This document shows, piece by piece, positions 1 through 64,000 of a DNA stretch of 64,000 bases. The notes beneath the pieces are model-generated. The model saw nothing but the letters and a program-made list of their open reading frames with translations. It was not told the DNA's origin and did not search any database. Source of the DNA: Candidatus Sulfopaludibacter sp. SbA3. GTDB lineage: Bacteria; Pseudomonadota; Alphaproteobacteria; Caulobacterales; Hyphomonadaceae. Made by a program: the position numbers and the translations under genes. The stretch covers positions 1-64,000 of the forward strand of contig CAMEDD010000008.1 of the NCBI GenBank assembly GCA_945913285.1, given 5' to 3'. Positions within the stretch are counted from its first letter, which is position 1, and each line of letters opens with the position of its first letter.

Positions 1-281
1 AGGTGCGCCCGCGGCGTCTCCATCGGCTTCAGCCCTTCGCGGTGCCCGACCCAGTGATGCGGCGCAGCGCGTGTCACCTCGCCGGTTTCCGCGCGCGTCA
101 GCCCCGCCAGAATGCGCAGCAGGGTGGTCTTGCCGGCCCCGTTCGACCCCCGCAGCAGCAAGGCCTCGCCGGGACGCACGGACAGGCTGACGCGCCGGAA
201 CAGGACGCGCTCGCCCCGGATCATGCCGAGCCCGGCGCCGGAAAGCAGGGGGGACAGAAGGGAAGGTGCCTGGGAATTCAT
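1..281 (-). CDS. ccmA: Heme exporter ATP-binding protein CcmA, 5' part only
   Basis: This is the ATPase of the CcmABCD complex, which works with heme delivery to CcmE in cytochrome c maturation at the inner membrane. The reading frame starts at an ATG at 281 and runs off the window edge, so about 93 N-terminal residues are seen. A Walker A motif (GSNGAGKTT) lies at residues 45-53, followed by LLRILAGL and the segment ending in the HWVGHREGLK block typical of CcmA. It is divergent from the aconitase gene, an arrangement common in alphaproteobacteria. The signature motif, Walker B and the remaining ccm genes lie outside the window. ABC family membership is certain from the sequence; the CcmA assignment rests on the HxxGHxxGLK block and on context. 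Confidence 0.85.
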   Translation of the reverse strand, partial: MNSQAPSLLSPLLSGAGLGMIRGERVLFRRVSLSVRPGEALLLRGSNGAGKTTLLRILAGLTRAETGEVTRAAPHHWVGHREGLKPMETPRAH

Positions 282-456
282 CGGGTCAGCGATAGCCGGT
301 TCCGCTGCCCGCGCAAACGCGGCCATGTCGCGCGCCCGTGATCGCCTCGGCAATTGCGTGGTAAGGTTCAGGCCTATAAGGGAACGACAGCATATCAAGG
401 CCGACCCGCCCCATTCCAGCGCCGGGCGGCCGCGTGACAGGAGGCTGCGCCCACTC

Positions 457-3225
457 ATGCCGTCTAAAGACAGCTTTAAATCGAAAAGCACGCTCACCGC
501 CGGTGGGAAGACGTACACCTACTATTCAGTGGATGCCGCCGCGAAGGCCGCCGGGCTCGGGGATGTCTCGCGCCTTCCTGCCGCGCTGAAAGTGCTGCTC
601 GAGAACATGCTGCGCTTCGAGGACGGTGTGACGGTCACCCCGGACGATATCAGCGCCTTCGGAGAGTGGGCCGACAAGGGCGGCCAGAACCCCCGCGAGA
701 TCGCCTACCGCCCGGCCCGCGTGCTAATGCAGGACTTCACGGGCGTGCCCGCCGTGGTCGACCTGGCGGCCATGCGCGACGGCATCAAGGCGCTGAAAGG
801 CGACGCGAAGAAGATCAACCCGCTGGTGCCGGTCGACCTGGTGATCGACCACTCGGTGATGATCGATGAGTTCGGCACACCCCGCGCCTTCCAGGCTAAC
901 GTTGATCTCGAATACGAGCGCAACATGGAGCGCTATACCTTCCTCAAGTGGGGTCAGAAGGCGTTTAACAATTTCCGCGTCGTGCCGCCGGGCACCGGGA
1001 TCTGCCACCAGGTGAACCTCGAATACCTTGCCCAGACGATCTGGACCGCCCCGAATGAAGCCGGCGAACTCGTTGCCTATCCAGACACGCTGGTCGGCAC
1101 GGACTCGCACACCACCATGGTCAACGGCCTTGCCGTCCTTGGCTGGGGCGTCGGCGGCATCGAAGCGGAAGCTGCCATGCTCGGCCAGCCGGTCTCGATG
1201 CTCATCCCCGAAGTCGTTGGCTTCAGGATCACGGGCGCGCTGAAGGAAGGCGTCACCGCGACCGACCTCGTGCTCAAGGTCGTCCAGATGCTGCGCAAGC
1301 ACGGCGTCGTGAACAAGTTCGTTGAATTCTACGGCCACGGCCTCGATAACATGCCGCTCGCTGACCGCGCGACGATTGCCAACATGGCCCCGGAATATGG
1401 TGCAACCTGCGGCTTCTTCCCGATCGATGACGAGACGCTGCGTTACCTGCGCCAGACCGGCCGCGACGAAGGCCGCGTTGCGCTGGTTGAGGCCTATGCC
1501 AAGCAGAACGGCTTCTGGCGCGGCGCCGACTATGCGCCGGTCTATACCTCGACGCTCGCTCTGGATCTCGGCGAGGTCGTCCCCGCCATCTCCGGCCCGA
1601 AACGTCCGCAGGACCATGTGGCGCTGGACAGGGCCGCGCAGGTGTTCGGTGACTATATGCGCGGCGTGCGTGTGCCGGAGCTGGCAGGCGCTGGCGCCAA
1701 AGCCGCCATGAAGGCGGAAGGCGGAGCGTCCGCGCCCGCAAGTCTGCCTGGCAACGTAGACGGGATCACAACTGCCTCCGTGGACGGCCGAGACTGGAAA
1801 CTGCGCGATGGCTCGGTCGTCATCGCCTCGATCACCTCTTGCACCAACACGTCTAACCCCTATGTGCTGATCGGCGCCGGCCTGTTGGCTCGCAAGGCGC
1901 GCGCCCTTGGCCTGACGCGCAAGCCCTGGGTCAAGACCTCGCTCGCCCCCGGATCGCAGGTCGTCTCCGAATACCTGAACGCCGCCGGCCTGCAGGAAGA
2001 CCTCGACGCGCTCGGCTTCAACCTCGTCGGCTATGGCTGCACGACCTGTATTGGCAACTCCGGCCCGCTCGCCCCTGAAATCTCGAAATCGGTCAACGAG
2101 AATGATCTCGTCGCGGTCTCGGTGCTCTCGGGCAACCGCAACTTCGAAGGCCGCATCAGCCCCGACGTGCGCGCGAACTATCTCGCCTCGCCGCCGCTGG
2201 TCGTCGCCTATGCGATCGCGGGCGACATGAACATCGACATCACAAAGGATCCGATTGCGACGTCGAAGGACGGCAAGCCGGTCTATCTCAAGGACATCTG
2301 GCCGACGACGAAAGAGATCGCCGACATGGTCCACGCGGTCGTTACCCGCGAGATGTTCATTTCCAAGTATGCGGACGTGTTCAAGGGCGACTCCAAATGG
2401 CAGGCGGTCGAGACCACCGACGCCGAGACCTATGACTGGCCAATCAGCTCGACCTATATTCAGAACCCGCCTTACTTCCGCGGCATGTCGCCGGAGAAGG
2501 GCGATATCAATCCGATTATGGGCGCGCGCGTCCTGGCTGTTCTCGGCGACATGATCACCACCGATCATATCTCGCCCGCCGGCTCGTTCAAAGCCTCGAG
2601 CCCGGCCGGCAAGTACCTGACCGACCGCCAGGTGCCGGTGAAGGATTTCAACTCTTACGGCTCGCGGCGCGGCAACCACGAGATCATGATGCGCGGCACG
2701 TTCGCGAACATCCGTATCAAGAACGAAATGCTGGGCGGCGTCGAAGGTGGCTACACGATCGGACCGGACGGCCAGCAGACCTCGATCTATGACGCGGCCA
2801 TGGCCTGGATCGACAAGGGCGTCCCGCTCGTTATCTTCGGCGGTATCGAATACGGCGCCGGCTCCAGCCGCGACTGGGCTGCGAAAGGCACAAACCTTCT
2901 CGGCGTGAAGGCCGTGATCGCCGAGAGTTTCGAGCGCATCCACCGCTCGAACCTCGTCGGGATGGGCGTCATCCCGTTTGAGTTCATGCCGGGCGAGGAC
3001 CGCAAGACGCTGGGCCTGAAGGGCACGGAAACGGTTGATATCGAAGGCCTCGGCAACGATATCCGTCCGCTCTCGGCGGTGCCCTGCAAGATCACCTATG
3101 CGGACGGCGCAGTGAAGACGATCCAGATCAAGTGCCGGATCGATACGGAAATCGAAGTCGACTACGTCAAGCATGGCGGGGTGTTGCACTACGTGCTGCG
3201 CGACCTCGCCCGCTCGGGCGCCTGA
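457..3225 (+). CDS. acnA: Aconitate hydratase A
   Basis: Aconitase interconverts citrate and isocitrate in the TCA cycle in the cytoplasm. The product is 922 residues, slightly longer than the usual 890 or so. The three [4Fe-4S] ligands are present as C462 (in SCTNTSNP), C528 and C531 (in YGCTTCIGNSGP); their 66 and 3 residue spacing is that of the AcnA/IRP1 family. The swivel-domain motif SYGSRRGNHEVM-like (SYGSRRGNHEIM) and GAGSSRDWAAKG are also present. The frame is open upstream to 112, but the ATG at 457 was chosen because an AGGAGG-like site lies at about 438-444 and homology begins at MPSKDSFKSKSTL. A strong terminator follows. A long antisense open frame over this gene is a high-GC artefact. 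Confidence 0.97.
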   Translation: MPSKDSFKSKSTLTAGGKTYTYYSVDAAAKAAGLGDVSRLPAALKVLLENMLRFEDGVTVTPDDISAFGEWADKGGQNPREIAYRPARVLMQDFTGVPAVVDLAAMRDGIKALKGDAKKINPLVPVDLVIDHSVMIDEFGTPRAFQANVDLEYERNMERYTFLKWGQKAFNNFRVVPPGTGICHQVNLEYLAQTIWTAPNEAGELVAYPDTLVGTDSHTTMVNGLAVLGWGVGGIEAEAAMLGQPVSMLIPEVVGFRITGALKEGVTATDLVLKVVQMLRKHGVVNKFVEFYGHGLDNMPLADRATIANMAPEYGATCGFFPIDDETLRYLRQTGRDEGRVALVEAYAKQNGFWRGADYAPVYTSTLALDLGEVVPAISGPKRPQDHVALDRAAQVFGDYMRGVRVPELAGAGAKAAMKAEGGASAPASLPGNVDGITTASVDGRDWKLRDGSVVIASITSCTNTSNPYVLIGAGLLARKARALGLTRKPWVKTSLAPGSQVVSEYLNAAGLQEDLDALGFNLVGYGCTTCIGNSGPLAPEISKSVNENDLVAVSVLSGNRNFEGRISPDVRANYLASPPLVVAYAIAGDMNIDITKDPIATSKDGKPVYLKDIWPTTKEIADMVHAVVTREMFISKYADVFKGDSKWQAVETTDAETYDWPISSTYIQNPPYFRGMSPEKGDINPIMGARVLAVLGDMITTDHISPAGSFKASSPAGKYLTDRQVPVKDFNSYGSRRGNHEIMMRGTFANIRIKNEMLGGVEGGYTIGPDGQQTSIYDAAMAWIDKGVPLVIFGGIEYGAGSSRDWAAKGTNLLGVKAVIAESFERIHRSNLVGMGVIPFEFMPGEDRKTLGLKGTETVDIEGLGNDIRPLSAVPCKITYADGAVKTIQIKCRIDTEIEVDYVKHGGVLHYVLRDLARSGA

Positions 3226-3245
3226 CGCAGCGTCAGCCGCAATGA

Positions 3246-3280
3246 AGCCCGCGGCGCGCCGGTCGTGCCGCGGGCTTTTT
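3246..3280 (+). terminator. Rho-independent terminator after acnA
   Basis: A perfect 10-bp stem (AGCCCGCGGC at 3246-3255 with GCCGCGGGCT at 3267-3276) has an 11-nt loop and ends in a run of five T. It sits 20 bp after the acnA stop codon. Confidence 0.9.
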
Positions 3281-3339
3281 CCAGTCACTCACGGGGGTGT
3301 GACTGTGCGCCGGGGCAGGGAGCGCCTATAACTTTAGTT

Positions 3340-3987
3340 ATGAAACGTGTCCTTTTTGCTCTGGCCATTCTGTTCGGCTCCGCAGGCTCCGCGTATGCGC
3401 AGGGGCCGATGCTTGTCGAGCTGTTCGCGTCCAAGAACTGCCGGGCCTGCCCCGCGGCTTACAAGACGCTGAAGGCGGTCGAGGCCGAGCGCGGCGACAG
3501 CGTCATGGTTCTGACCTGGGCGGTAGACTACTGGGACTATCTCGGCGGCAAGGAAAAGATGGCCCTTCCGGAATCGAAAGACCGCCAGCGCGGCTATGTG
3601 GACCGGTTCGAACTGCGTGGTCCGTACACGCCCCAATCGGTCTATAACGGCCTGACGCAGGCCCCCGGCAACAAGCCCGCCAAGGTCGGGGCGGCGATGA
3701 TGAAAGCCGAGATGGCCGAGCCCGTGAACGTGAAGGTCCAGCGCAGCGGACAGCGCGTCGTACTCAGTGGCCAGCCGGGCGGCCTGTCAGACATCTGGTG
3801 GGTTTCCTATCTCGACGCCGATGACAACACCACCAAGATGCCCAACCCTGTGACCAGCGTGCGCCAACTCGGCCCATGGCTCGGCGGCAAGGCTGAGCTG
3901 GCTCTGCCTGCCTGCACATCCGGATGTCTGCTGATCGTTCAGGAAGCCGGTATGGGCCGCGTGTTCGCGGCGATGCGGGCAGATTAA
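3340..3987 (+). CDS. Exported DUF1223 family protein
   Basis: This is a 215-residue protein of the DUF1223 family, exported proteins of unknown function with a thioredoxin-like look. A Sec signal peptide covers residues 1-20 (MKRVLFALAI start, cleavage after AYA). A CxxC motif (C34, C37 in SKNCRACPA) follows directly in the mature protein, in the place of a thioredoxin-fold active site. The start at 3340 was preferred over the open frame from 3265 because it gives the signal peptide. The gene stands alone, 3 bp from the convergent DUF4340 gene. A redox role is inference from the CxxC only. Confidence 0.85.
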   Translation: MKRVLFALAILFGSAGSAYAQGPMLVELFASKNCRACPAAYKTLKAVEAERGDSVMVLTWAVDYWDYLGGKEKMALPESKDRQRGYVDRFELRGPYTPQSVYNGLTQAPGNKPAKVGAAMMKAEMAEPVNVKVQRSGQRVVLSGQPGGLSDIWWVSYLDADDNTTKMPNPVTSVRQLGPWLGGKAELALPACTSGCLLIVQEAGMGRVFAAMRAD

Positions 3988-3990
3988 GCC

Positions 3991-5010
3991 TTAGCCCGGC
4001 TTGCGTATCATCGACGAAACGAGCGGCGTGTAATCGGCCCAGTCACTGGCGGTCAACTCGAAGGCCCACCCAGCCGCGCGCTCGTTTATTGCCGCTGCGC
4101 GCTGCGCGCCTTCGCCCGCTTCGATCGCGCGCATCGTGATGAAGTACCCGTCGCGCTCATGGTAAGCCTGCACATCAATCTCGAGCCCGTCATGCGTCTG
4201 GGTGATATGGCGGCCCACGGGGCTGGTTTTCAAAGCCGAGGCGGGTTTGACGCCGATCGGCAGGAACCGGGTCAGCGCAAGCGCCGGGCCGGAGACCGCA
4301 ACCCGGCTGACCAACCGGTCGCCCTGATAAGGCGGTGCCGGAAGGAAGGACTGGTCGCTCGCACCAATCGCGCGCTGGAGAAACAGGCTCGCGCCGGATG
4401 AATCGGTCAGCCGCAAGGCCGAGACCGCATCCTCGCTGATATCGAGGAAGCCGAGATCCAGCCAGGCTTCGGAATTGTAGAGCGGCGGCAGATCGCCGGT
4501 GACGCGGAAGGCCTGCACGTCGCCTGGCCGGCGCGCATAGATATAGTCGCCCTTCCTGCCCGTGATCAGCGCCGAGCCCGCATCGCCGTCCGGTCCGATC
4601 ACTTCGATCAGGGCGCCGCTGCCGCCTTTGCGCGGATCACCGAGACCCAGCCAGTCAAGCTTCTCAGGGTCATCCGTACGCGGCGTATCCCACACAAGAC
4701 TTTCGAGACCGGTTGCCAACTCGGCCAGCCGGTCCTGGCGCACCGGATATCCGTCGCGCCCGCCCAGCCTCCAGCCCTCGCCAGTGGCGAACAGCGAGTA
4801 GCGCTCGTCCGCCAGGGTGACGCGGATCTCGCTTACCTCCGCGCGCTGCTCTGCAAATCCCGGCAGCACGGGCTTGCCGGTGCGCTCGCTGTTAGGTGCA
4901 AGGCTGCCCCCGCCGAGATGGGAGATGACAGCCAGCAGGCTGAGCCCGGCGGCCAGGCCGGTCATCACGAGCATGCGCCGTGTTCTCCGGGCGCCGCGCA
5001 GCGTACTCAT
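3991..5010 (-). CDS. DUF4340 domain-containing membrane-anchored protein
   Basis: This is a 339-residue protein with one N-terminal membrane segment (about residues 13-31) and a large extracytoplasmic part. The lines reading SLFATGEGWRLGGRDGYPV and later DIQVQAYHERDGYF-like beta repeats are typical of DUF4340. It is the last gene of a four-gene minus-strand operon (ATPase, permease, GldG-like, DUF4340), and its start overlaps the stop of the GldG-like gene by 4 bp. In other proteobacteria DUF4340 proteins are regularly found with GldG-type auxiliary transport proteins. The transported substrate is unknown. Confidence 0.85.
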   Translation of the reverse strand: MSTLRGARRTRRMLVMTGLAAGLSLLAVISHLGGGSLAPNSERTGKPVLPGFAEQRAEVSEIRVTLADERYSLFATGEGWRLGGRDGYPVRQDRLAELATGLESLVWDTPRTDDPEKLDWLGLGDPRKGGSGALIEVIGPDGDAGSALITGRKGDYIYARRPGDVQAFRVTGDLPPLYNSEAWLDLGFLDISEDAVSALRLTDSSGASLFLQRAIGASDQSFLPAPPYQGDRLVSRVAVSGPALALTRFLPIGVKPASALKTSPVGRHITQTHDGLEIDVQAYHERDGYFITMRAIEAGEGAQRAAAINERAAGWAFELTASDWADYTPLVSSMIRKPG

Positions 5011-6869
5011 AACGCGGCCCTGCGCGGCCGCTTCTGGCGCCGCCAGACGAACACGCCGGCCAGCGCCACAAGGACCGGTCCGCCCCAGATGTTGATGGCT
5101 TTCAGGCTGACCTCAAGCCGGTCGATGGCGCGCCGGTAGTCGCGTTCCGTGTCGCGCAGCCGGCCGCGCAGGTCAAGGATGTCAGCCCGAAGGCTGGCAA
5201 GTTCGACCCGCTCTTCGTCTGAAAGCTCGGCCTCCGGATCACCTGCAAAGAAGCCATCGCCTGCGCCTGTGTCCTGCAGTTCGGCCAGCCGGGTCTGCGC
5301 CGCGGTGAGGCGCGTCTCAAGTTCGGCTTGCTGGCGGAAATACTGTTCCTCCGCCTCGCTCCGCATATTGTCGATCCGGGTCATGGAGCGCAGGGCAGGC
5401 GCGCGCGAGCGCAGCCGTGAGAGTTCACCGCCGCCGGCCAGTGCATCGACGGCGTTCAGCACAAGGGCGCCATTGTCAGCTACAGCGCCGCCGCCTTCCG
5501 CAATGTAGAATTCGTCCGCAATGAAATCGGCGTCGGCGATGATGATGATCTCCGCGCTGCGTTCGCCGGCGCGGATGTGTTCGGCGGCAACAGTGTCGCC
5601 GGGCGCATCCGCTCCGGGCGCGCCGCCCGGGAAGGCGGACACGAGCCGCCCGGAGACACGCATCGCCAGCGCCTGCGGCGCAGGCAAGCTCCGATAGGCG
5701 CGCAGCACATCCGCCGGCTGCATGTTGCGCGCGGCGGAGCCGGCGTCGATAAAAGAAGGGCTCGGGCCAGACATGATCAGCGGCGTCAGGGTAACCCCGT
5801 CAGGCGGCGAGTCTGGGATAAGGGCGCCTGGCGCGCCGAAATTGACGACGCGCATCAGATCGGCCGTAATCGGATCTTCGCGGTTCATGGACCCGGCCGG
5901 AATGCCGACGAAGAGCGGGTGGGCCAGTTCCTCGACGAGGCCGCGCGCGGTCTCCACCGGAACCGGCAGGGCATAGGCGGCGTCAGCCAGTGCGTCCGGC
6001 GACAGCTCCACGCCCCAGGCGCGCCCCAGCCGTCCGAGACCTGACCGGGCGAGCTCATTGCCGGCGCCGAACACATCGCCTGTAACGGCCGTTTTTGCGG
6101 CGGGATCGACCAGGAAAACGGCCCGCCCGCCGCGAAGCAGGTATTGGTCAATCAGCCATTCCTGCCGGCTCGTGAGCGGCGCCGGATGGGCCACAAGCAG
6201 CACGTCCAGATCATCTGGCAAGGCGCTGAAGTCATCGGCTACCGTTTCGAGTTCGAAACTGCGCGCAAGGTCCTGCAGCAAGATGTACCCTCCGGCCGGA
6301 TCCGGCGCGGACATGCCGGGCAAGGCGGACAGGACACCGACGCGCGGGGGCTCAGGATGGTTCAGCCGCGCAATCATCCGTGTCAGGTCATATTCCAGCG
6401 TCAATTCCTGCTCGGGGGCAAGGAAGGGCAGGATACGCACATCATCGACGGCGCTGCGTCCGATCACGCCAAAATAGAGCGGATCATTGCCGCTGGCCTC
6501 GATCGCGGAAATGCCGGCCGCCAGCGCTTCATCCTCGGCCTCGGAGAAAGGCGACGGATCAATCTCGCGCACGCGGATGCGCCCACCCGATTGCGATTCG
6601 TAAGTGGCCAGAAGCTCGCGCACCCGCGCCGCATGCGCTTGAACGGCGGGATACGCCTGCCCCGTGCGGCGGGCATACGCGAAAGTCAGGTCCACCGGCT
6701 CGCTGATCTCGGCCAGCGTCGTGCGCGTGGCGCGCGACAGCGTATAGAGCCTGCCATCGGTGAAATCGATTCGCGCGCCCGCCAGCAGTTTCTGCGCGGC
6801 AGTATTGCCCGCCAGCAGTATCACGCCGGCCAGCAGGGTAGAGAGCACAAGATAACGCCTCGTCTTCAT
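5007..6869 (-). CDS. GldG-like ABC transport auxiliary protein
   Basis: This is a 620-residue protein of the Gldg/ABC_transp_aux family. It has an N-terminal membrane segment (about residues 7-25), an extracytoplasmic domain with the DFTDGRLYTLS motif near the start, and the region around FLVDPAAKT and IIADADFIAD typical of the family. A heptad-rich coiled coil covers about residues 500-580, and a C-terminal membrane segment at about 592-610 is followed by a basic tail. It lies between the permease gene (9-bp gap) and the DUF4340 gene (4-bp overlap). In Bacteroidetes GldG takes part in gliding with GldA and GldF; that role should not be carried over to this organism. Substrate unknown. Confidence 0.85.
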   Translation of the reverse strand: MKTRRYLVLSTLLAGVILLAGNTAAQKLLAGARIDFTDGRLYTLSRATRTTLAEISEPVDLTFAYARRTGQAYPAVQAHAARVRELLATYESQSGGRIRVREIDPSPFSEAEDEALAAGISAIEASGNDPLYFGVIGRSAVDDVRILPFLAPEQELTLEYDLTRMIARLNHPEPPRVGVLSALPGMSAPDPAGGYILLQDLARSFELETVADDFSALPDDLDVLLVAHPAPLTSRQEWLIDQYLLRGGRAVFLVDPAAKTAVTGDVFGAGNELARSGLGRLGRAWGVELSPDALADAAYALPVPVETARGLVEELAHPLFVGIPAGSMNREDPITADLMRVVNFGAPGALIPDSPPDGVTLTPLIMSGPSPSFIDAGSAARNMQPADVLRAYRSLPAPQALAMRVSGRLVSAFPGGAPGADAPGDTVAAEHIRAGERSAEIIIIADADFIADEFYIAEGGGAVADNGALVLNAVDALAGGGELSRLRSRAPALRSMTRIDNMRSEAEEQYFRQQAELETRLTAAQTRLAELQDTGAGDGFFAGDPEAELSDEERVELASLRADILDLRGRLRDTERDYRRAIDRLEVSLKAINIWGGPVLVALAGVFVWRRQKRPRRAAL

Positions 6870-6878
6870 GTTGCCGCC

Positions 6879-7637
6879 TCAGCCCAGCCTCTGGCGCGAG
6901 GCCCAGAGGCAATTGAGATAGACAAATGTCGCCGTGAATCCCGCGAAATAGGCAACTGCGCGCAGTTCCAGCACGCCGCGCTGGGCGCCTTCAAACTGGG
7001 TGATGAAGGAAAAGCGCGCGACCAGATCGGCAAAGCCGGTGCCAAACAGGCTCTGCACGCTCGACAGCACAAGCGGCCATCCGGCAGCGGTGAACACGAA
7101 GGCAATCACGACGCTGATCACGAAGGCCGCGACCTGGCTGCCCGTCAGCGCAGAGACGGCCGCGCCGATGGAGAGATAGGCGCCGGCCATCAGCAGGCTG
7201 ACGAAATAGGTCAGCGCGATGGCGGTATTGTCCGGGTTACCTAGGAAATTCACCGACACCCACATCGGCGCCGTGAGCATGAGGCCTGCAGCTGCAACCG
7301 TCCACGCCGCCAGCAGCTTGCCAAGCACGAGGCCCGGAATGCCGATCGGCAAGGACAAAAGTAATTCATCCGTTCCGCTCGCCCGCTCGTCTGCCCAGAG
7401 GCGCATCGCAAGCGCGGGCAGGAAAATCATGTACAGCCAGGGATGCCAGGCAAAGAAGGGCTGAAGGTCGGCCACGCCGGTATCGAAGAAACGGCCCGCC
7501 TCCCAAGTGAAGAGGCCCAGCGCCAACAGGAATACGGCAAGGAACACATAGGCCATCGGCGTCGCAAAGTATGCCGCAAGCTCTCGCCGATAGGTGGCGG
7601 AAAAGCCGCTCATCTGACGGGTCAGGAAATCCTTCAC
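6879..7637 (-). CDS. ABC transporter permease, GldF/ABC-2 type
   Basis: This is a 252-residue inner-membrane permease with about six hydrophobic segments. The N-terminal stretch ELAAYFATPMAYVFLAVFL and the motif RLWADERASGTDELLLSLP are diagnostic for the GldF-like ABC-2 family. Its start overlaps the stop of the ATPase gene by 4 bp (ATGA), so the two are translationally coupled. It would form the membrane channel of an exporter with the upstream ATPase, and the GldG-like and DUF4340 proteins as extracytoplasmic partners. Confidence 0.9.
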   Translation of the reverse strand: MKDFLTRQMSGFSATYRRELAAYFATPMAYVFLAVFLLALGLFTWEAGRFFDTGVADLQPFFAWHPWLYMIFLPALAMRLWADERASGTDELLLSLPIGIPGLVLGKLLAAWTVAAAGLMLTAPMWVSVNFLGNPDNTAIALTYFVSLLMAGAYLSIGAAVSALTGSQVAAFVISVVIAFVFTAAGWPLVLSSVQSLFGTGFADLVARFSFITQFEGAQRGVLELRAVAYFAGFTATFVYLNCLWASRQRLG

Positions 7638-8365
7638 TGCGTTTCGTCCTCGACCTGATCTGTCAGCCGGCTGAAGGCGCCTTCCAGCGTTCCGTCCTCG
7701 GACTTCCGGGCAAGGCCGGCCGGCGTGTCATCCGCGATGATCCGACCCCGGTCGATCAGAACGGCGCGGTGGCACATCGCCGGCACTTCGGTCAGCGTAT
7801 GGGTGGAGATGACGATCGCCTTGGTGGGCGCCATCCGGGCGATGAGGGCACGCACGGCGCGCTTCTGGTTGGGGTCCAGTCCGTCGGTTGGTTCGTCCAG
7901 GACCAGCACGGGCGGGTCATGCAGGATGGCGCCCGCAAGGCCCACCCGGCGCCGGTAGCCCTTCGAGAGGTCCCCGATCCGCTGGTGGCAGACGGTCAAG
8001 ATCCGCGCATCGGCAATCGACCGGTCCACCGCGCTGGCCCGCTGGTTGCGGGGCAGGGCGCGCGCCTCGGCGAGGAAGCGGAGGAATTCCGGCGGCGTCA
8101 TGTCCTCGTAAAGCGGCGCGCCTTCCGGCAGGTAGCCGAGTGCCGCCTGCGCAGCCCGCCGGTCGGAGAGGATGGATCTCCCATCAATCAGCGCGTCGCC
8201 CGCGTCCGGCTCCAGCACGCCCGCGATCATCCGCATCGTGGTCGATTTGCCCGCGCCATTGGGCCCGAGGAAGCCCAGCACCGTACCTTTTTCCACGGTG
8301 AACGACACGCCGCGCACGGCCTGTTTCGCCCCGTAGGATTTCTCGAGCGCTCTGACTTCCAGCAT
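7634..8365 (-). CDS. ABC transporter ATP-binding protein, GldA-like
   Basis: This is a 243-residue ATPase. Walker A (GPNGAGKST) is at residues 34-42, the signature LSKGYRRR at 133-140 and Walker B (VLVLDEP) at 153-159, with DGLDP following. The ATG at 8365 starts the homologous segment (MLEVRALEKSYG); the frame is open to 8416, but that extra part has no family support. It is the first gene of the four-gene export module. The close match of its motifs to ABC-2 ATPases such as GldA and NosF makes export likely; no substrate can be named. Confidence 0.92.
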   Translation of the reverse strand: MLEVRALEKSYGAKQAVRGVSFTVEKGTVLGFLGPNGAGKSTTMRMIAGVLEPDAGDALIDGRSILSDRRAAQAALGYLPEGAPLYEDMTPPEFLRFLAEARALPRNQRASAVDRSIADARILTVCHQRIGDLSKGYRRRVGLAGAILHDPPVLVLDEPTDGLDPNQKRAVRALIARMAPTKAIVISTHTLTEVPAMCHRAVLIDRGRIIADDTPAGLARKSEDGTLEGAFSRLTDQVEDETQ

Positions 8366-8453
8366 ACCGTGCAGGTGCCTCACCTTCTGGCCGCTGCTGA
8401 TAGACCGCTTGGCCACGCGCTTCCAGTGCGCAGGCTGCCAGATTACGCGGGAT

Positions 8454-9209
8454 TTAGGCGGCGAACCGCGCCACTTCCTCGATCAGGCATTTGGCGGCGA
8501 CGTCCACGATCCGGCCGCCATCGGCGGCATTGGACTGGGTCGGGTCCGATCCGATGCGGCCATCCGGGAAGTCGCGGCGGTAGCGAACGGCGTCGCTGAT
8601 CGTGCCGTTCGGAGCGATTTTTGGGCTCATCACGGTGTGCTGGCGCTCCCGGTCCGGATAGGCCCAGTAAGTGACGGAGACTTCAGAGGCGGTTGCGTGG
8701 CTGCCATGGCCGGAGGGATATAACTGGTTGCAGAGGTTCATGACTTCCCGGAAATCCCACCAGTCGCGCCGCTTCAGCACGAGGCCCGGGCGGTTGTCGG
8801 CGCCGCGCGGATCAAAGCTGCGCCGGGCATGGATTTCGGAGAATGCCGCCTCGATGGTCGAGATGTTGCCGCCATGCCCGTTAAACCAATAGATGCGCTC
8901 GAACCCGTGGCGCAGGAAGCTTTCGGTCCAGTCGGTCATCGCCGCGATCATCGTCGTCGGGCGAAGCGTGACTGTACCCGGAAAGCCAAGATGATGCTGC
9001 GCGCAGCCAACATTGAAGGCCGGCCCGATCAGCAGCTTGTCCGGCGCGAGGCTCTCGGCATGATTGGCAATGATTTCCGGGCACAGCGCATCCGTTCCGA
9101 TGAAGCCGTTCGGCCCGTGCTGCTCCATGGAGCCAATCGGGATCACGATCGTTTTCGAGGTGGTCAGCCAGGCTTCGATGTCCGGCCAGGTCGAGACGGG
9201 AAGGCGCAT
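8454..9209 (-). CDS. Creatininase family protein (metal-dependent amidohydrolase)
   Basis: This is a 251-residue member of the creatininase/MftE/FAPy-deformylase superfamily, metal-dependent hydrolases acting on cyclic or linear amides. Likely metal ligands are E29 and H31 (in GSMEQHG), D40 (in IGTDALCP), H112 (in NGHGGN) and E120. The ATG at 9209 was chosen because an AAAGGA site lies 9-10 bp upstream and homology begins there; the open frame extends to 9287 inside purK. It begins 4 bp after the purK stop, so it is probably the third gene of a purE-purK operon. That position suggests a purine- or imidazole-related substrate, which is inference only. True creatininase activity is not implied. 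Confidence 0.85.
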   Translation of the reverse strand: MRLPVSTWPDIEAWLTTSKTIVIPIGSMEQHGPNGFIGTDALCPEIIANHAESLAPDKLLIGPAFNVGCAQHHLGFPGTVTLRPTTMIAAMTDWTESFLRHGFERIYWFNGHGGNISTIEAAFSEIHARRSFDPRGADNRPGLVLKRRDWWDFREVMNLCNQLYPSGHGSHATASEVSVTYWAYPDRERQHTVMSPKIAPNGTISDAVRYRRDFPDGRIGSDPTQSNAADGGRIVDVAAKCLIEEVARFAA

Positions 9210-9213
9210 GCGG

Positions 9214-10296
9214 TTAGTCCTTTCGAGTGCCCAGGCGGCGGGTGATGTGCCCCATCTTTCGTCCCGGGCGAGCATCGCGTTTGCCATACAGCGTCAGGGT
9301 ATCGTGCGGCCCGAGGCTCGCCGGGTCGATGAGGCCGGCCTCGCCGATCAGGTTAAGCATCTCGGCATCGAACAATCGGTGCGTATCGCCGAGCGGCCAG
9401 CCCGCGACGCACCGGATGTGCTGTTCGAACTGCCCGGTCTGGCAGGCCTCGGGCGTCCAGTGCCCGGAATTGTGGACGCGCGGCGCAAACTCGTTTGCCA
9501 GCAGTGTGCCGTCCGGCAGCACGAAAAACTCCAGCGCCATCACGCCCACATGGCCGAGGGCTTCGGTGAGGGTCACAGCTTTCCGCCGCGCCGCGTCCTC
9601 TACCGTTTTCGGCAGGCCCGAGGGCACGGATGACTTCGAGAGGATCCCGTTTTCGTGCGTGTTGCGCGGCGGCGCCCAGGTGCAGGTCTCCCCGGTCGCC
9701 GAGCGCGCCACCAGAACCGAGATCTCGCACTCGAACGGCACGGGCGCTTCAAGGATGCAGGGGCGTTTTCCGAGCGCCGCCCAGGCTTCGGCGATGCCGC
9801 CATGCCCGAGGCGCACCCAGGCCTGGCCCTTGCCATCATAGCCTTCGCGCCGCGTCTTCATCAGGCCGTGTCCGCCGAGCGCCTCCAGCGCCGGAACGAT
9901 ATCGCCCTCCGCGTCGATGACGCGGTAATCGGCCGTCGCGATTCCGGTTCCCTGGAGGAAGGCTTTTTCGCTCGCCCGGTCCTGTGACACCGAGAGGGAC
10001 TGCGCGCCGGGCCGCACTGGAATTCCAGCGGCCTCGATGGCGGTGAGGGCTTCGACGGGGACATTCTCGAACTCGAGCGTGACCGCGTCGCAATCGCGCG
10101 CAAAGGCTTCAAGGGCGCCGCGGTCTGCCCAGCCCGCCTTTCGGGCGCCGGTGGCAACTCGTCCTGCAGGCGGATCGTCTTCGGGCGAATAGATCAGCAT
10201 GTCGAAGCCAAGCTGCGCCCCGGCAACGGCGAGCATCCGGCCCAGCTGGCCGCCCCCGAGAATGCCGATCGTCGCGCCGGGCCGAAGCGGCGTCAT
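9214..10296 (-). CDS. purK: 5-(carboxyamino)imidazole ribonucleotide synthase PurK
   Basis: PurK carboxylates aminoimidazole ribonucleotide to N5-CAIR with ATP and bicarbonate in de novo purine synthesis. The product is 360 residues, the usual length. The N-terminal motif [12 protein letters not shown] (about residues 10-21), the ATP-grasp central part with [13 protein letters not shown], and the C-terminal [16 protein letters not shown] block are all present. Its start overlaps the purE stop by 4 bp, and the creatininase-family gene follows 4 bp after its stop. Confidence 0.97.
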
Positions 10297-10787
10297 CCCT
10301 CTGGAACCTCTTTCACGCTCGCCGTTTGGGCTGCGCGGAAGGCGTCGAGCCTGGCGGCCACGCCGGCATCCTGCAGGGCGATGATGGAGGCGGCGAGCAG
10401 GCCCGCATTGGCCGCGCCCGCCTCGCCAATCGCCAGTGTGCCGACCGGGATGCCCTTCGGCATCTGTACGATGGAGAGCAGGCTATCGAGGCCTGACAGG
10501 GTTTTTGACTGCACGGGCACGCCCAGCACGGGCAGGGAGGTCATCGCCGCCGCCATGCCGGGCAGGTGGGCCGCGCCGCCCGCGCCCGCAATGATCACCT
10601 GGATCCCGCGTCCCCTGGCCGTTTTGGCATACTCCGCCAGGCGGTCCGGCGTGCGGTGCGCCGAGACGATCTTCGCCTCATAGGCCACGCCCATCGCTTC
10701 GAGCATCCGTGCCGCTTCCTGCATCACCGGCCAGTCGGACTGGCTGCCCATGATAATGCCCACTACCGGAGCTTTGTCCGTCTCCAT
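10293..10787 (-). CDS. purE: N5-carboxyaminoimidazole ribonucleotide mutase PurE
   Basis: PurE converts N5-CAIR to CAIR, the step after PurK. The product is 164 residues, a normal class I PurE. Motifs GSQSDWPVM near residue 14, SAHRTPDRL, and [11 protein letters not shown] are intact. The ATG at 10787 was chosen; the open frame continues upstream to 10952 only because a tandem repeat there is translatable, and that extra sequence has no PurE homology. It overlaps purK by 4 bp and heads the operon. Confidence 0.97.
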
Positions 10788-10821
10788 ACCCGCCTCGCTG
10801 CCGGAAAACGTGCATCTTAGG

Positions 10822-10915
10822 GCGGCGGTCCGGAAAGTGGAACCCGGTTTCCAGAAAACCGCCGCGCGCGGCGAAAGAGCGGCGGTCCGGAAAGCGGAAC
10901 CCGGTTTGCAGAAAA
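10822..10915. repeat. Two direct copies of a 37-bp intergenic repeat upstream of purE
   Basis: Copies at 10822-10858 and 10879-10915 match at 35 of 37 positions and are 57 bp apart. The core (GGAAAGTGGAACCCGGTTT) recalls a dispersed intergenic repeat seen in many alphaproteobacteria in which a GGAA...GGAACC...GGTTTTC core recurs. The pair occupies the purE leader, so it may be transcribed. No further copy was seen in this window. Confidence 0.8.
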
Positions 10916-10996
10916 ACTGCCCGTTCGGCCGCTCGCGCAGCAGGCGAAACATCCTTGGGGCTCTACAGGTCTGCGTTTTGATTGTATCTTCGTCTC

Positions 10997-11683
10997 ATGG
11001 CGAAAGACGAAATCCACACCTATTCCGGCGAGTACCGAGCCTTGCTGGACGCGCTCGGCCTGGACCTGCCACGGCTGGACCGGCGCACGCGCGCTGCCAT
11101 TGAGGCGCTCTGCGAGGAAGTGGTTTCGCTGCGCAACGAGGCAGGCGGCCTGCGCGAGGCGCTCGCCGATTCCGAGCTTCTGGCGGACAATGATACGCTC
11201 TGCCCGGTCTTCAACCGCCGCGCGTTCGAGCGCGAAGTGCGCCGCGAAATCGCCCTTTCGGGCCGCTTCCAGACACCCCTTTCGCTGATCTTCATCGACC
11301 TCGACAATTTCAAGCTGGTCAATGACATCTACGGTCACGCCGCGGGCGACAGCGTGCTCCTGAAAGTTGCGGGCATCCTGATGGACAGTACGCGCGAAAC
11401 CGATATCGTTGGCCGTCTCGGCGGGGATGAGTTCGGCGTCGTGCTTGCCCATGCCACGTTCGATGACAGCCAACTCAAGGCCGCTCAGCTTGCGGCGGCC
11501 ATTGACGCGCTTGAAGTGCGCGACCAGTCGGATCGCGCCACGCCGATCGTCCAGATTGGCGCCTCCTGCGGCGTCGTCGAGTGGCGGGGCGGGCAAAGCG
11601 CCGCCGCGCTCATCGCCCGCGCCGATCAGGCGATGTTTCTTCAGAAATCAAGACGCAAGGCGACCGGCCGCGCCATCCGCTGA
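10997..11683 (+). CDS. Diguanylate cyclase (GGDEF)
   Basis: This is a 228-residue protein. Residues 1-60 are alpha-helical with no recognised sensor domain, and a GGDEF domain covers about residues 65-225. The active-site motif GGDEF is intact at 142-146, and an inhibitory-site RxxD (RETD, 133-136) lies five residues before it, so an active, product-inhibited cyclase making c-di-GMP is expected. No membrane segment is seen, so it is cytoplasmic. The start at 10997 (MAKDEIHTYS) was preferred to 10982. It is divergent from purE. Confidence 0.9.
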   Translation: MAKDEIHTYSGEYRALLDALGLDLPRLDRRTRAAIEALCEEVVSLRNEAGGLREALADSELLADNDTLCPVFNRRAFEREVRREIALSGRFQTPLSLIFIDLDNFKLVNDIYGHAAGDSVLLKVAGILMDSTRETDIVGRLGGDEFGVVLAHATFDDSQLKAAQLAAAIDALEVRDQSDRATPIVQIGASCGVVEWRGGQSAAALIARADQAMFLQKSRRKATGRAIR

Positions 11684-11810
11684 GCCATCCTTGGGCGGAT
11701 TACTGACAGTTTAACAAATCCGGTGAGGTCTCGCATGACTTGGCGGGCCCCTTGTGGCATCTTGCGGAAACGGCCCGAGAGTGCCGTGCTGAAAAACAAG
11801 GAGACTGCCC

Positions 11811-11978
11811 ATGTCGCTCAATGGCCGGATCAGCGAGCTCGCTGCAAAGCACCGCCACCTCGACGAACAGATCGCCGCCGAACAGAAGCGCCCCTCCGGC
11901 GATGATCTGACGGTCCAGGACCTCAAGCGACAGAAACTCAAGATCAAGGAACAGTTGCGCCAGCTGAAAGCCAGCTGA
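11811..11978 (+). CDS. YdcH/DUF465 family small protein
   Basis: This is a 55-residue acidic-basic coiled-coil protein (MSLNGRISELAAKHRHLDEQ at its start). The pattern LxxKHxxLDxxI followed by LKRQKLKIKEQL is the DUF465 (YdcH) signature. A good ribosome site (AAGGAGA) lies 8-9 bp upstream. Function is unknown for the family. It converges on the PhoD-like gene. Confidence 0.88.
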   Translation: MSLNGRISELAAKHRHLDEQIAAEQKRPSGDDLTVQDLKRQKLKIKEQLRQLKAS

Positions 11979-11999
11979 CGCGCACATCTGTTCGGCTTT

Positions 12000-12021
12000 C
12001 GCCCGGGATCAGACCCGGGCG
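12000..12021. terminator. Hairpin between converging DUF465 and PhoD-like genes
   Basis: A perfect 8-bp stem (CGCCCGGG at 12000-12007, CCCGGGCG at 12014-12021) with a 6-nt loop overlaps the stop codon of the minus-strand gene. Neither side has a clear T run, so a role as a terminator is only plausible. Confidence 0.4.
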
Positions 12022-13700
12022 AGTTCCGTCACGCCGGCCTTGGAATACGACGCCTTGAACGCCGCTGCGGTTTCCGACGTGTAGTCGGGCCCATAAATCG
12101 TGGAGACCTTCTTGAACGCCGCAGTGACATCTTCGCTCGTCAGCGTAACCAATGTGTAGCCGTGGCCAAACGGATCGTGCCAGATGATCTCATCATTGGC
12201 GTCGGCAACCTGCTGGCCGAGGTCCGGCATGGCTTTGACATAAGCGCCCATGCCGGGTGAGCTGATCGAGGTGCAGCCGAATTCCACGCCGCGCCGTTCC
12301 CCGACCGCATCGAACAGTTCGTTGGCATAGGCCGTGTGCGTATCACCGGCCAGCGTCACCAGCGAAGCGCCAGCGTCTCTCGCGCTGCTATAAAGCCGTT
12401 CGCGCGCTGCTGGGTAGCCGTCCCAGGCATCAAGGTTCCAGGGCAGGCCAAGCGCTGTGAACGGAATAAATGCCAGCACTTCGGGCTGGTCCTGCGCATC
12501 GATCTGCGCCTGCGTCATGGTTTTCGTGAAGTCCGGCAGCTTGTTCTTCGCCATCACCACCTGGTTGGCCAGCACCTGCCAGGCCGCGCCGGACTGGACC
12601 GACGCCGTGAACTCCGCCGCCAGCCAGGCTTCCTGCTCGGCGCCGAGCATCGTGCGCGCCGGATCGGCCACAGTCGCCATTGTCGCCATCACCCGCGCGC
12701 CAATCTCGGCCGGCGTGGTCGCCCCGGCGAGCGCATCACCCCAGCTCAGCGGCTCCGACCGGCCGGTCAGACGCGATTCAAGGGCATGCACCGTTGCCAC
12801 GTCGCCAAACCGGAACGTGCGCCAGACGGCAGATGTGACCTCACCCGGTTTCGGCTCGCGCAGCGGCATCCACTCGAAATAGGCCTGCAGCGCGCGCTGC
12901 TTGCGCTCCGTCCAGTCGCCTTCGCCCTTGTCAGGGTTATGGTTCTCGGCGCCGGTCCTGTAGGAATCGTTGGTGCTCTCGTGGTCGTCCCAGGTGCAGA
13001 TCCAGGGCGCAGCGGCATGGGCGGCCTGAAGGTTCGCATCACTCTTGTATTGCGCGTGGCGGCGACGGTAATCCGACAGCGAGACAATCTCCGTCGCTGG
13101 ATCATGCTTTCGGCCGAGTTTCTCGGCAACGTCCCCGCCATAGCCGTCCGTGCCATACTCATAGAGATAGTCGCCGAGGTGCACGATCGCATCGAGGCCC
13201 TGCTCCTTCGACAGTTCCTGATAGGCATTGAACAGGCCGAACTGCCAGTTTGAGCAGGACACAACGCCCAGCTTCACCGGCGCGGTGCCATCCGCCGCCG
13301 TCGTCCGCGTGCGCCCTACAGGCGACAGCACCTCACCGTTTGCCGCAACCGCTGCAAACCGGTACATGTATTCGGTGGCGGGTTTCAGTCCCGCCGCATC
13401 CATCTTCACCGTGTAATCGCGCGCCTCAGACGTGACGAACTCGCCAAACGCAGCAGGCGACGATGCGCCCGCTTCGGTCACGGTCCATTTCACGGTCACC
13501 GGCCCCGTGCCCGAGAGCGGCGTCACCCGGGTCCACAAGATCACCCGGTCGGGCAGCGGATCACCGGAAGCTACGCCATGCTGGAAGGCCAGCTCGCCCT
13601 CGAAGCTGGCCGCGGCCTTTGGCGTTGTCTGGCAAGCCGCCAGGGCGACCGTGCCGAGGGCTGCGCCGCCCAGAAGTCCGCGCCGTGTAAGAAGTGTCAT
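12009..13700 (-). CDS. PhoD-like alkaline phosphatase, TAT-exported lipoprotein
   Basis: This is a 563-residue metallophosphatase of the PhoD family, acting on phosphate esters outside the cytoplasm. The N-terminus carries a twin-arginine signal (LTRRGLLGGAAL, residues 4-15) and a lipobox-like ALAAC (C23). An N-terminal Ig-like PhoD_N domain (about 35-130) comes before the catalytic part with CSNWQFG, HLGDYLYEYG, WDDHESTND and TLAGDTHTAY, which supply the Ca/Fe ligands of PhoD. It stands alone, divergent from the pseudouridine synthase gene. No Pho box was identified by eye. Confidence 0.92.
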   Translation of the reverse strand: MTLLTRRGLLGGAALGTVALAACQTTPKAAASFEGELAFQHGVASGDPLPDRVILWTRVTPLSGTGPVTVKWTVTEAGASSPAAFGEFVTSEARDYTVKMDAAGLKPATEYMYRFAAVAANGEVLSPVGRTRTTAADGTAPVKLGVVSCSNWQFGLFNAYQELSKEQGLDAIVHLGDYLYEYGTDGYGGDVAEKLGRKHDPATEIVSLSDYRRRHAQYKSDANLQAAHAAAPWICTWDDHESTNDSYRTGAENHNPDKGEGDWTERKQRALQAYFEWMPLREPKPGEVTSAVWRTFRFGDVATVHALESRLTGRSEPLSWGDALAGATTPAEIGARVMATMATVADPARTMLGAEQEAWLAAEFTASVQSGAAWQVLANQVVMAKNKLPDFTKTMTQAQIDAQDQPEVLAFIPFTALGLPWNLDAWDGYPAARERLYSSARDAGASLVTLAGDTHTAYANELFDAVGERRGVEFGCTSISSPGMGAYVKAMPDLGQQVADANDEIIWHDPFGHGYTLVTLTSEDVTAAFKKVSTIYGPDYTSETAAAFKASYSKAGVTELARV

Positions 13701-13790
13701 GCTGAAGTCTCCCGCAAATCTGCCGCGTTATGGCGCGTTCATGTGAAGCCAACATGACGAAGTGCAGTGCGCGCGTCTATAAGCGGCGCC

Positions 13791-14807
13791 ATGAACCGGA
13801 TCGAAATCACTGCCGCCCCTGAAGATGCAGGCCAACGCCTGGATGCATTCCTTGCCGCCAGAGGAGGGGAGATCTCGCGCACCCGTGCCAAGGCGCTGAT
13901 CGAGGAGGGCGCCGTCACCGTTGACGGCTCGCCCGAAATCAGCCCCCGCGCCGCCATCAAGCCCGGCAGCGTCTACGCCGTCGCCTTGCCCGCGCCGGTT
14001 GCCGCCGAGCCTCAGGCAGAGAACATCCCTCTCCATATCCTGTTCGAGGACGCCCACCTCATTATCCTCAACAAGGCCGCCGGCATGGCGGTCCACCCCG
14101 CGCCCGGCAGCGAGGACGGCACGCTCGTCAACGCGCTGCTCTATCATTGCAAGGGCCAGCTCTCCGGCATTGGCGGGGTTGAGCGCCCCGGCATCGTCCA
14201 CAGGCTCGACAAGCTCACCAGCGGCGTCATGGTCGCCGCCAAGACGGAAGCAGCCCATACCGGCCTCGCCGCGCTGTTCGAGCGTCACGACATCGAACGC
14301 ATGTACCTCGCCGTCACGCGCGCCGCGCCGCGTCCCCTCGTGGGCACCGTCGACGCCGCCATCGCGCGTTCGCAGACTGACCGCAAAAAAATGTCTGTCC
14401 ACAGAAATCCGGACAGCCCCGCCGCCCGCCGCGCCGTCACGCATTACCGCGCGATCGAAACCTTCGGGGAGCGCGACAAGCACACCCACGTCCCCGCTGC
14501 CGCCCTCATCGAATGCCGCCTCGAAACCGGCCGCACCCACCAGATCCGCGTTCACTTGTCCCATATCGGCGTGCCGGTGCTGGGCGATCCCGTTTATGGC
14601 CGCCAGATGCAGCTCACGGCGCTGGGCTCAGGGGAGGGCCACGCCGCCGCTATCGCTGCCGCCAAGGCCATGACCCGCCAGTCCCTCCACGCCGCCGTCC
14701 TCGGCTTCGACCACCCGGTCACGGGCAAAACGCTTCGCTTCGAAGTTCCGCTCCCGGACGATATGGCCGGATTGATCACGGCGCTGCGGCGGTTGCCGAA
14801 GGAGTAG
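13791..14807 (+). CDS. RluC/RluD family pseudouridine synthase
   Basis: This is a 338-residue enzyme that isomerises specific uridines in large-subunit rRNA. An S4 RNA-binding domain is at about residues 14-65, and the catalytic domain carries HRLDKLTSG with the catalytic Asp D140. RTHQIRVHLSHIGVPVLGDPVYG is present in the C-terminal part in the usual RluD form. The start at 13791 gives the normal family N-terminus. Whether it is RluC or RluD is not decided here. It converges on an exported orphan gene with only 2 bp between them. Confidence 0.93.
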   Translation: MNRIEITAAPEDAGQRLDAFLAARGGEISRTRAKALIEEGAVTVDGSPEISPRAAIKPGSVYAVALPAPVAAEPQAENIPLHILFEDAHLIILNKAAGMAVHPAPGSEDGTLVNALLYHCKGQLSGIGGVERPGIVHRLDKLTSGVMVAAKTEAAHTGLAALFERHDIERMYLAVTRAAPRPLVGTVDAAIARSQTDRKKMSVHRNPDSPAARRAVTHYRAIETFGERDKHTHVPAAALIECRLETGRTHQIRVHLSHIGVPVLGDPVYGRQMQLTALGSGEGHAAAIAAAKAMTRQSLHAAVLGFDHPVTGKTLRFEVPLPDDMAGLITALRRLPKE

Positions 14808-14819
14808 AGTTACTCCTTC
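14798..14819. terminator. Hairpin carrying both stop codons of two converging genes
   Basis: A perfect 9-bp stem (GAAGGAGTA at 14798-14806, TACTCCTTC at 14811-14819) with a 4-nt loop contains the stop codons of both converging genes. There is no T run, so it may act as a weak two-way terminator or protect 3' ends. Confidence 0.45.
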
Positions 14820-15748
14820 CGATCACGGACCATCCGGTCTGCAATCTCGCGGTACTGAGCCGTGCCGCTCGCGGCGTTCAGGCGAGCGCTATAAAGGCTG
14901 TCTAGGAATGCGATGTCCCAATCGGTCATCCGGGCTTGTTTCTGTGCGTCTGCATCGAACAAATTCAGAATGCTTGGAAAGTCGGAAAGGTCGGCCTCGC
15001 TGCTGACATCCGCTAACGCAACAAAAGCTAGATAATCCGAGATGGCGCCCAATCCGATGCCAGCTGTCTGGGTTGTATCGACCACGGCGACGACTCGGCT
15101 CAACTGACGGCTTACAGCAGAGCGTAGGCGCGTGGAATCGGCTCGCACAACCGGCAGATTTCCTGGAGGCGCTACGCCGCCATAGCCTTGTGTGTCGCCA
15201 AATGGATCTGCCTCTGGATCTCCATCCAAAGGCATGCCATCCGCGCCGACGGTTTGGATGACCTGTCTCAATCGGACAGGCTTGTTGTCCGTCAGAAAAT
15301 CCGTGAACGAGCTCGAACCTCCAGTGTCGACATTTGCGTCTCCGGTGAAACCAAAGAGTGCTCGGTGCTCTTTGGCGACCATAGGCAAGAGGGTCTCGGG
15401 CTGGTTCGTGACAATGATGAGGAGATTTGTATCGCATCCGGGCGCACCAGCCTGAAGTCCGGCGTCAATTGCCCGTTGCGAGATGCGGTCAACGATGAAC
15501 TGACCTTGCTCTGTAGGTGGGCCGATCACGCTGATACAAAGTTCTGTGTTCCAACGCGGAACTCCTCGCGAGGCCGTCGCCCAGCCATCCGGCATGATTT
15601 CCTTAACAAATGTCTCCGCGCGTTCCGGCGAAACGCCAGTCACCACGATGGCTGGGTTGGTTAGCAATTCGTCTGCTGATGATTGTGCAGTTGCGCTCGG
15701 AGAAACAAGCGCCAAAAGGAAAGCGACCACGCTTAGAAACCGGTTCAT
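14810..15748 (-). CDS. Exported protein of unknown function
   Basis: This is a 312-residue protein with a clear Sec signal (residues 1-21, cleavage after ATA). No catalytic motif was recognised. It has cysteines in TELCISVIG and GAPGCDTNLL and a C-terminal motif TDWDIAFLDSLYSARLN, which I recall from uncharacterised exported proteins of sphingomonads and relatives. It is visibly less GC-rich than its neighbours and less strict at third codon positions, which suggests a different history. The small exported protein lies upstream on the same strand with an 90-bp gap. Confidence 0.8.
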   Translation of the reverse strand: MNRFLSVVAFLLALVSPSATAQSSADELLTNPAIVVTGVSPERAETFVKEIMPDGWATASRGVPRWNTELCISVIGPPTEQGQFIVDRISQRAIDAGLQAGAPGCDTNLLIIVTNQPETLLPMVAKEHRALFGFTGDANVDTGGSSSFTDFLTDNKPVRLRQVIQTVGADGMPLDGDPEADPFGDTQGYGGVAPPGNLPVVRADSTRLRSAVSRQLSRVVAVVDTTQTAGIGLGAISDYLAFVALADVSSEADLSDFPSILNLFDADAQKQARMTDWDIAFLDSLYSARLNAASGTAQYREIADRMVRDRKE

Positions 15749-15838
15749 ATCAAGGACTGCCTCAGTGATGTTGTTTAGTGGTCCGTGAACACAAATGAAG
15801 AGCGCCCCTCAGGGCACTCTTTACGCATTTCGGCTCGG

Positions 15839-16075
15839 TCAGTTAACCTCACGCCCGCAACCATGGGCATCGGCACAAGCGTTTGGATGACCGCCGCCGG
15901 CAACACATGCATTGTAAGCAATCCTGTTGCATCCGCCTCTGGATCCTTGCGCCTCAATCATGCAGGCGTTGCTTGCGGCGAGACGGTCAGCTGCGGCTGC
16001 TGGCGTGAGCGCAACCATGGCGCTGCCGATTGCAAACACCGCGGCTCCGAGCATGCTGAGTTTTCTGATTTTCGT
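15839..16075 (-). CDS. Small exported cysteine-rich protein, apparent ACG start
   Basis: This small protein has a hydrophobic export signal (MLGAAVFAIGSAMVALTPAAAA) and a mature part of about 48 residues with five cysteines (C at NACMIEA, GGCNR, NACVAG, NACADA, HGCGRE). The first ATG (16054) lacks a charged N-region and has no ribosome site. Eight codons are gained if translation starts at ACG 16075, giving a perfect basic N-region (KIRKLS), with AGGAAGG at the right distance. The ACG may be a mutated ATG, a rare start or a base-call error. With 16054 as start the protein is 71 residues, with 16075 78. Function unknown. Confidence 0.6.
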   Translation of the reverse strand, partial: TKIRKLSMLGAAVFAIGSAMVALTPAAAADRLAASNACMIEAQGSRGGCNRIAYNACVAGGGHPNACADAHGCGREVN

Positions 16076-16156
16076 GTTCCATCCTTCCTGCTTTTGCGGG
16101 CCTCGACAATCGAAAGCCCGCAACAGGAGATTGCACAAACAACTCTCTCTCAAAAG

Positions 16157-16170
16157 TTAATACCAATTAA
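16157..16170. repeat. AT-rich inverted repeat in the leader of the small exported gene
   Basis: TTAAT at 16157-16161 and ATTAA at 16166-16170 are separated by ACCA, within an AT-rich stretch (about 16130-16200) that stands out in this GC-rich window. It may hold the promoter or operator of the small exported protein. Confidence 0.35.
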
Positions 16171-16282
16171 TCCTACCGTCGCAAACATATCATTTCGCGA
16201 TAGGTTTCAGCAGCGCACACGCGAAAACGGCGATGGCTCATCGGCACCGACGCGGCCCGCGATTTTTTATTCCGTGTCCGGA

Positions 16283-17176
16283 TTACCGCCCGCCGCCCGT
16301 CTTGGTCGCTGCGGCCGTCGTCACTAACGGTTCGAACCGAAGCGTTTTTGCCGTCAGCGTTACCTTGCCGACCTTGTCGGTATCCGCGACGATCTTCACC
16401 GGCACGTGCGCGCCATTTTCCAGCGGCGCGAGATACATCCGCAGCGGCCCGGAAATCCCGGTCAACGTGTCATTGTTCGACTCGCCCTTCTTGTAGCCGG
16501 CCACCTTGTCCATGGTGACATGGCATTCGATCGCCTGGCCTGACCAACCCGGCGTCTTCACTTTCACCGTATTGGCGTTTCCGCGCTTGAGATGAAGGTA
16601 GGTCAGCTGGCGTCCGTCGAAAATCTTGATCGGTCCGCCGCAGGGGTCGGCGCCCTTGGCCCGCGGCTCCAGCGCGAAGGTGATCAGCGCCGTGAGCGGA
16701 TCATTCGTGAGGAGCACCTGTTCGGCGGTCGCCGCTGGATCGCCGAGGTTGCCGAATTTTGGCTTGGCTGACATCTTGAAGCCCTTGTCCGTGATGTCGA
16801 TTTCGACGCGCCGGTTCTTCTTTCCGTCATTGTTCTGGGAAGTGTATTTCGTCGTCTTGAGGCCTGCCGCGCTCGTCGTGCCCGAGGCATTGAGGTTCAT
16901 GTCGTAATTGACGAACACATCGGCGAGGCCGGTGGTGCGCACGCGCGACTTGATGGCGTAGGAGTCGGGCTTCATATCCACGGTGAAGCTGGCGCGGCCC
17001 GTGGCCGGCAGAATGAACACCATCGCCCGAGCGTCCAGCTCGTATACCATGCGTGTCGGGGCGCCGCTCTTGATGCTGGCGAGCACAGTGGAGGCGCCCG
17101 AAGAAGGGCCCGTCTGCGCAACAGAGGCGCCGAGGAGGCTGAGAGAGGCGGCGGCAAACAGAAGACTGCGCTTCAT
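16283..17176 (-). CDS. DUF3108 domain-containing exported protein
   Basis: This is a 297-residue exported protein with a signal peptide (residues 1-20, cleavage near VAQ). The lines RMVYELDARAMVF and later DPLTALITFAL with CGGPIKIFDGRQLTYL are typical of DUF3108, a beta-rich periplasmic family of unknown function. It is monocistronic and divergent from rpmB. It has normal base composition, in contrast to the two exported genes next to it. Confidence 0.85.
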   Translation of the reverse strand: MKRSLLFAAASLSLLGASVAQTGPSSGASTVLASIKSGAPTRMVYELDARAMVFILPATGRASFTVDMKPDSYAIKSRVRTTGLADVFVNYDMNLNASGTTSAAGLKTTKYTSQNNDGKKNRRVEIDITDKGFKMSAKPKFGNLGDPAATAEQVLLTNDPLTALITFALEPRAKGADPCGGPIKIFDGRQLTYLHLKRGNANTVKVKTPGWSGQAIECHVTMDKVAGYKKGESNNDTLTGISGPLRMYLAPLENGAHVPVKIVADTDKVGKVTLTAKTLRFEPLVTTAAATKTGGGR

Positions 17177-17375
17177 GGGTCTCTTCTAGTCCTTTCCGGT
17201 CCGGGAGGCACCGTTCGCCTCCTTTTAGAATATCCCTTCCCAACGCGGCCTGAACAGCCGGTTGGCAAGGGCTGCCCGAATCGCCTTTGCCCGAAAGGCA
17301 ACATAAGTTGGAAGGCGCCATCCGTCACGCGCGGGTTGCAGCCATTTGGTTGCCCATCGGCATGAATCGCCCCGG

Positions 17376-17381
17376 TTGACA
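17376..17381 (+). promoter_or_regulatory. Candidate -35 element upstream of rpmB
   Basis: TTGACA matches the sigma-70 -35 consensus exactly, about 70 bp before rpmB. The -10 region 17 bp on (GTAGGA) is weak, and an 8-C run lies in the spacer. The rest of 17177-17448 shows no gene. Confidence 0.35.
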
Positions 17382-17448
17382 TGATCCCCCCCCAGCCTGT
17401 AGGAGCGCGCCTTCAGATCAGACACGCACTTTTACCCGGAGCGAGGCC

Positions 17449-17736
17449 ATGTCCCGCGAATGTGAACTTACTGGCACGAAGCCGATGGTTGGCCATATCG
17501 TCAGCCACTCCCAGATCAAGACCAAGCGCCGCTACCTGCCGAACCTCGTGCAGGTCACGCTGCACTCGGAAGCGCTCGACCAGAACTTCCGTCTCCGCAT
17601 CGCGGCGAAAGCCCTGCGCACTGTGGACAAGCTCGGCGGCCTCGACGCCTTCCTTGCGAAAGCCAAGGACGATGTGCTGTCGGACAAGGCGCTGAAAATC
17701 AAACGCGACATCGCCAAAAAAGCCGTCGCTGCCTAA
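17449..17736 (+). CDS. rpmB: 50S ribosomal protein L28
   Basis: This is ribosomal protein L28 of the large subunit, 95 residues, the longer form usual in alphaproteobacteria. The N-terminus [20 protein letters not shown] and the block [10 protein letters not shown] are diagnostic. The zinc-binding cysteine pairs of some L28 proteins are absent (a C- form). Strong ribosome site GGAGCGAGG upstream. Confidence 0.97.
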
Positions 17737-17819
17737 GCGCCGAACGCGCCGGATTCTCGAGCGCCGGGCCGAAAGGTCCGCCGTTTTGCCTTTCCGGCCC
17801 AGCCGGGGCAGGGTGGATC

Positions 17820-18296
17820 ATGCTTGCGGAAATCTCCATCTACCGCTTCAGGCAACACCTTCAGGCCGTTGCCCCGCTCGCCGCCGCGTTCGAACGGGAA
17901 TGGCCGCGATGGTACGGCCCCGGCGGGGAGGGCAATGTGGCCGCGGACCTTGCGGCCTATGCCAATTCCGAAGGCGCACTCCCCGCTGGTGTCGTCGCAC
18001 TTAGCGCTGACGGCGACCCCATCGGCACCTCGGCGCTGAAAGCCGCCTTCACGCCCGGCTTCGCCCACCTCACCCCCTGGGCCTCGGCCGGCTGGGTGCG
18101 TCCGGATCTGCGCAGATCCGGCCTTGGCGCCTTGCTGCTGCGCGCGCTTGAGGCCGAGGGCCGCCGCCTCGGCTACTCGAACCTCTATTGCGCCACCACA
18201 ACCGCCGTCACGCTTCTCGAACGCGAAGGCTGGACGGCGCACGCCCAAACGGTTCATGACGGTGGCTTGATCGGCATCTTCCGGCGCAAGCTGTAA
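17820..18296 (+). CDS. GNAT family N-acetyltransferase
   Basis: This is a 158-residue single-domain GNAT. The acetyl-CoA loop is in the segment VRPDLRRSGLGALLLRALE (about residues 97-115), followed by the strand SNLYCATTTAVTLLEREGW typical of the fold. The acceptor substrate cannot be told from the sequence. It lies between rpmB and a lipoprotein amidohydrolase, 27 bp from the latter, so they may be cotranscribed. Confidence 0.88.
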   Translation: MLAEISIYRFRQHLQAVAPLAAAFEREWPRWYGPGGEGNVAADLAAYANSEGALPAGVVALSADGDPIGTSALKAAFTPGFAHLTPWASAGWVRPDLRRSGLGALLLRALEAEGRRLGYSNLYCATTTAVTLLEREGWTAHAQTVHDGGLIGIFRRKL

Positions 18297-18323
18297 GGGC
18301 TGCCTGCGAAGGAAACCCGTCCC

Positions 18324-19985
18324 ATGCGTCTCGCCCTCCTGTCCGCCGCCGCCCTGCTTCTGTCGGCGTGCACGCCGAGCCTCAAGCCCGAAACCGAGGC
18401 GACCGAGAAGGTCCGCGTCTTCACCAACGCTACGATCTATACTGGCCTGACGGACGCGGCCGGCGTGCCCCAGACCGTCACCGGCGTGCTTGTCGGTGAG
18501 GACGGCCGCATCATGGCGACCATCCCGCCCATGTCAGCCGACTGGGGTGAGGACGAAGTCGAGATCATCGATCTCGGCGGCGCCTTCATGTATCCTGGCT
18601 TCACCGACGCGCACGCACACCTCCTCGGCATCGGCGAGCGCGAGCTGACGCTGAACCTGGAAGGCACCGCCTCCGTCGCCGAACTCGTCACCCGCGTCGA
18701 AGCCGAACTGGACGGCAAGCCCAAAGGCTCCGTCCTCGTCGGGCGCGGCTGGATCGAGACCGGCTGGCCCGAGGGCCGGATGCCGATGGCCTCTGACCTC
18801 GATCCCGTCACCGGGACCCGCAAGGTCATCCTTGGCCGCTCAGACGGCCACGCCCTGGTCGCCAACACCGCCGCCCTCAAGGCGGCCGGTATCACAAACG
18901 CCACGCCTGATCCGGACGGCGGCCGAATCGAACGCGATGCCAGTGGGAAGGCCACCGGCATCCTGATCGACAACGCCATGGCACTCGTCGAGCCGCTGAT
19001 TGCCAAGCCGGATGACGCCGCGATTTCCCTGGCGCTCGAAACCGGCGCAAAAGTCTATGCCTCGCGCGGCTGGACAGGCATGCACAACATGAGCGTGGAC
19101 CGCCAGCACGCCCCGCTCCTCAAACGCCTCGATGAGGAAGGCAAGCTGCCACAGCGCATCTACAACGCCTTCAACGTCGGCGGCCTGCTACTCGCCCAGC
19201 ACCGGGAATATGAGACCGCCCGCATCACCAACCGCGCGGTCAAGCTCTACATGGACGGCGCCCTGGGCAGCCGCGGCGCCCAGCTGATCGCGCCGTATAC
19301 GGATCGTCCGGATATATCCGGTCTCTCTCTCATGGACGATGCCAGGCTCGCCGAACTCATGGCCGAGGCCAAGGCCGCCAATGTCCAGCTCGCCATCCAT
19401 GCCATCGGCGATCTCGCCAATCGCCGCATCCTCGACGCGGTCGAGGCAGGCGGCTACGGCCCCGAACTGCGCTGGCGGATCGAACATACGCAAGTGGTCC
19501 ACCCTGACGACCTCGCCCGCATCGCTGCCCTGGGTCTCATAGCCTCGATGCAGCCAAGCCATGCCATCGGCGACCTGAAATTTGCGCCGGCGCGTCTCGG
19601 CATCGACCGCCTTCGCGGCGCGTATGCCTGGGCCACGCTGCTCGATCTCGGCACCGTCGTGGCCGGCGGCTCCGATGCCCCTGTCGAATTCGGCTCGCCC
19701 ACGATCGAATTCTACGCCGCCGTCGCCCGTAAGGATGTCCAGGGCGCCTCGGGGGAGGGCTGGCACCCCGAAGAGGCTGTCTCCCGCACGCGCGCGCTCG
19801 CGCTCTTCACGACCGGTCCCGCCTACGCGGCCTTCCAGGAAGCCGATCTCGGCACCATCGAACAAGGCAAGTTCGCCGACTTCACTGTCTTCGACCGTGA
19901 CTTGATGACCGTCCCCGAAGCTGACATCCTCAAAGCCCAGCCGTTGATGACGGTGATCGCCGGAGACATCGTCTGGCAACGCTGA
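18324..19985 (+). CDS. Lipoprotein amidohydrolase, YtcJ-like
   Basis: This is a 553-residue metal-dependent hydrolase of the amidohydrolase_3 (YtcJ) family, anchored outside the cytoplasm. A lipobox (LLLSAC, C16) ends the signal peptide. The metal motif DAHAHLLG is at about residues 93-100, GRSDGHALVAN follows, later HAIGDLANR and the C-terminal GGSDAPVE with the final metal Asp. YtcJ enzymes act on cyclic or linear amides; the substrate here is unknown. A decayed methyltransferase follows. Confidence 0.9.
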   Translation: MRLALLSAAALLLSACTPSLKPETEATEKVRVFTNATIYTGLTDAAGVPQTVTGVLVGEDGRIMATIPPMSADWGEDEVEIIDLGGAFMYPGFTDAHAHLLGIGERELTLNLEGTASVAELVTRVEAELDGKPKGSVLVGRGWIETGWPEGRMPMASDLDPVTGTRKVILGRSDGHALVANTAALKAAGITNATPDPDGGRIERDASGKATGILIDNAMALVEPLIAKPDDAAISLALETGAKVYASRGWTGMHNMSVDRQHAPLLKRLDEEGKLPQRIYNAFNVGGLLLAQHREYETARITNRAVKLYMDGALGSRGAQLIAPYTDRPDISGLSLMDDARLAELMAEAKAANVQLAIHAIGDLANRRILDAVEAGGYGPELRWRIEHTQVVHPDDLARIAALGLIASMQPSHAIGDLKFAPARLGIDRLRGAYAWATLLDLGTVVAGGSDAPVEFGSPTIEFYAAVARKDVQGASGEGWHPEEAVSRTRALALFTTGPAYAAFQEADLGTIEQGKFADFTVFDRDLMTVPEADILKAQPLMTVIAGDIVWQR

Positions 19986-20045
19986 CGCAGATCCGGGCCG
20001 GGGAGGGAGAGACTACACCCTGAAGACCCACCTGAAGTCCGGCGG

Positions 20046-20467
20046 CGTCCTCTTACTGGCCGCCTGACCAATCTGCAGGATCTCAAGTGCAACTTCGACA
20101 CCTTGGCCCTGCCGGATGCCTCGCTGGATGTCGTCACCTGGTTCCAGGGCCCGCACCAACTCTGGTACAAGCCAGAAGGCCTCGGCGACCCGGATAACAG
20201 CTTCGCCGGGATCGCCCGCGTCCTGAAGCCGGGGGGCGTTTCATTGTCATTGACCACGTCGCGCCCGCAGGCTCCCCGCCCGCCTCTGGCGGCGATTCCC
20301 ACCGCATCGATCCGGCGCATATCCATGAGATGGACAGCGAAGCCGGCTTCATGCCCGAAGGCGACCCAGCCCTGCTGCGCAATCCGGCTGAAGCCGGTCT
20401 GAAGAGCGTCGACCCCGAGATCCGCGGAAAGACCGATCAGGTTCTGGTCGCCTTCTCGAAACCCTGA
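20046..20467 (+). pseudogene. Remnant of a SAM-dependent methyltransferase, truncated and frameshifted
   Basis: The stretch encodes the C-terminal half of a class I methyltransferase. One frame gives DASLDVVTWFQGPHQLWYK and ends in ARVLKPGG (to about 20236). The next frame continues as RFIVIDHVAPAGSPP and runs to a stop at 20465-20467. The two parts join at a run of six G (20231-20236) where one base is missing. The N-terminal SAM-binding half is absent; the sequence upstream has an in-frame stop. Homologues are usually exported or lipoprotein methyltransferases of unknown substrate. A sequencing slip could explain the frameshift, but not the missing N-terminus. Confidence 0.75.
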
Positions 20468-20578
20468 ACCCGGCCTCTGAACCTGCCATTTCCCTTACGT
20501 CGCACTAGGCGCGGGGCCATCCCGTGCTAGAACCCTTGTCTTTCCCTTTCCTCCTGCTGTGCCGAGCTCCGCGACCCC

Positions 20579-21562
20579 ATGACCGCCATGCCTGCCACCG
20601 ACACCCTCGAAGGCCTGAAGCCCACCGAAAAGCTGAACCTGAAAAAGCTGTTCGGCCTCGACACCGGCATGGTCGTCCACGGCTTCAAGACGCGCACCGA
20701 GTATGTGCCGGAAATCGACCCCGCTTACCGGTTCGACCCGCAGACGACCCTCGCCATCCTCGCCGGCTTCGAGTTCAACCGCCGCGTCATGGTGCAGGGC
20801 TATCACGGCACCGGCAAATCGACCCACATCGAGCAGGTCGCTGCCCGCCTCAACTGGCCGATGGTCCGCGTCAACCTCGACAGCCATGTCAGCCGGATCG
20901 ACATGGTCGGCAAGGACGCCATCGTCCTGAAGGATGGCAAGCAGATCACCGAATTCCGCGAAGGCATTCTCCCGTGGGCCCTGCAGCGCCCGGTCGCCAT
21001 CGTGTTCGACGAGTATGACGCCGGCCGTCCGGACGTGATGTTCGTGATCCAGCGCGTCCTCGAAAGCTCGGGCAAGCTCACCCTGCTCGACCAGAACCGC
21101 GTGATTGCGCCGAACCCCTACTTCCGCCTCTTCGCCACCACCAATACGGTCGGCCTCGGCGACACGACCGGCCTCTATCATGGCACCCAGCAACTGAACC
21201 AGGGCCAGATGGACCGCTGGAGCATCGTGACCACGCTGAACTATCTGGCGCATGATGCCGAAGTCGAAATCGTCAAATCGAAAGCCACCGGCGCCGACGA
21301 CAAGACCCTCTCCAAGATGGTCACCCTCGCAGACCTGACGCGCAATGCCTTCATGGCCGGCGACCTCTCGACGGTGATGAGCCCTCGCACCGTCATCACC
21401 TGGGCGGAAAACTTCGCCATCTTCGGCGATATCGGCCATGCCTTCCGCATGACCTTCCTCAACAAGTGCGACGAACTCGAACGCCCCCTCGTCGCCGAGA
21501 TGTACCAGCGCTGCTTCGGCACGGAGCTTCCGGAAAGCGCCCTCATGGTGAAGATGGCGTGA
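20579..21562 (+). CDS. cobS: Cobaltochelatase subunit CobS
   Basis: CobS is the AAA+ ATPase subunit of the aerobic cobaltochelatase CobNST, which inserts cobalt into hydrogenobyrinate a,c-diamide. The product is 327 residues, as usual. Walker A (GYHGTGKST) is at residues 74-82 and Walker B ([10 protein letters not shown]) at about 140-149. [18 protein letters not shown] is the sensor/arginine-finger region conserved in CobS. cobT follows 28 bp later on the same strand. cobN is not in this window. Confidence 0.97.
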
Positions 21563-21590
21563 GGCGCTAGGGCCCCACGCGCGGCGAAAC

Positions 21591-23582
21591 ATGGCCAAGG
21601 ACACCACACCCCAGGACCTCTTCAAGGCCGCCCTTGCCGCCACCACCAAGGCGATGAGCGCGGAGCGCGACCTTGAAGTCGGCTTCGGCAATGATGCCGG
21701 CGACCTGGGTGACCGGATCGTACTGCGCTCGCCGCCGATCGACCTGCCGCCCGAAATCGCCGCCCGCATCCGGGGCGAGGCCGACGCGCTCGCCCTGCGC
21801 CGCGCCCACCATGACGCCGCCGCCCACCTGACGCACCGCCCGCAGGGCGATCTCGCCCGCCGCGTCTATGAAGGCGCCGAGACCGCGCGCATCGAAAGCC
21901 TCGGCGCCAACGCCATGCTCGGCACCGCCGGCAATCTCGATGCCGCGCTCGATTTTCGCTGCAAGTCCACGAATTTCGGCGCCGGCTCCGAAGACCCCGA
22001 AGCGATCCTCGCGCCCGCGCTCGAGTTTCTTCTTCGCGAGAAGCTCACTGGCCGTCCGCTGCCCGAAAGCGCCGCCCGCGTTGCCGATGTCTGGCGCGAG
22101 AAGGTCGAGACCCGCGCCGGCAAGGCCATCGATGGCCTCGTCGAACAACTCCACGACCAAGCCCAGTTCAGCAAGACCATCCGCTCGATCATCCGTGACC
22201 TGACGGCTTCAGAAATGGCGGGCGACGATGTCGAAACCAGCGAGCAGGAAGAGTCTCAGCAGCAGGAAGACAGCCAGACCCAGACCGGCGAGGACGATGT
22301 GTCCACGGAAGAACAGATGGGCGCCTCCGCTGACGAGATCCAGGCCGGTGAGACCGAAGAGATCGACGGCGAGGAAGCCAATGTCTCCGTCGATCAGGAC
22401 ACCGACATGGAGGCGGACGACTCGCCCGACGAGGAAGACGAAGGCTCCAAGCCGCTGCGCCCCAACTACCAGCCGGGCGATGAGCGCGACCGTTTCGTCT
22501 ACAACGTCTTCACCCGCGCGCATGACGAGACCGCCAATGCGCAGGACCTCTGCGACGCCGAGGAACTCACCCGCCTGCGCGCCTATCTCGACCATCAGCT
22601 CCAGGGCCTTCAGGGCGCCGTCGCCAAGCTCGCCAACAAGTTGCAGCGCCGCCTGATGGCGCAGCAGAACCGCTCATGGTCGTTCGACCTTGAAGAAGGC
22701 GTGCTCGATACCGCCCGCCTCACGCGGGTCATCACCGATCCGACCGCGCCGCTCTCCTTCAAGCAGGAAGACGATACCAAGTTCCGCGACACGATCGTCA
22801 CTCTGTTGCTGGACAATTCTGGCTCCATGCGCGGCCGGCCGATCATGGTCGCTGCTCTGTGCGCCGACATTCTTGCCCGCACGCTGGAGCGCTGCGCGGT
22901 GAAAACGGAAATCCTCGGCTTCACTACCAAGGCCTGGAAAGGCGGCATGAGCCGCGAGGGCTGGATCAAGGCCGGCAAGCCCGCAGGCCCGGGCCGCCTC
23001 AACGACATCCGCCACATCATCTACAAGGGCGCCGACATGCCATGGCGCCGCGCGCGCCGAAATCTCGGCCTGATGATGCGCGAAGGCCTCCTGAAGGAAA
23101 ACATCGACGGCGAGGCCCTCCTCTGGGCGCATGAGCGGATTCTCGCCCGACCCGAGCAGCGCAAGATCCTTATGGTGATCTCGGACGGCGCGCCCGTCGA
23201 CGATTCCACGCTCAACGTGAACATCGGCAATTATCTGGAACGTCACCTGCGCCAGGTGATCGACGAGGTCGAGAACCGCTCGCCCGTCGAACTCATCGCC
23301 ATCGGCATCGGGCATGACGTCACCCGCTATTACAAGCGCGCCGTTACGATTGTGGACGCCGAACAGCTCGGCGGCGCGATGACCGAGCAGCTTGCGAGCC
23401 TATTTGACGAACACCCCGTCAACCCCGCTGTCATGTCTATCCCTCCGCTCACGGACAGAACCACCCGCGGCGCGGTCAGCGGCGCCGGCGCCGGCGCCCC
23501 CAGCTACGGCAAGAAAGTCGGCCTTGGCCGAGATGTGAAAACCTCGACGCTGCAAGCGGTAAAGCCGCCCGGCAGGAAGTAA
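21591..23582 (+). CDS. cobT: Cobaltochelatase subunit CobT
   Basis: CobT pairs with CobS as the chaperone-like part of cobaltochelatase. The product is 663 residues, in the family range. It has an N-terminal CobT domain, a strongly acidic Gln/Glu/Asp-rich linker at about residues 210-290, and a C-terminal von Willebrand A domain with a complete MIDAS DNSGS at 408-412. A conserved segment near [18 protein letters not shown] precedes the C-terminal helices. It shares an operon with cobS. Confidence 0.97.
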
Positions 23583-24046
23583 CCCGCGGGGCCCTGCTGC
23601 CGTTACCCATCCTTCTTGTCGTCCCGGCGAAAGCCAGACGTCTGTTTTCGGCGCACACGAACACGCGAACGCCCACGTTTCCCCAACCCTTCCGAGATAA
23701 AAACCACTGCACGATCAACGCGCTCAAACACACTTCCCAGCCGCGAATCCGGCAGGATCCTGCCCCGGTGTATCCTGCACGGCGATGACCTCAACCCGTG
23801 CGCGCCCGTGATCTCTGGTAGCCGATTGCGCAGCGGCTCGCCTCAGACATCCATCGGCCACTGCTCGCCCCGCTTCCTCCGCTCCCGGACCAGCCCGCGC
23901 CGCTTCACCGGCCGCGCCCCGCGCGAACTCGCCGTGCGATGGTCCGGTTTCGCCCGTATCGGACCGGGTGCGGGCATGCTGCTCATGTGCCTCGGCCCCG
24001 CCGCGAGGACGCAGGCCCGGGCGGGGCTCGATAGGGGATGACTTGC
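23583..24046. other. 464-bp stretch without a recognised gene
   Basis: A 141-residue open frame runs at 23616-24041 on the plus strand, but its composition is Arg/Ser/Pro-rich as expected from a shadow frame in GC-rich DNA, and I recognise no family. The segment after 23616 reads VVPAKA in one frame, which recalls dispersed alphaproteobacterial repeats that translate to V(I)PAKAGIQ. It may be the remains of such an element. No hairpin with a T run was found. Confidence 0.4.
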
Positions 24047-24397
24047 CTAGTTGCCCTTCCGCCCCGCCTTCTCGTCAATTCCGCTGGTGCCCTGGCGGGC
24101 TTCCAGCGCCGCCGCCACATCATCGAGGCTCACGCCGCGCGACCGCAGCGCCACCAGCACATGGTAGACAACATCCGCTGCCTCGCCCGCAACCCGCGCC
24201 TCGCTCTCGCCGCGCACGGCCTGCGCGAATTCGCCGCCCTCTTCGGCCACCTTGTCCGCGCACGCGCCGGGCCCCCTGGCGAGCAGTTTCGCGGTCCAGC
24301 TCTTGGCGCTGTCGCTGCCCGCGGCGCGCGCATCGATGGTTTCGGCTAGATGCGCCAGCGCGGCGGCAAGCCGGTCAGAGGAGGCAAGGGCGGTCAT
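24047..24397 (-). CDS. hisE: Phosphoribosyl-ATP pyrophosphatase HisE
   Basis: HisE hydrolyses phosphoribosyl-ATP to phosphoribosyl-AMP, step two of histidine synthesis. The product is 116 residues. The MazG-fold helices carry KVAEEGGEFAQAV (about residues 49-61) and GEAADVVYHVLVAL (71-84), which hold the acidic Mg ligands. The ATG at 24397 is the family start; the frame is open to 25201 only because it is antisense to the crotonase gene. It is cut off from hisF by the plus-strand crotonase gene. Confidence 0.93.
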   Translation of the reverse strand: MTALASSDRLAAALAHLAETIDARAAGSDSAKSWTAKLLARGPGACADKVAEEGGEFAQAVRGESEARVAGEAADVVYHVLVALRSRGVSLDDVAAALEARQGTSGIDEKAGRKGN

Positions 24398-24514
24398 GGT
24401 TCGGTCTCCGGATCCCCGCCGTTTAGCCTGCCCTGGCGGCGTCGTCACCCGCCAGCGCTTGACGAACGCCGGGGAAGGGGGCCAGCTTTGGGGAAAGGCT
24501 CCGGAGGAACACCC

Positions 24515-25324
24515 ATGCAAGACCGCGTTACGATCACGATGCTCGAAGACGGCGTGGCGGATGTCCGCCTCGTTCGCACCGACAAGATGAATGCCCTCGA
24601 CCCCTCCATGTTCGCCGGTATTGCCGAGGCGATCGCGCAGCTCGGCAAGACCAACGGCCTGCGCGCCGTGGTGCTCTCGGGCGAAGGCCGGGCCTTCTGC
24701 GCCGGGCTTGACCTCTCCTCGATGGCCCAGCCGGGCGATGGCAAGAAACAAGGCGAAGGCGCCACCGGTAGTCTCGGCAGCCGCAGTCACGGGATGGCCA
24801 ACCTCGCCCAGCATGTCGCCTGGGGCTGGCGCGAATTGCCGGTCCCGGTCATCGCCGCCGTCCACGGCATCGCCTTTGGCGGCGGATTCCAACTCATGTC
24901 GGGCGCCGATATCCGCATCATCCATCCTGATACGCGCTGCGCCATCATGGAAATGAAATGGGGCCTCGTGCCCGACATGGCGGGCTTCCCCCTGTGGCGC
25001 GGCAATGTGCGCGACGATGTTATCCGTGAGCTGACCTACACGAACCGCGAGTTCAAGGGCGCCGAGGCCCACGCGCTCGGCTTTGCCACCAAACTCTCCG
25101 ACACGCCGCTCGAAGACGCGCTGGCGCTCGCGCGGCTCATCGCGGGCAAGCATCCGGCTGCAATGCGCGGCGCGAAAGTGCTCTGCAATGCGATGGCCCA
25201 TTCCAGCGATGCCGAACTCCTTCTCCTTGAAAGCAGCGAGCAGCTTAAAGTCATGCGTACGCCCAACCAGATCGAGGCCGTGATGGCCGAAATGCAGAAA
25301 CGCAAAGCGGTTTTCGCCGACTAG
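24515..25324 (+). CDS. Crotonase/enoyl-CoA hydratase family protein
   Basis: This is a 269-residue crotonase-fold enzyme acting on acyl-CoA. The oxyanion-hole segments are FCAGLDLSS (about 61-69) and HGIAFGGGFQ (118-127). The position of the first catalytic Glu of classical hydratases (GGGxE) is Gln (Q126), and an Asp is near the second site (VPDMAG). Simple enoyl-CoA hydratase activity is therefore uncertain, and isomerase or another crotonase reaction is possible. GGAGGA lies before the ATG at 24515. The gene is inserted between hisE and hisF on the opposite strand, and its stop abuts that of hisF. Confidence 0.88.
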   Translation: MQDRVTITMLEDGVADVRLVRTDKMNALDPSMFAGIAEAIAQLGKTNGLRAVVLSGEGRAFCAGLDLSSMAQPGDGKKQGEGATGSLGSRSHGMANLAQHVAWGWRELPVPVIAAVHGIAFGGGFQLMSGADIRIIHPDTRCAIMEMKWGLVPDMAGFPLWRGNVRDDVIRELTYTNREFKGAEAHALGFATKLSDTPLEDALALARLIAGKHPAAMRGAKVLCNAMAHSSDAELLLLESSEQLKVMRTPNQIEAVMAEMQKRKAVFAD

Positions 25325-26083
25325 CTAGACTGTCCGGACCGGGGCGCCTGCTTTGCGCAGCGCGTCGCGGGCCTGGGCGAGGGTGGCTTCGCCGAAGTGG
25401 AAGATCGAGGCGGCGAGCACTGCGCTCGCCCCGCCTTCGAGGATGGCGGGGGCAAAGTCCGCCACGCTGCCCGCGCCGCCGCTGGCGATGACGGGGATGG
25501 TGACGGCGCAGGATACCGCCTTCAGGAGGGCAATGTCATAGCCCGTCTTCGTTCCGTCCCGGTCCATTGAGGTCAGCAGGATCTCGCCCGCGCCGCGTTT
25601 TGCAGCTTCGCGGGCGAAGGTGACGGCGTCTATCCCGGTGCCTTTTCTGCCGCCGTGGGTAAAAATTTCCCAGCCAGCACCGGATTGGCGGGCGTCAATC
25701 GCGACCACCACGCATTGCCTTCCGGCCTTGGCTGCGCAGGCGGCGATCACCGACGGATCGGCGACTGCGGCCGAGTTGATCGCCACCTTGTCGGCGCCCG
25801 CACGCAGGAGGGCGACCATGTCGTCCACCGAGCGCACCCCGCCGCCGACGGTGAGGGGCATGAAACACGCCTCCGCGGTGCGGCTGACGGTTTCGAGTAA
25901 CGTGCCGCGGCCTTCATGGCTGGCGGTGATGTCCAGGAAGCAGAGCTCGTCTGCCCCTTGGGCGTCATAGGCACGGGCGAGGGCGACCGGATCGCCCGCG
26001 TCCTTCAGGTCCACGAAATTGACGCCCTTGACGGTGCGCCCGTCTTTCACGTCCAGGCAGGGGATGATGCGCGTTTTCAGCAT
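25325..26083 (-). CDS. hisF: Imidazole glycerol phosphate synthase subunit HisF
   Basis: HisF is the cyclase subunit of IGP synthase, a (beta/alpha)8 barrel using ammonia supplied by HisH. The product is 252 residues. [15 protein letters not shown] with the catalytic Asp at residue 11, VAIDARQ with the second catalytic Asp near 130, and [13 protein letters not shown] are all present. Same strand as hisA, with a 295-bp gap instead of the tight spacing usual in his operons. Confidence 0.97.
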
Positions 26084-26238
26084 GGGCGCGGTTTAGCGGC
26101 CTGCTGCGCGCGTGAATAGACCGGTTCTAAAAGGGATAGAACAAGAGCATATCTCGAATTTCAAGCCGGGCGGGTGAAATCCCGGCCGCCAGGCAGGCCG
26201 GGTGTTAAACAAAGGTAGCGGCACAGTCCGGCGGAAGA

Positions 26239-26382
26239 ATGAGGCAGATGCAGGTTCCGGCTGATCTTCGCAGAGCGATTCTCACGGGCTTGATCATCGC
26301 GGCCGTGTCCGCGCTGGCGGCGCCAGATGCGAAACGACTTCTGATCAAAGCGTTGAGCCTGTCGACGCTGTCAAAGGGTTAA
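26239..26382 (+). CDS. Possible 47-residue membrane peptide between hisF and hisA
   Basis: A short frame ([18 protein letters not shown] at its start) has one hydrophobic segment, [13 protein letters not shown], followed by a basic stretch. A purine-rich sequence (GGCGGAAG) lies just upstream. Its last bases overlap the hisA stop on the other strand. The size is small, no family is recognised and it may be chance. The rest of the 26084-26378 gap shows nothing else. Confidence 0.3.
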
Positions 26383-27107
26383 GCCTGCGCCGCCCTGACC
26401 GCCTCACCCGCATCAATATCCCCGTCATAGAGCGCGCGGCCCAGGATGGTGCCGGCGATGGGGGCGCCTGACGTGCGCAGGGCGCGGATGTCGTCCACGC
26501 TTTTCACGCCGCCGCTGGCAATGATCGGTATGCTGACAGAGTTGGCGAGGTCTGCCGTGAACGAAACATTAACGCCGGTCTTCAGTCCGTCCCGGCTGAT
26601 GTCGGTGGCGATGATGGCGGCGACGCCGCAGCCTTCGAAGGCTTTCGCAAGGTCTGCGGCGCGCATGTCGCTGGTCTCGGCCCAGCCTTCGACGGCGACC
26701 ATGCCATTCTTCGCGTCGATGCCGACGACGATGCGGCCCGGCAGGTCGCGGGCGGCGGATTTCACGAGTTCCGGATCGCGTAGGGCGATGGTGCCGAGGA
26801 TGACGCGGGCGATGCCGGCCTCCAGCCAGGCGTCGATCTGGGCGCGGTTGCGGATGCCGCCGCCGAGCTGGACGGGGGCAGGGGTCGCTTTCAGGATGCC
26901 TTCCACGGCGGCGCGGTTCACGGGGCGGCCTTCAAAGGCGCCGTTGAGGTCGACGACGTGCAGGTGGGTGAAGCCCATCGCGCGGAAGGCGCGGGCCTGG
27001 CCGGCGGGGTCGGTGTTGAAGACGGTGGCCGCGTCCATCTCGCCGCGCAGGAGGCGGACACAGGCGCCGTCCTTCAGGTCAATCGCGGGGTAGAGGGTGA
27101 AAGTCAT
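26379..27107 (-). CDS. hisA: Phosphoribosylformimino-5-aminoimidazole carboxamide ribotide isomerase HisA
   Basis: HisA isomerises ProFAR to PRFAR, providing the substrate of HisF/HisH. The product is 242 residues from the ATG at 27107, which overlaps the hisH stop by 4 bp (ATGA). The barrel shows [14 protein letters not shown] with the catalytic Asp, VQLGGGIRN, and [13 protein letters not shown] with the second catalytic Asp. An ATG three codons upstream is possible but would lengthen the overlap. Confidence 0.96.
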
Positions 27108-27736
27108 GGCGTCCACTTCAGGAAGTTCGACAGGATCGTCAGGCCGACCTTCTGGCTTTTTTCGGGGTGGAACTGGGTGCCGAAGAGGTTGTTGCTGGTG
27201 AGGGCCGCCGCGATGGGATCGCCGTAATGGCTCCAGGCGGCGACATAGTCGATCCTGCGGGGCTTGCAGGCATAGGAGTGAGTAAAATAGGCATGCGGCT
27301 CGGGGCCGAGGCCGTCCAGAACGGGGTGCGGGCCGCGCAACTCGACCTCGTTCCAGCCGACATGCGGCACCGGCCGGCCGGGGGCGGGCTCGAGCGCGGC
27401 CACCTTGCCGGGGATCCAGCAGAGGCCCTCGGTGCGGCCATCCTCGAGGCCGAAATCCATCATCAGCTGCAGGCCGACGCAGATGCCGAGGAAGGGGCGG
27501 CCGCGGCGGACGATGTGGGTGTCCATCGCCTCGACCAGGCCGGGCAGGGCCGCCAGGGCCGCGGCGCAGTCGGCGAAGTGACCGACGCCGGGCAGGACGA
27601 CGCGGTCTGCGGTCTCGATGTCCTCGGGCCGGTTGGTGACCTTGATCTCATCAGCGCTGCCGGCGGCCGCTGCGAGGGCGCGCGCGCAGGAATGCAGGTT
27701 TCCGGAGCCGTAATCGATGAGCGCAACGCGGGTCAT
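27104..27736 (-). CDS. hisH: Imidazole glycerol phosphate synthase subunit HisH
   Basis: HisH is the class I glutaminase of IGP synthase. The product is 210 residues. The nucleophile is in [11 protein letters not shown] (Cys near residue 87), and the His and Glu of the triad are in GTQFHPEKS near the C-terminus. GSGNLHS and GVGHF are also conserved. It is coupled to hisA by a 4-bp overlap and is the first gene of this block; hisB, usually just upstream, is 8.4 kb away. Confidence 0.96.
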
Positions 27737-27811
27737 GCCGGCTCTTAGCGGGGGGGCAGCCCAAGAACAAGGCTTGGAGATTCCGGGGAAATCATGCGAT
27801 AGCGCGCCATC

Positions 27812-29119
27812 ATGGACCTTCTTATCCTCATCGCGCTGATCGCCCTGAACGGCGTCTTTGCGCTTTCAGAACTCGCCATCGTATCTTCGCGCCGCAGCCG
27901 CCTGCAGGCGCGCGCCGAGAAAGGGGACCGGGGCGCCCGGGTTGCACTGCAGCTGCAGGAGGATCCGTCGCGCTTTCTGTCCACCGTGCAGGTGGGCATC
28001 ACGCTGATCGGGATCATTGCGGGCGCCTATGGCGCGACCGCCCTGGCCGAGGATGTGGCGCCGTTCATTGCCAGTACGTTCCCGTCGCTGGAGAAGCAAT
28101 CAGGCTTCATCGCGTTCGGCCTTGTGATTGCGGCAACGACGTTCCTGTCGATCGTGATCGGGGAGCTGGTGCCAAAGCGGATTGCGATCACGGCGCCGGA
28201 GACGTTTGCGAGCCTGATAGCGCCGCCGATGTCGATGCTGTCGCGGGTGGCGTTCCCGATCGTTTATGTGCTGCGGGTGTCCACTAATCTCGTGCTGTCT
28301 GTGTTCGGATTGTCCAAGGTCAACGCCGACCAGATGACGGAAGAAGAGATCGAGAGCGTGATCGAGGAAGGCGCCGCCAGCGGCGCCATCGACGAGGATG
28401 AGCGCGCGATGATCCGCAGCGTGATGCGCCTTGCCGACCGGGACGTGCGCTCGATCATGACGCCGCGCAAGGAAGTGACGTGGCTGGACCTCGATGACCC
28501 GCCGGAGGAGCTTCTGCGGATTATCGCCGAGAGCGGCCATTCGCGCTTTCCGGTGGCGCGGGGCGATCTGGAGCATGTGGTCTGCGTGGTGCAGACCAAG
28601 GACCTTCTGGCGAAGTCCGAAGGCAAGCGGATGCCGGATTTTGAAACGGCCGGGCATGAGCCTCTATTTGTGCCGGATACGATGACGGTGCTGAACCTGC
28701 TGGAGAGCATGCAGGCGAGCCCGGTGCAGATGGCGCTGGTGACGGACGAGCTGGGTCATGTCGAGGGGATCGTCAGCGCGGCGGATGTACTCGGCGCGAT
28801 TGCGGGCGATGTGGCGTTCTCGCCTGAGGACGGGCTCGCGCGGCCGCAGAAGCGCGAGGATGGCTCCTGGCTGATCGACGGGCGCACCGCGATCGAGGAT
28901 GCCGAGATTGGTCTGGGACAGCCCCTGACGGCGGAGGATGATCCTCCGTTCACGACCGTTGCGGGTCTCGTGATCCATCACTTGCAACGCATTCCGCAGC
29001 TGGGCGATGTCGTGGTGTCGTTCGGCTGGCGCTACGAAGTGATCGACATGGACGGACGCCGGATCGACAAGCTGCTGGTCGCGCGCCAGCCGGCGAAGGA
29101 TGATGACCCGACCGGCTAG
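27812..29119 (+). CDS. CNNM/CBS-domain transporter-like protein (HlyC/CorC family)
   Basis: This is a 435-residue inner-membrane protein. A CNNM domain with four hydrophobic segments covers residues 1-185 (LNGVFALSELAIVSSRRSR and IVIGELVPKRIA are typical). Paired CBS domains follow at about 205-330 (ADRDVRSIMTPRKEV marks the first), and a CorC_HlyC domain at about 345-425. Relatives such as CorB and YhdP are linked to Mg and cobalt movement; annotation as hemolysin is historical. Its stop shares a CTAG with the stop of the converging DUF1275 gene. It is the first gene of the block that separates hisH from hisB. Confidence 0.9.
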   Translation: MDLLILIALIALNGVFALSELAIVSSRRSRLQARAEKGDRGARVALQLQEDPSRFLSTVQVGITLIGIIAGAYGATALAEDVAPFIASTFPSLEKQSGFIAFGLVIAATTFLSIVIGELVPKRIAITAPETFASLIAPPMSMLSRVAFPIVYVLRVSTNLVLSVFGLSKVNADQMTEEEIESVIEEGAASGAIDEDERAMIRSVMRLADRDVRSIMTPRKEVTWLDLDDPPEELLRIIAESGHSRFPVARGDLEHVVCVVQTKDLLAKSEGKRMPDFETAGHEPLFVPDTMTVLNLLESMQASPVQMALVTDELGHVEGIVSAADVLGAIAGDVAFSPEDGLARPQKREDGSWLIDGRTAIEDAEIGLGQPLTAEDDPPFTTVAGLVIHHLQRIPQLGDVVVSFGWRYEVIDMDGRRIDKLLVARQPAKDDDPTG

Positions 29120-29766
29120 TGGCCGCGAAGGGGCGGGTGATACAGCAGGCTGAGCAGAAGTGTGCAGGCGAGGCCTGACGCGATCCAGAGGCAGGCGAGG
29201 CCGAGCAGCGTATAGCTGTAGGAGCCTGCGACTGCGCCGGCGATCAGGCCGAGCCAGAGCGCGAGATACGGGAACCACGGCTTGGCGCCGCCCCCCGCAA
29301 AACCGCTGGCGAGACGCTGGCCGAGCTTGACCAGCGTGCCGGTCATGTAGGTCACGCCGATGCTGACCTCGCCTTCTCTCACGAAGACATTGTTGGACGC
29401 GCCCATCGCGAGGATCAGGAGAATGACCGCGACGGTGTCTTGGCCGAAGGCGCTAAGGGTGGCGGCGGTTATGAGGCAGGCGGCGACGAGCCCCATCACG
29501 GCGGCGCCTTTGCGGGCAGGGGATCGTCCCCGCACAACTGCGCCCGCCATCACGCCGCAGACGAAGAGGGCGATGATACCGAGCGGGAGGAGGGCGAGGG
29601 CGGTCAGGTCCAGCTCCGCTAGATTGACAGCGAGGCGTGTCGAATTACCCGTCATGAAGGAGACGAAGAAGCCGCCCAGCGTCCGGAAGCCCACCGCATC
29701 GGTGAAGCCTGCCAGCGCGGCGAGGCCGACGGCCAGCGCAAGGTTGGTTTTGTTCTCGAAGATCAT
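29116..29766 (-). CDS. DUF1275 (YoaK) family membrane protein
   Basis: This is a 216-residue membrane protein with about six hydrophobic segments. AALAGFTDAVGFRTLGGFFVSFMTGNSTRL is split over residues 17-47, and the MTGN motif is the hallmark of DUF1275. A second YMTGTLVKLG occurs near residue 140, giving an internal repeat. Function is unknown for the family. It overlaps the converging CNNM gene by 4 bp. Confidence 0.9.
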   Translation of the reverse strand: MIFENKTNLALAVGLAALAGFTDAVGFRTLGGFFVSFMTGNSTRLAVNLAELDLTALALLPLGIIALFVCGVMAGAVVRGRSPARKGAAVMGLVAACLITAATLSAFGQDTVAVILLILAMGASNNVFVREGEVSIGVTYMTGTLVKLGQRLASGFAGGGAKPWFPYLALWLGLIAGAVAGSYSYTLLGLACLWIASGLACTLLLSLLYHPPLRGH

Positions 29767-29849
29767 GACGGCCCCGCTTTCGCGCCGATCATTGCGCCGG
29801 CGCGGCGGGAGTCAAAGCATAATCGTCAAGGGCGCAACGAAAGCTCCGC

Positions 29850-31286
29850 TTACGGAAGGGCGATCCAATTGCCGTGGAAGCCGGGCGGGATCCGGTTTGG
29901 GATGGCGATGGTTGCCACGGGCGGGCCCGTAAAATTGCGGGCGTCGAGGATCACCAAATCGCTCGTGCCGCCTGCAGTGTTGACGACGTAGCCGATCAGC
30001 CAGCCTTCGTCTTCCCCGGCATCGGCATGCGCGGCCACGAACACGAACTCACCCGGCATGCAGCCTTCGCCGAAATCGTGCACCTCGCGGGTGCGGGCGC
30101 CGAGGTCGTGCTTGAACAGGCGCGGGTCGCCGACAAAACCCGGGTCACCGTCGGCGGGCAGGGCGAGGGTATAGGCATAGCGGTAAGGCTGCCCGAGGCG
30201 GCGTTCGTCCGGGCGCGGAAACTCCTGAGGTGAGGTGTCGATGACCGTGCGCGTGACGCGGCGCGCAATCGGATCTATCTCGAGGCTTTCGAACGCCGTG
30301 CGGGAACTGTTCGGACCGAAATGTCCGTCTGCGAACATATCAGTGTGGACGCAGGCATCCATTAAGACCTTGCCATCATCGGTTTCGAAGGCATTGGCGG
30401 GATGGAAGATGTAGCATGGCTCCACGCTGCACCAGATGATCTCGTCGCCGCGGCCTTCGCGTGGCAGGAGGCCGATTCGGGCTGCGTGTTTCGGATTCCA
30501 ACGATAGGGGAAGGTGTCTCCGGCGATGAGTGCGGGCATCGAGAAGGTGACCGGCAGGTCCATCACGATGATGTAGTTCTGCGTGATCATGCAGTCATGG
30601 ATCGAGGGGCCGTCCTGCACAGTGATGGGTTCGTGGCGGCGCACGGCGCCGTCCTTCGTGATCACGGTGTGCCAGATGGTGGCGGGGTCCGTCGCGTTAT
30701 AGCAGATGGCGTGGGTCTCGCCGGTCAGCGGATCGAGATGCGGGTGGGCGGTGAAGCCTTTCGACAGCAGGCCTTCAAAATAGCTCCGCGCACGGGTTTC
30801 CAGGAGGTCAGAGACTTCGACGGGCAGGCCGCCCGCTTCGACGAGCGCCCAGATCCTGCCGCCGACGGCGACGACGTTGGTGTTCGGGCTTTCGAAACTG
30901 CTGCGCGGGCCGGGCGTTCTGGGCTCTCCCAGCGCGGCATTGATGGCGGGCGAGCGGACCCAGCGATTGCGGTACCAGAGGGCCTCTCCGTTCTGGAGGC
31001 GCACGCCGTGCAGCATGCCGTCGCCCGAGAACCAGTGATGGGTGGCGGGGTTTGGCGCCTCGAACGGGTTCGGGCCGTTGCGCAGGTAGAGGCCGTTCAG
31101 GCCCGCCGGGATGGTGCCGGTGACTTTCAGGTCGGTGACCGTGTGCTCCTCGGTAAGGGGCGTATGAATGCCGGTCAGGTAGGGGTTCTGTTTCGAAGAT
31201 TTGCGATGCGCGCGGTTAAAGTGCGCAACCCCCATGATGCCTTTGGTGACGGCGCCTCGGATGGCGGCTTCGACGAGGCTGGACAT
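29850..31286 (-). CDS. Carotenoid oxygenase family protein
   Basis: This is a 478-residue non-heme iron dioxygenase that cleaves double bonds in carotenoids, apocarotenoids or stilbene-like compounds. Four His ligands of the iron fit H183 (AHPHLDP), H230 (SIHD), H295 (FHPANAFE) and H471 (GFHGNW), as required for the seven-bladed propeller. LRNGPNPFEAP near residue 70 is family-typical. An AAAGGA ribosome site lies before the ATG at 31286. It is divergent from a TetR-family gene, which probably regulates it. No carotenoid synthesis gene is in the window, so the substrate is open. Confidence 0.93.
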   Translation of the reverse strand: MSSLVEAAIRGAVTKGIMGVAHFNRAHRKSSKQNPYLTGIHTPLTEEHTVTDLKVTGTIPAGLNGLYLRNGPNPFEAPNPATHHWFSGDGMLHGVRLQNGEALWYRNRWVRSPAINAALGEPRTPGPRSSFESPNTNVVAVGGRIWALVEAGGLPVEVSDLLETRARSYFEGLLSKGFTAHPHLDPLTGETHAICYNATDPATIWHTVITKDGAVRRHEPITVQDGPSIHDCMITQNYIIVMDLPVTFSMPALIAGDTFPYRWNPKHAARIGLLPREGRGDEIIWCSVEPCYIFHPANAFETDDGKVLMDACVHTDMFADGHFGPNSSRTAFESLEIDPIARRVTRTVIDTSPQEFPRPDERRLGQPYRYAYTLALPADGDPGFVGDPRLFKHDLGARTREVHDFGEGCMPGEFVFVAAHADAGEDEGWLIGYVVNTAGGTSDLVILDARNFTGPPVATIAIPNRIPPGFHGNWIALP

Positions 31287-31334
31287 AATGCAGGTCCTTT
31301 CGGGATTTTCTGAGCTTGCGGCGGCGTGGGATAA

Positions 31335-31353
31335 TGTTTACACCAGTAACATG
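31335..31353. promoter_or_regulatory. Candidate TetR operator between carotenoid oxygenase and tetR
   Basis: ATGTTTACACCAGTAACAT is an imperfect inverted repeat (ATG-TTTAC / GTAA-CAT with one extra base). Its right end includes the start codon of the regulator at 31351. The position between divergent genes and overlap with the start suit autoregulation by a TetR protein. Not tested against other genomes. Confidence 0.4.
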
Positions 31354-31980
31354 TCCGAGAAAGATAACGCTGTCAACATCACATCCGAGAAAAATCGCTA
31401 CCATCATGGCGATTTGCGCTCGGCGCTGGTCGAAGAAGGACTGAAGCTGATCGACATGGGTCCGGTGGACGCGCTCAGCCTGCGCGAGATCGCTCGCCGG
31501 GCCGGGGTGTCGGCGACGGCGGTTTACCGGCATTTTCCGGACAAGGCGGCGCTGCTGGGCGCGCTTTGCCTCGAAGGCCATGCGCGAATGGCGAAGGCGT
31601 TCGAGGCGGCGATGGCGAGCGCGTCGCCGGGCGTCGAAGCGTTCAATGCAATGGGGCGGGCTTATGTCAACTTCGCGCTCGCGCACCCCTCACTGTTCCG
31701 GCTGATGATGGCGCAGACGGACGGGCCCGCGCCTGTGCCGGCGCCCATCGCGGGGGGCGGCGGCTCCGACGGGATGCAGATCCTGGTCAACGCCATCGAG
31801 GGCCTGTTCGGGCCGGATGCGCCTGTGCATCTGCACGAGGCAGGGCGGCTCAGGGCCTGGTCGCTGGTGCACGGCCTCGCCATGCTGATGCTGGATGGGC
31901 AGGTGCCGTCCGAGCCCGCGCTGATCGAAGCCGTGGTGGACGCGAGCGTGCTTCAGGGCACTGAGCCGGTGCGCCGGTAG
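31351..31980 (+). CDS. TetR/AcrR family transcriptional regulator
   Basis: This is a 209-residue regulator. The helix-turn-helix covers about residues 40-66 (ALSLREIARRAGVSATAVYR, then HFPDKAALL). The C-terminal part has the RAYVNFALAHPSLFRLM pattern of the WHG (TetR_C_33) ligand-binding domain. The start at 31351 was chosen because family homology begins at NRYHHGDLRSAL and the frame upstream overlaps the divergent gene. It is expected to control the carotenoid oxygenase gene, inferred from orientation and the candidate operator. Confidence 0.9.
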   Translation: MSEKDNAVNITSEKNRYHHGDLRSALVEEGLKLIDMGPVDALSLREIARRAGVSATAVYRHFPDKAALLGALCLEGHARMAKAFEAAMASASPGVEAFNAMGRAYVNFALAHPSLFRLMMAQTDGPAPVPAPIAGGGGSDGMQILVNAIEGLFGPDAPVHLHEAGRLRAWSLVHGLAMLMLDGQVPSEPALIEAVVDASVLQGTEPVRR

Positions 31981-32086
31981 GGGTGCAAGGCTTCGGCTAC
32001 TATTCGCCTTTTTGTCCTCATGCGGCTCCGGCGATCGCGGCCGACGCCTCGCCGCACGGGTCTCGTACAATGCATAAATCTCGAGC

Positions 32087-32812
32087 ATGGAGATAATTGA
32101 CAACGTCTCAAATATGAGGTTTTCTCAATTTGCGATGACGATCTTACCTCCAGCCGGAACGGGCAAGCGCGGACGGACGCTTGACGGGCTCCTCGCAGCC
32201 TTGCAATCGCTCCTGCTCGAGCGGGGTGCAGGCGCCTTTTCAATCAGTGACATCTCCGAGCGGGCCGGCGCTGCGCAGGGGACATTCTATAACTATGCCA
32301 GCAGCGTCGATGACCTCGTCGAAGAACTTGCCACACTTCTGTCCGCTTCGCTCGCCGTCCTCGGGCGCCGGGCGCCCTGCGCAGAGACCGATCCGGTTGC
32401 GGCCTTCGTATTCAAGACGCGCCGGACGCTCGGCATTTCCGTGCGCGCGCCGGACTATGGCCGGCTGCTCTTTGATTCCGGCCTTCCCGCCGACCGGCTG
32501 CTGGCCGACCTTCGCCGCGACCTGGAGGCAGACATTCGCATGGGCACGGCATCCGGGGTCTTTAAGCCGGCCAAGCCGGCGCTCTCCGCCAGCCTGATCG
32601 CCGGGTGCATGCTTGGCGCCGGGCTTGATCTTCATCGAGGCAAATTGCCGAAGTCCGCCATTGAAGACGCGGCGGCAGAAATGCTGGTGATGCTGGGCCT
32701 TCCGCGCGCCGCCGCGCAGCAAGCAGCTGCGGTACGGATCCGTTTCGAGGCGCCGGGCCCGTTGCCTCTGCAATGGCTCGCGCTGGTCTCTGTTGAAGGA
32801 ACATCACCATGA
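32087..32812 (+). CDS. TetR/AcrR family transcriptional regulator heading a catabolic operon
   Basis: This is a regulator of up to 241 residues. The helix-turn-helix lies in FSISDISERAGAAQGTFYNY followed by SSVDDLVEEL. The C-terminal domain is not assigned to a ligand class. Three in-frame ATGs compete as the start (32087, 32114, 32135); none has a good ribosome site. A TACAAT at 32066-32071 could be a -10 for the first, while TTGACA at 32097-32102 would favour 32135. Its stop overlaps the oxidase start by 4 bp (ATGA), so it is cotranscribed with the enzymes it probably controls. Confidence 0.85.
   Translation: MEIIDNVSNMRFSQFAMTILPPAGTGKRGRTLDGLLAALQSLLLERGAGAFSISDISERAGAAQGTFYNYASSVDDLVEELATLLSASLAVLGRRAPCAETDPVAAFVFKTRRTLGISVRAPDYGRLLFDSGLPADRLLADLRRDLEADIRMGTASGVFKPAKPALSASLIAGCMLGAGLDLHRGKLPKSAIEDAAAEMLVMLGLPRAAAQQAAAVRIRFEAPGPLPLQWLALVSVEGTSP
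32107..32118. promoter_or_regulatory. Small palindrome at the start of the tetR-oxidase operon
   Basis: CTCAAATATGAG (CTCA, 4-nt spacer, TGAG) follows a TTGACA hexamer (32097-32102) inside the first codons of the regulator as called. If translation starts at 32135, this would be an operator in the leader. Short and therefore weak evidence. Confidence 0.25.
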
Positions 32813-34149
32813 AGCGACCGCGCGGCAAGGGCGTTGCGATGCGCCGCGGCGACAAGGGCTTTGACGCGGCCGTCCTTGCAACTTCGTTCTCCGGACATGA
32901 TCCGGGACGGCGCCCTGACATCTATGTTCAAGCCAACGATGCCGCCGGCGTCGTTGCGGCCGTGAAGCAGGCGCGCGAACAGGGGCACAAGATCAGCCTT
33001 TGCTCGGGCGGGCACAGCTGGGCGCAGAACCATCTGCGAGCGGGCGGGCTATTGCTCGATCTCTCCCGCCTCAGCACCATCGACATAAATGCCAGCGCCC
33101 GAACCGCGCGCGTCGGACCCGGATGCTGGAGCGTCGATCTTGACCGCGCGCTGAAGCGGCTCGGCCTGTTCTTCCCGGTTGCGCATGCGCCGGATGTCTG
33201 TCTCGGCGGGTTCCTCCTTCAAGGTGGCTTTGGCTGGAACAGCCGCGCACTCGGTCTTGCGTGCGAGAGCGTCGTCGGTCTCGATGTCGTGCTCGCCGAC
33301 GGCTCGCAGGTCCATGCCAGCGCAGAGCAGAATTGCGACCTCTATTGGGCAGCACGCGGCGCGGGCCCAGGCTTCTTCGGCGTGGTCACGGCCTTCCATC
33401 TCAAACTCCATGAGCGCCCCAAGGTGACCGCCATGACGCTGCAGGTGTTCCCGGAGCGATGGCTGGAAGACGTCTTCACCTGGGCGCATGAGATTGGCCC
33501 CAATGTGGCCCGCAGTGTCGAATTCCAGATCCTGATCACGCCCAAGACGCTGTTTACGGGCAAGCCGGGTGTCGAGGTGCTTGCCCCGGTGATGGCCGGG
33601 AGCTGGGCGGATGCCCGGCGCGACACTGCGTTCATGCGGCAAAGCCCGTTGCGCAAGCGGGCGAGCGTCACCACGCCGCTTCTGCCGCTGTCGACGATGC
33701 GAATGTCTGAAGCTGCCGCACAGACGCACTTTCCGCCGAAGATGCATTGGTGTGTCGATAACATCTGGACAGACGCGCCCATCGCCGACTTGCTGCCGGG
33801 CCTCCGGCATGTCGCAGATACCCTGCCGCCAGCGCCCTCGCATGCCCTTTGGCTGAACTGGCAGCCGGACCGCGCGCGTCCCGACATGGCATTCTCGATG
33901 GAGGCGGGCTTTTACTTCGCCGCCTATGGCGAGTGGCGACGCAAGGAAGACAATGCGCGCTATGCAAGCTGGGCGACGGAGCGCATCGCCGAGATGGCGC
34001 ACCTTGGAAAGGGTATTCAGCTGGCGGACGAAAACCTCCGCCGCCGCCCGGCGCGCTTCATGAGTGACGCCAACCGTGCCCGCCTTGAACAGATCCGCGC
34101 CAAGTACGATCCAGATGGCCGGTTCAATTCCTATGCGAGCGCGTCATGA
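32809..34149 (+). CDS. FAD-dependent oxidase of the BBE type, likely bicovalent flavin
   Basis: This is a 446-residue oxidoreductase with a PCMH/FAD_binding_4 domain and a C-terminal BBE segment (YDPDGRFNSY). H69 in CSGGHSW and C131 in PDVCLGG are 62 residues apart, the spacing of His104 and Cys166 that both bind FAD in berberine bridge enzyme. A bicovalent flavin is therefore likely. No signal peptide is seen, so it is cytoplasmic. Such enzymes oxidise alcohols, phenols, amines or terpenoid phenols with oxygen. It overlaps the regulator upstream and the PhlG-like gene downstream by 4 bp each. Substrate unknown. Confidence 0.88.
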   Translation: MKRPRGKGVAMRRGDKGFDAAVLATSFSGHDPGRRPDIYVQANDAAGVVAAVKQAREQGHKISLCSGGHSWAQNHLRAGGLLLDLSRLSTIDINASARTARVGPGCWSVDLDRALKRLGLFFPVAHAPDVCLGGFLLQGGFGWNSRALGLACESVVGLDVVLADGSQVHASAEQNCDLYWAARGAGPGFFGVVTAFHLKLHERPKVTAMTLQVFPERWLEDVFTWAHEIGPNVARSVEFQILITPKTLFTGKPGVEVLAPVMAGSWADARRDTAFMRQSPLRKRASVTTPLLPLSTMRMSEAAAQTHFPPKMHWCVDNIWTDAPIADLLPGLRHVADTLPPAPSHALWLNWQPDRARPDMAFSMEAGFYFAAYGEWRRKEDNARYASWATERIAEMAHLGKGIQLADENLRRRPARFMSDANRARLEQIRAKYDPDGRFNSYASAS

Positions 34150-34973
34150 AGGCCAGTAAACCGATTGCAGGGCGCCATCTCGGATGGTCAGACGCAGACT
34201 TGCGCAGCAAGCCCTACGCAGGCCTATGGCGCGCGCAGATGGCGCCGCTTGCGCCGCACGCCCGGCTGGCACTCGACGAAGGCCCGCTGGCAGAACCCCT
34301 CCTGCCGCCGCTCTCGCGCGCCAACGACCTGTTTGCAGGCGGCGGTATCGAGAACGGCTTTGCGCTGACTGCGGATGGCGGTATGCGCATCGCGATCCAA
34401 ACAGAGATGCCGGATGTCACGCCCGCCATGATCGATTGGTGGTTCGGTTGGCACTCGGACAGCCCGGAACGCTACAAGCTCTGGCACCCCAGCGCGCATG
34501 TGCACGCGGCGTGGCAAAAACCGCCGCAACCGGGCACGCGCGGTCGCAAGCGCTATATCAATCAAACCTCGATCGTCGATGAGTATATCGGCAGCGACCT
34601 CCTTCGCCTGGCCATCAGCTTCATTGATCCTGGCGAGTTGGCATTGACCGATCCGTCGTTGCAGGACGACATGAAGGCTACGGCGATCTGTGCTCACAGC
34701 ACGCTGGCTGGGCTACCGCTTAAGGCCGGCTACCTCGTGCACCTCGTGCAGGCCGTAACGGGGGGAAGCGTTATGCGCTCCCGGTTCTGGATCGGCGGCG
34801 CGAATGTCTCGGCCAGGCACATCTTTGCTGCGCCGCTGGTGCCGATTGCGCGCCGGCAAGTGCGCCCCACCGAGGCCGATGCCCGGGCCCTTATCGTGCA
34901 CTGCGCGCAGGAAATGGCTCACCTCGCCTCGTTCCTGCCCGAGGCTTACGGCGCCTTCAAAGACACCGATTGA
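34146..34973 (+). CDS. PhlG-like C-C hydrolase (DAPG hydrolase family)
   Basis: This is a 275-residue protein resembling 2,4-diacetylphloroglucinol hydrolase, a zinc enzyme that removes an acetyl group by C-C cleavage. The segment MIDWWFGWHSDSPERYKLWHP (residues 95-115) is the family hallmark. H114, E146, H252 and E256 (HxxxE) match the spacing of the PhlG zinc ligands H129, E160, H270 and E274. The start overlaps the oxidase stop by 4 bp. The exact substrate need not be diacetylphloroglucinol; no phl biosynthesis genes are present. Part of the regulator-oxidase-hydrolase operon. Confidence 0.85.
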   Translation: MKASKPIAGRHLGWSDADLRSKPYAGLWRAQMAPLAPHARLALDEGPLAEPLLPPLSRANDLFAGGGIENGFALTADGGMRIAIQTEMPDVTPAMIDWWFGWHSDSPERYKLWHPSAHVHAAWQKPPQPGTRGRKRYINQTSIVDEYIGSDLLRLAISFIDPGELALTDPSLQDDMKATAICAHSTLAGLPLKAGYLVHLVQAVTGGSVMRSRFWIGGANVSARHIFAAPLVPIARRQVRPTEADARALIVHCAQEMAHLASFLPEAYGAFKDTD

Positions 34974-35003
34974 AACGCGCGCTCAGGCGCATTGGAGACA
35001 TTG

Positions 35004-36164
35004 ATGCTGCGGATTCTCATGGCGGCCCCCGCGTTAGCGGCCGCAGGATTGCTGGCGACCGGACTGGGTGTGTTTGACTCCGCTGCTACGGTGCAGGCCG
35101 CGAGCGGCCGGGCGACGCACTCCGCAGAAACAATCCTGATTGCGCCGACGGCGACAGCCCTCACTTTTGCACGGGCGGGCGGAAAAACCATCGGGGTGAC
35201 GTCCTACACACAAGGGCAGGTGAGCGGCGTTGCACTCGGTGCGGTCATGGCGCCCGGTGAAGACGCCGTCGACCTTGTCAACCGCCTTGGCTACGATGCG
35301 GTTCAGTCCGAAATAGAGCGCGCAGAAACATCGGTCGAGATCAAGGTATCCGATCTGGAGATACCTGTAGATATCGGATCTGAGCATATTGCTGCGGCGA
35401 CAAACTATCGTGAACATGCCAGGGAAGCCTCGGTCGAAGGCGGGCCGTTCCTGTTTCCGAAATATGTTCAGCCGACGTCCGCGCGCGCTGGCATTCCGGC
35501 AGGCGAGGCACTGCTCGACTACGAAGTTGAACTCTGCCTGCTGACGATGCGCCCGATTAACCCGGCAGACGGTGCCAGCGGCGGGTTGATCTTGTGCAAT
35601 GACGTGACTGACCGCGCGGCGCTCCTGCGTAAGATTGATCCGGACCACCCGGAATCCGGCACCGGCTTCACCAGCGGCAAGAGCGCGCCAGGCTTTCTGC
35701 CGGTCGGCGATCTCTTTGTGGCGCCGCGCGATGTGAAAGCGTTCAGCCGCGATCTTGTTCTGCAACTTTCGGTCAATGGTGTGGAGCGCCAGCGCTCATC
35801 GGTCAGCCTTTGGATTTGGGACATCGACCGCATATTGCTCGAGGCGTCACGGTTGCGCGGTCAAGTCTGGAATTTCGCAGACGCAGCGGCGCGCCTCCCG
35901 TTCGATGCCGACGGATTTATCCCTGAGCGTACCTTGATCCTTACCGGGACCCCGGGCGGCACGGTGTTCAAGGGCATCTACCCCAGTGCCTATGTGCGCG
36001 GCGGACTGGCCTGGCTAGCGGGCGGCTGGAACGGGCCGCTCGCCGGGCAGGTTGTCGAAAGCCAGATTGCGACCGCACGCACTTCGGGCGCCTACCTGCG
36101 CCCGGGAGACTTGGTGACCATCCAGGTCGACCAGCTGGGCCGGCTGGAAAACCAGGTCGAATAA
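35004..36164 (+). CDS. Fumarylacetoacetate hydrolase family protein with an export signal
   Basis: This is a 386-residue protein. The C-terminal FAH fold (about residues 120-380) has the metal ligands E174 and E176 (DYEVEL) and D200 (CNDVTDR), the lysine K226 (TSGKSAPG), and TGTPGGTVF. The family hydrolyses C-C bonds in beta-diketo acids or decarboxylates oxo acids. Unusually, residues 1-32 form a Sec-type signal or anchor (MLRILMAAPALAAAGLLATG, then small residues to VQA), while the family is normally cytoplasmic. An earlier ATG at 34992 adds four residues. It is 30 bp after the PhlG-like gene and ends the operon. Confidence 0.88.
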   Translation: MLRILMAAPALAAAGLLATGLGVFDSAATVQAASGRATHSAETILIAPTATALTFARAGGKTIGVTSYTQGQVSGVALGAVMAPGEDAVDLVNRLGYDAVQSEIERAETSVEIKVSDLEIPVDIGSEHIAAATNYREHAREASVEGGPFLFPKYVQPTSARAGIPAGEALLDYEVELCLLTMRPINPADGASGGLILCNDVTDRAALLRKIDPDHPESGTGFTSGKSAPGFLPVGDLFVAPRDVKAFSRDLVLQLSVNGVERQRSSVSLWIWDIDRILLEASRLRGQVWNFADAAARLPFDADGFIPERTLILTGTPGGTVFKGIYPSAYVRGGLAWLAGGWNGPLAGQVVESQIATARTSGAYLRPGDLVTIQVDQLGRLENQVE

Positions 36165-36176
36165 GGCTCCAGAGGC

Positions 36177-36773
36177 CTAAAGGCTGCCCTTGGTGCTCGC
36201 CGGTTTGCCGCCGAGGCGGGGGTCGATGGTGATCGCGGTGCGCAGGGCGCGGGCGGTGGCCTTGAAGCAGCTTTCGGCGATGTGGTGGTTGTTCTCGCCG
36301 TAGAGGTTCTCGATGTGTAGGCACATGCCGCCATTGCCGGCGAGGGCGTGGAAGAACTCCTTGAAGAGTTCGGTGTCCATTTCGCCGAGCTTGTCGCGCC
36401 GGAAATCAACCTTCCAGATCAGGTAGGGGCGTTTGCAGAGGTCCACCGAGGCGCGGGTCAGCGTCTCGTCCATCGGGATATAGGCATGGCCGAAGCGCGT
36501 GATGCCCCCGAAATCACCGAGTGCCTGGGCAATCGCCTGGCCGATGACGATACCGGTGTCTTCCACCGAATGGTGGAAATCGATATGGAGATCGCCTTTG
36601 CAGCGCACCGTCAGGTCGATCAGGGAGTGCCGGGACAGGCTGTCCAGCATATGATCGAAAAAGCCGATCCCGGTCTGGATGTCCGATTTGCCGTTCCCGT
36701 CGAGGTTTACGGTCACGGAGATGTCCGTTTCCTTGGTCTTGCGGGCGAGGGTGGCGGTGCGGTTCTGGGTCAT
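36177..36773 (-). CDS. hisB: Imidazoleglycerol-phosphate dehydratase HisB
   Basis: HisB dehydrates imidazole glycerol phosphate to imidazole acetol phosphate. The product is 198 residues, a monofunctional HisB. Metal-binding motifs [13 protein letters not shown] (about 38-50), [12 protein letters not shown] (63-74) and ENNHHIAES (160-168) are intact. An ATG three codons upstream (36782) is equally possible, with AGGGA closer to it. It stands alone, 8.4 kb from hisH, and is convergent with the FAH-like gene. Confidence 0.96.
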
Positions 36774-36842
36774 GTCCGGCATATAGTCCCTGGGAGCCGC
36801 TACAGCTAGCGCATGATCTTCACGGATTCTTAAACATATACC

Positions 36843-38672
36843 GTGCAGTTTGGACACGAGTTTGCGAATCAAGCCTGGGACGGCGTGCGTGTGAAGACGA
36901 CATCGGTGATCGGCCGCCTGACCGGCAAGGTGTCCATTCCGGTATTTGCCGGGATCATGGGCTCCGCTGTGGCAATCATCATGTTTGCCTGCGCTATCGC
37001 TCTGTCCGTCAGTTACCGCACCTTCGTGCTGGGCCAGCCTTACGACCTGATCATGCCGGTCCCGGCAGCGGCGGGGATATTGTTTTTGTGCCTGCTCGTC
37101 TCGTCTGGCGGCGCGTTCATCGCGGCCAAACACCTGCAATGGGTGTTCAAACGTTTCACAGCCTACATGCTGACGAGCCGGACCGATGCGGTGGCCGAGC
37201 TGGAAGACCTTCAGTTCCCGGAGCTGCGCCGCTTGCGGGCCGCCACCACGCGGACCGTGCGAAAGCTGCGCAGGGAGAACGAAGCGCTACGAACCATCGC
37301 CTACCGCGACGCACGTACGGGCCTGCCGAACGCGATCGCACTGGAACGCCACGTCAATGCCACGCTGCCCCAGGCGAGCTTTGAAGAACCGGCCGCCTTC
37401 CTGCTGCTCGATATCGACCGCTTCGGCCAGCTCCTCGAACAGGTGGGCCCGGCGCACGGCGACGTGCTGATGGAATCGGCGGCGAAACGGCTGAAAAAGG
37501 CACTCGCCGATCTTGGCGATCCTGGCGCGGCGGCCTTGCGCTCCAGCATGCTGGCGGCGCTGACCGCCGACAAGTTCGTGCTGTACCTGCCCTGCGCGAT
37601 CAACCGCGATCATGTGATCGCTATTGCGCGGGCCGTGCGCGGCGCGTTTGCCGATCCGTTCGACCTGCCGACCCGGCTGGTGACGATGACGATTTCGGGC
37701 GGCATCGTGATGGCGCCGGAAGACGGCGAGACATTTGCCAAGCTGATCCAGAACGCCAAGCTCGCCTTGCGCCTTGTGCGGTCCGAGGCGCAGTCCGGTT
37801 TCCGCTTCTTCACGCCGCGTCTGACGCGGCTCGTGCAGGGGCGTTACCGGTTTGAAGCCGAACTGCGCGACGCGGTCGCCAACAAGGAATTCAAGGCGGT
37901 CTTCCAGCCGAAGATCGATTTCCAGACCGGCCGCATCACCGGCGCCGAGGCGCTGGCGCGCTGGCGGCGGCCGAACGGCAAGCTGATCTCACCTGCAACG
38001 TTCGTTCCGGTAGCCGAGCAGGCCGGTCTGATCGAAGCGATCGGCATGCAGATCCTCGAGGCGGCGTGCGAGGCGGCGCGGACCTGGCAGCTCGAAGGCT
38101 TCGATGTGACCGTCGCTGTGAACGTGTCGCCGAGCCAGTTCCAGAACCAGGACCTCACGGACACGATCATGGCGGTGCTGCGCCGGACAGGACTGCATCC
38201 CAACCGGCTGGAGCTGGAGATCACCGAGAGCATGGCGGTGAACGATCCGGCGCGCGTGGCCGAGTTCATCTCGCCGCTTCGCGCGATGGGCACCAAGCTC
38301 GCGATTGACGATTTCGGAACCGGGCACTCCAACCTCGCAACGCTGACGCAACTGCCGTTCGACGTGTTCAAGATCGACCGCCAGTTCGTCTCGGCGCTGG
38401 AGACCGACCGGCAGGCGCCGGCGATTATCGAGATGATCCTCGCGATGGCGGAGACGCTTGGCCTGAAGACCGTGGCCGAAGGCGTTGAGACGATGAACCA
38501 GGCCGAGTTCCTGCGGCGCCGCGGCTGCACAATGGCGCAGGGCTTTCTCTATTCACCCGGCCTGCCGGAAGCGGCTTTCCTTGATTTCCTGCGCGCCTGG
38601 CGGCCCGTCCAGCAGATCGGCGAGACGCAGGGTCAGCCGGAATACCAGGATCGTCAGACCCCGCGCCGGTAA
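36843..38672 (+). CDS. Membrane c-di-GMP phosphodiesterase with degenerate GGDEF and EAL domains
   Basis: This is a 609-residue protein with two N-terminal membrane segments (about 37-60 and 75-100). The GGDEF domain (about 150-320) has lost its motif (ALTADKF in place of GGDEF), so it is not expected to make c-di-GMP. The EAL domain (about 335-590) keeps [25 protein letters not shown] and KIDRQFV, and so should hydrolyse c-di-GMP. The called start is a GTG at 36843; a GTG at 36891 is an alternative. Divergent from hisB; its 3' end overlaps the converging GNAT gene by 19 bp. Confidence 0.9.
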
Positions 38673-39172
38673 GCCGTCACGGGCATGCCCGCGAGCAGTG
38701 TGTTGCCGGTCGGAACATAGCCCAGCTTTTCAGCCACCCGTACCGAGGCCTTGTTGGGGGGCTCGATCACACAGCAGCTGAAGCGGAAAGACTGCGCGCC
38801 GAGCCATGTGTGCATTGCCGCGACCGCTTCGGTGGCGATGCCGCGGCCCCAGGCGTTGCTGGCGAAGGCCCAACCGGCTTCGGGGCCGGGCGCCAGATCA
38901 GCCGGAAGGCCGCGGAGGAAATCGGCGAACCCAGCTTCGCCGTAAAACTCGCCTGTCTCCCGGTCGGTGATCACCCAGTAGCCATAGCCCTTGAGCACCC
39001 AGAGGCCGGCGCCGCGCAGCATCGCAAACCAGACTTCCTGGCGGGTGCGCGGCTTGCCGCCGATATAGCGCACGACGCCTTCGTCTGCCCACATCGCGGC
39101 GGCGGCGTCGAGGTCCGTCGGTTCTACCGGGCGCAGCCGGAGGCGCAGCGTATCGATGACCGGTGCAATCAC
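38654..39172 (-). CDS. GNAT family N-acetyltransferase (RimJ/RimL type)
   Basis: This is a 172-residue acetyltransferase of the Acetyltransf_3 type (TLRLRLRPVEPTDLDAAAAMW near the start, GYWVITDRETGEFYGEAGF, and the acetyl-CoA region NAWGRGIATEAVAAMHTW). The start was set at a GTG at 39172 that overlaps the stop of the NTF2-like gene by 4 bp (GTGA); the open frame further upstream is antisense filler. Substrate unknown. Confidence 0.85.
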   Translation of the reverse strand: MIAPVIDTLRLRLRPVEPTDLDAAAAMWADEGVVRYIGGKPRTRQEVWFAMLRGAGLWVLKGYGYWVITDRETGEFYGEAGFADFLRGLPADLAPGPEAGWAFASNAWGRGIATEAVAAMHTWLGAQSFRFSCCVIEPPNKASVRVAEKLGYVPTGNTLLAGMPVTAYRRGV

Positions 39173-39597
39173 GCGCCGGCTTTCATCTTCGCAAGTATCG
39201 CGCCCATGGCCGCGTGTACGGCGTTCACAGCCTTCAGGGGGCGGACCATGACCTTGAAGTCCGTGATCTGACCGTCGGCGTTCCACTCGATCATGTCGAT
39301 GCCATTGACCGCGATACCATCCATCTCGGTTTCGAATTCGAGAACGCCGCGGGTCTCGCAATCAAAGACGCGGGTATAGCGGAAGCTGTCATTGCCGAGC
39401 GTCTGGCCGGCGGCGAGGAGGTAGCCCATCGTGATGAACTTGCCTTCCTGCGGCGTGTGGACGACCGGGCTTTTGAAAACGACCTCGTCTGCCAGCAGCG
39501 GTGACAGGCCGTCTGCGGAGTGATCCTGCGCCATCCAGTCGAACCAGCGTTGCAGGTTGGGGCTGTGCCCGGTCTCGGGGATAAGGTGTTTTGCCAT
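39169..39597 (-). CDS. Nuclear transport factor 2-like (SnoaL) family protein
   Basis: This is a 142-residue NTF2-fold protein (QRWFDWMAQDHSADGLSPLL, DEVVFKSPVVHTPQEGK, and a strand-rich end with IDMIEWNADGQITDFKVMVR). The family includes ketosteroid isomerase-like enzymes and simple binding domains, and no catalytic assignment can be made. It is coupled to the downstream GNAT gene by a 4-bp overlap. Confidence 0.8.
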   Translation of the reverse strand: MAKHLIPETGHSPNLQRWFDWMAQDHSADGLSPLLADEVVFKSPVVHTPQEGKFITMGYLLAAGQTLGNDSFRYTRVFDCETRGVLEFETEMDGIAVNGIDMIEWNADGQITDFKVMVRPLKAVNAVHAAMGAILAKMKAGA

Positions 39598-39718
39598 CGT
39601 GTGCGCCTCCCGTGCAGAACACTAAAGTGGTTCTGGCCGGGCAACAACGTTTACGCAGCGTCAGCGCGTAGCCAGAGGCTTAATGCGCGCAGCGTGATCG
39701 CCATTCCGGCGAATATGA

Positions 39719-40096
39719 TCACACGCGGGTGAGTGGCAGGATCTCTCGCAGGAGCTCTATGAGGCGTTTTGGCGGGTACGGCTTCTGGACGCACGGCGCG
39801 CCCCTGAAGACTTCCGGTTGCTGGCTTGGCGGGTAGCCCGATGCGATGATGAAGGGCCTGCCGCTGGACTTCAAAGCGGCCGCTGCCGGCCCGGCGCTGA
39901 CGCCGGCGAGATTCGTATCGAGGATCGCGGCGTCGAATGCGCAGCCGTCGATCATTGTCAGCGCGGCCGGAAGCCGTCCGGCGATGCCTGCAATCTCAAA
40001 CCCATCTGCCAGCAAGGTCTGTTCGATGGCGAAGGCGATCATCGCCTCATCCTCAATGATAAGGATCCGCGATTTCAGTTTCGACTGATGGGTCAT
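39719..40096 (-). CDS. Single-domain response regulator
   Basis: This is a 125-residue stand-alone receiver domain. The acidic pair is E15/D16 (IIEDEAM), the phosphoacceptor is D60 (AAILDTNL) and the lysine K105 (VQKPY). The start at 40096 overlaps the kinase stop by 4 bp (ATGA). There is no output domain, as is common for receivers paired with HWE kinases in alphaproteobacteria. Its partner kinase gene is broken as sequenced. Confidence 0.9.
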   Translation of the reverse strand: MTHQSKLKSRILIIEDEAMIAFAIEQTLLADGFEIAGIAGRLPAALTMIDGCAFDAAILDTNLAGVSAGPAAAALKSSGRPFIIASGYPPSQQPEVFRGAPCVQKPYPPKRLIELLREILPLTRV

Positions 40097-41900
40097 GGCG
40101 AGCGCGCCCATGTCTGGCCCAGGCTTGATTTGGTGAGCACGTTTGCAGCGGGCGCGTTCAGATTCCAGGAGACACCTGTCTCCGCAAAGTGGATCTCAGC
40201 TACGCCCTGAACGGCCGCCTGGGCCATGCGCCCGATCAGGGTCTGACCGAAGCCCGACCGGGTTGGCGGCTGAACTTTCGGTCCGCCCCGCTCGAGCCAT
40301 GTGATTGAGAACGCAGGATGAGTGCCATGCGTCACCTGCCAGGTGATCAGAACCGTGCCGGCGTCGTTCGACAGCGCACCATACTTGGCGGCGTTTGTTC
40401 CAAGCTCGTGCAGCGCCATGCCGATGCCTTGCGCGGCGTCCGGGGTGAGTTCCGCGACCGGGCCGTCGAGCAGCACACGCGTTCCGATCCAATCCCTGAA
40501 ATGATCCAGCTGCGCGGCGATCAGGTCGGACAGCTCAACACCCAGCCACTGATTGCGCACCAGGAGATCCTGACCCGCAGCAAGTGCCACGATGCGGTCA
40601 GACAGCCGGGCGGAGAATGTCGCCGGCGAGCCCTCCTTGGCCGTCTGGTTGGCAATCGCCTGGACCACCGCAAGCAGGTTCTTGGCGCGGTGATTGATCT
40701 CGGCCATCAGCATGCTGACATGCTCTTCTGCAATCTTGCGCTCGGTAATGTCGCGGATGTTGCACTGGATGACGAGGCGGTCGCCCTCATTGTAGAGGTT
40801 GGCGATGACTTCGACTTCCTTGTGCAGGCCTGTGCGGCTCTCGAGCTGCAGGTCTTCATACCGGATCTGGTTCCGGCTGTTCAGTTCGCGGATCATAGCC
40901 TTGCTTTCGGTTTCGTCCTTGAGCAGGCCGATCTCATAGAGTTCCTTGCCGACGAGCTCCGAGTGCTTGTAGCCCAGAAGCTTCGTCATGAAGGGGTTGG
41001 CGTCGACGATCTTGCGCGTTCCCGCATCAAGAATGACGACACCGTCGTGTGCGCACTCGAAAAGACGGCGGTAGCGCGTCTCGGAGACGCGCAGGTCTTT
41101 ATCGATCAGGTTACGTTCGGTCACGTCCGTCATCACGCCGTAGGAGCGCGTGACTTTGCCATCTTTATCGGAGTTCGTCCGTCCACGTGCAGACACCCAG
41201 CGAATCTCGTCGCGCTGTCCGAGCACCGGTATTCCATATGGAATTCGCCGCCTGGCTTCAGGCTGTCTGAAAACAGCGATTCGACGCCCGGCAAATCTGC
41301 AGGGTGCACGCGTGACATCCAGGATTCAAGTGATGCGGGCGCGGCGCCGGGCTTCAGTCCGAGCAACCGGTACATGGCGTCGTTCCAGATATTCTCACCG
41401 CCCTCAAAACTCCAATCCCAGACCGCCATCCGGCCGGCTTCCAGGGCAAGTCGTAGCCGCTCCTCTCCCTTGATCAGGCTTTGCTCGGTGCGCCGGCGCT
41501 CGGTTACGTCGCTGAAAATCAGCGCGACCTTGTTCTATCCTGCGCCGTCAATACTGACTGCGTCGAGCTTGAACAGGCGGTCCATTGCCAACGAGCCCTG
41601 CTCCAGGGCCAAAGCCGCGCCGGTTCGTGCGACCTCGGCGTAGGTCGCGATCCAGTGCGCTTCGAGGTCCGGCACAGCTTCGAGCGCCGTTTTGCCGACC
41701 GCGTTGCGGATGCCGGTGTGACGCTCGAAGGCCTGGTTGGCCTCCAGGAAGCGGTAGTTGATCGCGGTGCCGGCCTCATCATAGATCATCTCGATCAGGC
41801 AGAACCCCTGCTCGATGTTCTCGAGCAAATGCCGGTAATGCTGATTGAGCTGCTCAGTTTCGGCTAAGCTGCGATCGCATTGCTTGGCATTGGTCGGCAT
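40093..41900 (-). pseudogene. HWE-family PAS histidine kinase, interrupted by a stop and a frameshift
   Basis: If repaired, the gene would encode about 602 residues with three PAS domains and a C-terminal HWE kinase. The part 41535-41900 gives the first PAS and ends in SIDGAG then TAG (41535-41537); the same frame continues as NKVALIFSDVTERRRTEQ and the second PAS. At 41226-41229 (ACCGGTGCTC on the minus strand) the frame shifts by a missing base, and the rest (third PAS, EINHRAKNLLAVVQA with the phospho-His, HELGTNAAKYGALS, GFGQTLIGRM) is intact from 40093 to 41226. The end is coupled to an intact receiver gene. Two sequencing errors are an alternative. A short C-terminal kinase could still be made from a GTG at 41226. 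Confidence 0.8.
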
Positions 41901-42080
41901 AGCGTGTCGCCTTCGCGAACGAAGCTCCCTGTGGGGCCGTAATGAAAAAGCCTGCGCTCCGCCGGCCCGGATCGCAATTCCCTGAGCCGTTCGCTCATGG
42001 CTTCAACGCGCGGGTCCTGCGCTGGTTCCCGCTTGGCTGAAAACGATTTGCCGGTGGCCCCGGCCTTCGGGGAAAGGGCC

Positions 42081-43136
42081 TCAGCCTGCATAGGCCGCGG
42101 CGAGGTCCGGGTCGCGCGTTGCCACGAGGTCGGCGAGGTCGGAGATGACTTTTGCCTGTTTCCAGGTGGCGTCGTCCTGCATCTTGCCGTCGATCATGGC
42201 GACGCCGGTGCCATCCGGCATGGCGGCGAGGATCTTGCGGGCGAATTTCACTTCGGCGGGGTCGGGAGAGAAGACGCGCTTGGCGATCGCAATCTGAGAA
42301 GGGTGGAGCGACCAGGTGCCGGAACATCCGAGCAGGAAGGCGTTGCGGAACTGCTGCTCGCAGGCCTCAGGGTCAGCAATGTCGCCGAACGGGCCGTAGA
42401 AGGCGTTGATGCCGGCCATGCGGCAAGCGTCGACCATGCGCGCGATAGTGTAGTGCCAGGGGTCCTGCTGGACGCTGGCGCGGGGGGCGCCGTCCGTGTT
42501 CGGATCGTCGATGACGCGGTAGAAGGGATGGCCGCCGCCGACGCGGGTGGTTTTCATCTTGCGGTTTGCGGCGAGGTCTGCCGGGCCGAGGCTGATGCCC
42601 TGCATGCGGGGGGAGGCGAGGGCGATCTCCTCGACACGGGCCATGCCTTCGGCGGTTTCGAGGATCGCGTGGAAGAGGATCGGACGTTGCAGGCCGGCCT
42701 GCGCTTCGAGCTGGGCGACATATTGGTCCGCGAAGTGGATGTCCCAGGGGCCTTCGACCTTGGGCAGCATGATGACGTCCAACTGGTGGCCGGCCTTGAG
42801 GACGAGCTCGGATACGTCCTGCTGGAACCAGGGAGAATTGAGGCAGTTCACGCGGCTCCAGAAGCCGGTGCCCCTGGCCTGCCAGTCATACATGTTCGCC
42901 ATCTCGACCGCGCCGGCGCGGGCGGCGTCCTTGGCGTCGGCGGGGATGGCATCTTCGAGGTTGGCGAGCACCACGTCCACAGTCGGGGCAAGTTCGGGCA
43001 CCTTGGCGCGCACTTTATCAAGGTGGGGCGGGACGAAGTGGATCATCCGCTCAAGGCGGATGGGCAGGTCGCGCATCGGCTCCGGCGCGCCGATAGCCAG
43101 GGGTTTGAAGAAATTGCGCGGCGTTTTCTGTGACAT
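42081..43136 (-). CDS. mcl: L-malyl-CoA/beta-methylmalyl-CoA lyase (HpcH/HpaI family)
   Basis: This is a 351-residue CitE/HpcH-type lyase that reversibly cleaves malyl-CoA or methylmalyl-CoA to glyoxylate and an acyl-CoA. It follows the multifunctional lyase of Chloroflexus almost throughout: [12 protein letters not shown]-like start ([13 protein letters not shown]), [48 protein letters not shown] and the end [16 protein letters not shown]. This is the longer form, distinct from the roughly 318-residue Rhodobacter enzyme. In this organism it may serve glyoxylate/propionyl-CoA or citramalyl-CoA metabolism, which is inference. Single gene. Confidence 0.92.
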
Positions 43137-43250
43137 GAGAGGCCCCTGAGTTTTGCGGGCGGAGGATTAGGGCGCGGGCTGCGCGGCGTCAAATTTCGCG
43201 GCGCCTTGGGGAATATTTGCCGCGGCGGGGCGTTCCGGGGGCGCAAACCT

Positions 43251-43436
43251 ATGAGGGTGATACGCCATGTCGCTGATGAGATTCTGCTGACGATATTCTT
43301 GCCGCCCGTGGCGGCGGCGCTCAAGGAGGGGATTGGCGTCCAGTTTCTCATCAATATCGTGCTGACGATGATCGGCTGGCTGCCGGGCGTGATCCATGCG
43401 TTCTGGGTCAATACGCGGAATGGGACGGTGGTCTAA
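43251..43436 (+). CDS. YqaE/Pmp3 family small membrane protein
   Basis: This is a 61-residue protein with two membrane segments. The pattern ILLTIFLPPVAAALKEGIG followed by INIVLTMIGWLPGVIHAFWV is diagnostic for Pmp3/YqaE, which affect membrane potential and stress tolerance in other organisms. The start at 43251 fits the family length. Confidence 0.92.
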   Translation: MRVIRHVADEILLTIFLPPVAAALKEGIGVQFLINIVLTMIGWLPGVIHAFWVNTRNGTVV

Positions 43437-43448
43437 GGCGCCCGGCGC

Positions 43449-44345
43449 TCAGTTGGCCATCGGATGCGCGGTTTCCAGCAGTTCCTGAAGTTCGTCGGTC
43501 AGTACATGGGTGTAGATCTGGGTCGTCGCGATGTCGGCATGGCCGAGCAGCATCTGCACGGCGCGCAAGTCGGCGCCGCCCTGCAGCAGGTGCGTCGCAT
43601 AGGCGTGCCGCAAGGCGTGCGGGTGAACGCGGGCGGAGTCGAGGCCCGCTTCGGCGGCGATGCCTTCGAGCAGCTGGCCGAGACGGCGGCGCGTCAGGTG
43701 GCCGCTCGCGCCGCGGGACGGGAAGACATAGTCCTCCGCTCGGGTTTTCGCGTCCGGGTCCGCGCGCTCGGCCAGCCAGTCTGACAGCGCATCGAGCGCC
43801 GGGCCGCCGAGCGGGCAGAGGCGCTCCTTGCCGCCCTTGCCGCGGATGATGATGTCGCTGGTCACCCAGCGCGCGCCCTTGCGGCGGGGCAGGCTGCCGA
43901 TTGTAAGAGAGACGAGCTCGGAGGCGCGAAGACCTGCGCCATAGAGCAGCTCGACGAGACATCTGAGGCGTTTGTCCTTGCCGCAGGCGAAGATCAGCGC
44001 CTTCATTTCCTCACGGCTGAGCACGTCCGGGATGTCACGCGCCGGGGAGGGGCCGTCGAGCCGGGCGGTCGGGTCGTCCTTGCGATCGCCCTCCTCGAAC
44101 AGGAAGCGGAAAAAGCGGCGCAGCGCCGAGAGCTTGCGGGCCTGTGATGCGGGGGCGAGGCCGCGTTCGGCCAGATCGCTGACCCAGGCGCCGAGTTCGG
44201 CGGGCTTCGCCTTGATCAGGCGGCCACTGCAGAATTCGGACGCGTCCAGCAGGTCACGGCCATAGGCGTCGAGCGTGTGGGGGCTCGCGCCGCGTTCGGC
44301 GGACATCATTTCGAGGAAGGCGCCGATGCGGTGTGTGTCTGACAT
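43449..44345 (-). CDS. xerD: Site-specific tyrosine recombinase XerD
   Basis: This is a 298-residue tyrosine recombinase. Catalytic residues are R140 (GAGLRASEL), a Lys in RGKGGKER (K170/K173), H243 and R246 (HPHALRH), H269 (LLGHADI) and Y278 (QIYTH). The SAM-like core-binding domain covers residues 1-90. Length and location next to aroK point to housekeeping XerD for chromosome dimer resolution rather than a phage integrase; no attachment site is nearby. Confidence 0.92.
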   Translation of the reverse strand: MSDTHRIGAFLEMMSAERGASPHTLDAYGRDLLDASEFCSGRLIKAKPAELGAWVSDLAERGLAPASQARKLSALRRFFRFLFEEGDRKDDPTARLDGPSPARDIPDVLSREEMKALIFACGKDKRLRCLVELLYGAGLRASELVSLTIGSLPRRKGARWVTSDIIIRGKGGKERLCPLGGPALDALSDWLAERADPDAKTRAEDYVFPSRGASGHLTRRRLGQLLEGIAAEAGLDSARVHPHALRHAYATHLLQGGADLRAVQMLLGHADIATTQIYTHVLTDELQELLETAHPMAN

Positions 44346-44399
44346 CGGACCAATGTGCGGCCGGCGGGCTTAAGGGCGCGTTGAAGCGGCCTTCGTTTC

Positions 44400-44534
44400 C
44401 TAGAACACCCCTTCCACCGGAATCCGGACTTCCACGTCCGGCGGCGGGTTCTTGACGGCTTGCTGGCCGAGCCACCATGTCGCGCCGAGCACGGCGACGA
44501 TGATCACGACAAGGCCGATCAGGATGTTTCGCAT
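44400..44534 (-). CDS. Small single-span membrane protein between xerD and aroK
   Basis: This is a 44-residue frame (MRNILIGLVVIIVAVLGATW at its start) with one membrane segment and a C-terminal tail rich in Pro and Val (NPPPDVEVRIPVEGVF). The amphipathic order and the charged start fit a real small membrane protein. The upstream region is CCTCC rather than AGGAGG, so no ribosome site is visible, and it has no recognised family. It is divergent from aroK. Confidence 0.5.
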   Translation of the reverse strand: MRNILIGLVVIIVAVLGATWWLGQQAVKNPPPDVEVRIPVEGVF

Positions 44535-44654
44535 GAGGAGGGGTCCCGGAAAGTTGGTTCTAAACTCTTGTTTGACGGGCGAATCTTCCCGCGCGAATAC
44601 GTCGTCTATGTGGCAGGTCTAGGACAGGCGTGCAACGCCGGGTAAGAGAGGGAT

Positions 44655-45215
44655 ATGCCGGACGATAGCGCCCCCTCGAGCCCCTCACTGCCTTATGAAG
44701 GGCGGACCATTGCGCTGGTTGGCCCGATGGGCGCGGGCAAATCCACTGTGGGACGGCGGCTGGCCGAAAAACTTGGCCGCGAGTTCTACGACAGCGACAC
44801 CGAAATCGAGAAGGCGGCTGGACTGTCGATTTCTGAAATCTTCTCCAGGCACGGGGAGGCCGATTTCCGGCGCGGCGAGAAACAGGTGTTGCGGCGCCTG
44901 CTGGAATTGCCGCCGCATGTGCTGGCGACCGGGGGCGGGGCCTATATCGACGCCGAGACGCGCGCCCTGATGAAGGAAAAGGCGGTCACCGTCTGGCTGA
45001 ACGCCGACCTCGAGACGCTGTGGCGCCGGGTGCAGAAGCGCGACAACCGGCCGCTGCTGAAGCGGGCGGACGCCAAGGCGCATCTGTCGCATCTGGTGAC
45101 CGAACGGGAGGCGTACTATTCGCAAGCCGATCTTCACGTACACTCCAAGGATGGCCCGCACACCAACACCGTGGCGTCCATTTTGAAGGCGCTGCAAACA
45201 TGGACACCGGAATGA
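44655..45215 (+). CDS. aroK: Shikimate kinase
   Basis: AroK phosphorylates shikimate in the route to chorismate. The product is 186 residues. The P-loop GPMGAGKS is at residues 23-30, the DSD of the shikimate site follows in FYDSDTEIE, the segment FRRGEKQVL carries the second shikimate residue, and GGGAYID follows. It overlaps aroB, with which it is cotranscribed. Confidence 0.96.
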
Positions 45216-46333
45216 CGCACGCACGCACTCTTGAAACCGTCCGGGTCGAACTGGGATCGCGGGCCTATGATATTCTTGTCGGGCACGGCGCGCTATCGGA
45301 ACTGGGCGCGCGCCTGTCAGCCCTCGTAAAGCGCCCGCGCGCCTACGTGCTGACCGACGAGACGGTGATGCACAATCACAAGGCGCGCCTCGAAGGCGCG
45401 GTCGCAAAGGCCGGGATCACGCTCAACTGGATGGCGCTGCCGCCGGGCGAGCAGACGAAGACATTCGCGCAGCTCGGCAACGTGCTCGACTGGCTGCTGG
45501 CGGGCGGGGCGGACCGGGGCGATATCCTGATCGCGTTCGGCGGAGGGGTGATCGGCGATATGGGCGGGCTCGCCGCCAGCCTGATGAAGCGCGGCATGGG
45601 ATTTGTGCAGGTGCCGACGACATTGCTTGCGCAGGTCGATTCGTCCGTGGGCGGAAAGACGGCGGTGAATACACCGCGCGGCAAAAACCTTGTAGGGGCG
45701 TTCTATCAGCCGCGGCTCGTGATTGCGGATACCTCGCTGCTCGAGACGCTGCCCGAGCGTGAGATGAAGGCCGGATATGCTGAAATCCTCAAATACGGCC
45801 TGATCAATGATGCGGCGTTTTTTGATTGGTTGTCCGTAAACGGACGTCAGGTTCTGGCGCTGGACGCCGATGCGGCCCGTTACGCCGTCGCGCGGTCCTG
45901 CGCAGCGAAAGCGGCCATTGTGACCGAGGACGAGACCGAGACCGGCGTTCGCCAGCTGCTCAATCTCGGGCATACGTTCGGTCATGCGCTGGAAGCTGCC
46001 AACCACTACGAGGCCGATCTGTTGCACGGCGAAGCCGTCGCGCTCGGCATGGCGCTGGCGTTCCGTTACGGGGCAGGACTGGGCGTGACGCCGCCGAAGG
46101 ATGCGGCGCGGGTGGCGGATGTTCTGGCGCAGTCGGGACTGCCCTCAACGCTTGAAGGCCGCGACCGCGCGCGCTTCACGGGCAAGCGGCTCGCCGATCT
46201 GATGCAGCAAGACAAGAAAGCGCGCGGCGGACGCGTGCCGCTGATTCTCGCGCGCGGGATCGGCGCGGCTTACATTCATCCGGATGCGGACCTCGCCTCG
46301 ATCGAGGCGTTCCTCACGCGCGAACTCGCCTAG
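45200..46333 (+). CDS. aroB: 3-dehydroquinate synthase
   Basis: AroB converts DAHP to 3-dehydroquinate, the second step of the shikimate pathway, with NAD and a divalent metal. The product is 377 residues. [14 protein letters not shown] (NAD loop), [19 protein letters not shown] and the metal-binding [12 protein letters not shown] are intact. Two starts are close: ATG 45200 (with GAAGG 10 bp upstream) and ATG 45212, which overlaps the aroK stop as ATGA. The end shares a CTAG with the converging bolA stop. Confidence 0.96.
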
Positions 46334-46614
46334 CTTTGCGCCGCTGGCGCAGATGCTTTCAACGCAAGCGCGTGCAATCCGGAATCGAACTCCTTTTGCA
46401 ACACGAGCATGACGGTGCGCTGGACCTGAACGCGGCTGAGACCGGCAAAGGCTTCCGCGACAATTTCGACCGCGTAATGTGTCTCGCCCCCCGGCGCGGC
46501 GCCGGCATGCCCGGCATGCTGGGCGCTGTCGTCGATCACGCTCAGCGAGGCCGGTGAAAAGGCCTCGGTCAAAATTTCTTCAATGCGTGTCCGCCTGTCA
46601 CTTGGTTGTGGCAT
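46330..46614 (-). CDS. bolA: BolA family protein
   Basis: This is a 94-residue BolA-type protein, which partners with monothiol glutaredoxins in iron-sulfur cluster handling. [20 protein letters not shown] and [29 protein letters not shown] are the family pattern; the last His and the preceding Cys-equivalent (here Ser/Gly) are the cluster-ligand region. The start at 46614 gives the usual length. It is divergent from the J-domain gene, an arrangement frequent in alphaproteobacteria. Confidence 0.92.
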
Positions 46615-46645
46615 CTTTAAGCGGTGCTCCCTATTATGATGGCTC

Positions 46646-47269
46646 ATGTCCGAAAGCGATCCCTTCCGTTACCGCGTCAAGTTCAAAGATATACGCGTGA
46701 ACCCTCCGAAGGACGAGGCGTCCCGCGCGCGGGCGAAGCAAACACGGGTGTGCGACGAGCAGGGATGTGACCTTGAAGGCGCACATCCGGCGCCGCGTTC
46801 CGGCGGCAAGGGCCGGCATTTCTTCTGCGAGCAGCACGCGGCGGACTATAACCGGCGGTTCAATTTCTTCGAAGGCATGAGCGAAGCGGAAGCGGCCTCC
46901 TTCGTGCGGTCTGAGCGCTATGGCCACAAGCGGACCTGGCGGATGGGCGGGGGCCCGATGGGCGGCGCCCGCAGCGCACAGTCGCACGATCCGCGCCGCT
47001 GGTCAGGCCGGGGCTTCTTTGACATGGACGATACGCCGGCGGCCGAGGCGCGTGTGGCCGCGCATCGCTCCAGCCTGCAGGTGCGGGCGCTGCGCGAGCT
47101 CGACCTTGAGCCGGACGCCGCACCCGCCGACATTCGGGCACGATATGCCGAGTATATCCGGCGGTTTCACCCCGATTCGAACAAGGGTGACCGCTCCAGC
47201 GAGCACAAGCTGCAGCGTGTGGTGCGGGCGGGCAAGCTGCTGAAGGCGTCGGGCCTGATGCGGTCCTGA
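46646..47269 (+). CDS. J-domain (DnaJ-like) protein
   Basis: This is a 207-residue protein with a C-terminal J-like domain. H175-P176-D177 (RRFHPDSNKG) is the HPD motif that stimulates Hsp70. The N-terminal part has a CxxxxC/CEQH pattern (VCDEQGCDLEG, FFCEQHAADYN), which could bind a metal. It is one of the J-domain proteins found beside bolA in alphaproteobacteria. Client and partner unknown. Confidence 0.88.
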   Translation: MSESDPFRYRVKFKDIRVNPPKDEASRARAKQTRVCDEQGCDLEGAHPAPRSGGKGRHFFCEQHAADYNRRFNFFEGMSEAEAASFVRSERYGHKRTWRMGGGPMGGARSAQSHDPRRWSGRGFFDMDDTPAAEARVAAHRSSLQVRALRELDLEPDAAPADIRARYAEYIRRFHPDSNKGDRSSEHKLQRVVRAGKLLKASGLMRS

Positions 47270-47410
47270 TCCCGGCCTGATGCGGTCCCGGCGGGCGCCG
47301 GGCGCCTCGCCGTCCATGCCGCATGGACATGAGCAAGGCGGGTGTGGTCAAAGGCGCAAGGGTTTGGGATTCGCGACCGGTGCGCGCGGCCCGGGAATGA
47401 GGCAACTCGC

Positions 47411-48400
47411 ATGAGCAAGGGTTTGGTCACGCTTTTTGGCGGCTCCGGCTTTATCGGCCGGTATGCGGCCCGCTCGCTGGTCGAAAAGGGCTGGCGCGTT
47501 CGGGTCGCCTGCCGCCGGGTGCACACAGCGATTGACGTGCGTCTCGCAGGTCCGCCGGGCTGGGTCGATATCGTGCAGGCGAATATTCGCGACCGGGCCT
47601 CGATAGACCGTGCGCTCGAGGGTGCCGACGCAGTCGTGAACCTGGTCGGGATCCTGTTCGAAAGCGGCCAGCAGACCTATGCCAGCTCGCAGGCCGACGG
47701 CGCGGCGCTGGTCGCCGAGGCTGCGGCGGCAAAGGGCATCACGCGCTTCGTGCAGGTTTCCGCGATTGGCGCAGATGCGGCCTCGCAGTCGCCCTATGGC
47801 CGTACCAAAGCCGAGGCCGAAACCGCCGTGCGCAAGGCCGTGCCGACGGCAGTCATCCTGCGCCCGTCCATCGTGTTTGGCGCCGAAGACCAGTTCTTCA
47901 ACCGGTTTGCAGCCATGGCGCGGTCTGCGCCGTTCCTGCCGGCGATCGGCGGCGGCAAGACGAAGTTCCAGCCGGTCTATGCCGGCAATGTCGCCAGCGC
48001 GGTTGCAGCCGCCGTGGATAACGAAGCGGCCGCGGGCAAGACGTATGAGCTCGGCGGTCCGGGCGTTTATGCGTTCAATGCGCTCTACGACATCATCCTG
48101 AAGACGATTGACCTGAAGCGCTTCAAGCTTCCCATCCCGTTCTTCGTCGCGCGGCCAATGGGCTATATCGCCGGGGCTGTCTGGCGCTACGCGCCGCCGT
48201 TTTCATGGGGCCTCGCGGGCCCGCCGCCGATCACGGGCGCGCAGGTCGAGATGCTGAAGACAGATAATGTCGTCGCGGACGGGGCGCTGACCCTGAAGGA
48301 TCTCGGCGTGACGGAACTCGATTCCGTGGAAGCCATCGTGCCGCGCTACCTCTGGCGCTTCCGCACCAATGGCGAGTTCCACAAGCCAAGCGAAGCCTGA
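47411..48400 (+). CDS. Complex I NDUFA9 subunit family protein
   Basis: This is a 329-residue atypical short-chain dehydrogenase. The nucleotide loop GGSGFIGRYAA is at about residues 9-19, the catalytic Tyr/Lys of typical SDRs is not clear (SQSPYGRTKAEAE resembles YxxxK), and VNLVGILFESG and RPSIVFGAEDQFFNRFA are typical. Bacterial members associate with NADH dehydrogenase or act in quinone or sterol-related reactions. The start at 47411 was chosen on homology. It is followed by a converging uppP. Confidence 0.85.
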   Translation: MSKGLVTLFGGSGFIGRYAARSLVEKGWRVRVACRRVHTAIDVRLAGPPGWVDIVQANIRDRASIDRALEGADAVVNLVGILFESGQQTYASSQADGAALVAEAAAAKGITRFVQVSAIGADAASQSPYGRTKAEAETAVRKAVPTAVILRPSIVFGAEDQFFNRFAAMARSAPFLPAIGGGKTKFQPVYAGNVASAVAAAVDNEAAAGKTYELGGPGVYAFNALYDIILKTIDLKRFKLPIPFFVARPMGYIAGAVWRYAPPFSWGLAGPPPITGAQVEMLKTDNVVADGALTLKDLGVTELDSVEAIVPRYLWRFRTNGEFHKPSEA

Positions 48401-48418
48401 TCTGTCTCAGCGGCCGGT

Positions 48419-49276
48419 TCAGCCCGCGACCATCGGCAAAGGCATCATCGTCAGCAGGGCGATGCCCAAAACGAGGCGGTAAGCGACGAAGGGCAGGAAG
48501 CTCATCCTGCGCACGAGCGCCATCAGGATATAGATGGCCACCAGGCCAGACACGAACGAGCCGGCGCCAATCAGTACGGCTTCCTGGCCAGTAACCGTGA
48601 CAGCGCCCACTTCGCTGCCGAAATAGAATTCGTAGATCGCGTAAAGGCCGACGGCGCTGAGCACGGGCGCGCCGACCAGCATGCCGAATTTGGCGGCTTC
48701 CGGGCGCGAATAGCCAAGCGCGCGGGCGGTCGTCATCGTGATGCCCGAGCGTGAGGTGCCCGGCAGGATCGCAGCAATCACCTGTACGGCGCCGATCAGC
48801 ACGGCATGGAGGGGCGGCATGTCATTGATGGTGCGCGTCTTGGCGCCGTAGATGTCGGCAAGGCCGAGCAGGATGCCGAACACGATGAGCGGAATCGCGA
48901 CGCCGTGTACCGAGCGGACCGCTTCATTGACTTCGTCCGGAATGAAGAGGCGCGCGATGGCGAGGCCGACAATGGTGAGCGGCAGGGAGGCCAGCAGGTT
49001 CATCGCCAAACGCTCGCCGGGGGTCAGTTCGCGCTTTGCGCCGAGCGCGCCGGGAAGGGCGAAGACGCCGAAAATCGCCTCTCCGATCTCCTTGCGGAAA
49101 TAGATCAGCATCGAGGCTACAGTGCCGAAGTTTGCGACCGCATTTATCAGCAACTCGTCGCGGCCCTCATAACCGAAATAGCTCGCCGCCAGGAGGACGT
49201 GTGCGGACGAGGAGACCGGCAGCCATTCCGTGATGCCCTGAACGATCGAGATGATGAAAATCTGGAGAAGCGACAT
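48419..49276 (-). CDS. uppP: Undecaprenyl-diphosphatase
   Basis: UppP recycles the lipid carrier of cell-wall synthesis in the inner membrane. The product is 285 residues with about eight hydrophobic segments. The catalytic region GITEWLPVSSSAH (about residues 13-25) and PGTSRSGITMTTARALG (near 158-174) are intact. The start at 49276 was taken; ten upstream codons to 49306 have no homology. Confidence 0.95.
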   Translation of the reverse strand: MSLLQIFIISIVQGITEWLPVSSSAHVLLAASYFGYEGRDELLINAVANFGTVASMLIYFRKEIGEAIFGVFALPGALGAKRELTPGERLAMNLLASLPLTIVGLAIARLFIPDEVNEAVRSVHGVAIPLIVFGILLGLADIYGAKTRTINDMPPLHAVLIGAVQVIAAILPGTSRSGITMTTARALGYSRPEAAKFGMLVGAPVLSAVGLYAIYEFYFGSEVGAVTVTGQEAVLIGAGSFVSGLVAIYILMALVRRMSFLPFVAYRLVLGIALLTMMPLPMVAG

Positions 49277-49444
49277 GAAGCCTGCGCAGGTATGGATGAC
49301 GGTCACGCGAGCCCTAGCGCAGAATGGTGAACCTTTGGAGCCGACAGGTGCGGTCGCTGCAGAAAAACCAGCAATCCATAATGATATGCATTTCTATGTA
49401 TTTTGGGCAAGGCGGGGTAATCTCACTGATAAAACTAGCTTATG

Positions 49445-49461
49445 AATATCAATATGATATT
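49445..49461. promoter_or_regulatory. Inverted repeat in the AT-rich leader of gltD
   Basis: AATATC (49445-49450) and GATATT (49456-49461) are perfect 6-bp arms around a 5-nt spacer. They lie in a strongly AT-rich stretch (about 49365-49470) some 97 bp before the gltD start. This is a candidate operator for nitrogen or amino-acid regulation of gltDB. TGGCA-N7-TTGAT next to it resembles a sigma-54 site but lacks the GC at -12. Confidence 0.45.
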
Positions 49462-49557
49462 TAAAATGGCAAACGTTCTTGATGGCCGCCTGCTTGCGCC
49501 TTAAGACCCGGCTCTTAAGCGTCCTTTGTGGCGCTGCGACGCCCGGAGGAGTGCCGT

Positions 49558-51000
49558 ATGGCCGAGAAGATGCTGCAGTTCACGAAGGTTTCCAAGACGA
49601 TGCCGGCCAAGCGCGCGGCGAGCGCGCGGGCGGAAGACTTCGCGGAAATCTATGCGGACTTCTCCCCGGAGGCTGCCCGGGCGCAGGCTGGCCGATGCTC
49701 GCAGTGCGGCGTGCCGTTCTGCCAGCAGGGCTGCCCGCTGCAGAACAATATTCCGGACTGGCTGAAACTTGCCGCCGAGGACCGGCTCGAGGAAGCCTGG
49801 CGGGTTTCGTCCGCTACCAACAACATGCCTGAGATCTGCGGCCGCATCTGCCCGCAGGACCGGCTGTGCGAAGGCATCTGCACCATCGAGCAATCGGGTC
49901 ATGGCACCGTGACCATTGGCTCGATCGAGAAACACATCACTGACACGGCCTGGGCCGAGGGCTGGATCCAGCCGATCAAGCCGCCGCGCGAGCGTGCCCA
50001 GTCGGCCGGCATAATCGGGGCGGGCCCGGGCGGTCTCGCGGCTGCCGAGCAACTGCGCCGCAAGGGCTACCAGGTAACGGTCTATGACGCCTATGACCGG
50101 GGCGGCGGCCTGTTGGTTTACGGCATTCCGGGCTTCAAGCTCGAGAAGGATATTGTCGAGCGGCGCATCAAGCACCTCGAGGCCTCCGGCATCCGGTTCC
50201 GGTTCAACACGCGGGTCGGCACGGATGTCGCGCTGGGCGACCTGCGCGCCGAGCATGACACGGTGCTGATTGCGACGGGTGTCTATGCGGCGAAGGACTT
50301 GAAATGCCCGGGCAGCGGCGCCGAGGGCGTGCTGGCAGCGCTCGATTATCTGACGGCTTCGAACCGGAAGGGCCTCGGAGATTGCGTGCCGGCGTTCGAC
50401 TCAGGCGAACTGAACGCCGAAGCCAAGCGCGTCGTTGTGATTGGCGGCGGCGATACAGCGATGGACTGTGTCCGCACGGCTGTGCGCCAGGGCGCCAAGT
50501 CGGTGACCTGCCTTTACCGCCGCGACCGGGCGAACATGCCGGGCTCGCAGCGAGAGGTGCAGAACGCTGAAGAGGAGGGCGTGGTATTCGAATGGCTCGC
50601 CAATCCCGAAGCCATCCTCGACACGAAGGCCGGCAAGGTGAAGGCCGTGCGGGCCAGCAAGATGAAGCTCGGCGAGCCGGACGCCTCCGGCCGCCAAAGC
50701 CCGGTCAAGACCGGCGAGCTGATCGACATCAGGGCGGACATGGTGATCAAGGCGCTCGGTTTTGACCCGGAAGACCTGCCCATGCTGTTCAATGAGCCGT
50801 CCCTGACCGTCAACCGGTGGGGCGCTGTGCGGGTCGATTATGCGACGATGCAGACGAGCTTGCCGGGCGTTTATGCCGCCGGCGATATCGTGCGCGGCGC
50901 CTCGCTGGTCGTCTGGGCGATCAAGGACGGGCGGGACGCGGCCGAAGCGATGCATAAATCCATGAAAGCGATGACCACCAGTAAAGTGGCGGCGGAGTAA
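49558..51000 (+). CDS. gltD: Glutamate synthase small subunit
   Basis: GltD passes electrons from NADPH through FAD and Fe-S clusters to GltB. The product is 480 residues. N-terminal cysteines C47, C50, C55, C59 and C94, C98, C104, C108 bind two [4Fe-4S] clusters; the FAD loop GAGPGG is at 154-159, and VVVIGGGDTAMDC is the NADPH site. GGAGGAG lies before the ATG at 49558. Order is gltD then gltB, 5 bp apart. Confidence 0.96.
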   Translation: MAEKMLQFTKVSKTMPAKRAASARAEDFAEIYADFSPEAARAQAGRCSQCGVPFCQQGCPLQNNIPDWLKLAAEDRLEEAWRVSSATNNMPEICGRICPQDRLCEGICTIEQSGHGTVTIGSIEKHITDTAWAEGWIQPIKPPRERAQSAGIIGAGPGGLAAAEQLRRKGYQVTVYDAYDRGGGLLVYGIPGFKLEKDIVERRIKHLEASGIRFRFNTRVGTDVALGDLRAEHDTVLIATGVYAAKDLKCPGSGAEGVLAALDYLTASNRKGLGDCVPAFDSGELNAEAKRVVVIGGGDTAMDCVRTAVRQGAKSVTCLYRRDRANMPGSQREVQNAEEEGVVFEWLANPEAILDTKAGKVKAVRASKMKLGEPDASGRQSPVKTGELIDIRADMVIKALGFDPEDLPMLFNEPSLTVNRWGAVRVDYATMQTSLPGVYAAGDIVRGASLVVWAIKDGRDAAEAMHKSMKAMTTSKVAAE

Positions 51001-51005
51001 GTCAG

Positions 51006-54000
51006 ATGTCGGACTATGTGAAACAGTACGAAGCCAACCGCCAGAAGCTGATCGACGGGCATGCCTACAATCCCGAGGACGAGAAGGACGCTTGCGGCGT
51101 CGGCCTCGTCGTATCTCTGGACGGAAAGCCGAAGCGCGAGATCGTTGAGATGGGGATCGCCGCGCTCAAGAACGTCTGGCACCGGGGCGCGGTGGACGCC
51201 GACGGCAAGACGGGTGACGGCGCCGGCATCCGGCTGGACGTACCGCAGGACTTCTTCCGCGAGCATGTGAGCCGCACAGGGCATACTCCGACGGATGACC
51301 GTATTTGCGTGGGTCAGATCTTTCTTCCGCGTACGGATTTTAGTGCGCAGGAGGCCGGACGCACGCTGGTCGAGCGCGAAGTGCTCCACTTCGGCTTCTA
51401 CATCTATGGCTGGCGCCAGCCACCGGTGGATGTTTCCGTCATCGGCCAGAAGGCCAAGGATACCCGCCCTGCGATCGAGCAGATCATGTTCCGCGATGCG
51501 CGTGGGCGCAGCCCTGAAGAGCTGGAGCGTGCGCTTTACATTTGTCGCCGCCGGATCGAGCGGCGCGCGCGCGAGGCGGGCATCCCTTCCTTCTATATCT
51601 GTTCGCTCAGCCACAAGTCTCTGATCTACAAGGGCATGTTCCTCGCCGCCGACATCGACAATTTCTATCTCGACCTGCGCGACGAGCGTTTCGTCTCGGC
51701 CTTCGCGATCTACCACCAGCGCTATTCGACCAACACCTTCCCGCAATGGGCGCTGGCCCAGCCGTTCCGCCAGATCGCGCATAACGGTGAAATCAACACG
51801 CTGCGCGGCAACAAGAACTGGATGAAGAGCCACGAGATCCGGATGGTCTCGGAGACCTATGGCGAGCATGTCGACGACATCAAGCCGGTAATCCCGGATG
51901 GCACGTCCGACTCGGGCGCGCTGGACGCGGTGTGGGAATTGCTCTGCAAATCCGGCCGCCCTGCGCCGATGGCGAAGGCGATGCTGATCCCGGAGGCCTG
52001 GTCGAAGCGCGAGTCGGTCATGCCGATGGCGCACCGAGCGCTCTATGATTATTGCAACTCGGTGATGGAGCCTTGGGACGGCCCGGCCGGCATCGCGGCC
52101 TATGACGGGCGCTGGGCAGTGGCAGGCCTTGATCGCAATGGCCTCAGGCCGCTGAGATATGCTCTGACAACGGATGGTATTCTGGCGGTCGGGTCGGAAA
52201 CCGGTATGTGCCCGCTTGGCAATCACGAGATTGCGAAACGTGGCTCGATTCCCGCAGGCGGCATGATTGCCGCGGACCTGCAGACGGGCAAGTTCTATGA
52301 TCACCGTGAGATTGTGGACTTTCTGGCCGCGCAGGCGCCTTACGAGGAGTGGCTGCAGGCGGTTGTCGAGCTCGAGCCGGAAATCGGTCCCGGACCTGAG
52401 CCGGTTCTGTTCACGCGCGAAGAGCTGCTGCGGCGCCAGACGGCGGCAGGTTTCACGCTCGAGACTTTGGAGCTGATCCTAGCGCCGATGGCGGAGAGCG
52501 CGAAGGAAGCCATCGGTTCGATGGGCGACGATACGGCGCCGGCCGTTCTGTCGTCGGCTTATCGCCCGATGAGCCACTTCTTCCGCCAGAATTTCAGCCA
52601 GGTGACCAACCCGCCGATTGATCCCTTGCGTGAAGGCCGGGTGATGAGCTTGCGGACGCGGTTCAAGAACCTCGGCAACGTTCTGGATACCGACAAGTCC
52701 CAGCAGGAAGTGTTCGTGCTCGAAAGCCCGGTTCTGACGACCGGCATGTATGAGCGCCTGATCACGCGTCTGGGGCTTGGCACCGAGATCATCGACTGCA
52801 CCTTTGCGGCCGGCGATATCACGGCCGAGGGCGCTGCTCTGAAGGAGGCGCTGGAGCGTATTCGGCGTGAAGCTGAAGAAGCTGTTCGGGCAGGACGCGA
52901 GCATATCATCCTGACCGATGAAAAACAGTCGGCGAGCCGTATCGCAGTGCCGATGATCCTCGCGACTGGCGCCGTGCATTCGCATCTCGTGGCCCAGGGG
53001 CTGCGCACCTTCTGTTCGATCACCGTACGCTCGGCCGAATGTCTCGATACGCACTATTTCGCAGTGCTCGTTGGCGTCGGCGCGACCTGCGTCAACGCTT
53101 ACCTTGCCCAGGACGCCATTGCGGACCGCCATGCGCGTGGGTTGCTCGGTGAGCTGACGCTCGGCAAGTCGGTTCAGAACTTCAAGGAAGCGGTCGAGGC
53201 CGGTCTGCTCAAGATCATCTCCAAGATGGGCATCTCGGTCATCTCGTCCTATCGCGGCGGATACAACTTTGAAGCGCTCGGACTGAGCCGCGCACTGGTC
53301 GCCGATTACTTCCCCGGCATGTCGAGCCGTATCTCAGGTCTCGGACTTGCGGGCCTCGAAGAGAATGCGCTGGTGCGCCACCAGAAGGCGTTTGACGAAG
53401 ACGTCATCTCCTTGCCGGTCGGTGGCTTTTACCGGCTTCGCGCGTCTGATGAACTCCATGCGCTCGACGGCAACCTGATCCACACTTTGCAAGCCGCCTG
53501 CGACCGCGGCGACTATGCGATCTATCGCAAGTATGTCGACGCCGTGCATGCGCGCGACCCGATCCAGCTGCGTGACCTGCTCGACTTCAAGTCGGCCGGC
53601 GAGGCCATTCCCCTGTCGCAGGTCCAGTCGATCAACGAAATCCGCAAACGGTTCGTGACGCCCGGTATGTCGCTCGGCGCACTGTCGCCGGAGGCCCACG
53701 GCACGCTCAACATCGCCATGAACCGTATCGGCGCAAAGTCCGTGTCCGGAGAAGGCGGCGAGGACCGCGCGCGGTATCGCCCGCTGCCCAACGGCGACAA
53801 TATGAACTCGGCCGTCAAGCAGATCGCCTCCGGGCGCTTCGGCGTGACGGCGGAGTATCTGAACGAATGCCGCGAGATCGAGATCAAGGTCGCCCAGGGT
53901 GCCAAGCCCGGGGAAGGCGGCCAGTTGCCGGGCTTCAAGGTGACGGAGCTGATCGCGAAGCTGCGCCACGCAACGCCCGGCGTGACGCTCATCTCGCCGC

Positions 54001-55544
54001 CGCCCCACCATGACATCTACTCAATCGAAGACCTCGCCCAGCTGATCTACGACCTGAAGCAGATCAATCCGGATTGCCGCGTCTGCGTGAAGCTGGTGGC
54101 GCAGTCGGGCGTCGGCACGGTCGCTGCCGGTGTTGCGAAAGCAAAGGCGGATATCATCCTGATCGCGGGCGGTGTCGGCGGCACCGGCGCGAGCCCGCAG
54201 ACCTCGATCAAGTATGCAGGCCTGCCCTGGGAAATTGGCCTTGCCGAGACGCACCAGGTTTTGTCGCTCAATAATCTGCGCGACAAGATCACTCTGCGTA
54301 CGGATGGCGGCCTGCGCACGGGGCGCGATATCGTCATCGCCGCAATGCTCGGCGCCGAGGAGTATGGCATCGGCACTGCGTCGCTGGTGGCGATGGGCTG
54401 TATCATGGTTCGCCAGTGCCACTCGAACACGTGCCCTGTGGGCGTCTGCACGCAGGATGAAGCCCTGCGCGCGCGCTTTTCGGGCTCGCCCGACAAGGTG
54501 GTCAACCTGATGAGCTTCATCGCCGAAGACGTGCGCGAGATTCTCGCGTCACTCGGCCTGAAGTCGCTCGATGAAGCGATTGGCCGGACGGATCTGCTGA
54601 AGCAGGTCAGCCGCGGCGCCGCTCACCTCGATGACCTCGATCTCAACCCGCTCCTCGTGCAGGTCGATACCGACGCGCCGGTTGTCTACAAACCCAATAG
54701 ACGTGAGCCGGTGCCGGATACGCTCGATGCGCAGATCCTTCGCGACGCTGAGCCGTTCTTCGAACGCGGTGAGAAGATGCAGCTGGAATACGGCGTGCAG
54801 AACACGATGCGCGCCATCGGCGCGCGGGCGAGTTCGCGGATCACGCGCAAGTTCGGCATGCAGTCACTGCCGGAAGGGCGTCTGCACATCCGGCTTGAAG
54901 GCTCGGCGGGTCAGTCCCTCGGCGCGTTCAGCGTGCAGGGCCTGCTGCTGGAAGTGCTGGGCGACGCCAACGACTATGTCGGCAAGGGTCTCTCCGGCGC
55001 GACGATTGTGGTGACGCCGCGACCGCGCGACCGGCGCTCGTCCGTCGGCGATGCGATCATCGGGAATACCTGCCTTTATGGTGCCACCTCCGGCAAACTG
55101 TTCGCGGCAGGGACGGCAGGCGTGCGCTTCGCCGTGCGCAACTCGGGCGCCAAAACGGTCGTCGAAGGCTGCGGCGCCAATGGCTGCGAGTATATGACGA
55201 ATGGCCGCGCGGTGATCCTCGGGCCCGTCGGCGACAATTTCGGCGCCGGCATGACGGGCGGCGCAGCCTATGTCTGGGATCCGGCTGGCCGGTTCGACCA
55301 GATCGTCAATCCCGACTCAATTGACTGGTATCCCCTTGGCGAAATGCCGGAAGAGCACATCGGCGAGGCGAAAGCCCTGATCGAGGAGCATGCCAAGCGC
55401 ACGGGTTCGCTGCGCGCGCGCGACTTGCTCGATAACTGGGAGACGACGCAGTCGCAGATGCTGATGATCGTGCCGAAGGAAGTCGCCGCAATGCTGCTGG
55501 CGCGCAAGGCGCCGCCTAAGAAGAAACAGGCCGAGCGGGCTTAA
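51006..55544 (+). CDS. gltB: Glutamate synthase large subunit
   Basis: GltB makes glutamate from 2-oxoglutarate and glutamine. The product is 1512 residues. A 29-residue propeptide precedes the nucleophile C30 (EKDACGVGLV); the glutaminase domain follows to about 430, then the central domain, the FMN synthase domain (SGEGGEDRARY, LIAGGVGGTGASPQTS) and the C-terminal beta-helix with repeated Gly-rich strands. C1132, C1138 and C1143 (spacing 6 and 5) bind the [3Fe-4S] cluster. It is cotranscribed with gltD. Confidence 0.97.
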   Translation: MSDYVKQYEANRQKLIDGHAYNPEDEKDACGVGLVVSLDGKPKREIVEMGIAALKNVWHRGAVDADGKTGDGAGIRLDVPQDFFREHVSRTGHTPTDDRICVGQIFLPRTDFSAQEAGRTLVEREVLHFGFYIYGWRQPPVDVSVIGQKAKDTRPAIEQIMFRDARGRSPEELERALYICRRRIERRAREAGIPSFYICSLSHKSLIYKGMFLAADIDNFYLDLRDERFVSAFAIYHQRYSTNTFPQWALAQPFRQIAHNGEINTLRGNKNWMKSHEIRMVSETYGEHVDDIKPVIPDGTSDSGALDAVWELLCKSGRPAPMAKAMLIPEAWSKRESVMPMAHRALYDYCNSVMEPWDGPAGIAAYDGRWAVAGLDRNGLRPLRYALTTDGILAVGSETGMCPLGNHEIAKRGSIPAGGMIAADLQTGKFYDHREIVDFLAAQAPYEEWLQAVVELEPEIGPGPEPVLFTREELLRRQTAAGFTLETLELILAPMAESAKEAIGSMGDDTAPAVLSSAYRPMSHFFRQNFSQVTNPPIDPLREGRVMSLRTRFKNLGNVLDTDKSQQEVFVLESPVLTTGMYERLITRLGLGTEIIDCTFAAGDITAEGAALKEALERIRREAEEAVRAGREHIILTDEKQSASRIAVPMILATGAVHSHLVAQGLRTFCSITVRSAECLDTHYFAVLVGVGATCVNAYLAQDAIADRHARGLLGELTLGKSVQNFKEAVEAGLLKIISKMGISVISSYRGGYNFEALGLSRALVADYFPGMSSRISGLGLAGLEENALVRHQKAFDEDVISLPVGGFYRLRASDELHALDGNLIHTLQAACDRGDYAIYRKYVDAVHARDPIQLRDLLDFKSAGEAIPLSQVQSINEIRKRFVTPGMSLGALSPEAHGTLNIAMNRIGAKSVSGEGGEDRARYRPLPNGDNMNSAVKQIASGRFGVTAEYLNECREIEIKVAQGAKPGEGGQLPGFKVTELIAKLRHATPGVTLISPPPHHDIYSIEDLAQLIYDLKQINPDCRVCVKLVAQSGVGTVAAGVAKAKADIILIAGGVGGTGASPQTSIKYAGLPWEIGLAETHQVLSLNNLRDKITLRTDGGLRTGRDIVIAAMLGAEEYGIGTASLVAMGCIMVRQCHSNTCPVGVCTQDEALRARFSGSPDKVVNLMSFIAEDVREILASLGLKSLDEAIGRTDLLKQVSRGAAHLDDLDLNPLLVQVDTDAPVVYKPNRREPVPDTLDAQILRDAEPFFERGEKMQLEYGVQNTMRAIGARASSRITRKFGMQSLPEGRLHIRLEGSAGQSLGAFSVQGLLLEVLGDANDYVGKGLSGATIVVTPRPRDRRSSVGDAIIGNTCLYGATSGKLFAAGTAGVRFAVRNSGAKTVVEGCGANGCEYMTNGRAVILGPVGDNFGAGMTGGAAYVWDPAGRFDQIVNPDSIDWYPLGEMPEEHIGEAKALIEEHAKRTGSLRARDLLDNWETTQSQMLMIVPKEVAAMLLARKAPPKKKQAERA

Positions 55545-55555
55545 CGCCCGGCCTG
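55527..55555 (+). terminator. Hairpin at the end of gltB
   Basis: An 11-bp stem with one mismatch (CAGGCCGAGCG at 55527-55537, CGCCCGGCCTG at 55545-55555) has a 7-nt loop holding the stop codon region. The sequence after it is not T-rich, so termination strength is uncertain. Confidence 0.45.
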
Positions 55556-55565
55556 TCTCAAACCT

Positions 55566-56471
55566 TCAGGCCACGGGTGGTTTTTTCCGGCGGATGCGCG
55601 GCCAGATCAGGCGCAGCCAGATCCAGAGCATGGCGCCGATGAGCAGCAGCCAGGGCAGGCCGACCGCAAAGGCGGTGATCACGGCTGCCACGGCGCCGGA
55701 CAGGTTGTAGAAGAAGTTGCCGAACGCATCGCTCAGGGGTGAGAGCGTGCCGCCGGAGACAGGGTTCACCTTGGTTTCGTAGCTGACCGACAGCTGGCTC
55801 ATATCCACCCGCTGGCGAAGCGCCGCGAGGCTGGAGGTCAGCGAATCGATCTCGCCGTTGACGCGGGCGAGCTCACGCTGGGTTTCCAGGAGTTCGCCAA
55901 GATTGCCGGGACGATCGGCGAGCAATTCCTCGATGCGGGCCTGCAGAACCGTTTGCGCCTTCAGGCGCGCGTCGGTGTCGATGATTGTGACGGTCAGGTC
56001 TTCTGCCGTGGTCTGACGGCTGGTGATCTCGCCCTTGGCGGCCTCGGCTTCGGCCTCAACGCCTCCGAGGAAAGTGTCGATCCAGGCCGGGGTCGCGCGC
56101 AGGTAGAGCTGGGCGGAGGCCTGATCTTCGGAATAGGCGTTGAGCGATGAGTTCGTCACAACACAGACCGTCGGCCCCGCCGCGTTACAGGCCGCAACAT
56201 GGCCGAGCATCGCCGGTTCTATGGACTTCACCGGCAGGCGCATGCCGATGGAATGAGAGTAAGCGATGTACTGGACAGCGCCGGGCGCTTCCGGCGCGGG
56301 CGCCTCGCCTTCGCCCACCAAGCCGTCAGCCATCGGAGCTTCGGCCATCTTCATGGCTTCCGGCGGCGGGGCCATGACGGCGCCCGACCCTTCATAGTTA
56401 CCGCCTGAGCCGCCGCACGCCGCCAATGTAAGGGCGGAGGCTACCGCCGCGAGGAAATGCCTGATGTTCAT
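55566..56471 (-). CDS. DUF4349 domain-containing lipoprotein
   Basis: This is a 301-residue protein with a lipobox (LTLAACGG, C19), an Ala/Glu/Pro-rich linker to about residue 65, a DUF4349 core (to about 240) with a coiled-coil stretch at about 170-225, and a C-terminal membrane segment (about 258-285) with a basic end. The double anchoring (lipid and membrane) is typical of the family. Function unknown. It converges on gltB. Confidence 0.87.
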   Translation of the reverse strand: MNIRHFLAAVASALTLAACGGSGGNYEGSGAVMAPPPEAMKMAEAPMADGLVGEGEAPAPEAPGAVQYIAYSHSIGMRLPVKSIEPAMLGHVAACNAAGPTVCVVTNSSLNAYSEDQASAQLYLRATPAWIDTFLGGVEAEAEAAKGEITSRQTTAEDLTVTIIDTDARLKAQTVLQARIEELLADRPGNLGELLETQRELARVNGEIDSLTSSLAALRQRVDMSQLSVSYETKVNPVSGGTLSPLSDAFGNFFYNLSGAVAAVITAFAVGLPWLLLIGAMLWIWLRLIWPRIRRKKPPVA

Positions 56472-56559
56472 GACTGTGTCCCTCCCCGGAACGCGTTACA
56501 CACGCACCAACGCCTCAAAGATGGCAATAGGGCGCCGCTTTCAGGGCGAGTTCGCGCCG

Positions 56560-58107
56560 TTACGGACGAAAGGTCACACGCCGCTCGCCGGCCGTCAGCG
56601 CCCGCTGGGCATGGTGCAGGAAGTCCACCAGAAGGGGGCGGGTGGCGCGCGGGTCGATGATCTCCTCAGCCAGGAAGCTTTCCGCCGTCCGGAAAGGCGA
56701 GCGGATCGCCTCGAACTTCCGGTAGAGCTGCGCCTTCAGCTCTTCGGGGTTTTCAGCCTCCGACAGTTCCTTCCGGAACGCCGCTTCGATGCCCCCCGCC
56801 ATAGGGAGGGAGCCCCAGTCTCCGCTCGGCCAGCAATAGCGCCACTTGGTCTTCGACTGGTTCATCATCGCAGAACCCGCAAGCCCGTAAGCCTTGCGGA
56901 TCACGACGCAACAGACCGGCACATCGGCCTGGTAAACCGCGGTCATCGCCCGCACCCCGGCGCGCGTCACGCCGGCCGTCTCGGCTCGCACACCCACCGC
57001 AAACCCGGGGCAATCGACGAAATGGATGACCGGCAAATGGAAGGTTGAGCAGAGGTCCATGTGGCGGGTGACCTTGTCACACACATCCGCCGTCCAGGCG
57101 CCGTCCAGAAAGAATGGGTCACCCGCAAGGATACCCACCGCGAAGCCGTCGATCCGGGCAAGGCCGGTGACGATGCCGCGGCCCCAGTCATGGCCGATCT
57201 CGAAGAAGCTGCCCTTGTCGCTCACCGCTTCGATGATGCGGCGGGGCTTGTAGGGGGTGCGCCCGTCCTTGGGCACGAGCGAGATCAGGCTCTCGTCCTT
57301 GCGCTTGGGGTCATCTGTGGGCTGAACGCGCTCCGGCAAGTGATGGACGGACGGGGGCAGATAGGACAGGAAGCGGCGCGCAGCGATGAAGGCGTCTGCC
57401 TCGCTGTCCACCACAGTGTCCACCGTGCCGTTCTGCGCCTGGATCTTCCAGCCGCCGAGTTCTTCCTTGGTGACATTCTCGCCAAGCGCAATCGCCACTG
57501 GCGGGCCGGCAACAAAGACCTGAGAGAGGTCCTTGACCATGATGCTGAAATGGCTGGCCGCAACACGTCCGGCGCCCATCCCGGCGCAGGGGCCGAGCGC
57601 AAGCGAGACGAACGGAACCTGGGAAAGGCCCTCGACGATCTCGTTCCAGCCGGGCGTTTCCGGGATGTAAGTGCGCGGGTCTTTCTCGAGCGCCTTGACC
57701 GAGCCGCCGCCGCCGGTGCCATCAATCATCTGGACAAGGGGCATCCGGTACTCGGTCGCCATCTTGATCATCTGGACCATCTTTTGCCAGATCGAGGCGT
57801 CCGAGGCGCCGCCCCGCACGGTGAAGTCATCCGCCAGGATGACGACCGGCCGGCCATCCAGCCGCGCGCGTCCGGTGACAGACGTTGAGGGCGTGAAGCC
57901 GGCCAGCTCGTCGCCGGGGCCATAGGTTGCCTTGCCCGCGATCTTGCCGATCTCGTGGAAGCTGCCGGGGTCTGCCAGAAAGGCTACGCGTTCCCGGACG
58001 GTCAGCTTACCGCGTCCCCGCTGGCGTTCGACGGGCTCTTCGCCGCCCATCAGCTCGGCCAGCCGCTCGCGCCGGCGCAGTTCTTCGATCGATTTTTCCC
58101 AACTCAT
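56560..58107 (-). CDS. Acyl-CoA carboxylase carboxyltransferase subunit
   Basis: This is a 515-residue biotin-dependent carboxyltransferase of the AccD/PccB type. GRGKLTVRERVAFL near residue 31, the N-domain oxyanion region QMIDGTGGGGSVK, GPCAGMGAGRVAAS, and the C-domain VDCPGFAVGVRAE and KAYGLAGSAM are intact. It transfers CO2 from carboxybiotin to an acyl-CoA (acetyl, propionyl or methylcrotonyl-like). The biotin carboxylase partner is not in the window. The GTGGGG acyl site is unlike the usual propionyl form, so the substrate stays open. Confidence 0.9.
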   Translation of the reverse strand: MSWEKSIEELRRRERLAELMGGEEPVERQRGRGKLTVRERVAFLADPGSFHEIGKIAGKATYGPGDELAGFTPSTSVTGRARLDGRPVVILADDFTVRGGASDASIWQKMVQMIKMATEYRMPLVQMIDGTGGGGSVKALEKDPRTYIPETPGWNEIVEGLSQVPFVSLALGPCAGMGAGRVAASHFSIMVKDLSQVFVAGPPVAIALGENVTKEELGGWKIQAQNGTVDTVVDSEADAFIAARRFLSYLPPSVHHLPERVQPTDDPKRKDESLISLVPKDGRTPYKPRRIIEAVSDKGSFFEIGHDWGRGIVTGLARIDGFAVGILAGDPFFLDGAWTADVCDKVTRHMDLCSTFHLPVIHFVDCPGFAVGVRAETAGVTRAGVRAMTAVYQADVPVCCVVIRKAYGLAGSAMMNQSKTKWRYCWPSGDWGSLPMAGGIEAAFRKELSEAENPEELKAQLYRKFEAIRSPFRTAESFLAEEIIDPRATRPLLVDFLHHAQRALTAGERRVTFRP

Positions 58108-58219
58108 GGCCGACAGCTGATCGCCCTGCCGTTCCGAACGTCAAGGGATTCTTCTTGCCCCCCGCGCGCCGGTTTGCTTTATCCCGGTTCAGACCCAATT
58201 CCCAAGGAGGAACCCCCGG

Positions 58220-58525
58220 ATGGATCTCGCACAACTCACCGCCCGCGCAACTGAAGCCCTTTCGGGCGGCAGCGATTTCAAGAAAAAAGTGAAGTTCGAC
58301 TTCGGCAGCGTCGGCAAGCTGCTGATCGACGGCGCCAATGGCAAGGTTGATAACTCCGACGACGCGGCTGACGCGACCATCTCCGTCAACTGGGACGACT
58401 TCGAGAAGATCTCCTCGGGCGCGATGGATCCGACGATGGCGTTCATGCAAGGCAAGCTGAAAGTCGCCGGCGACATGTCGGTGGCGATGCAGCTGCAGAG
58501 CCTGATGAAAAAGCTCGCGGGCTGA
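58220..58525 (+). CDS. SCP2 sterol-binding domain protein
   Basis: This is a 101-residue single SCP2 domain. KVKFDFGSVGKLLIDG, ADATISVNWDDFEKISSGAMDP and FMQGKLKVAGDMSVAMQL are the family pattern. SCP2 proteins bind lipids, sterols or acyl-CoA in a hydrophobic tunnel. AAGGAGG lies before the ATG. A terminator follows, so it is likely monocistronic. Confidence 0.95.
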   Translation: MDLAQLTARATEALSGGSDFKKKVKFDFGSVGKLLIDGANGKVDNSDDAADATISVNWDDFEKISSGAMDPTMAFMQGKLKVAGDMSVAMQLQSLMKKLAG

Positions 58526-58552
58526 ATGGCCGTCCCTCAGGGACTTGACCTG

Positions 58553-58587
58553 AAAGGCCGCCCGGAGACAGCTTCGGGCGGCCTTTT
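58553..58587 (+). terminator. Rho-independent terminator after the SCP2 gene
   Basis: A perfect 12-bp stem (AAAGGCCGCCCG at 58553-58564, CGGGCGGCCTTT at 58575-58586) has a 10-nt loop and continues into TTTT and a second T run. Confidence 0.9.
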
Positions 58588-58619
58588 CAATTTTTGGGGC
58601 AGTTTTCGGGACGCGACAC

Positions 58620-59570
58620 ATGGCTGATGTGCAGGCAAGCGACGCGGGTTTCGTTACCCTCGCCGGCAATCCGCCGCCGGAGCGTGCCAGCATGGTGCGG
58701 TTCAAGGCGGCGTCCGGTCTTGAGCTGCGCACCTGCGTGGCCCCTGCGCTTTCGGCCAGCATGCCGCGCGGCACAGTGATCGTATGCCCCGGACGGACCG
58801 AGTTCATCGAGAAGTATTTTGAAGTGGGCCGCGAGCTTCAGCAGATGGGTTTTGCACTGGTCATCCTTGACTGGCCGGGCCAGGGCCTCTCGGAGCGGCT
58901 GCTGGGCGATAGCAAGAAGGGCCATATCGACCGGTTTGAAACCTTCATGGGGGCGCTCGCAAAGGGGCTCGAGGAGCTCGGTGACCGGCTGCCGAGGCCC
59001 TACGTGTGCCTGTCTCATTCGATGGGCGGCGCGATTGCGCTGGCCGCCATCGCGCAGGATCTCGTGAAGGTCGAGGCAGCAGCCTTCTGCGCGCCGATGT
59101 GGGGGCTGAAGTCGAAGTTCTTCGGCATGAGCTATCTCGTGTGGGCCATGCGGGCGACAGGCCGGTCCGGCGATTATGCGATCCAGCCCGGCCCGCCGGA
59201 GCGGTTCGAAAACAACATCGTCACCCATGACAAGCGCCGTTGGCAATTGCAGCGCGGCCTGCTCGACGCCGCGCCCGATCTGGAACTTGGGCCGGTCACC
59301 TGGGGCTGGCTTGGCGCCTCGCTGGATATCCTCGCAACATTCACCAGGCCGAAAGCGTTGTCCAAAGTGACGATCCCCGTATTCGTCGCGTCGGCGAGCG
59401 AAGAGAAACTCGTCGACAATGCCTCGCATGCGGACATTGCGCGCCGTTTGAAAGATTGCGAGCACATCACGGTCGATGGCGCCATGCATGAAATCCTGAT
59501 GGAAACAGATGACCTGCGCGCCGAGTTCTGGGCCGGCTTTCAGCGCCTGCTGAAGCGCGCCGGCATTTGA
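58620..59570 (+). CDS. Alpha/beta hydrolase, lysophospholipase (PldB) type
   Basis: This is a 316-residue hydrolase. The nucleophile elbow is SHSMG with S134, the early VIVCPGRTEFIEKY and DWPGQGLSER are typical of lysophospholipase L2-like enzymes, and the C-terminal catalytic His is in DGAMHEIL. Likely substrate is a monoacyl lipid or ester. It starts about 33 bp after the SCP2 terminator and precedes an acyl-CoA ligase, 41 bp away. Confidence 0.9.
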   Translation: MADVQASDAGFVTLAGNPPPERASMVRFKAASGLELRTCVAPALSASMPRGTVIVCPGRTEFIEKYFEVGRELQQMGFALVILDWPGQGLSERLLGDSKKGHIDRFETFMGALAKGLEELGDRLPRPYVCLSHSMGGAIALAAIAQDLVKVEAAAFCAPMWGLKSKFFGMSYLVWAMRATGRSGDYAIQPGPPERFENNIVTHDKRRWQLQRGLLDAAPDLELGPVTWGWLGASLDILATFTRPKALSKVTIPVFVASASEEKLVDNASHADIARRLKDCEHITVDGAMHEILMETDDLRAEFWAGFQRLLKRAGI

Positions 59571-59611
59571 TACTCAGCCTACAGATACAAGTAACGGGGA
59601 GGCAGTAACCG

Positions 59612-61069
59612 ATGGCGCTCATTTCACTCTCGCGTATCGTGGCGCATTGGACGGCGGTGCAGCCTGCGCGAACGGCGCTGTATCATGAGGGCGCGGAACT
59701 GACATGGGACGAGCTTGAGGCGCGCACCAATCGTCTCGCCCGGGCCTACCAGGCGCTTGGCGTGAAGAAGGATGACTTCGTAACGATCGCGCTCCCCAAT
59801 GGACTTGAGTTTTTCGAAGCCTGCATTGCGACATGGAAGGCGGGCGCGACACCGCAACCGGTATCCGCCCGGCTGCCAAAATTCGAGCGCGACCAGATCG
59901 TCGAAGTCGGCGCGCCCAGCCTCGTCGTGGGTGTGGCGCCGGACGAGTATGCGCCGATCCCGTGCGTGCCAATGGGTTACGAGGCGGACGACGCGCTCTC
60001 CAACACCGCGTTGCCGGAAGTCACATCCCTCAGTTACAAGGCGATGACATCCGGCGGCTCTACGGGGCGTCCCAAGCTGATCGTGTCGAAATCGCCGGCC
60101 GCGGCGGATCCGGATTTGCCCTTGCTGGAAATTCCGCATCAGGGCTGCATGCTGATTCCGGGGCCTCTCTATCACAACGGGCCATTTCTCTGGGCGATGA
60201 CGGCGCTTTTCAAGGGCTGCACGGTGGTCGTGACGACGCGGTTTGACGCGGAAGAGACGCTTCGCCTGATCGAGGCCCAGAAGGTGGATGTCGTCTATAT
60301 GGTGCCGACCATGATGCGGCGGATCTGGGCACTGCCTGAGGACGTTCGCGCGCGCCATGACCTCACCAGCCTCAGGACGCTGTGGCACCTCGCTGCGCCG
60401 TGCCCGCCCTGGCTGAAGGAGTGTTTCATCGAATGGCTCGGCCCCGAGGTGATCTGGGAACTCTATGGCGGGACGGAAGGGCAGGGCTCGACCACCATTC
60501 AGGGTACGGAATGGTTGACCCATAAAGGGTCTGTCGGAAAGCCGGTCGCAACGTGCGAGATGAAGGTCGTCGATGACGCGGGACAGACCTTGCCGCCGGG
60601 CCAGGTTGGTGAAGTCTTCATCCGGCCGCTCGCCGGCGCAGGCACGACGTATCATTACATCGGCGCCGAAGCGAAGGCGATTGAGGGCGGCTGGGAAAGC
60701 CTGGGCGACATGGGATGGATGGACGCCGAGGGCTATCTCTACCTCACCGACCGCCTGTCCGACATGATCCTGGTTGGCGGGGCAAATATCTATCCGGCGG
60801 AAGTCGAGGCCGCGATTGACGCCTTCCCCGGCGTTCGCTCCTCGGCGATCATCGGCCTGCCGGACGAAGACATGGGCGCGCGCCTGCACGCGGTCATCGA
60901 CCGGCCCGAAGGCCCGGCTGATCCGGCGGCCATGGAAGCCCACCTCGCCGAGCGTCTCGTTCGCTACAAGGTGCCGAAGAGTTTCGAGTACGTGGATGAG
61001 CCCGTCCGTGACGATGCTGGCAAGGTCCGGCGCAAATCGTTGCGCGAGGCGCGCATCGCGGCCTCTTGA
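59612..61069 (+). CDS. Acyl-CoA ligase (ANL/AMP-forming)
   Basis: This is a 485-residue member of the AMP-forming acyl-CoA synthetase family, slightly short. The phosphate loop TSGGSTGRPK is at 146-155, WELYGGTEGQG carries the A5 motif, LYLTDRLSDMILVGGANIYP the hinge, and KVRRKSL a terminal Lys (catalytic Lys region, about residue 474). Substrate may be a fatty, aromatic or bile-acid type acid. It is in a plus-strand run with the hydrolase and an MDR oxidoreductase. Confidence 0.9.
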   Translation: MALISLSRIVAHWTAVQPARTALYHEGAELTWDELEARTNRLARAYQALGVKKDDFVTIALPNGLEFFEACIATWKAGATPQPVSARLPKFERDQIVEVGAPSLVVGVAPDEYAPIPCVPMGYEADDALSNTALPEVTSLSYKAMTSGGSTGRPKLIVSKSPAAADPDLPLLEIPHQGCMLIPGPLYHNGPFLWAMTALFKGCTVVVTTRFDAEETLRLIEAQKVDVVYMVPTMMRRIWALPEDVRARHDLTSLRTLWHLAAPCPPWLKECFIEWLGPEVIWELYGGTEGQGSTTIQGTEWLTHKGSVGKPVATCEMKVVDDAGQTLPPGQVGEVFIRPLAGAGTTYHYIGAEAKAIEGGWESLGDMGWMDAEGYLYLTDRLSDMILVGGANIYPAEVEAAIDAFPGVRSSAIIGLPDEDMGARLHAVIDRPEGPADPAAMEAHLAERLVRYKVPKSFEYVDEPVRDDAGKVRRKSLREARIAAS

Positions 61070-61121
61070 CTTCCCCTAGGGCCCGGTCCGTCCGGTGGCC
61101 AAAACACGGGAGGATCGTTCC

Positions 61122-62126
61122 ATGAAAGTCGCAGCAGTGAAGAAGCCGGGCGGGCTCGGCAACCTGGTCATCGAGACACGGGCCGACCCCAAGCCCAAGG
61201 CCGGCGAGGTGCTTGTCCGCGTGCGGGCCTCCTCGCTCAATTATCATGACTTTATCGTGGCCCTTGGCGGCATCCCCACGCCGGACGGACGTATTCCGAT
61301 GTCAGATGGCGCGGGCGAAGTCGTCGCCGTCGGCGAGGGCGTCACGAAGTGGAAGACGGGCGACCGGGTTATCTCGCTGTTCTTTCCCAACTGGCAGTCC
61401 GGGCAGGTCGAGGCGGCCGGCTTTGCCAGCGTGCCGGGCGACGGCGCCGACGGGTTCGGCTGCGAACTCTATGCGGGCCCGGAAACAGCCTTCACACGCA
61501 TGCCGAAGGACTGGACGTTCGATGAGGCCGCCACCTTGCCCTGCGCGGCCCTGACCGCCTGGCGCGGCATGTATGTCGAGACAAAAACCAAGCCGGGTGA
61601 CTGGGTGCTGGTTCAGGGCACCGGCGGCGTGTCGATCTTTGCGCTGCAGTTTGCCAAGGCCACCGGCGCGCGCGTCATCGCTACCTCGTCTTCCGACGCC
61701 AAGATTGAGAAACTCAAGGCGCTCGGCGCCGATCACGTGATCAACTACAAGGAAACGCCGGAATGGGGCCGCAAGGCCTTCGAGATGACCGGCGGGCGCG
61801 GCGTCGATGAAGTCGTGGAGATTGGCGGCCCCGGCACAATGGCGCAGTCGATCAATGCCTGCCGTCCGGGCGGGCACATCTCGCTCATCGGCGTGCTGAC
61901 GGGTGTCTCGGGCGAGGTGCCGACAGCGGCGCTGTTCTCGCGCAACATTACCTTGTCGGGCATCACGGTCGGCTCCCGCCGTCATCAGGAAGACATGGTC
62001 GAGGCCATTGACGCCACCGGCATCCGCCCGGTCATCGACAGCCGCTTCCCGCTCGACCAGATCGCCGCCGCTTTCGGCCACCAGGCCAGCCAGCAGCACT
62101 TCGGGAAGATCGTCCTCACGATCTAG
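61122..62126 (+). CDS. Zinc-independent MDR alcohol dehydrogenase/quinone oxidoreductase
   Basis: This is a 334-residue medium-chain dehydrogenase/reductase. The Rossmann loop VQGTGGVSIFALQFAKATG is near residue 165, SSLNYHDFIVALGG replaces the zinc-binding cysteine region, and no structural-zinc cysteines are seen. It is NAD(P)H-dependent; members reduce quinones or enoyl substrates. The start at 61122 (MKVAAVKKPGG) fits the family. It is 52 bp after the ligase, so the two may form an operon. Confidence 0.9.
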   Translation: MKVAAVKKPGGLGNLVIETRADPKPKAGEVLVRVRASSLNYHDFIVALGGIPTPDGRIPMSDGAGEVVAVGEGVTKWKTGDRVISLFFPNWQSGQVEAAGFASVPGDGADGFGCELYAGPETAFTRMPKDWTFDEAATLPCAALTAWRGMYVETKTKPGDWVLVQGTGGVSIFALQFAKATGARVIATSSSDAKIEKLKALGADHVINYKETPEWGRKAFEMTGGRGVDEVVEIGGPGTMAQSINACRPGGHISLIGVLTGVSGEVPTAALFSRNITLSGITVGSRRHQEDMVEAIDATGIRPVIDSRFPLDQIAAAFGHQASQQHFGKIVLTI

Positions 62127-62178
62127 CGCGCGCAGGGCAGGCGGGGGGGGCTCCCGGATGGAGGAAGGTTCTTCCGGA

Positions 62179-62207
62179 CCGGCGGCTTTTCAGGCATAAG
62201 CCGCCGG
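62179..62207 (+). promoter_or_regulatory. Perfect hairpin ending at the miaB start codon
   Basis: CCGGCGGCTT (62179-62188) and AAGCCGCCGG (62198-62207) form a 10-bp perfect stem with a 9-nt loop, and the ATG of miaB starts at the next base. The stem covers the whole ribosome-binding region. It could be a terminator for the upstream gene or a translational switch for miaB. Confidence 0.6.
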
Positions 62208-63584
62208 ATGACCGCTGCTTCCGACGCCAAGCCGCTCAAGGGCCTGTTTATCAGTACCTATGGCTGCCAGATGAATGTATATGATTCCGAGCGCATCCGC
62301 GATGTGCTGAAGCCGCTCGGCTATGCGCCGGTGGATGCCCCGGAAGGCGCAGATCTGGTTGTCATCAACACGTGCCATATTCGCGAGAAAGCGACCGAAA
62401 AGGTCTATTCCGAACTTGGCAAGCTGAAGCAGATGAAACTCGCCTCGGGCGGCAAGATGACGATCGCGGTGGCAGGCTGCGTGGCCCAGGCCGAAGGCGC
62501 GGAAATCATCCGCCGCCAGCCGGCTGTCGATCTCGTACTCGGCCCGCAGGCCTATCACAAGCTGCCGGAGATGATCGCGCGCGCCAGCCGCGCTGTCGGC
62601 GACCGTCTGGAGACCGGGTTCGATACGGTCGAGAAGTTCGACGCGCTTCCGAAGACCCGAGATCCGGAGGGCCCCACAGCCTTCGTGTCGGTCCAGGAGG
62701 GCTGCGACAAGTTCTGCACTTTCTGCGTGGTGCCTTATACGCGCGGCGCCGAGATGTCGCGCAGCGTGGATGATATTGTCTTGGAAGTGCGCGACCTGGC
62801 CGCCAAGGGTGTCCGGGACGTCACCCTGCTCGGCCAGAACGTTAACGCCTTCCACGGCGCGCCCCCGCGTATCGAAGGCGGGGAAGACTGGACGCTCGGC
62901 CGTCTCGTGCGCCACATCGCGAAGATCGGCGGTATCGACCGTATCCGCTACACGACCAGCCATCCGCGGGACATGGACGACGACCTGATCGCCGCCCACG
63001 GTGACACGCCCGCGATGATGCCGTTCCTTCATCTGCCGGTGCAGGCTGGATCAGACCGCATCCTGAAATCCATGAACCGGGGTCACACCGCTGATCAGTA
63101 CCGGGACATAATTACCCGCGTGCGCGCCGCGCGTCCGGACATCGCCATCGCGACCGACTTCATCGTCGGCTTCCCTGGCGAAAGCGATGCGGACTTTGAG
63201 GCGACGATGCAGCTGGCCCGCGATGTCGATTACGCCATCGCCTACTCGTTCAAGTATTCCGCGCGGCCGGGCACGCCGGCAACCGAGATGCACGGACATG
63301 TCTGCGAAGCGCTTAAGGACGAACGCCTGCAGGCCTTGCAGGCTTTGCTGCGCGACCAGCAGACCGCCTTCAACCGGTCGCAGGTTGGCAAGATCTTGCC
63401 CGTCCTGGTGACCGGCAAGGGCCGCATTCCCGGCCAGATACACGGCCGCTCGCCCTATCTTCAGTCCGTCCATTTCGAAGGGCCCGAAACGCTCGTGAAT
63501 TCTATCGTTGACGTTAAGATCGTCTCCGCCACCATGAGCTCGCTGACCGGTGAACCCGTGCGCATCCGCGAGCCGGCGCAGTGA
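62208..63584 (+). CDS. miaB: tRNA-2-methylthio-N6-dimethylallyladenosine synthase
   Basis: MiaB methylthiolates i6A at position 37 of tRNA with radical SAM chemistry. The product is 458 residues. The N-terminal cluster cysteines are C20 (YGCQMN), C56 (NTCHIRE) and C91 (AGCVAQ); the radical-SAM CxxxCxxC is C166, C170 and C173 (GCDKFCTFC). A TRAM domain ends the protein. phoH follows with a 4-bp overlap, the usual alphaproteobacterial order. Confidence 0.97.
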
Positions 63585-64000
63585 GCGCAAAACGCCCCCC
63601 CGCCGGCGCGCCGGACAAGAACACAGTTACCCGGGTCTATGAGGTCAGCCAGGCTGAGCGCCTGCGCGATCTCTGCGGTCCGCACCACCGCCACCTCGCC
63701 TTTCTGGAAACCCGCCTCGACGCTTACCGACTGCGCGCCGAAAGCCAGGGCGGCGGCATCCGCCTCGACGGGGCAGAAGAGGGCGTCTCGATCGCCATCC
63801 TCGCCCTGGCAGACTTCGAGCGGCGCCTTCGCAATGGCGCCGAGCCGACCGAGATGGAACTTGACGGGTCGCTGCAAGCGGCGCAGTCCCCGTCCCGGTC
63901 CTTTTCGGGCCTCAAAGGCCTGAAAAAACCGGTCACCGCGATGACGCAAGGGCAGGCAAAGTATATCGAACTCCTCGCGCAGCCTGAGAACGCCCTGATT
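63581..64000 (+). CDS. ybeZ: PhoH family protein (YbeZ), 5' part only
   Basis: The first 140 residues of a PhoH-like ATPase are seen, starting at a GTG that overlaps the miaB stop (GTGA). The N-terminal domain has [23 protein letters not shown]-like helices, a Gly-rich strand, and the segment [16 protein letters not shown], which in PhoH proteins leads straight into the Walker A loop (outside the window). It acts in RNA metabolism together with YbeY. Confidence 0.85.

What the first reader, a model, noticed from the sequence alone, without database searches (positions are those of the whole stretch)
32087..36164. Candidate undescribed catabolic operon: TetR, bicovalent FAD oxidase, PhlG-like hydrolase and exported FAH-fold hydrolase
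Seen: four plus-strand genes, the first three coupled by ATGA overlaps and the fourth 30 bp on. Known: BBE-type flavoenzymes oxidise phenols or alcohols, PhlG removes an acyl group from an acylphloroglucinol, and FAH-fold enzymes cleave beta-diketo acids. Inferred: an oxidase followed by two different carbonyl-adjacent C-C hydrolases suggests stepwise breakdown of an acylated phenol or polyketide-like compound. No known pathway that I recall has exactly this set.
Basis: partly seen in the sequence, partly recalled or inferred. Interest (0 to 1): 0.8.

Follow-up and report, generated by a model that had tools for sequence, protein, structure and literature searches.

The report
Conserved oxidase–PhlG hydrolase catabolic operon
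A set of four genes whose core, a flavin oxidase next to a carbon–carbon-bond-cutting PhlG-type hydrolase, recurs side by side in dozens of other bacteria, many from water, and so probably marks an undescribed pathway for breaking down acylated phenol-like compounds.

Summary
Four plus-strand genes (TetR, FAD oxidase, PhlG-like hydrolase, FAH-fold hydrolase) are present; the first three overlap by ATGA and the fourth follows 30 bp on. Corrections: TetR probably starts at 32135, behind a 32-bp palindromic, operator-like site (32097–32128). "Bicovalent" is not supported: the FAD-linking His is invariant in 46 aligned sequences, but no Cys is.

In a scan seeded with this oxidase family, 71 of 80 retained loci carry a PhlG-like gene within 600 bp, in either order, with correlated divergence. 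The pair also sits on a Mycobacterium plasmid. The full four-gene order occurs in seven further loci, but FAH is optional and was not found in five relatives' genomes. Recurrent neighbours include sulfatases, GSTs, an acyl-CoA ligase, enoyl-CoA hydratases and, in four Burkholderiales loci, a hydroxyquinol-type dioxygenase.

Best reading: a regulated catabolic module that cleaves an acyl (or oxidised alkyl) group from a polyphenol-like compound. The substrate is unknown. My paper searches, with capped listings, showed no description of it. Known families, new combination.

The parts
32097..32128 (+). 32-bp imperfect palindrome TTGACA-N4-CTCA-N4-TGAG-N4-TCTCAA, probable autoregulatory operator overlapping the promoter
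   Evidence: Conserved in alignment with 5 relatives; 1 match in the window with up to 3 mismatches, 0 in 100 shuffles; in the 3.02-Mb genome the 22-base left part matches only here with 0 mismatches, plus this site's own reverse reading and one other place with 1 mismatch. Its role as TetR operator is inferred.
32135..32812 (+).
   Evidence: TetR_N 35.9 bits, TetR_C_40 27.4 bits; coding score picks 32135; relatives align from this ATG
32809..34149 (+). FADox: EncM/6-HDNO-like FAD-dependent oxidase, no N-terminal hydrophobic segment, probably a single His-FAD link
   Evidence: FAD_binding_4 8.1e-29; EncM best PDB sequence match 3.6e-34; model pLDDT 92.3, Foldseek best EncM TM 0.85, then 6-HDNO; His69 invariant in 46 aligned sequences
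34146..34973 (+). PhlG / phloretin-hydrolase family C-C hydrolase
   Evidence: PF18089 1.1e-52; PDB phloretin hydrolase 5xe5/5xey 1.7e-32, PhlG 3hwp 3.2e-27; positions H118, E146, H252, E256 align with the phloretin hydrolase/PhlG residues I recall as the metal ligands
35004..36164 (+). FAH-fold hydrolase with N-terminal signal/anchor; optional member of the set (alternative TTG start 34992)
   Evidence: PF01557 2.5e-23; E174, E176, D200, K226 invariant in 13 aligned sequences; model pLDDT 80.7 with an unreliable N-terminus, nearest folds YisK, diketo-deoxyrhamnonate hydrolase, HpcE

Best explanation
This is a TetR-controlled, inducible catabolic operon. Its conserved core is a cytoplasmic pair, FADox + PhlG-like hydrolase, that removes an acyl side chain from a polyphenol-like or cyclic polyketide-like compound. 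Most likely sequence (inferred): the inducer releases TetR from the palindrome in front of its own gene. The His-linked FAD oxidase oxidises the substrate, for example an alkyl-carbinol or benzylic carbon to an aryl ketone. The metal-dependent PhlG-like enzyme then hydrolyses the ring-acyl C-C bond, releasing a carboxylic acid and a polyhydroxyarene. The exported FAH-fold enzyme, present only in some lineages, cleaves a related beta-dicarbonyl compound outside the cytoplasm. Further steps lie elsewhere in the genome. Shown: gene families, aligned putative metal-site positions, conserved pairing and overlap, a conserved palindrome. Inferred: co-transcription, operator role, location of the enzymes, order of reactions, substrate class. 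Not known: the substrate.
For: Pairing: 15 of 18 PhlG-bearing genomes among 398 of the order have FADox next to it (the window's genome is one of the 15). 71 of 80 FADox loci have PhlG within 600 bp, and 3 of the other 9 are cut by a contig end. Both gene orders occur (45 PhlG first, 25 FADox first, 10 without an abutting same-strand PhlG), so the pairing is not just inherited order. 39 of 70 adjacent gene calls overlap by 4 bases. FADox and PhlG distances correlate over 76 loci, r 0.71, 0 of 2000 permutations as high. The same pair lies beside an IclR regulator on a Mycobacterium riyadhense plasmid. Catabolic context, counted as gene clusters anywhere in the fetched stretch (up to 10 kb each side) of the 80 loci: hydroxyquinol-type dioxygenase (L081 member: nearest PDB PnpC 1.8e-63, hydroxyquinol 1,2-dioxygenases among the next) and FAA hydrolase in 4, flavin hydroxylase in 4, AMP-ligase in 13, enoyl-CoA hydratases in 9 and 5, FadL-type porin in 5, sulfatase in 13, GST in 18. 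PhlG positions recalled as metal ligands align.
Against: No substrate, product or expression data. The four-gene order is the minority form, and FAH is not found at E<=1e-30 in G036, G340, G317, G379 or G297. The ring-cleavage genes are in Burkholderiales relatives; the one tested, the intradiol dioxygenase, gave no match in the window's own genome (genome 93% complete, no positive control). The Tyr of the PhlG 'SRYW' motif is Phe here. FADox also occurs without PhlG: 6 of 80 loci with enough flank, three of them beside an AMP-ligase; the Streptomyces plasmid copy; and two distant relatives (252 and 238 bits) with no PhlG in about 1.5 kb either side. An exported FAH does not fit a purely cytoplasmic pathway. 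The scan was seeded only with PhlG-linked FADox and kept the best 80 of 240, which biases it towards pairing.
Confidence: 0.55

Rival explanations
1. Aliphatic route. FADox is a secondary-alcohol oxidase and the PhlG- and FAH-like enzymes are beta-diketone hydrolases acting on a long-chain, sulfated and possibly halogenated lipid or polyketide, working like polyvinyl-alcohol breakdown (recalled) rather than on a phenol.
For: In L088, L093, L095 and L105 the same locus carries sulfatase, GST and haloalkane-dehalogenase-family genes, with a sulfatase-maturing FGE-type gene in L105. In sister genome G036 a dehalogenase-family gene and a GST sit beside the operon. The window genome holds a block of similar content (two sulfatase-family genes, FGE-type, dehalogenase-family) on another contig. 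A FadL-type porin and AMP-ligase/enoyl-CoA hydratases in other loci fit a fatty chain.
Against: Hydroxyquinol-type ring cleavage and an aromatic-type hydroxylase stand with the pair in Burkholderiales. PhlG and phloretin hydrolase, the nearest solved relatives, act on acylphloroglucinols. Dehalogenase-family membership does not prove dehalogenation.
Confidence: 0.2
2. Detoxification or quorum quenching rather than growth: the operon inactivates an acylphloroglucinol- or polyketide-type antibiotic or signal, as PhlG does with 2,4-diacetylphloroglucinol under TetR control (PhlH).
For: Local TetR control suggested by one palindrome at its own promoter. PhlG is repressed by the TetR protein PhlH and released by its substrate (PMC8003664 passages). 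Many carriers have no recognised pathway gene beside the pair.
Against: Sulfatase, CoA ligase, enoyl-CoA hydratase and ring-cleavage genes beside the pair in several lineages point to use as carbon source. Among the clusters scanned the only transporter of possible efflux type is an MFS protein, in 3 loci; most neighbours were not scanned.
Confidence: 0.2
3. Flavonoid or dihydrochalcone catabolism: the PhlG-like enzyme is an aerobic phloretin hydrolase, FADox acts on the flavonoid or chalcone, and the released phenylpropanoate goes through CoA ligase and enoyl-CoA hydratase.
For: Nearest PDB sequences are phloretin hydrolases. Ligase and hydratases occur in 13, 9 and 5 of 80 loci. Phloretin hydrolase is a known step of flavonoid breakdown (PMC10470551 passages). 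Sulfatases could serve sulfated flavonoids (recalled).
Against: No chalcone isomerase or enoate reductase appeared among the neighbour proteins scanned, though most neighbours were not scanned. Similarity to the solved enzymes is remote, and the score against the DAPG-hydrolase equivalog is 100 bits with cut-off 600.
Confidence: 0.2

Closest known systems
PhlG, 2,4-diacetylphloroglucinol hydrolase of Pseudomonas (with TetR PhlH)
   Same: Same Pfam family and aligned metal-site positions; TetR-controlled gene for a C-C hydrolase
   Different: Far below the DAPG-hydrolase equivalog cut-off (100 of 600 bits); paired with a flavin oxidase instead of the phl biosynthetic genes; of 9 PF18089 genomes in a phylum sample only the window's own has FADox in the roughly 1.5-kb flanks held
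Phloretin hydrolase (M. abscessus 5xe5/5xey; Eubacterium ramulus)
   Same: Closest solved sequence; acyl-aryl C-C hydrolysis
   Different: Remote (E 1.7e-32); no FADox partner mentioned in the passages read
EncM / 6-hydroxy-D-nicotine oxidase / BBE-like oxidases
   Same: Fold (TM 0.85 to EncM), FAD_binding_4, invariant His
   Different: 24-25% identity to EncM; no BBE C-terminal domain found by Pfam; no conserved second (Cys) link; a distinct subfamily tied to PhlG
FAH superfamily (HpcE, diketo-deoxyrhamnonate hydrolase, YisK)
   Same: Fold and conserved acidic residues
   Different: Extra N-terminal region and signal/anchor; weak similarity (PDB best 1.8e-14 with the profile)

Membership tests
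PhlG / DAPG-hydrolase family (PF18089) | Pfam score above gathering cut-off | tested here: met
   179.3 bits against 22.7
PhlG / DAPG-hydrolase family (PF18089) | Metal-site residues (two His, two Glu; identity recalled) | tested here: met
   H118, E146, H252, E256 align with 5xe5 and 3hwp; His invariant, Glu nearly invariant in 17 aligned sequences
DAPG hydrolase sensu stricto (NF047887) | Equivalog score of 600 bits | tested here: not met
   100.2 bits
PhlG / DAPG-hydrolase family (PF18089) | Hydrolysis of an acyl-aryl C-C bond | not testable with these tools
   needs an enzyme assay
Bicovalent BBE-type oxidases | FAD_binding_4 domain and His for 8-alpha linkage | tested here: met
   His69 invariant in 46 aligned sequences
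Bicovalent BBE-type oxidases | Second, 6-S-cysteinyl linkage | tested here: not met
   No invariant or nearly invariant Cys among 46 aligned sequences; Cys131 near the expected motif is in 5 of 15, the window and four close relatives; exact canonical position recalled; the link itself was not measured
Bicovalent BBE-type oxidases | BBE C-terminal domain in Pfam | tested here: not met
   Only FAD_binding_4 found at E<=0.001
EncM-like flavoenzymes | Fold and overall similarity | tested here: met
   Foldseek best hit EncM, TM 0.85, 24% identity
EncM-like flavoenzymes | Flavin-N5-oxide oxygenase activity | not testable with these tools
   The position aligned with EncM T139 is Val130, invariant in 46 aligned sequences; the role of T139 is recalled
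FAH superfamily | PF01557 domain and conserved acidic residues | tested here: met
   E174, E176, D200 invariant in 13 aligned sequences; their role as metal ligands recalled
FAH superfamily | Metal-dependent beta-dicarbonyl cleavage | not testable with these tools
   needs an assay

The most novel reading that the evidence does not exclude
A widespread, modular pathway, undescribed in the papers searched, for sulfated and sometimes halogenated alkyl- or acyl-polyphenols. The FADox-PhlG pair is a new two-step C-C cleavage unit: oxidation of the carbon next to the ring to a ketone, then hydrolysis of the ring-carbonyl bond. Interchangeable side genes (sulfatase, dehalogenase-family, GST, CoA ligase, ring cleavage, exported FAH) adapt it to particular algal or plant metabolites.
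Probability: 0.25. Interest if true: 0.75.

Novelty: new variant of a known kind. Interest (0 to 1): 0.55.

Why it matters
PhlG-type hydrolases are known from a few soil, gut and mycobacterial enzymes. Here a subfamily is tied to a particular flavin oxidase in dozens of bacteria, many apparently aquatic by record title, and on an actinobacterial plasmid. That marks an unassigned route for aromatic or polyketide carbon. The pair is small, occurs in cultured strains and has a conserved candidate operator, so its inducer and substrate are directly testable.

Tried and rejected
Considered and rejected. (1) Chance neighbours: pairing in 71 of 80 loci, in both orders. (2) The neighbouring carotenoid-cleavage dioxygenase (29850–31286) as part of the pathway: a tblastn of it against L020–L116 gave one hit, 37% over 157 residues, about 8 kb from the pair in L067, and it has its own divergent TetR. 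(3) Bicovalent FAD. (4) FAH as an obligate step. (5) A 2,4-diacetylphloroglucinol hydrolase proper. (6) The window genome running the Burkholderiales ring-cleavage route by that dioxygenase: no match, without a positive control.

Led nowhere. Rfam and tRNA scans of the window were empty. The phylum-wide FADox search gave 3 of 398 genomes, the window's own plus two weak partial matches without PhlG nearby. Paper searches showed no paper on a PhlG–FAD-oxidase pair, but several listings were capped (20 of 469, 10 of 373,825, 10 of 1,736, 12 of 1,091), and only titles and abstract beginnings were seen; EncM together with PhlG gave 0 papers. I read passages of PMC8003664 and PMC10470551 and the abstract and section list of PMC12911418; of the other papers only the listing. 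Enzyme residue roles, FAH and haloalkane-dehalogenase motifs and the polyvinyl-alcohol comparison are recalled.

Limits. Neighbour genes in relatives come from my own codon-usage gene caller, which misses or mis-starts some genes (e.g. L064's PhlG, found by the six-frame search). Family names of clusters rest on one or a few scanned members. Cluster counts are rough: c7 misses at least one sulfatase (L033/L045), and c10 mixes dehalogenase-like and other alpha/beta hydrolases. One search counts 71 pairs within 600 bp, one search counts 70 same-strand abutting pairs. In one search, 8 of 16 FAH gene calls pass the hydrophobicity cut of 1.6; several others have truncated or mis-called starts. That is weaker than 'all exported'.

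Full report
What is there. The window is part of contig C8 of a 3.02-Mb, 98-contig genome. Of the four nearest relatives in the named scan, three are labelled Alphaproteobacteria or Hyphomonadaceae and one Candidatus Sulfopaludibacter, probably a wrong label. Four plus-strand genes stand at 32087/32135–36164. The junctions read ATGA, ATGA and a 30-bp gap. Pfam calls them TetR, FAD_binding_4, DAPG_hydrolase and FAA_hydrolase. HisB follows convergently. A carotenoid-cleavage dioxygenase with its own TetR lies upstream.

Start of the operon. Aligning the upstream DNA with five relatives shows a conserved block directly before the ATG at 32135. It is a 32-bp imperfect palindrome, matched once in the window with up to 3 mismatches and in 0 of 100 shuffles. 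In the whole genome its 22-base left part is found without mismatch only here, besides this site's own reverse reading and one other place, each with one mismatch. I read it as the operator and promoter of the TetR gene (inferred).

The enzymes. FADox is nearest by sequence to EncM (3.6e-34) and by model (pLDDT 92.3) to EncM and then 6-hydroxy-D-nicotine oxidase. His69 is invariant in 46 aligned sequences but no Cys is, so a second covalent link is not a family feature. The PhlG-like protein is nearest to phloretin hydrolase (1.7e-32) and PhlG (3.2e-27), and the positions recalled as the metal site align. Its score against the DAPG-hydrolase equivalog is 100 bits, cut-off 600. The FAH-fold protein has an N-terminal hydrophobic segment, a poorly predicted linker, and a fold nearest YisK, diketo-deoxyrhamnonate hydrolase and HpcE.

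Is the association real? In 398 genomes of the order, 18 have a PhlG-like match at E<=1e-10, and in 15 of the 18, the window's own genome included, FADox is adjacent. The three without it are the three weakest matches. A scan of a collection of 84,980 species genomes with a FADox alignment gave 240 relatives, of which 80 were kept. PhlG lies within 600 bp in 71 of 80; 3 of the other 9 are at contig ends and 6 are true absences: L058, L059, L062, L094, L114, L115. Gene order differs: PhlG first in 45, FADox first in 25, no abutting same-strand PhlG in 10. Of 70 adjacent gene calls, 39 overlap by four bases. Pairwise distances of the two proteins correlate over 76 loci, r 0.71, with 0 of 2000 permutations as high. 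Shared species ancestry contributes to this. The scan was seeded with PhlG-linked FADox, so the fraction is biased upwards. Checks outside that seeding are mixed. A plasmid search with the window FADox alone found four records, of which I opened two. The one from Mycobacterium riyadhense has FADox followed directly by a PF18089 gene. The one from Streptomyces chartreusis has a FAH-family gene and no PhlG in 19.3 kb. Two distant FADox relatives from a phylum sample have no PhlG in about 1.5 kb either side. In the same kind of sample, 9 of 398 genomes have PF18089, and only the window's own has FADox in the flanks held. So the link belongs to one FADox branch and one PhlG branch, not to either whole family.

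The fourth gene. TetR, FADox, PhlG and FAH stand in this order in L025, L027, L028 (the same contig as L090), L072, L105, L106 and L112, seven loci besides the window; L105 and L106 look nearly identical. L025 and L027 are not among the 80. More distant FAH relatives stand near the pair in L047–L050, L052, L055, L060 and L084. In all, 13 of 80 loci have one. In five relatives of the window (G036, G340, G317, G379, G297) no match at E<=1e-30 exists in the genome held. The window's FAH is 51–52% identical to those of L025, L027 and L028, close to the 55% of FADox and 53–55% of PhlG for the same loci. This fits an old four-gene form with losses, but gain is not excluded.

What else travels with the pair. 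Counted as clusters anywhere in the fetched stretch of the 80 loci: regulators of four clusters in 62 (scanned members TetR, TetR and IclR; the fourth cluster holds the window's own TetR), GST in 18, sulfatase in 13, AMP-ligase in 13, enoyl-CoA hydratases in 9 and 5, FadL-type porin in 5, and in 4 each an intradiol dioxygenase, a flavin hydroxylase and a FAA hydrolase (names from scanned members). The L081 dioxygenase's nearest solved relatives are PnpC and hydroxyquinol 1,2-dioxygenases. All 15 sulfatase-cluster gene calls have a C-x-P-x-R motif. In L088, L093, L095 and L105 the locus also has haloalkane-dehalogenase-family genes, and the sister genome G036 has one beside the operon with a GST. 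The window's genome has a block of similar content (sulfatases, FGE-type, dehalogenase-family) on contig C2 and GST homologues. An MFS transporter cluster occurs in 3 loci.

How it most likely works. TetR keeps the operon off until a substrate-derived ligand binds. FADox oxidises the compound, PhlG hydrolyses a ring–acyl bond, and other genes use the two halves. The order (FADox before PhlG) is a guess: it would explain why a retro-acylation enzyme needs an oxidase partner. The opposite order, with FADox oxidising the released phenol, is open. The exported FAH is the least explained part.

Rivals. An aliphatic sulfated/halogenated lipid route, antibiotic or signal inactivation, and flavonoid breakdown each keep a fair share of probability, and nothing here decides between them.

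Novelty. All four families are known. The PhlG–FADox pair as a conserved unit was not in any listing of the searches made, several of them capped, in a library that lacks most subscription papers. I rate it a new variant of a known kind.

Noticed in passing
window 29850-31980: 8'-apo-carotenoid 13,14-cleaving dioxygenase (733 bits, above the 675 cut-off) transcribed divergently from its own TetR-family gene; looks like a separate unit.
   Followed up: partly
L143 (G000:C2) 3324-12714: Block in the window's genome with two arylsulfatase-family genes, an FGE-type sulfatase-maturing gene (197.8 bits), a weak TetR match below cut-off and a haloalkane-dehalogenase-family gene; similar in content to the block that adjoins FADox-PhlG in L093, L095 and L105.
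   Followed up: partly
L145 7830-16670: Streptomyces chartreusis plasmid: FAH-family gene divergent from FADox (47.6%), followed by SDR, amidohydrolase, alcohol dehydrogenase, VOC, thiamine-dependent E1-type enzyme and muconolactone-isomerase-family genes, but no PhlG; possibly another pathway with the same oxidase.
   Followed up: partly
L068 8129-9834 and L079 2145-3819: Two PhlG-like genes in tandem in front of FADox.
   Followed up: no
L031 10927-11316, L032 11731-12120, L033 8900-9301: A small protein of 129-133 aa, hydrophobic and without Pfam match (one member, L044, scanned), precedes PhlG in three loci.
   Followed up: no
L034, L035, L036: More divergent PhlG-like genes without FADox; L036's has a hydrophobic N-terminus and sits beside a large secreted-looking protein and a flavoprotein-like ORF (by eye); L034 and L035 share four conserved upstream neighbours.
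   Followed up: no
L058, L059, L062: FADox without PhlG, directly followed by an AMP-ligase (L059 member scanned) in Burkholderiales-labelled contigs; the L062 genome also has a FADox-PhlG-ring-cleavage locus (L082).
   Followed up: no
plasmid hits H6-H11: PhlG-like genes (34-35% identity, 73-75% coverage) annotated as hypothetical or unannotated on Sulfitobacter pontiacus plasmids.
   Followed up: no
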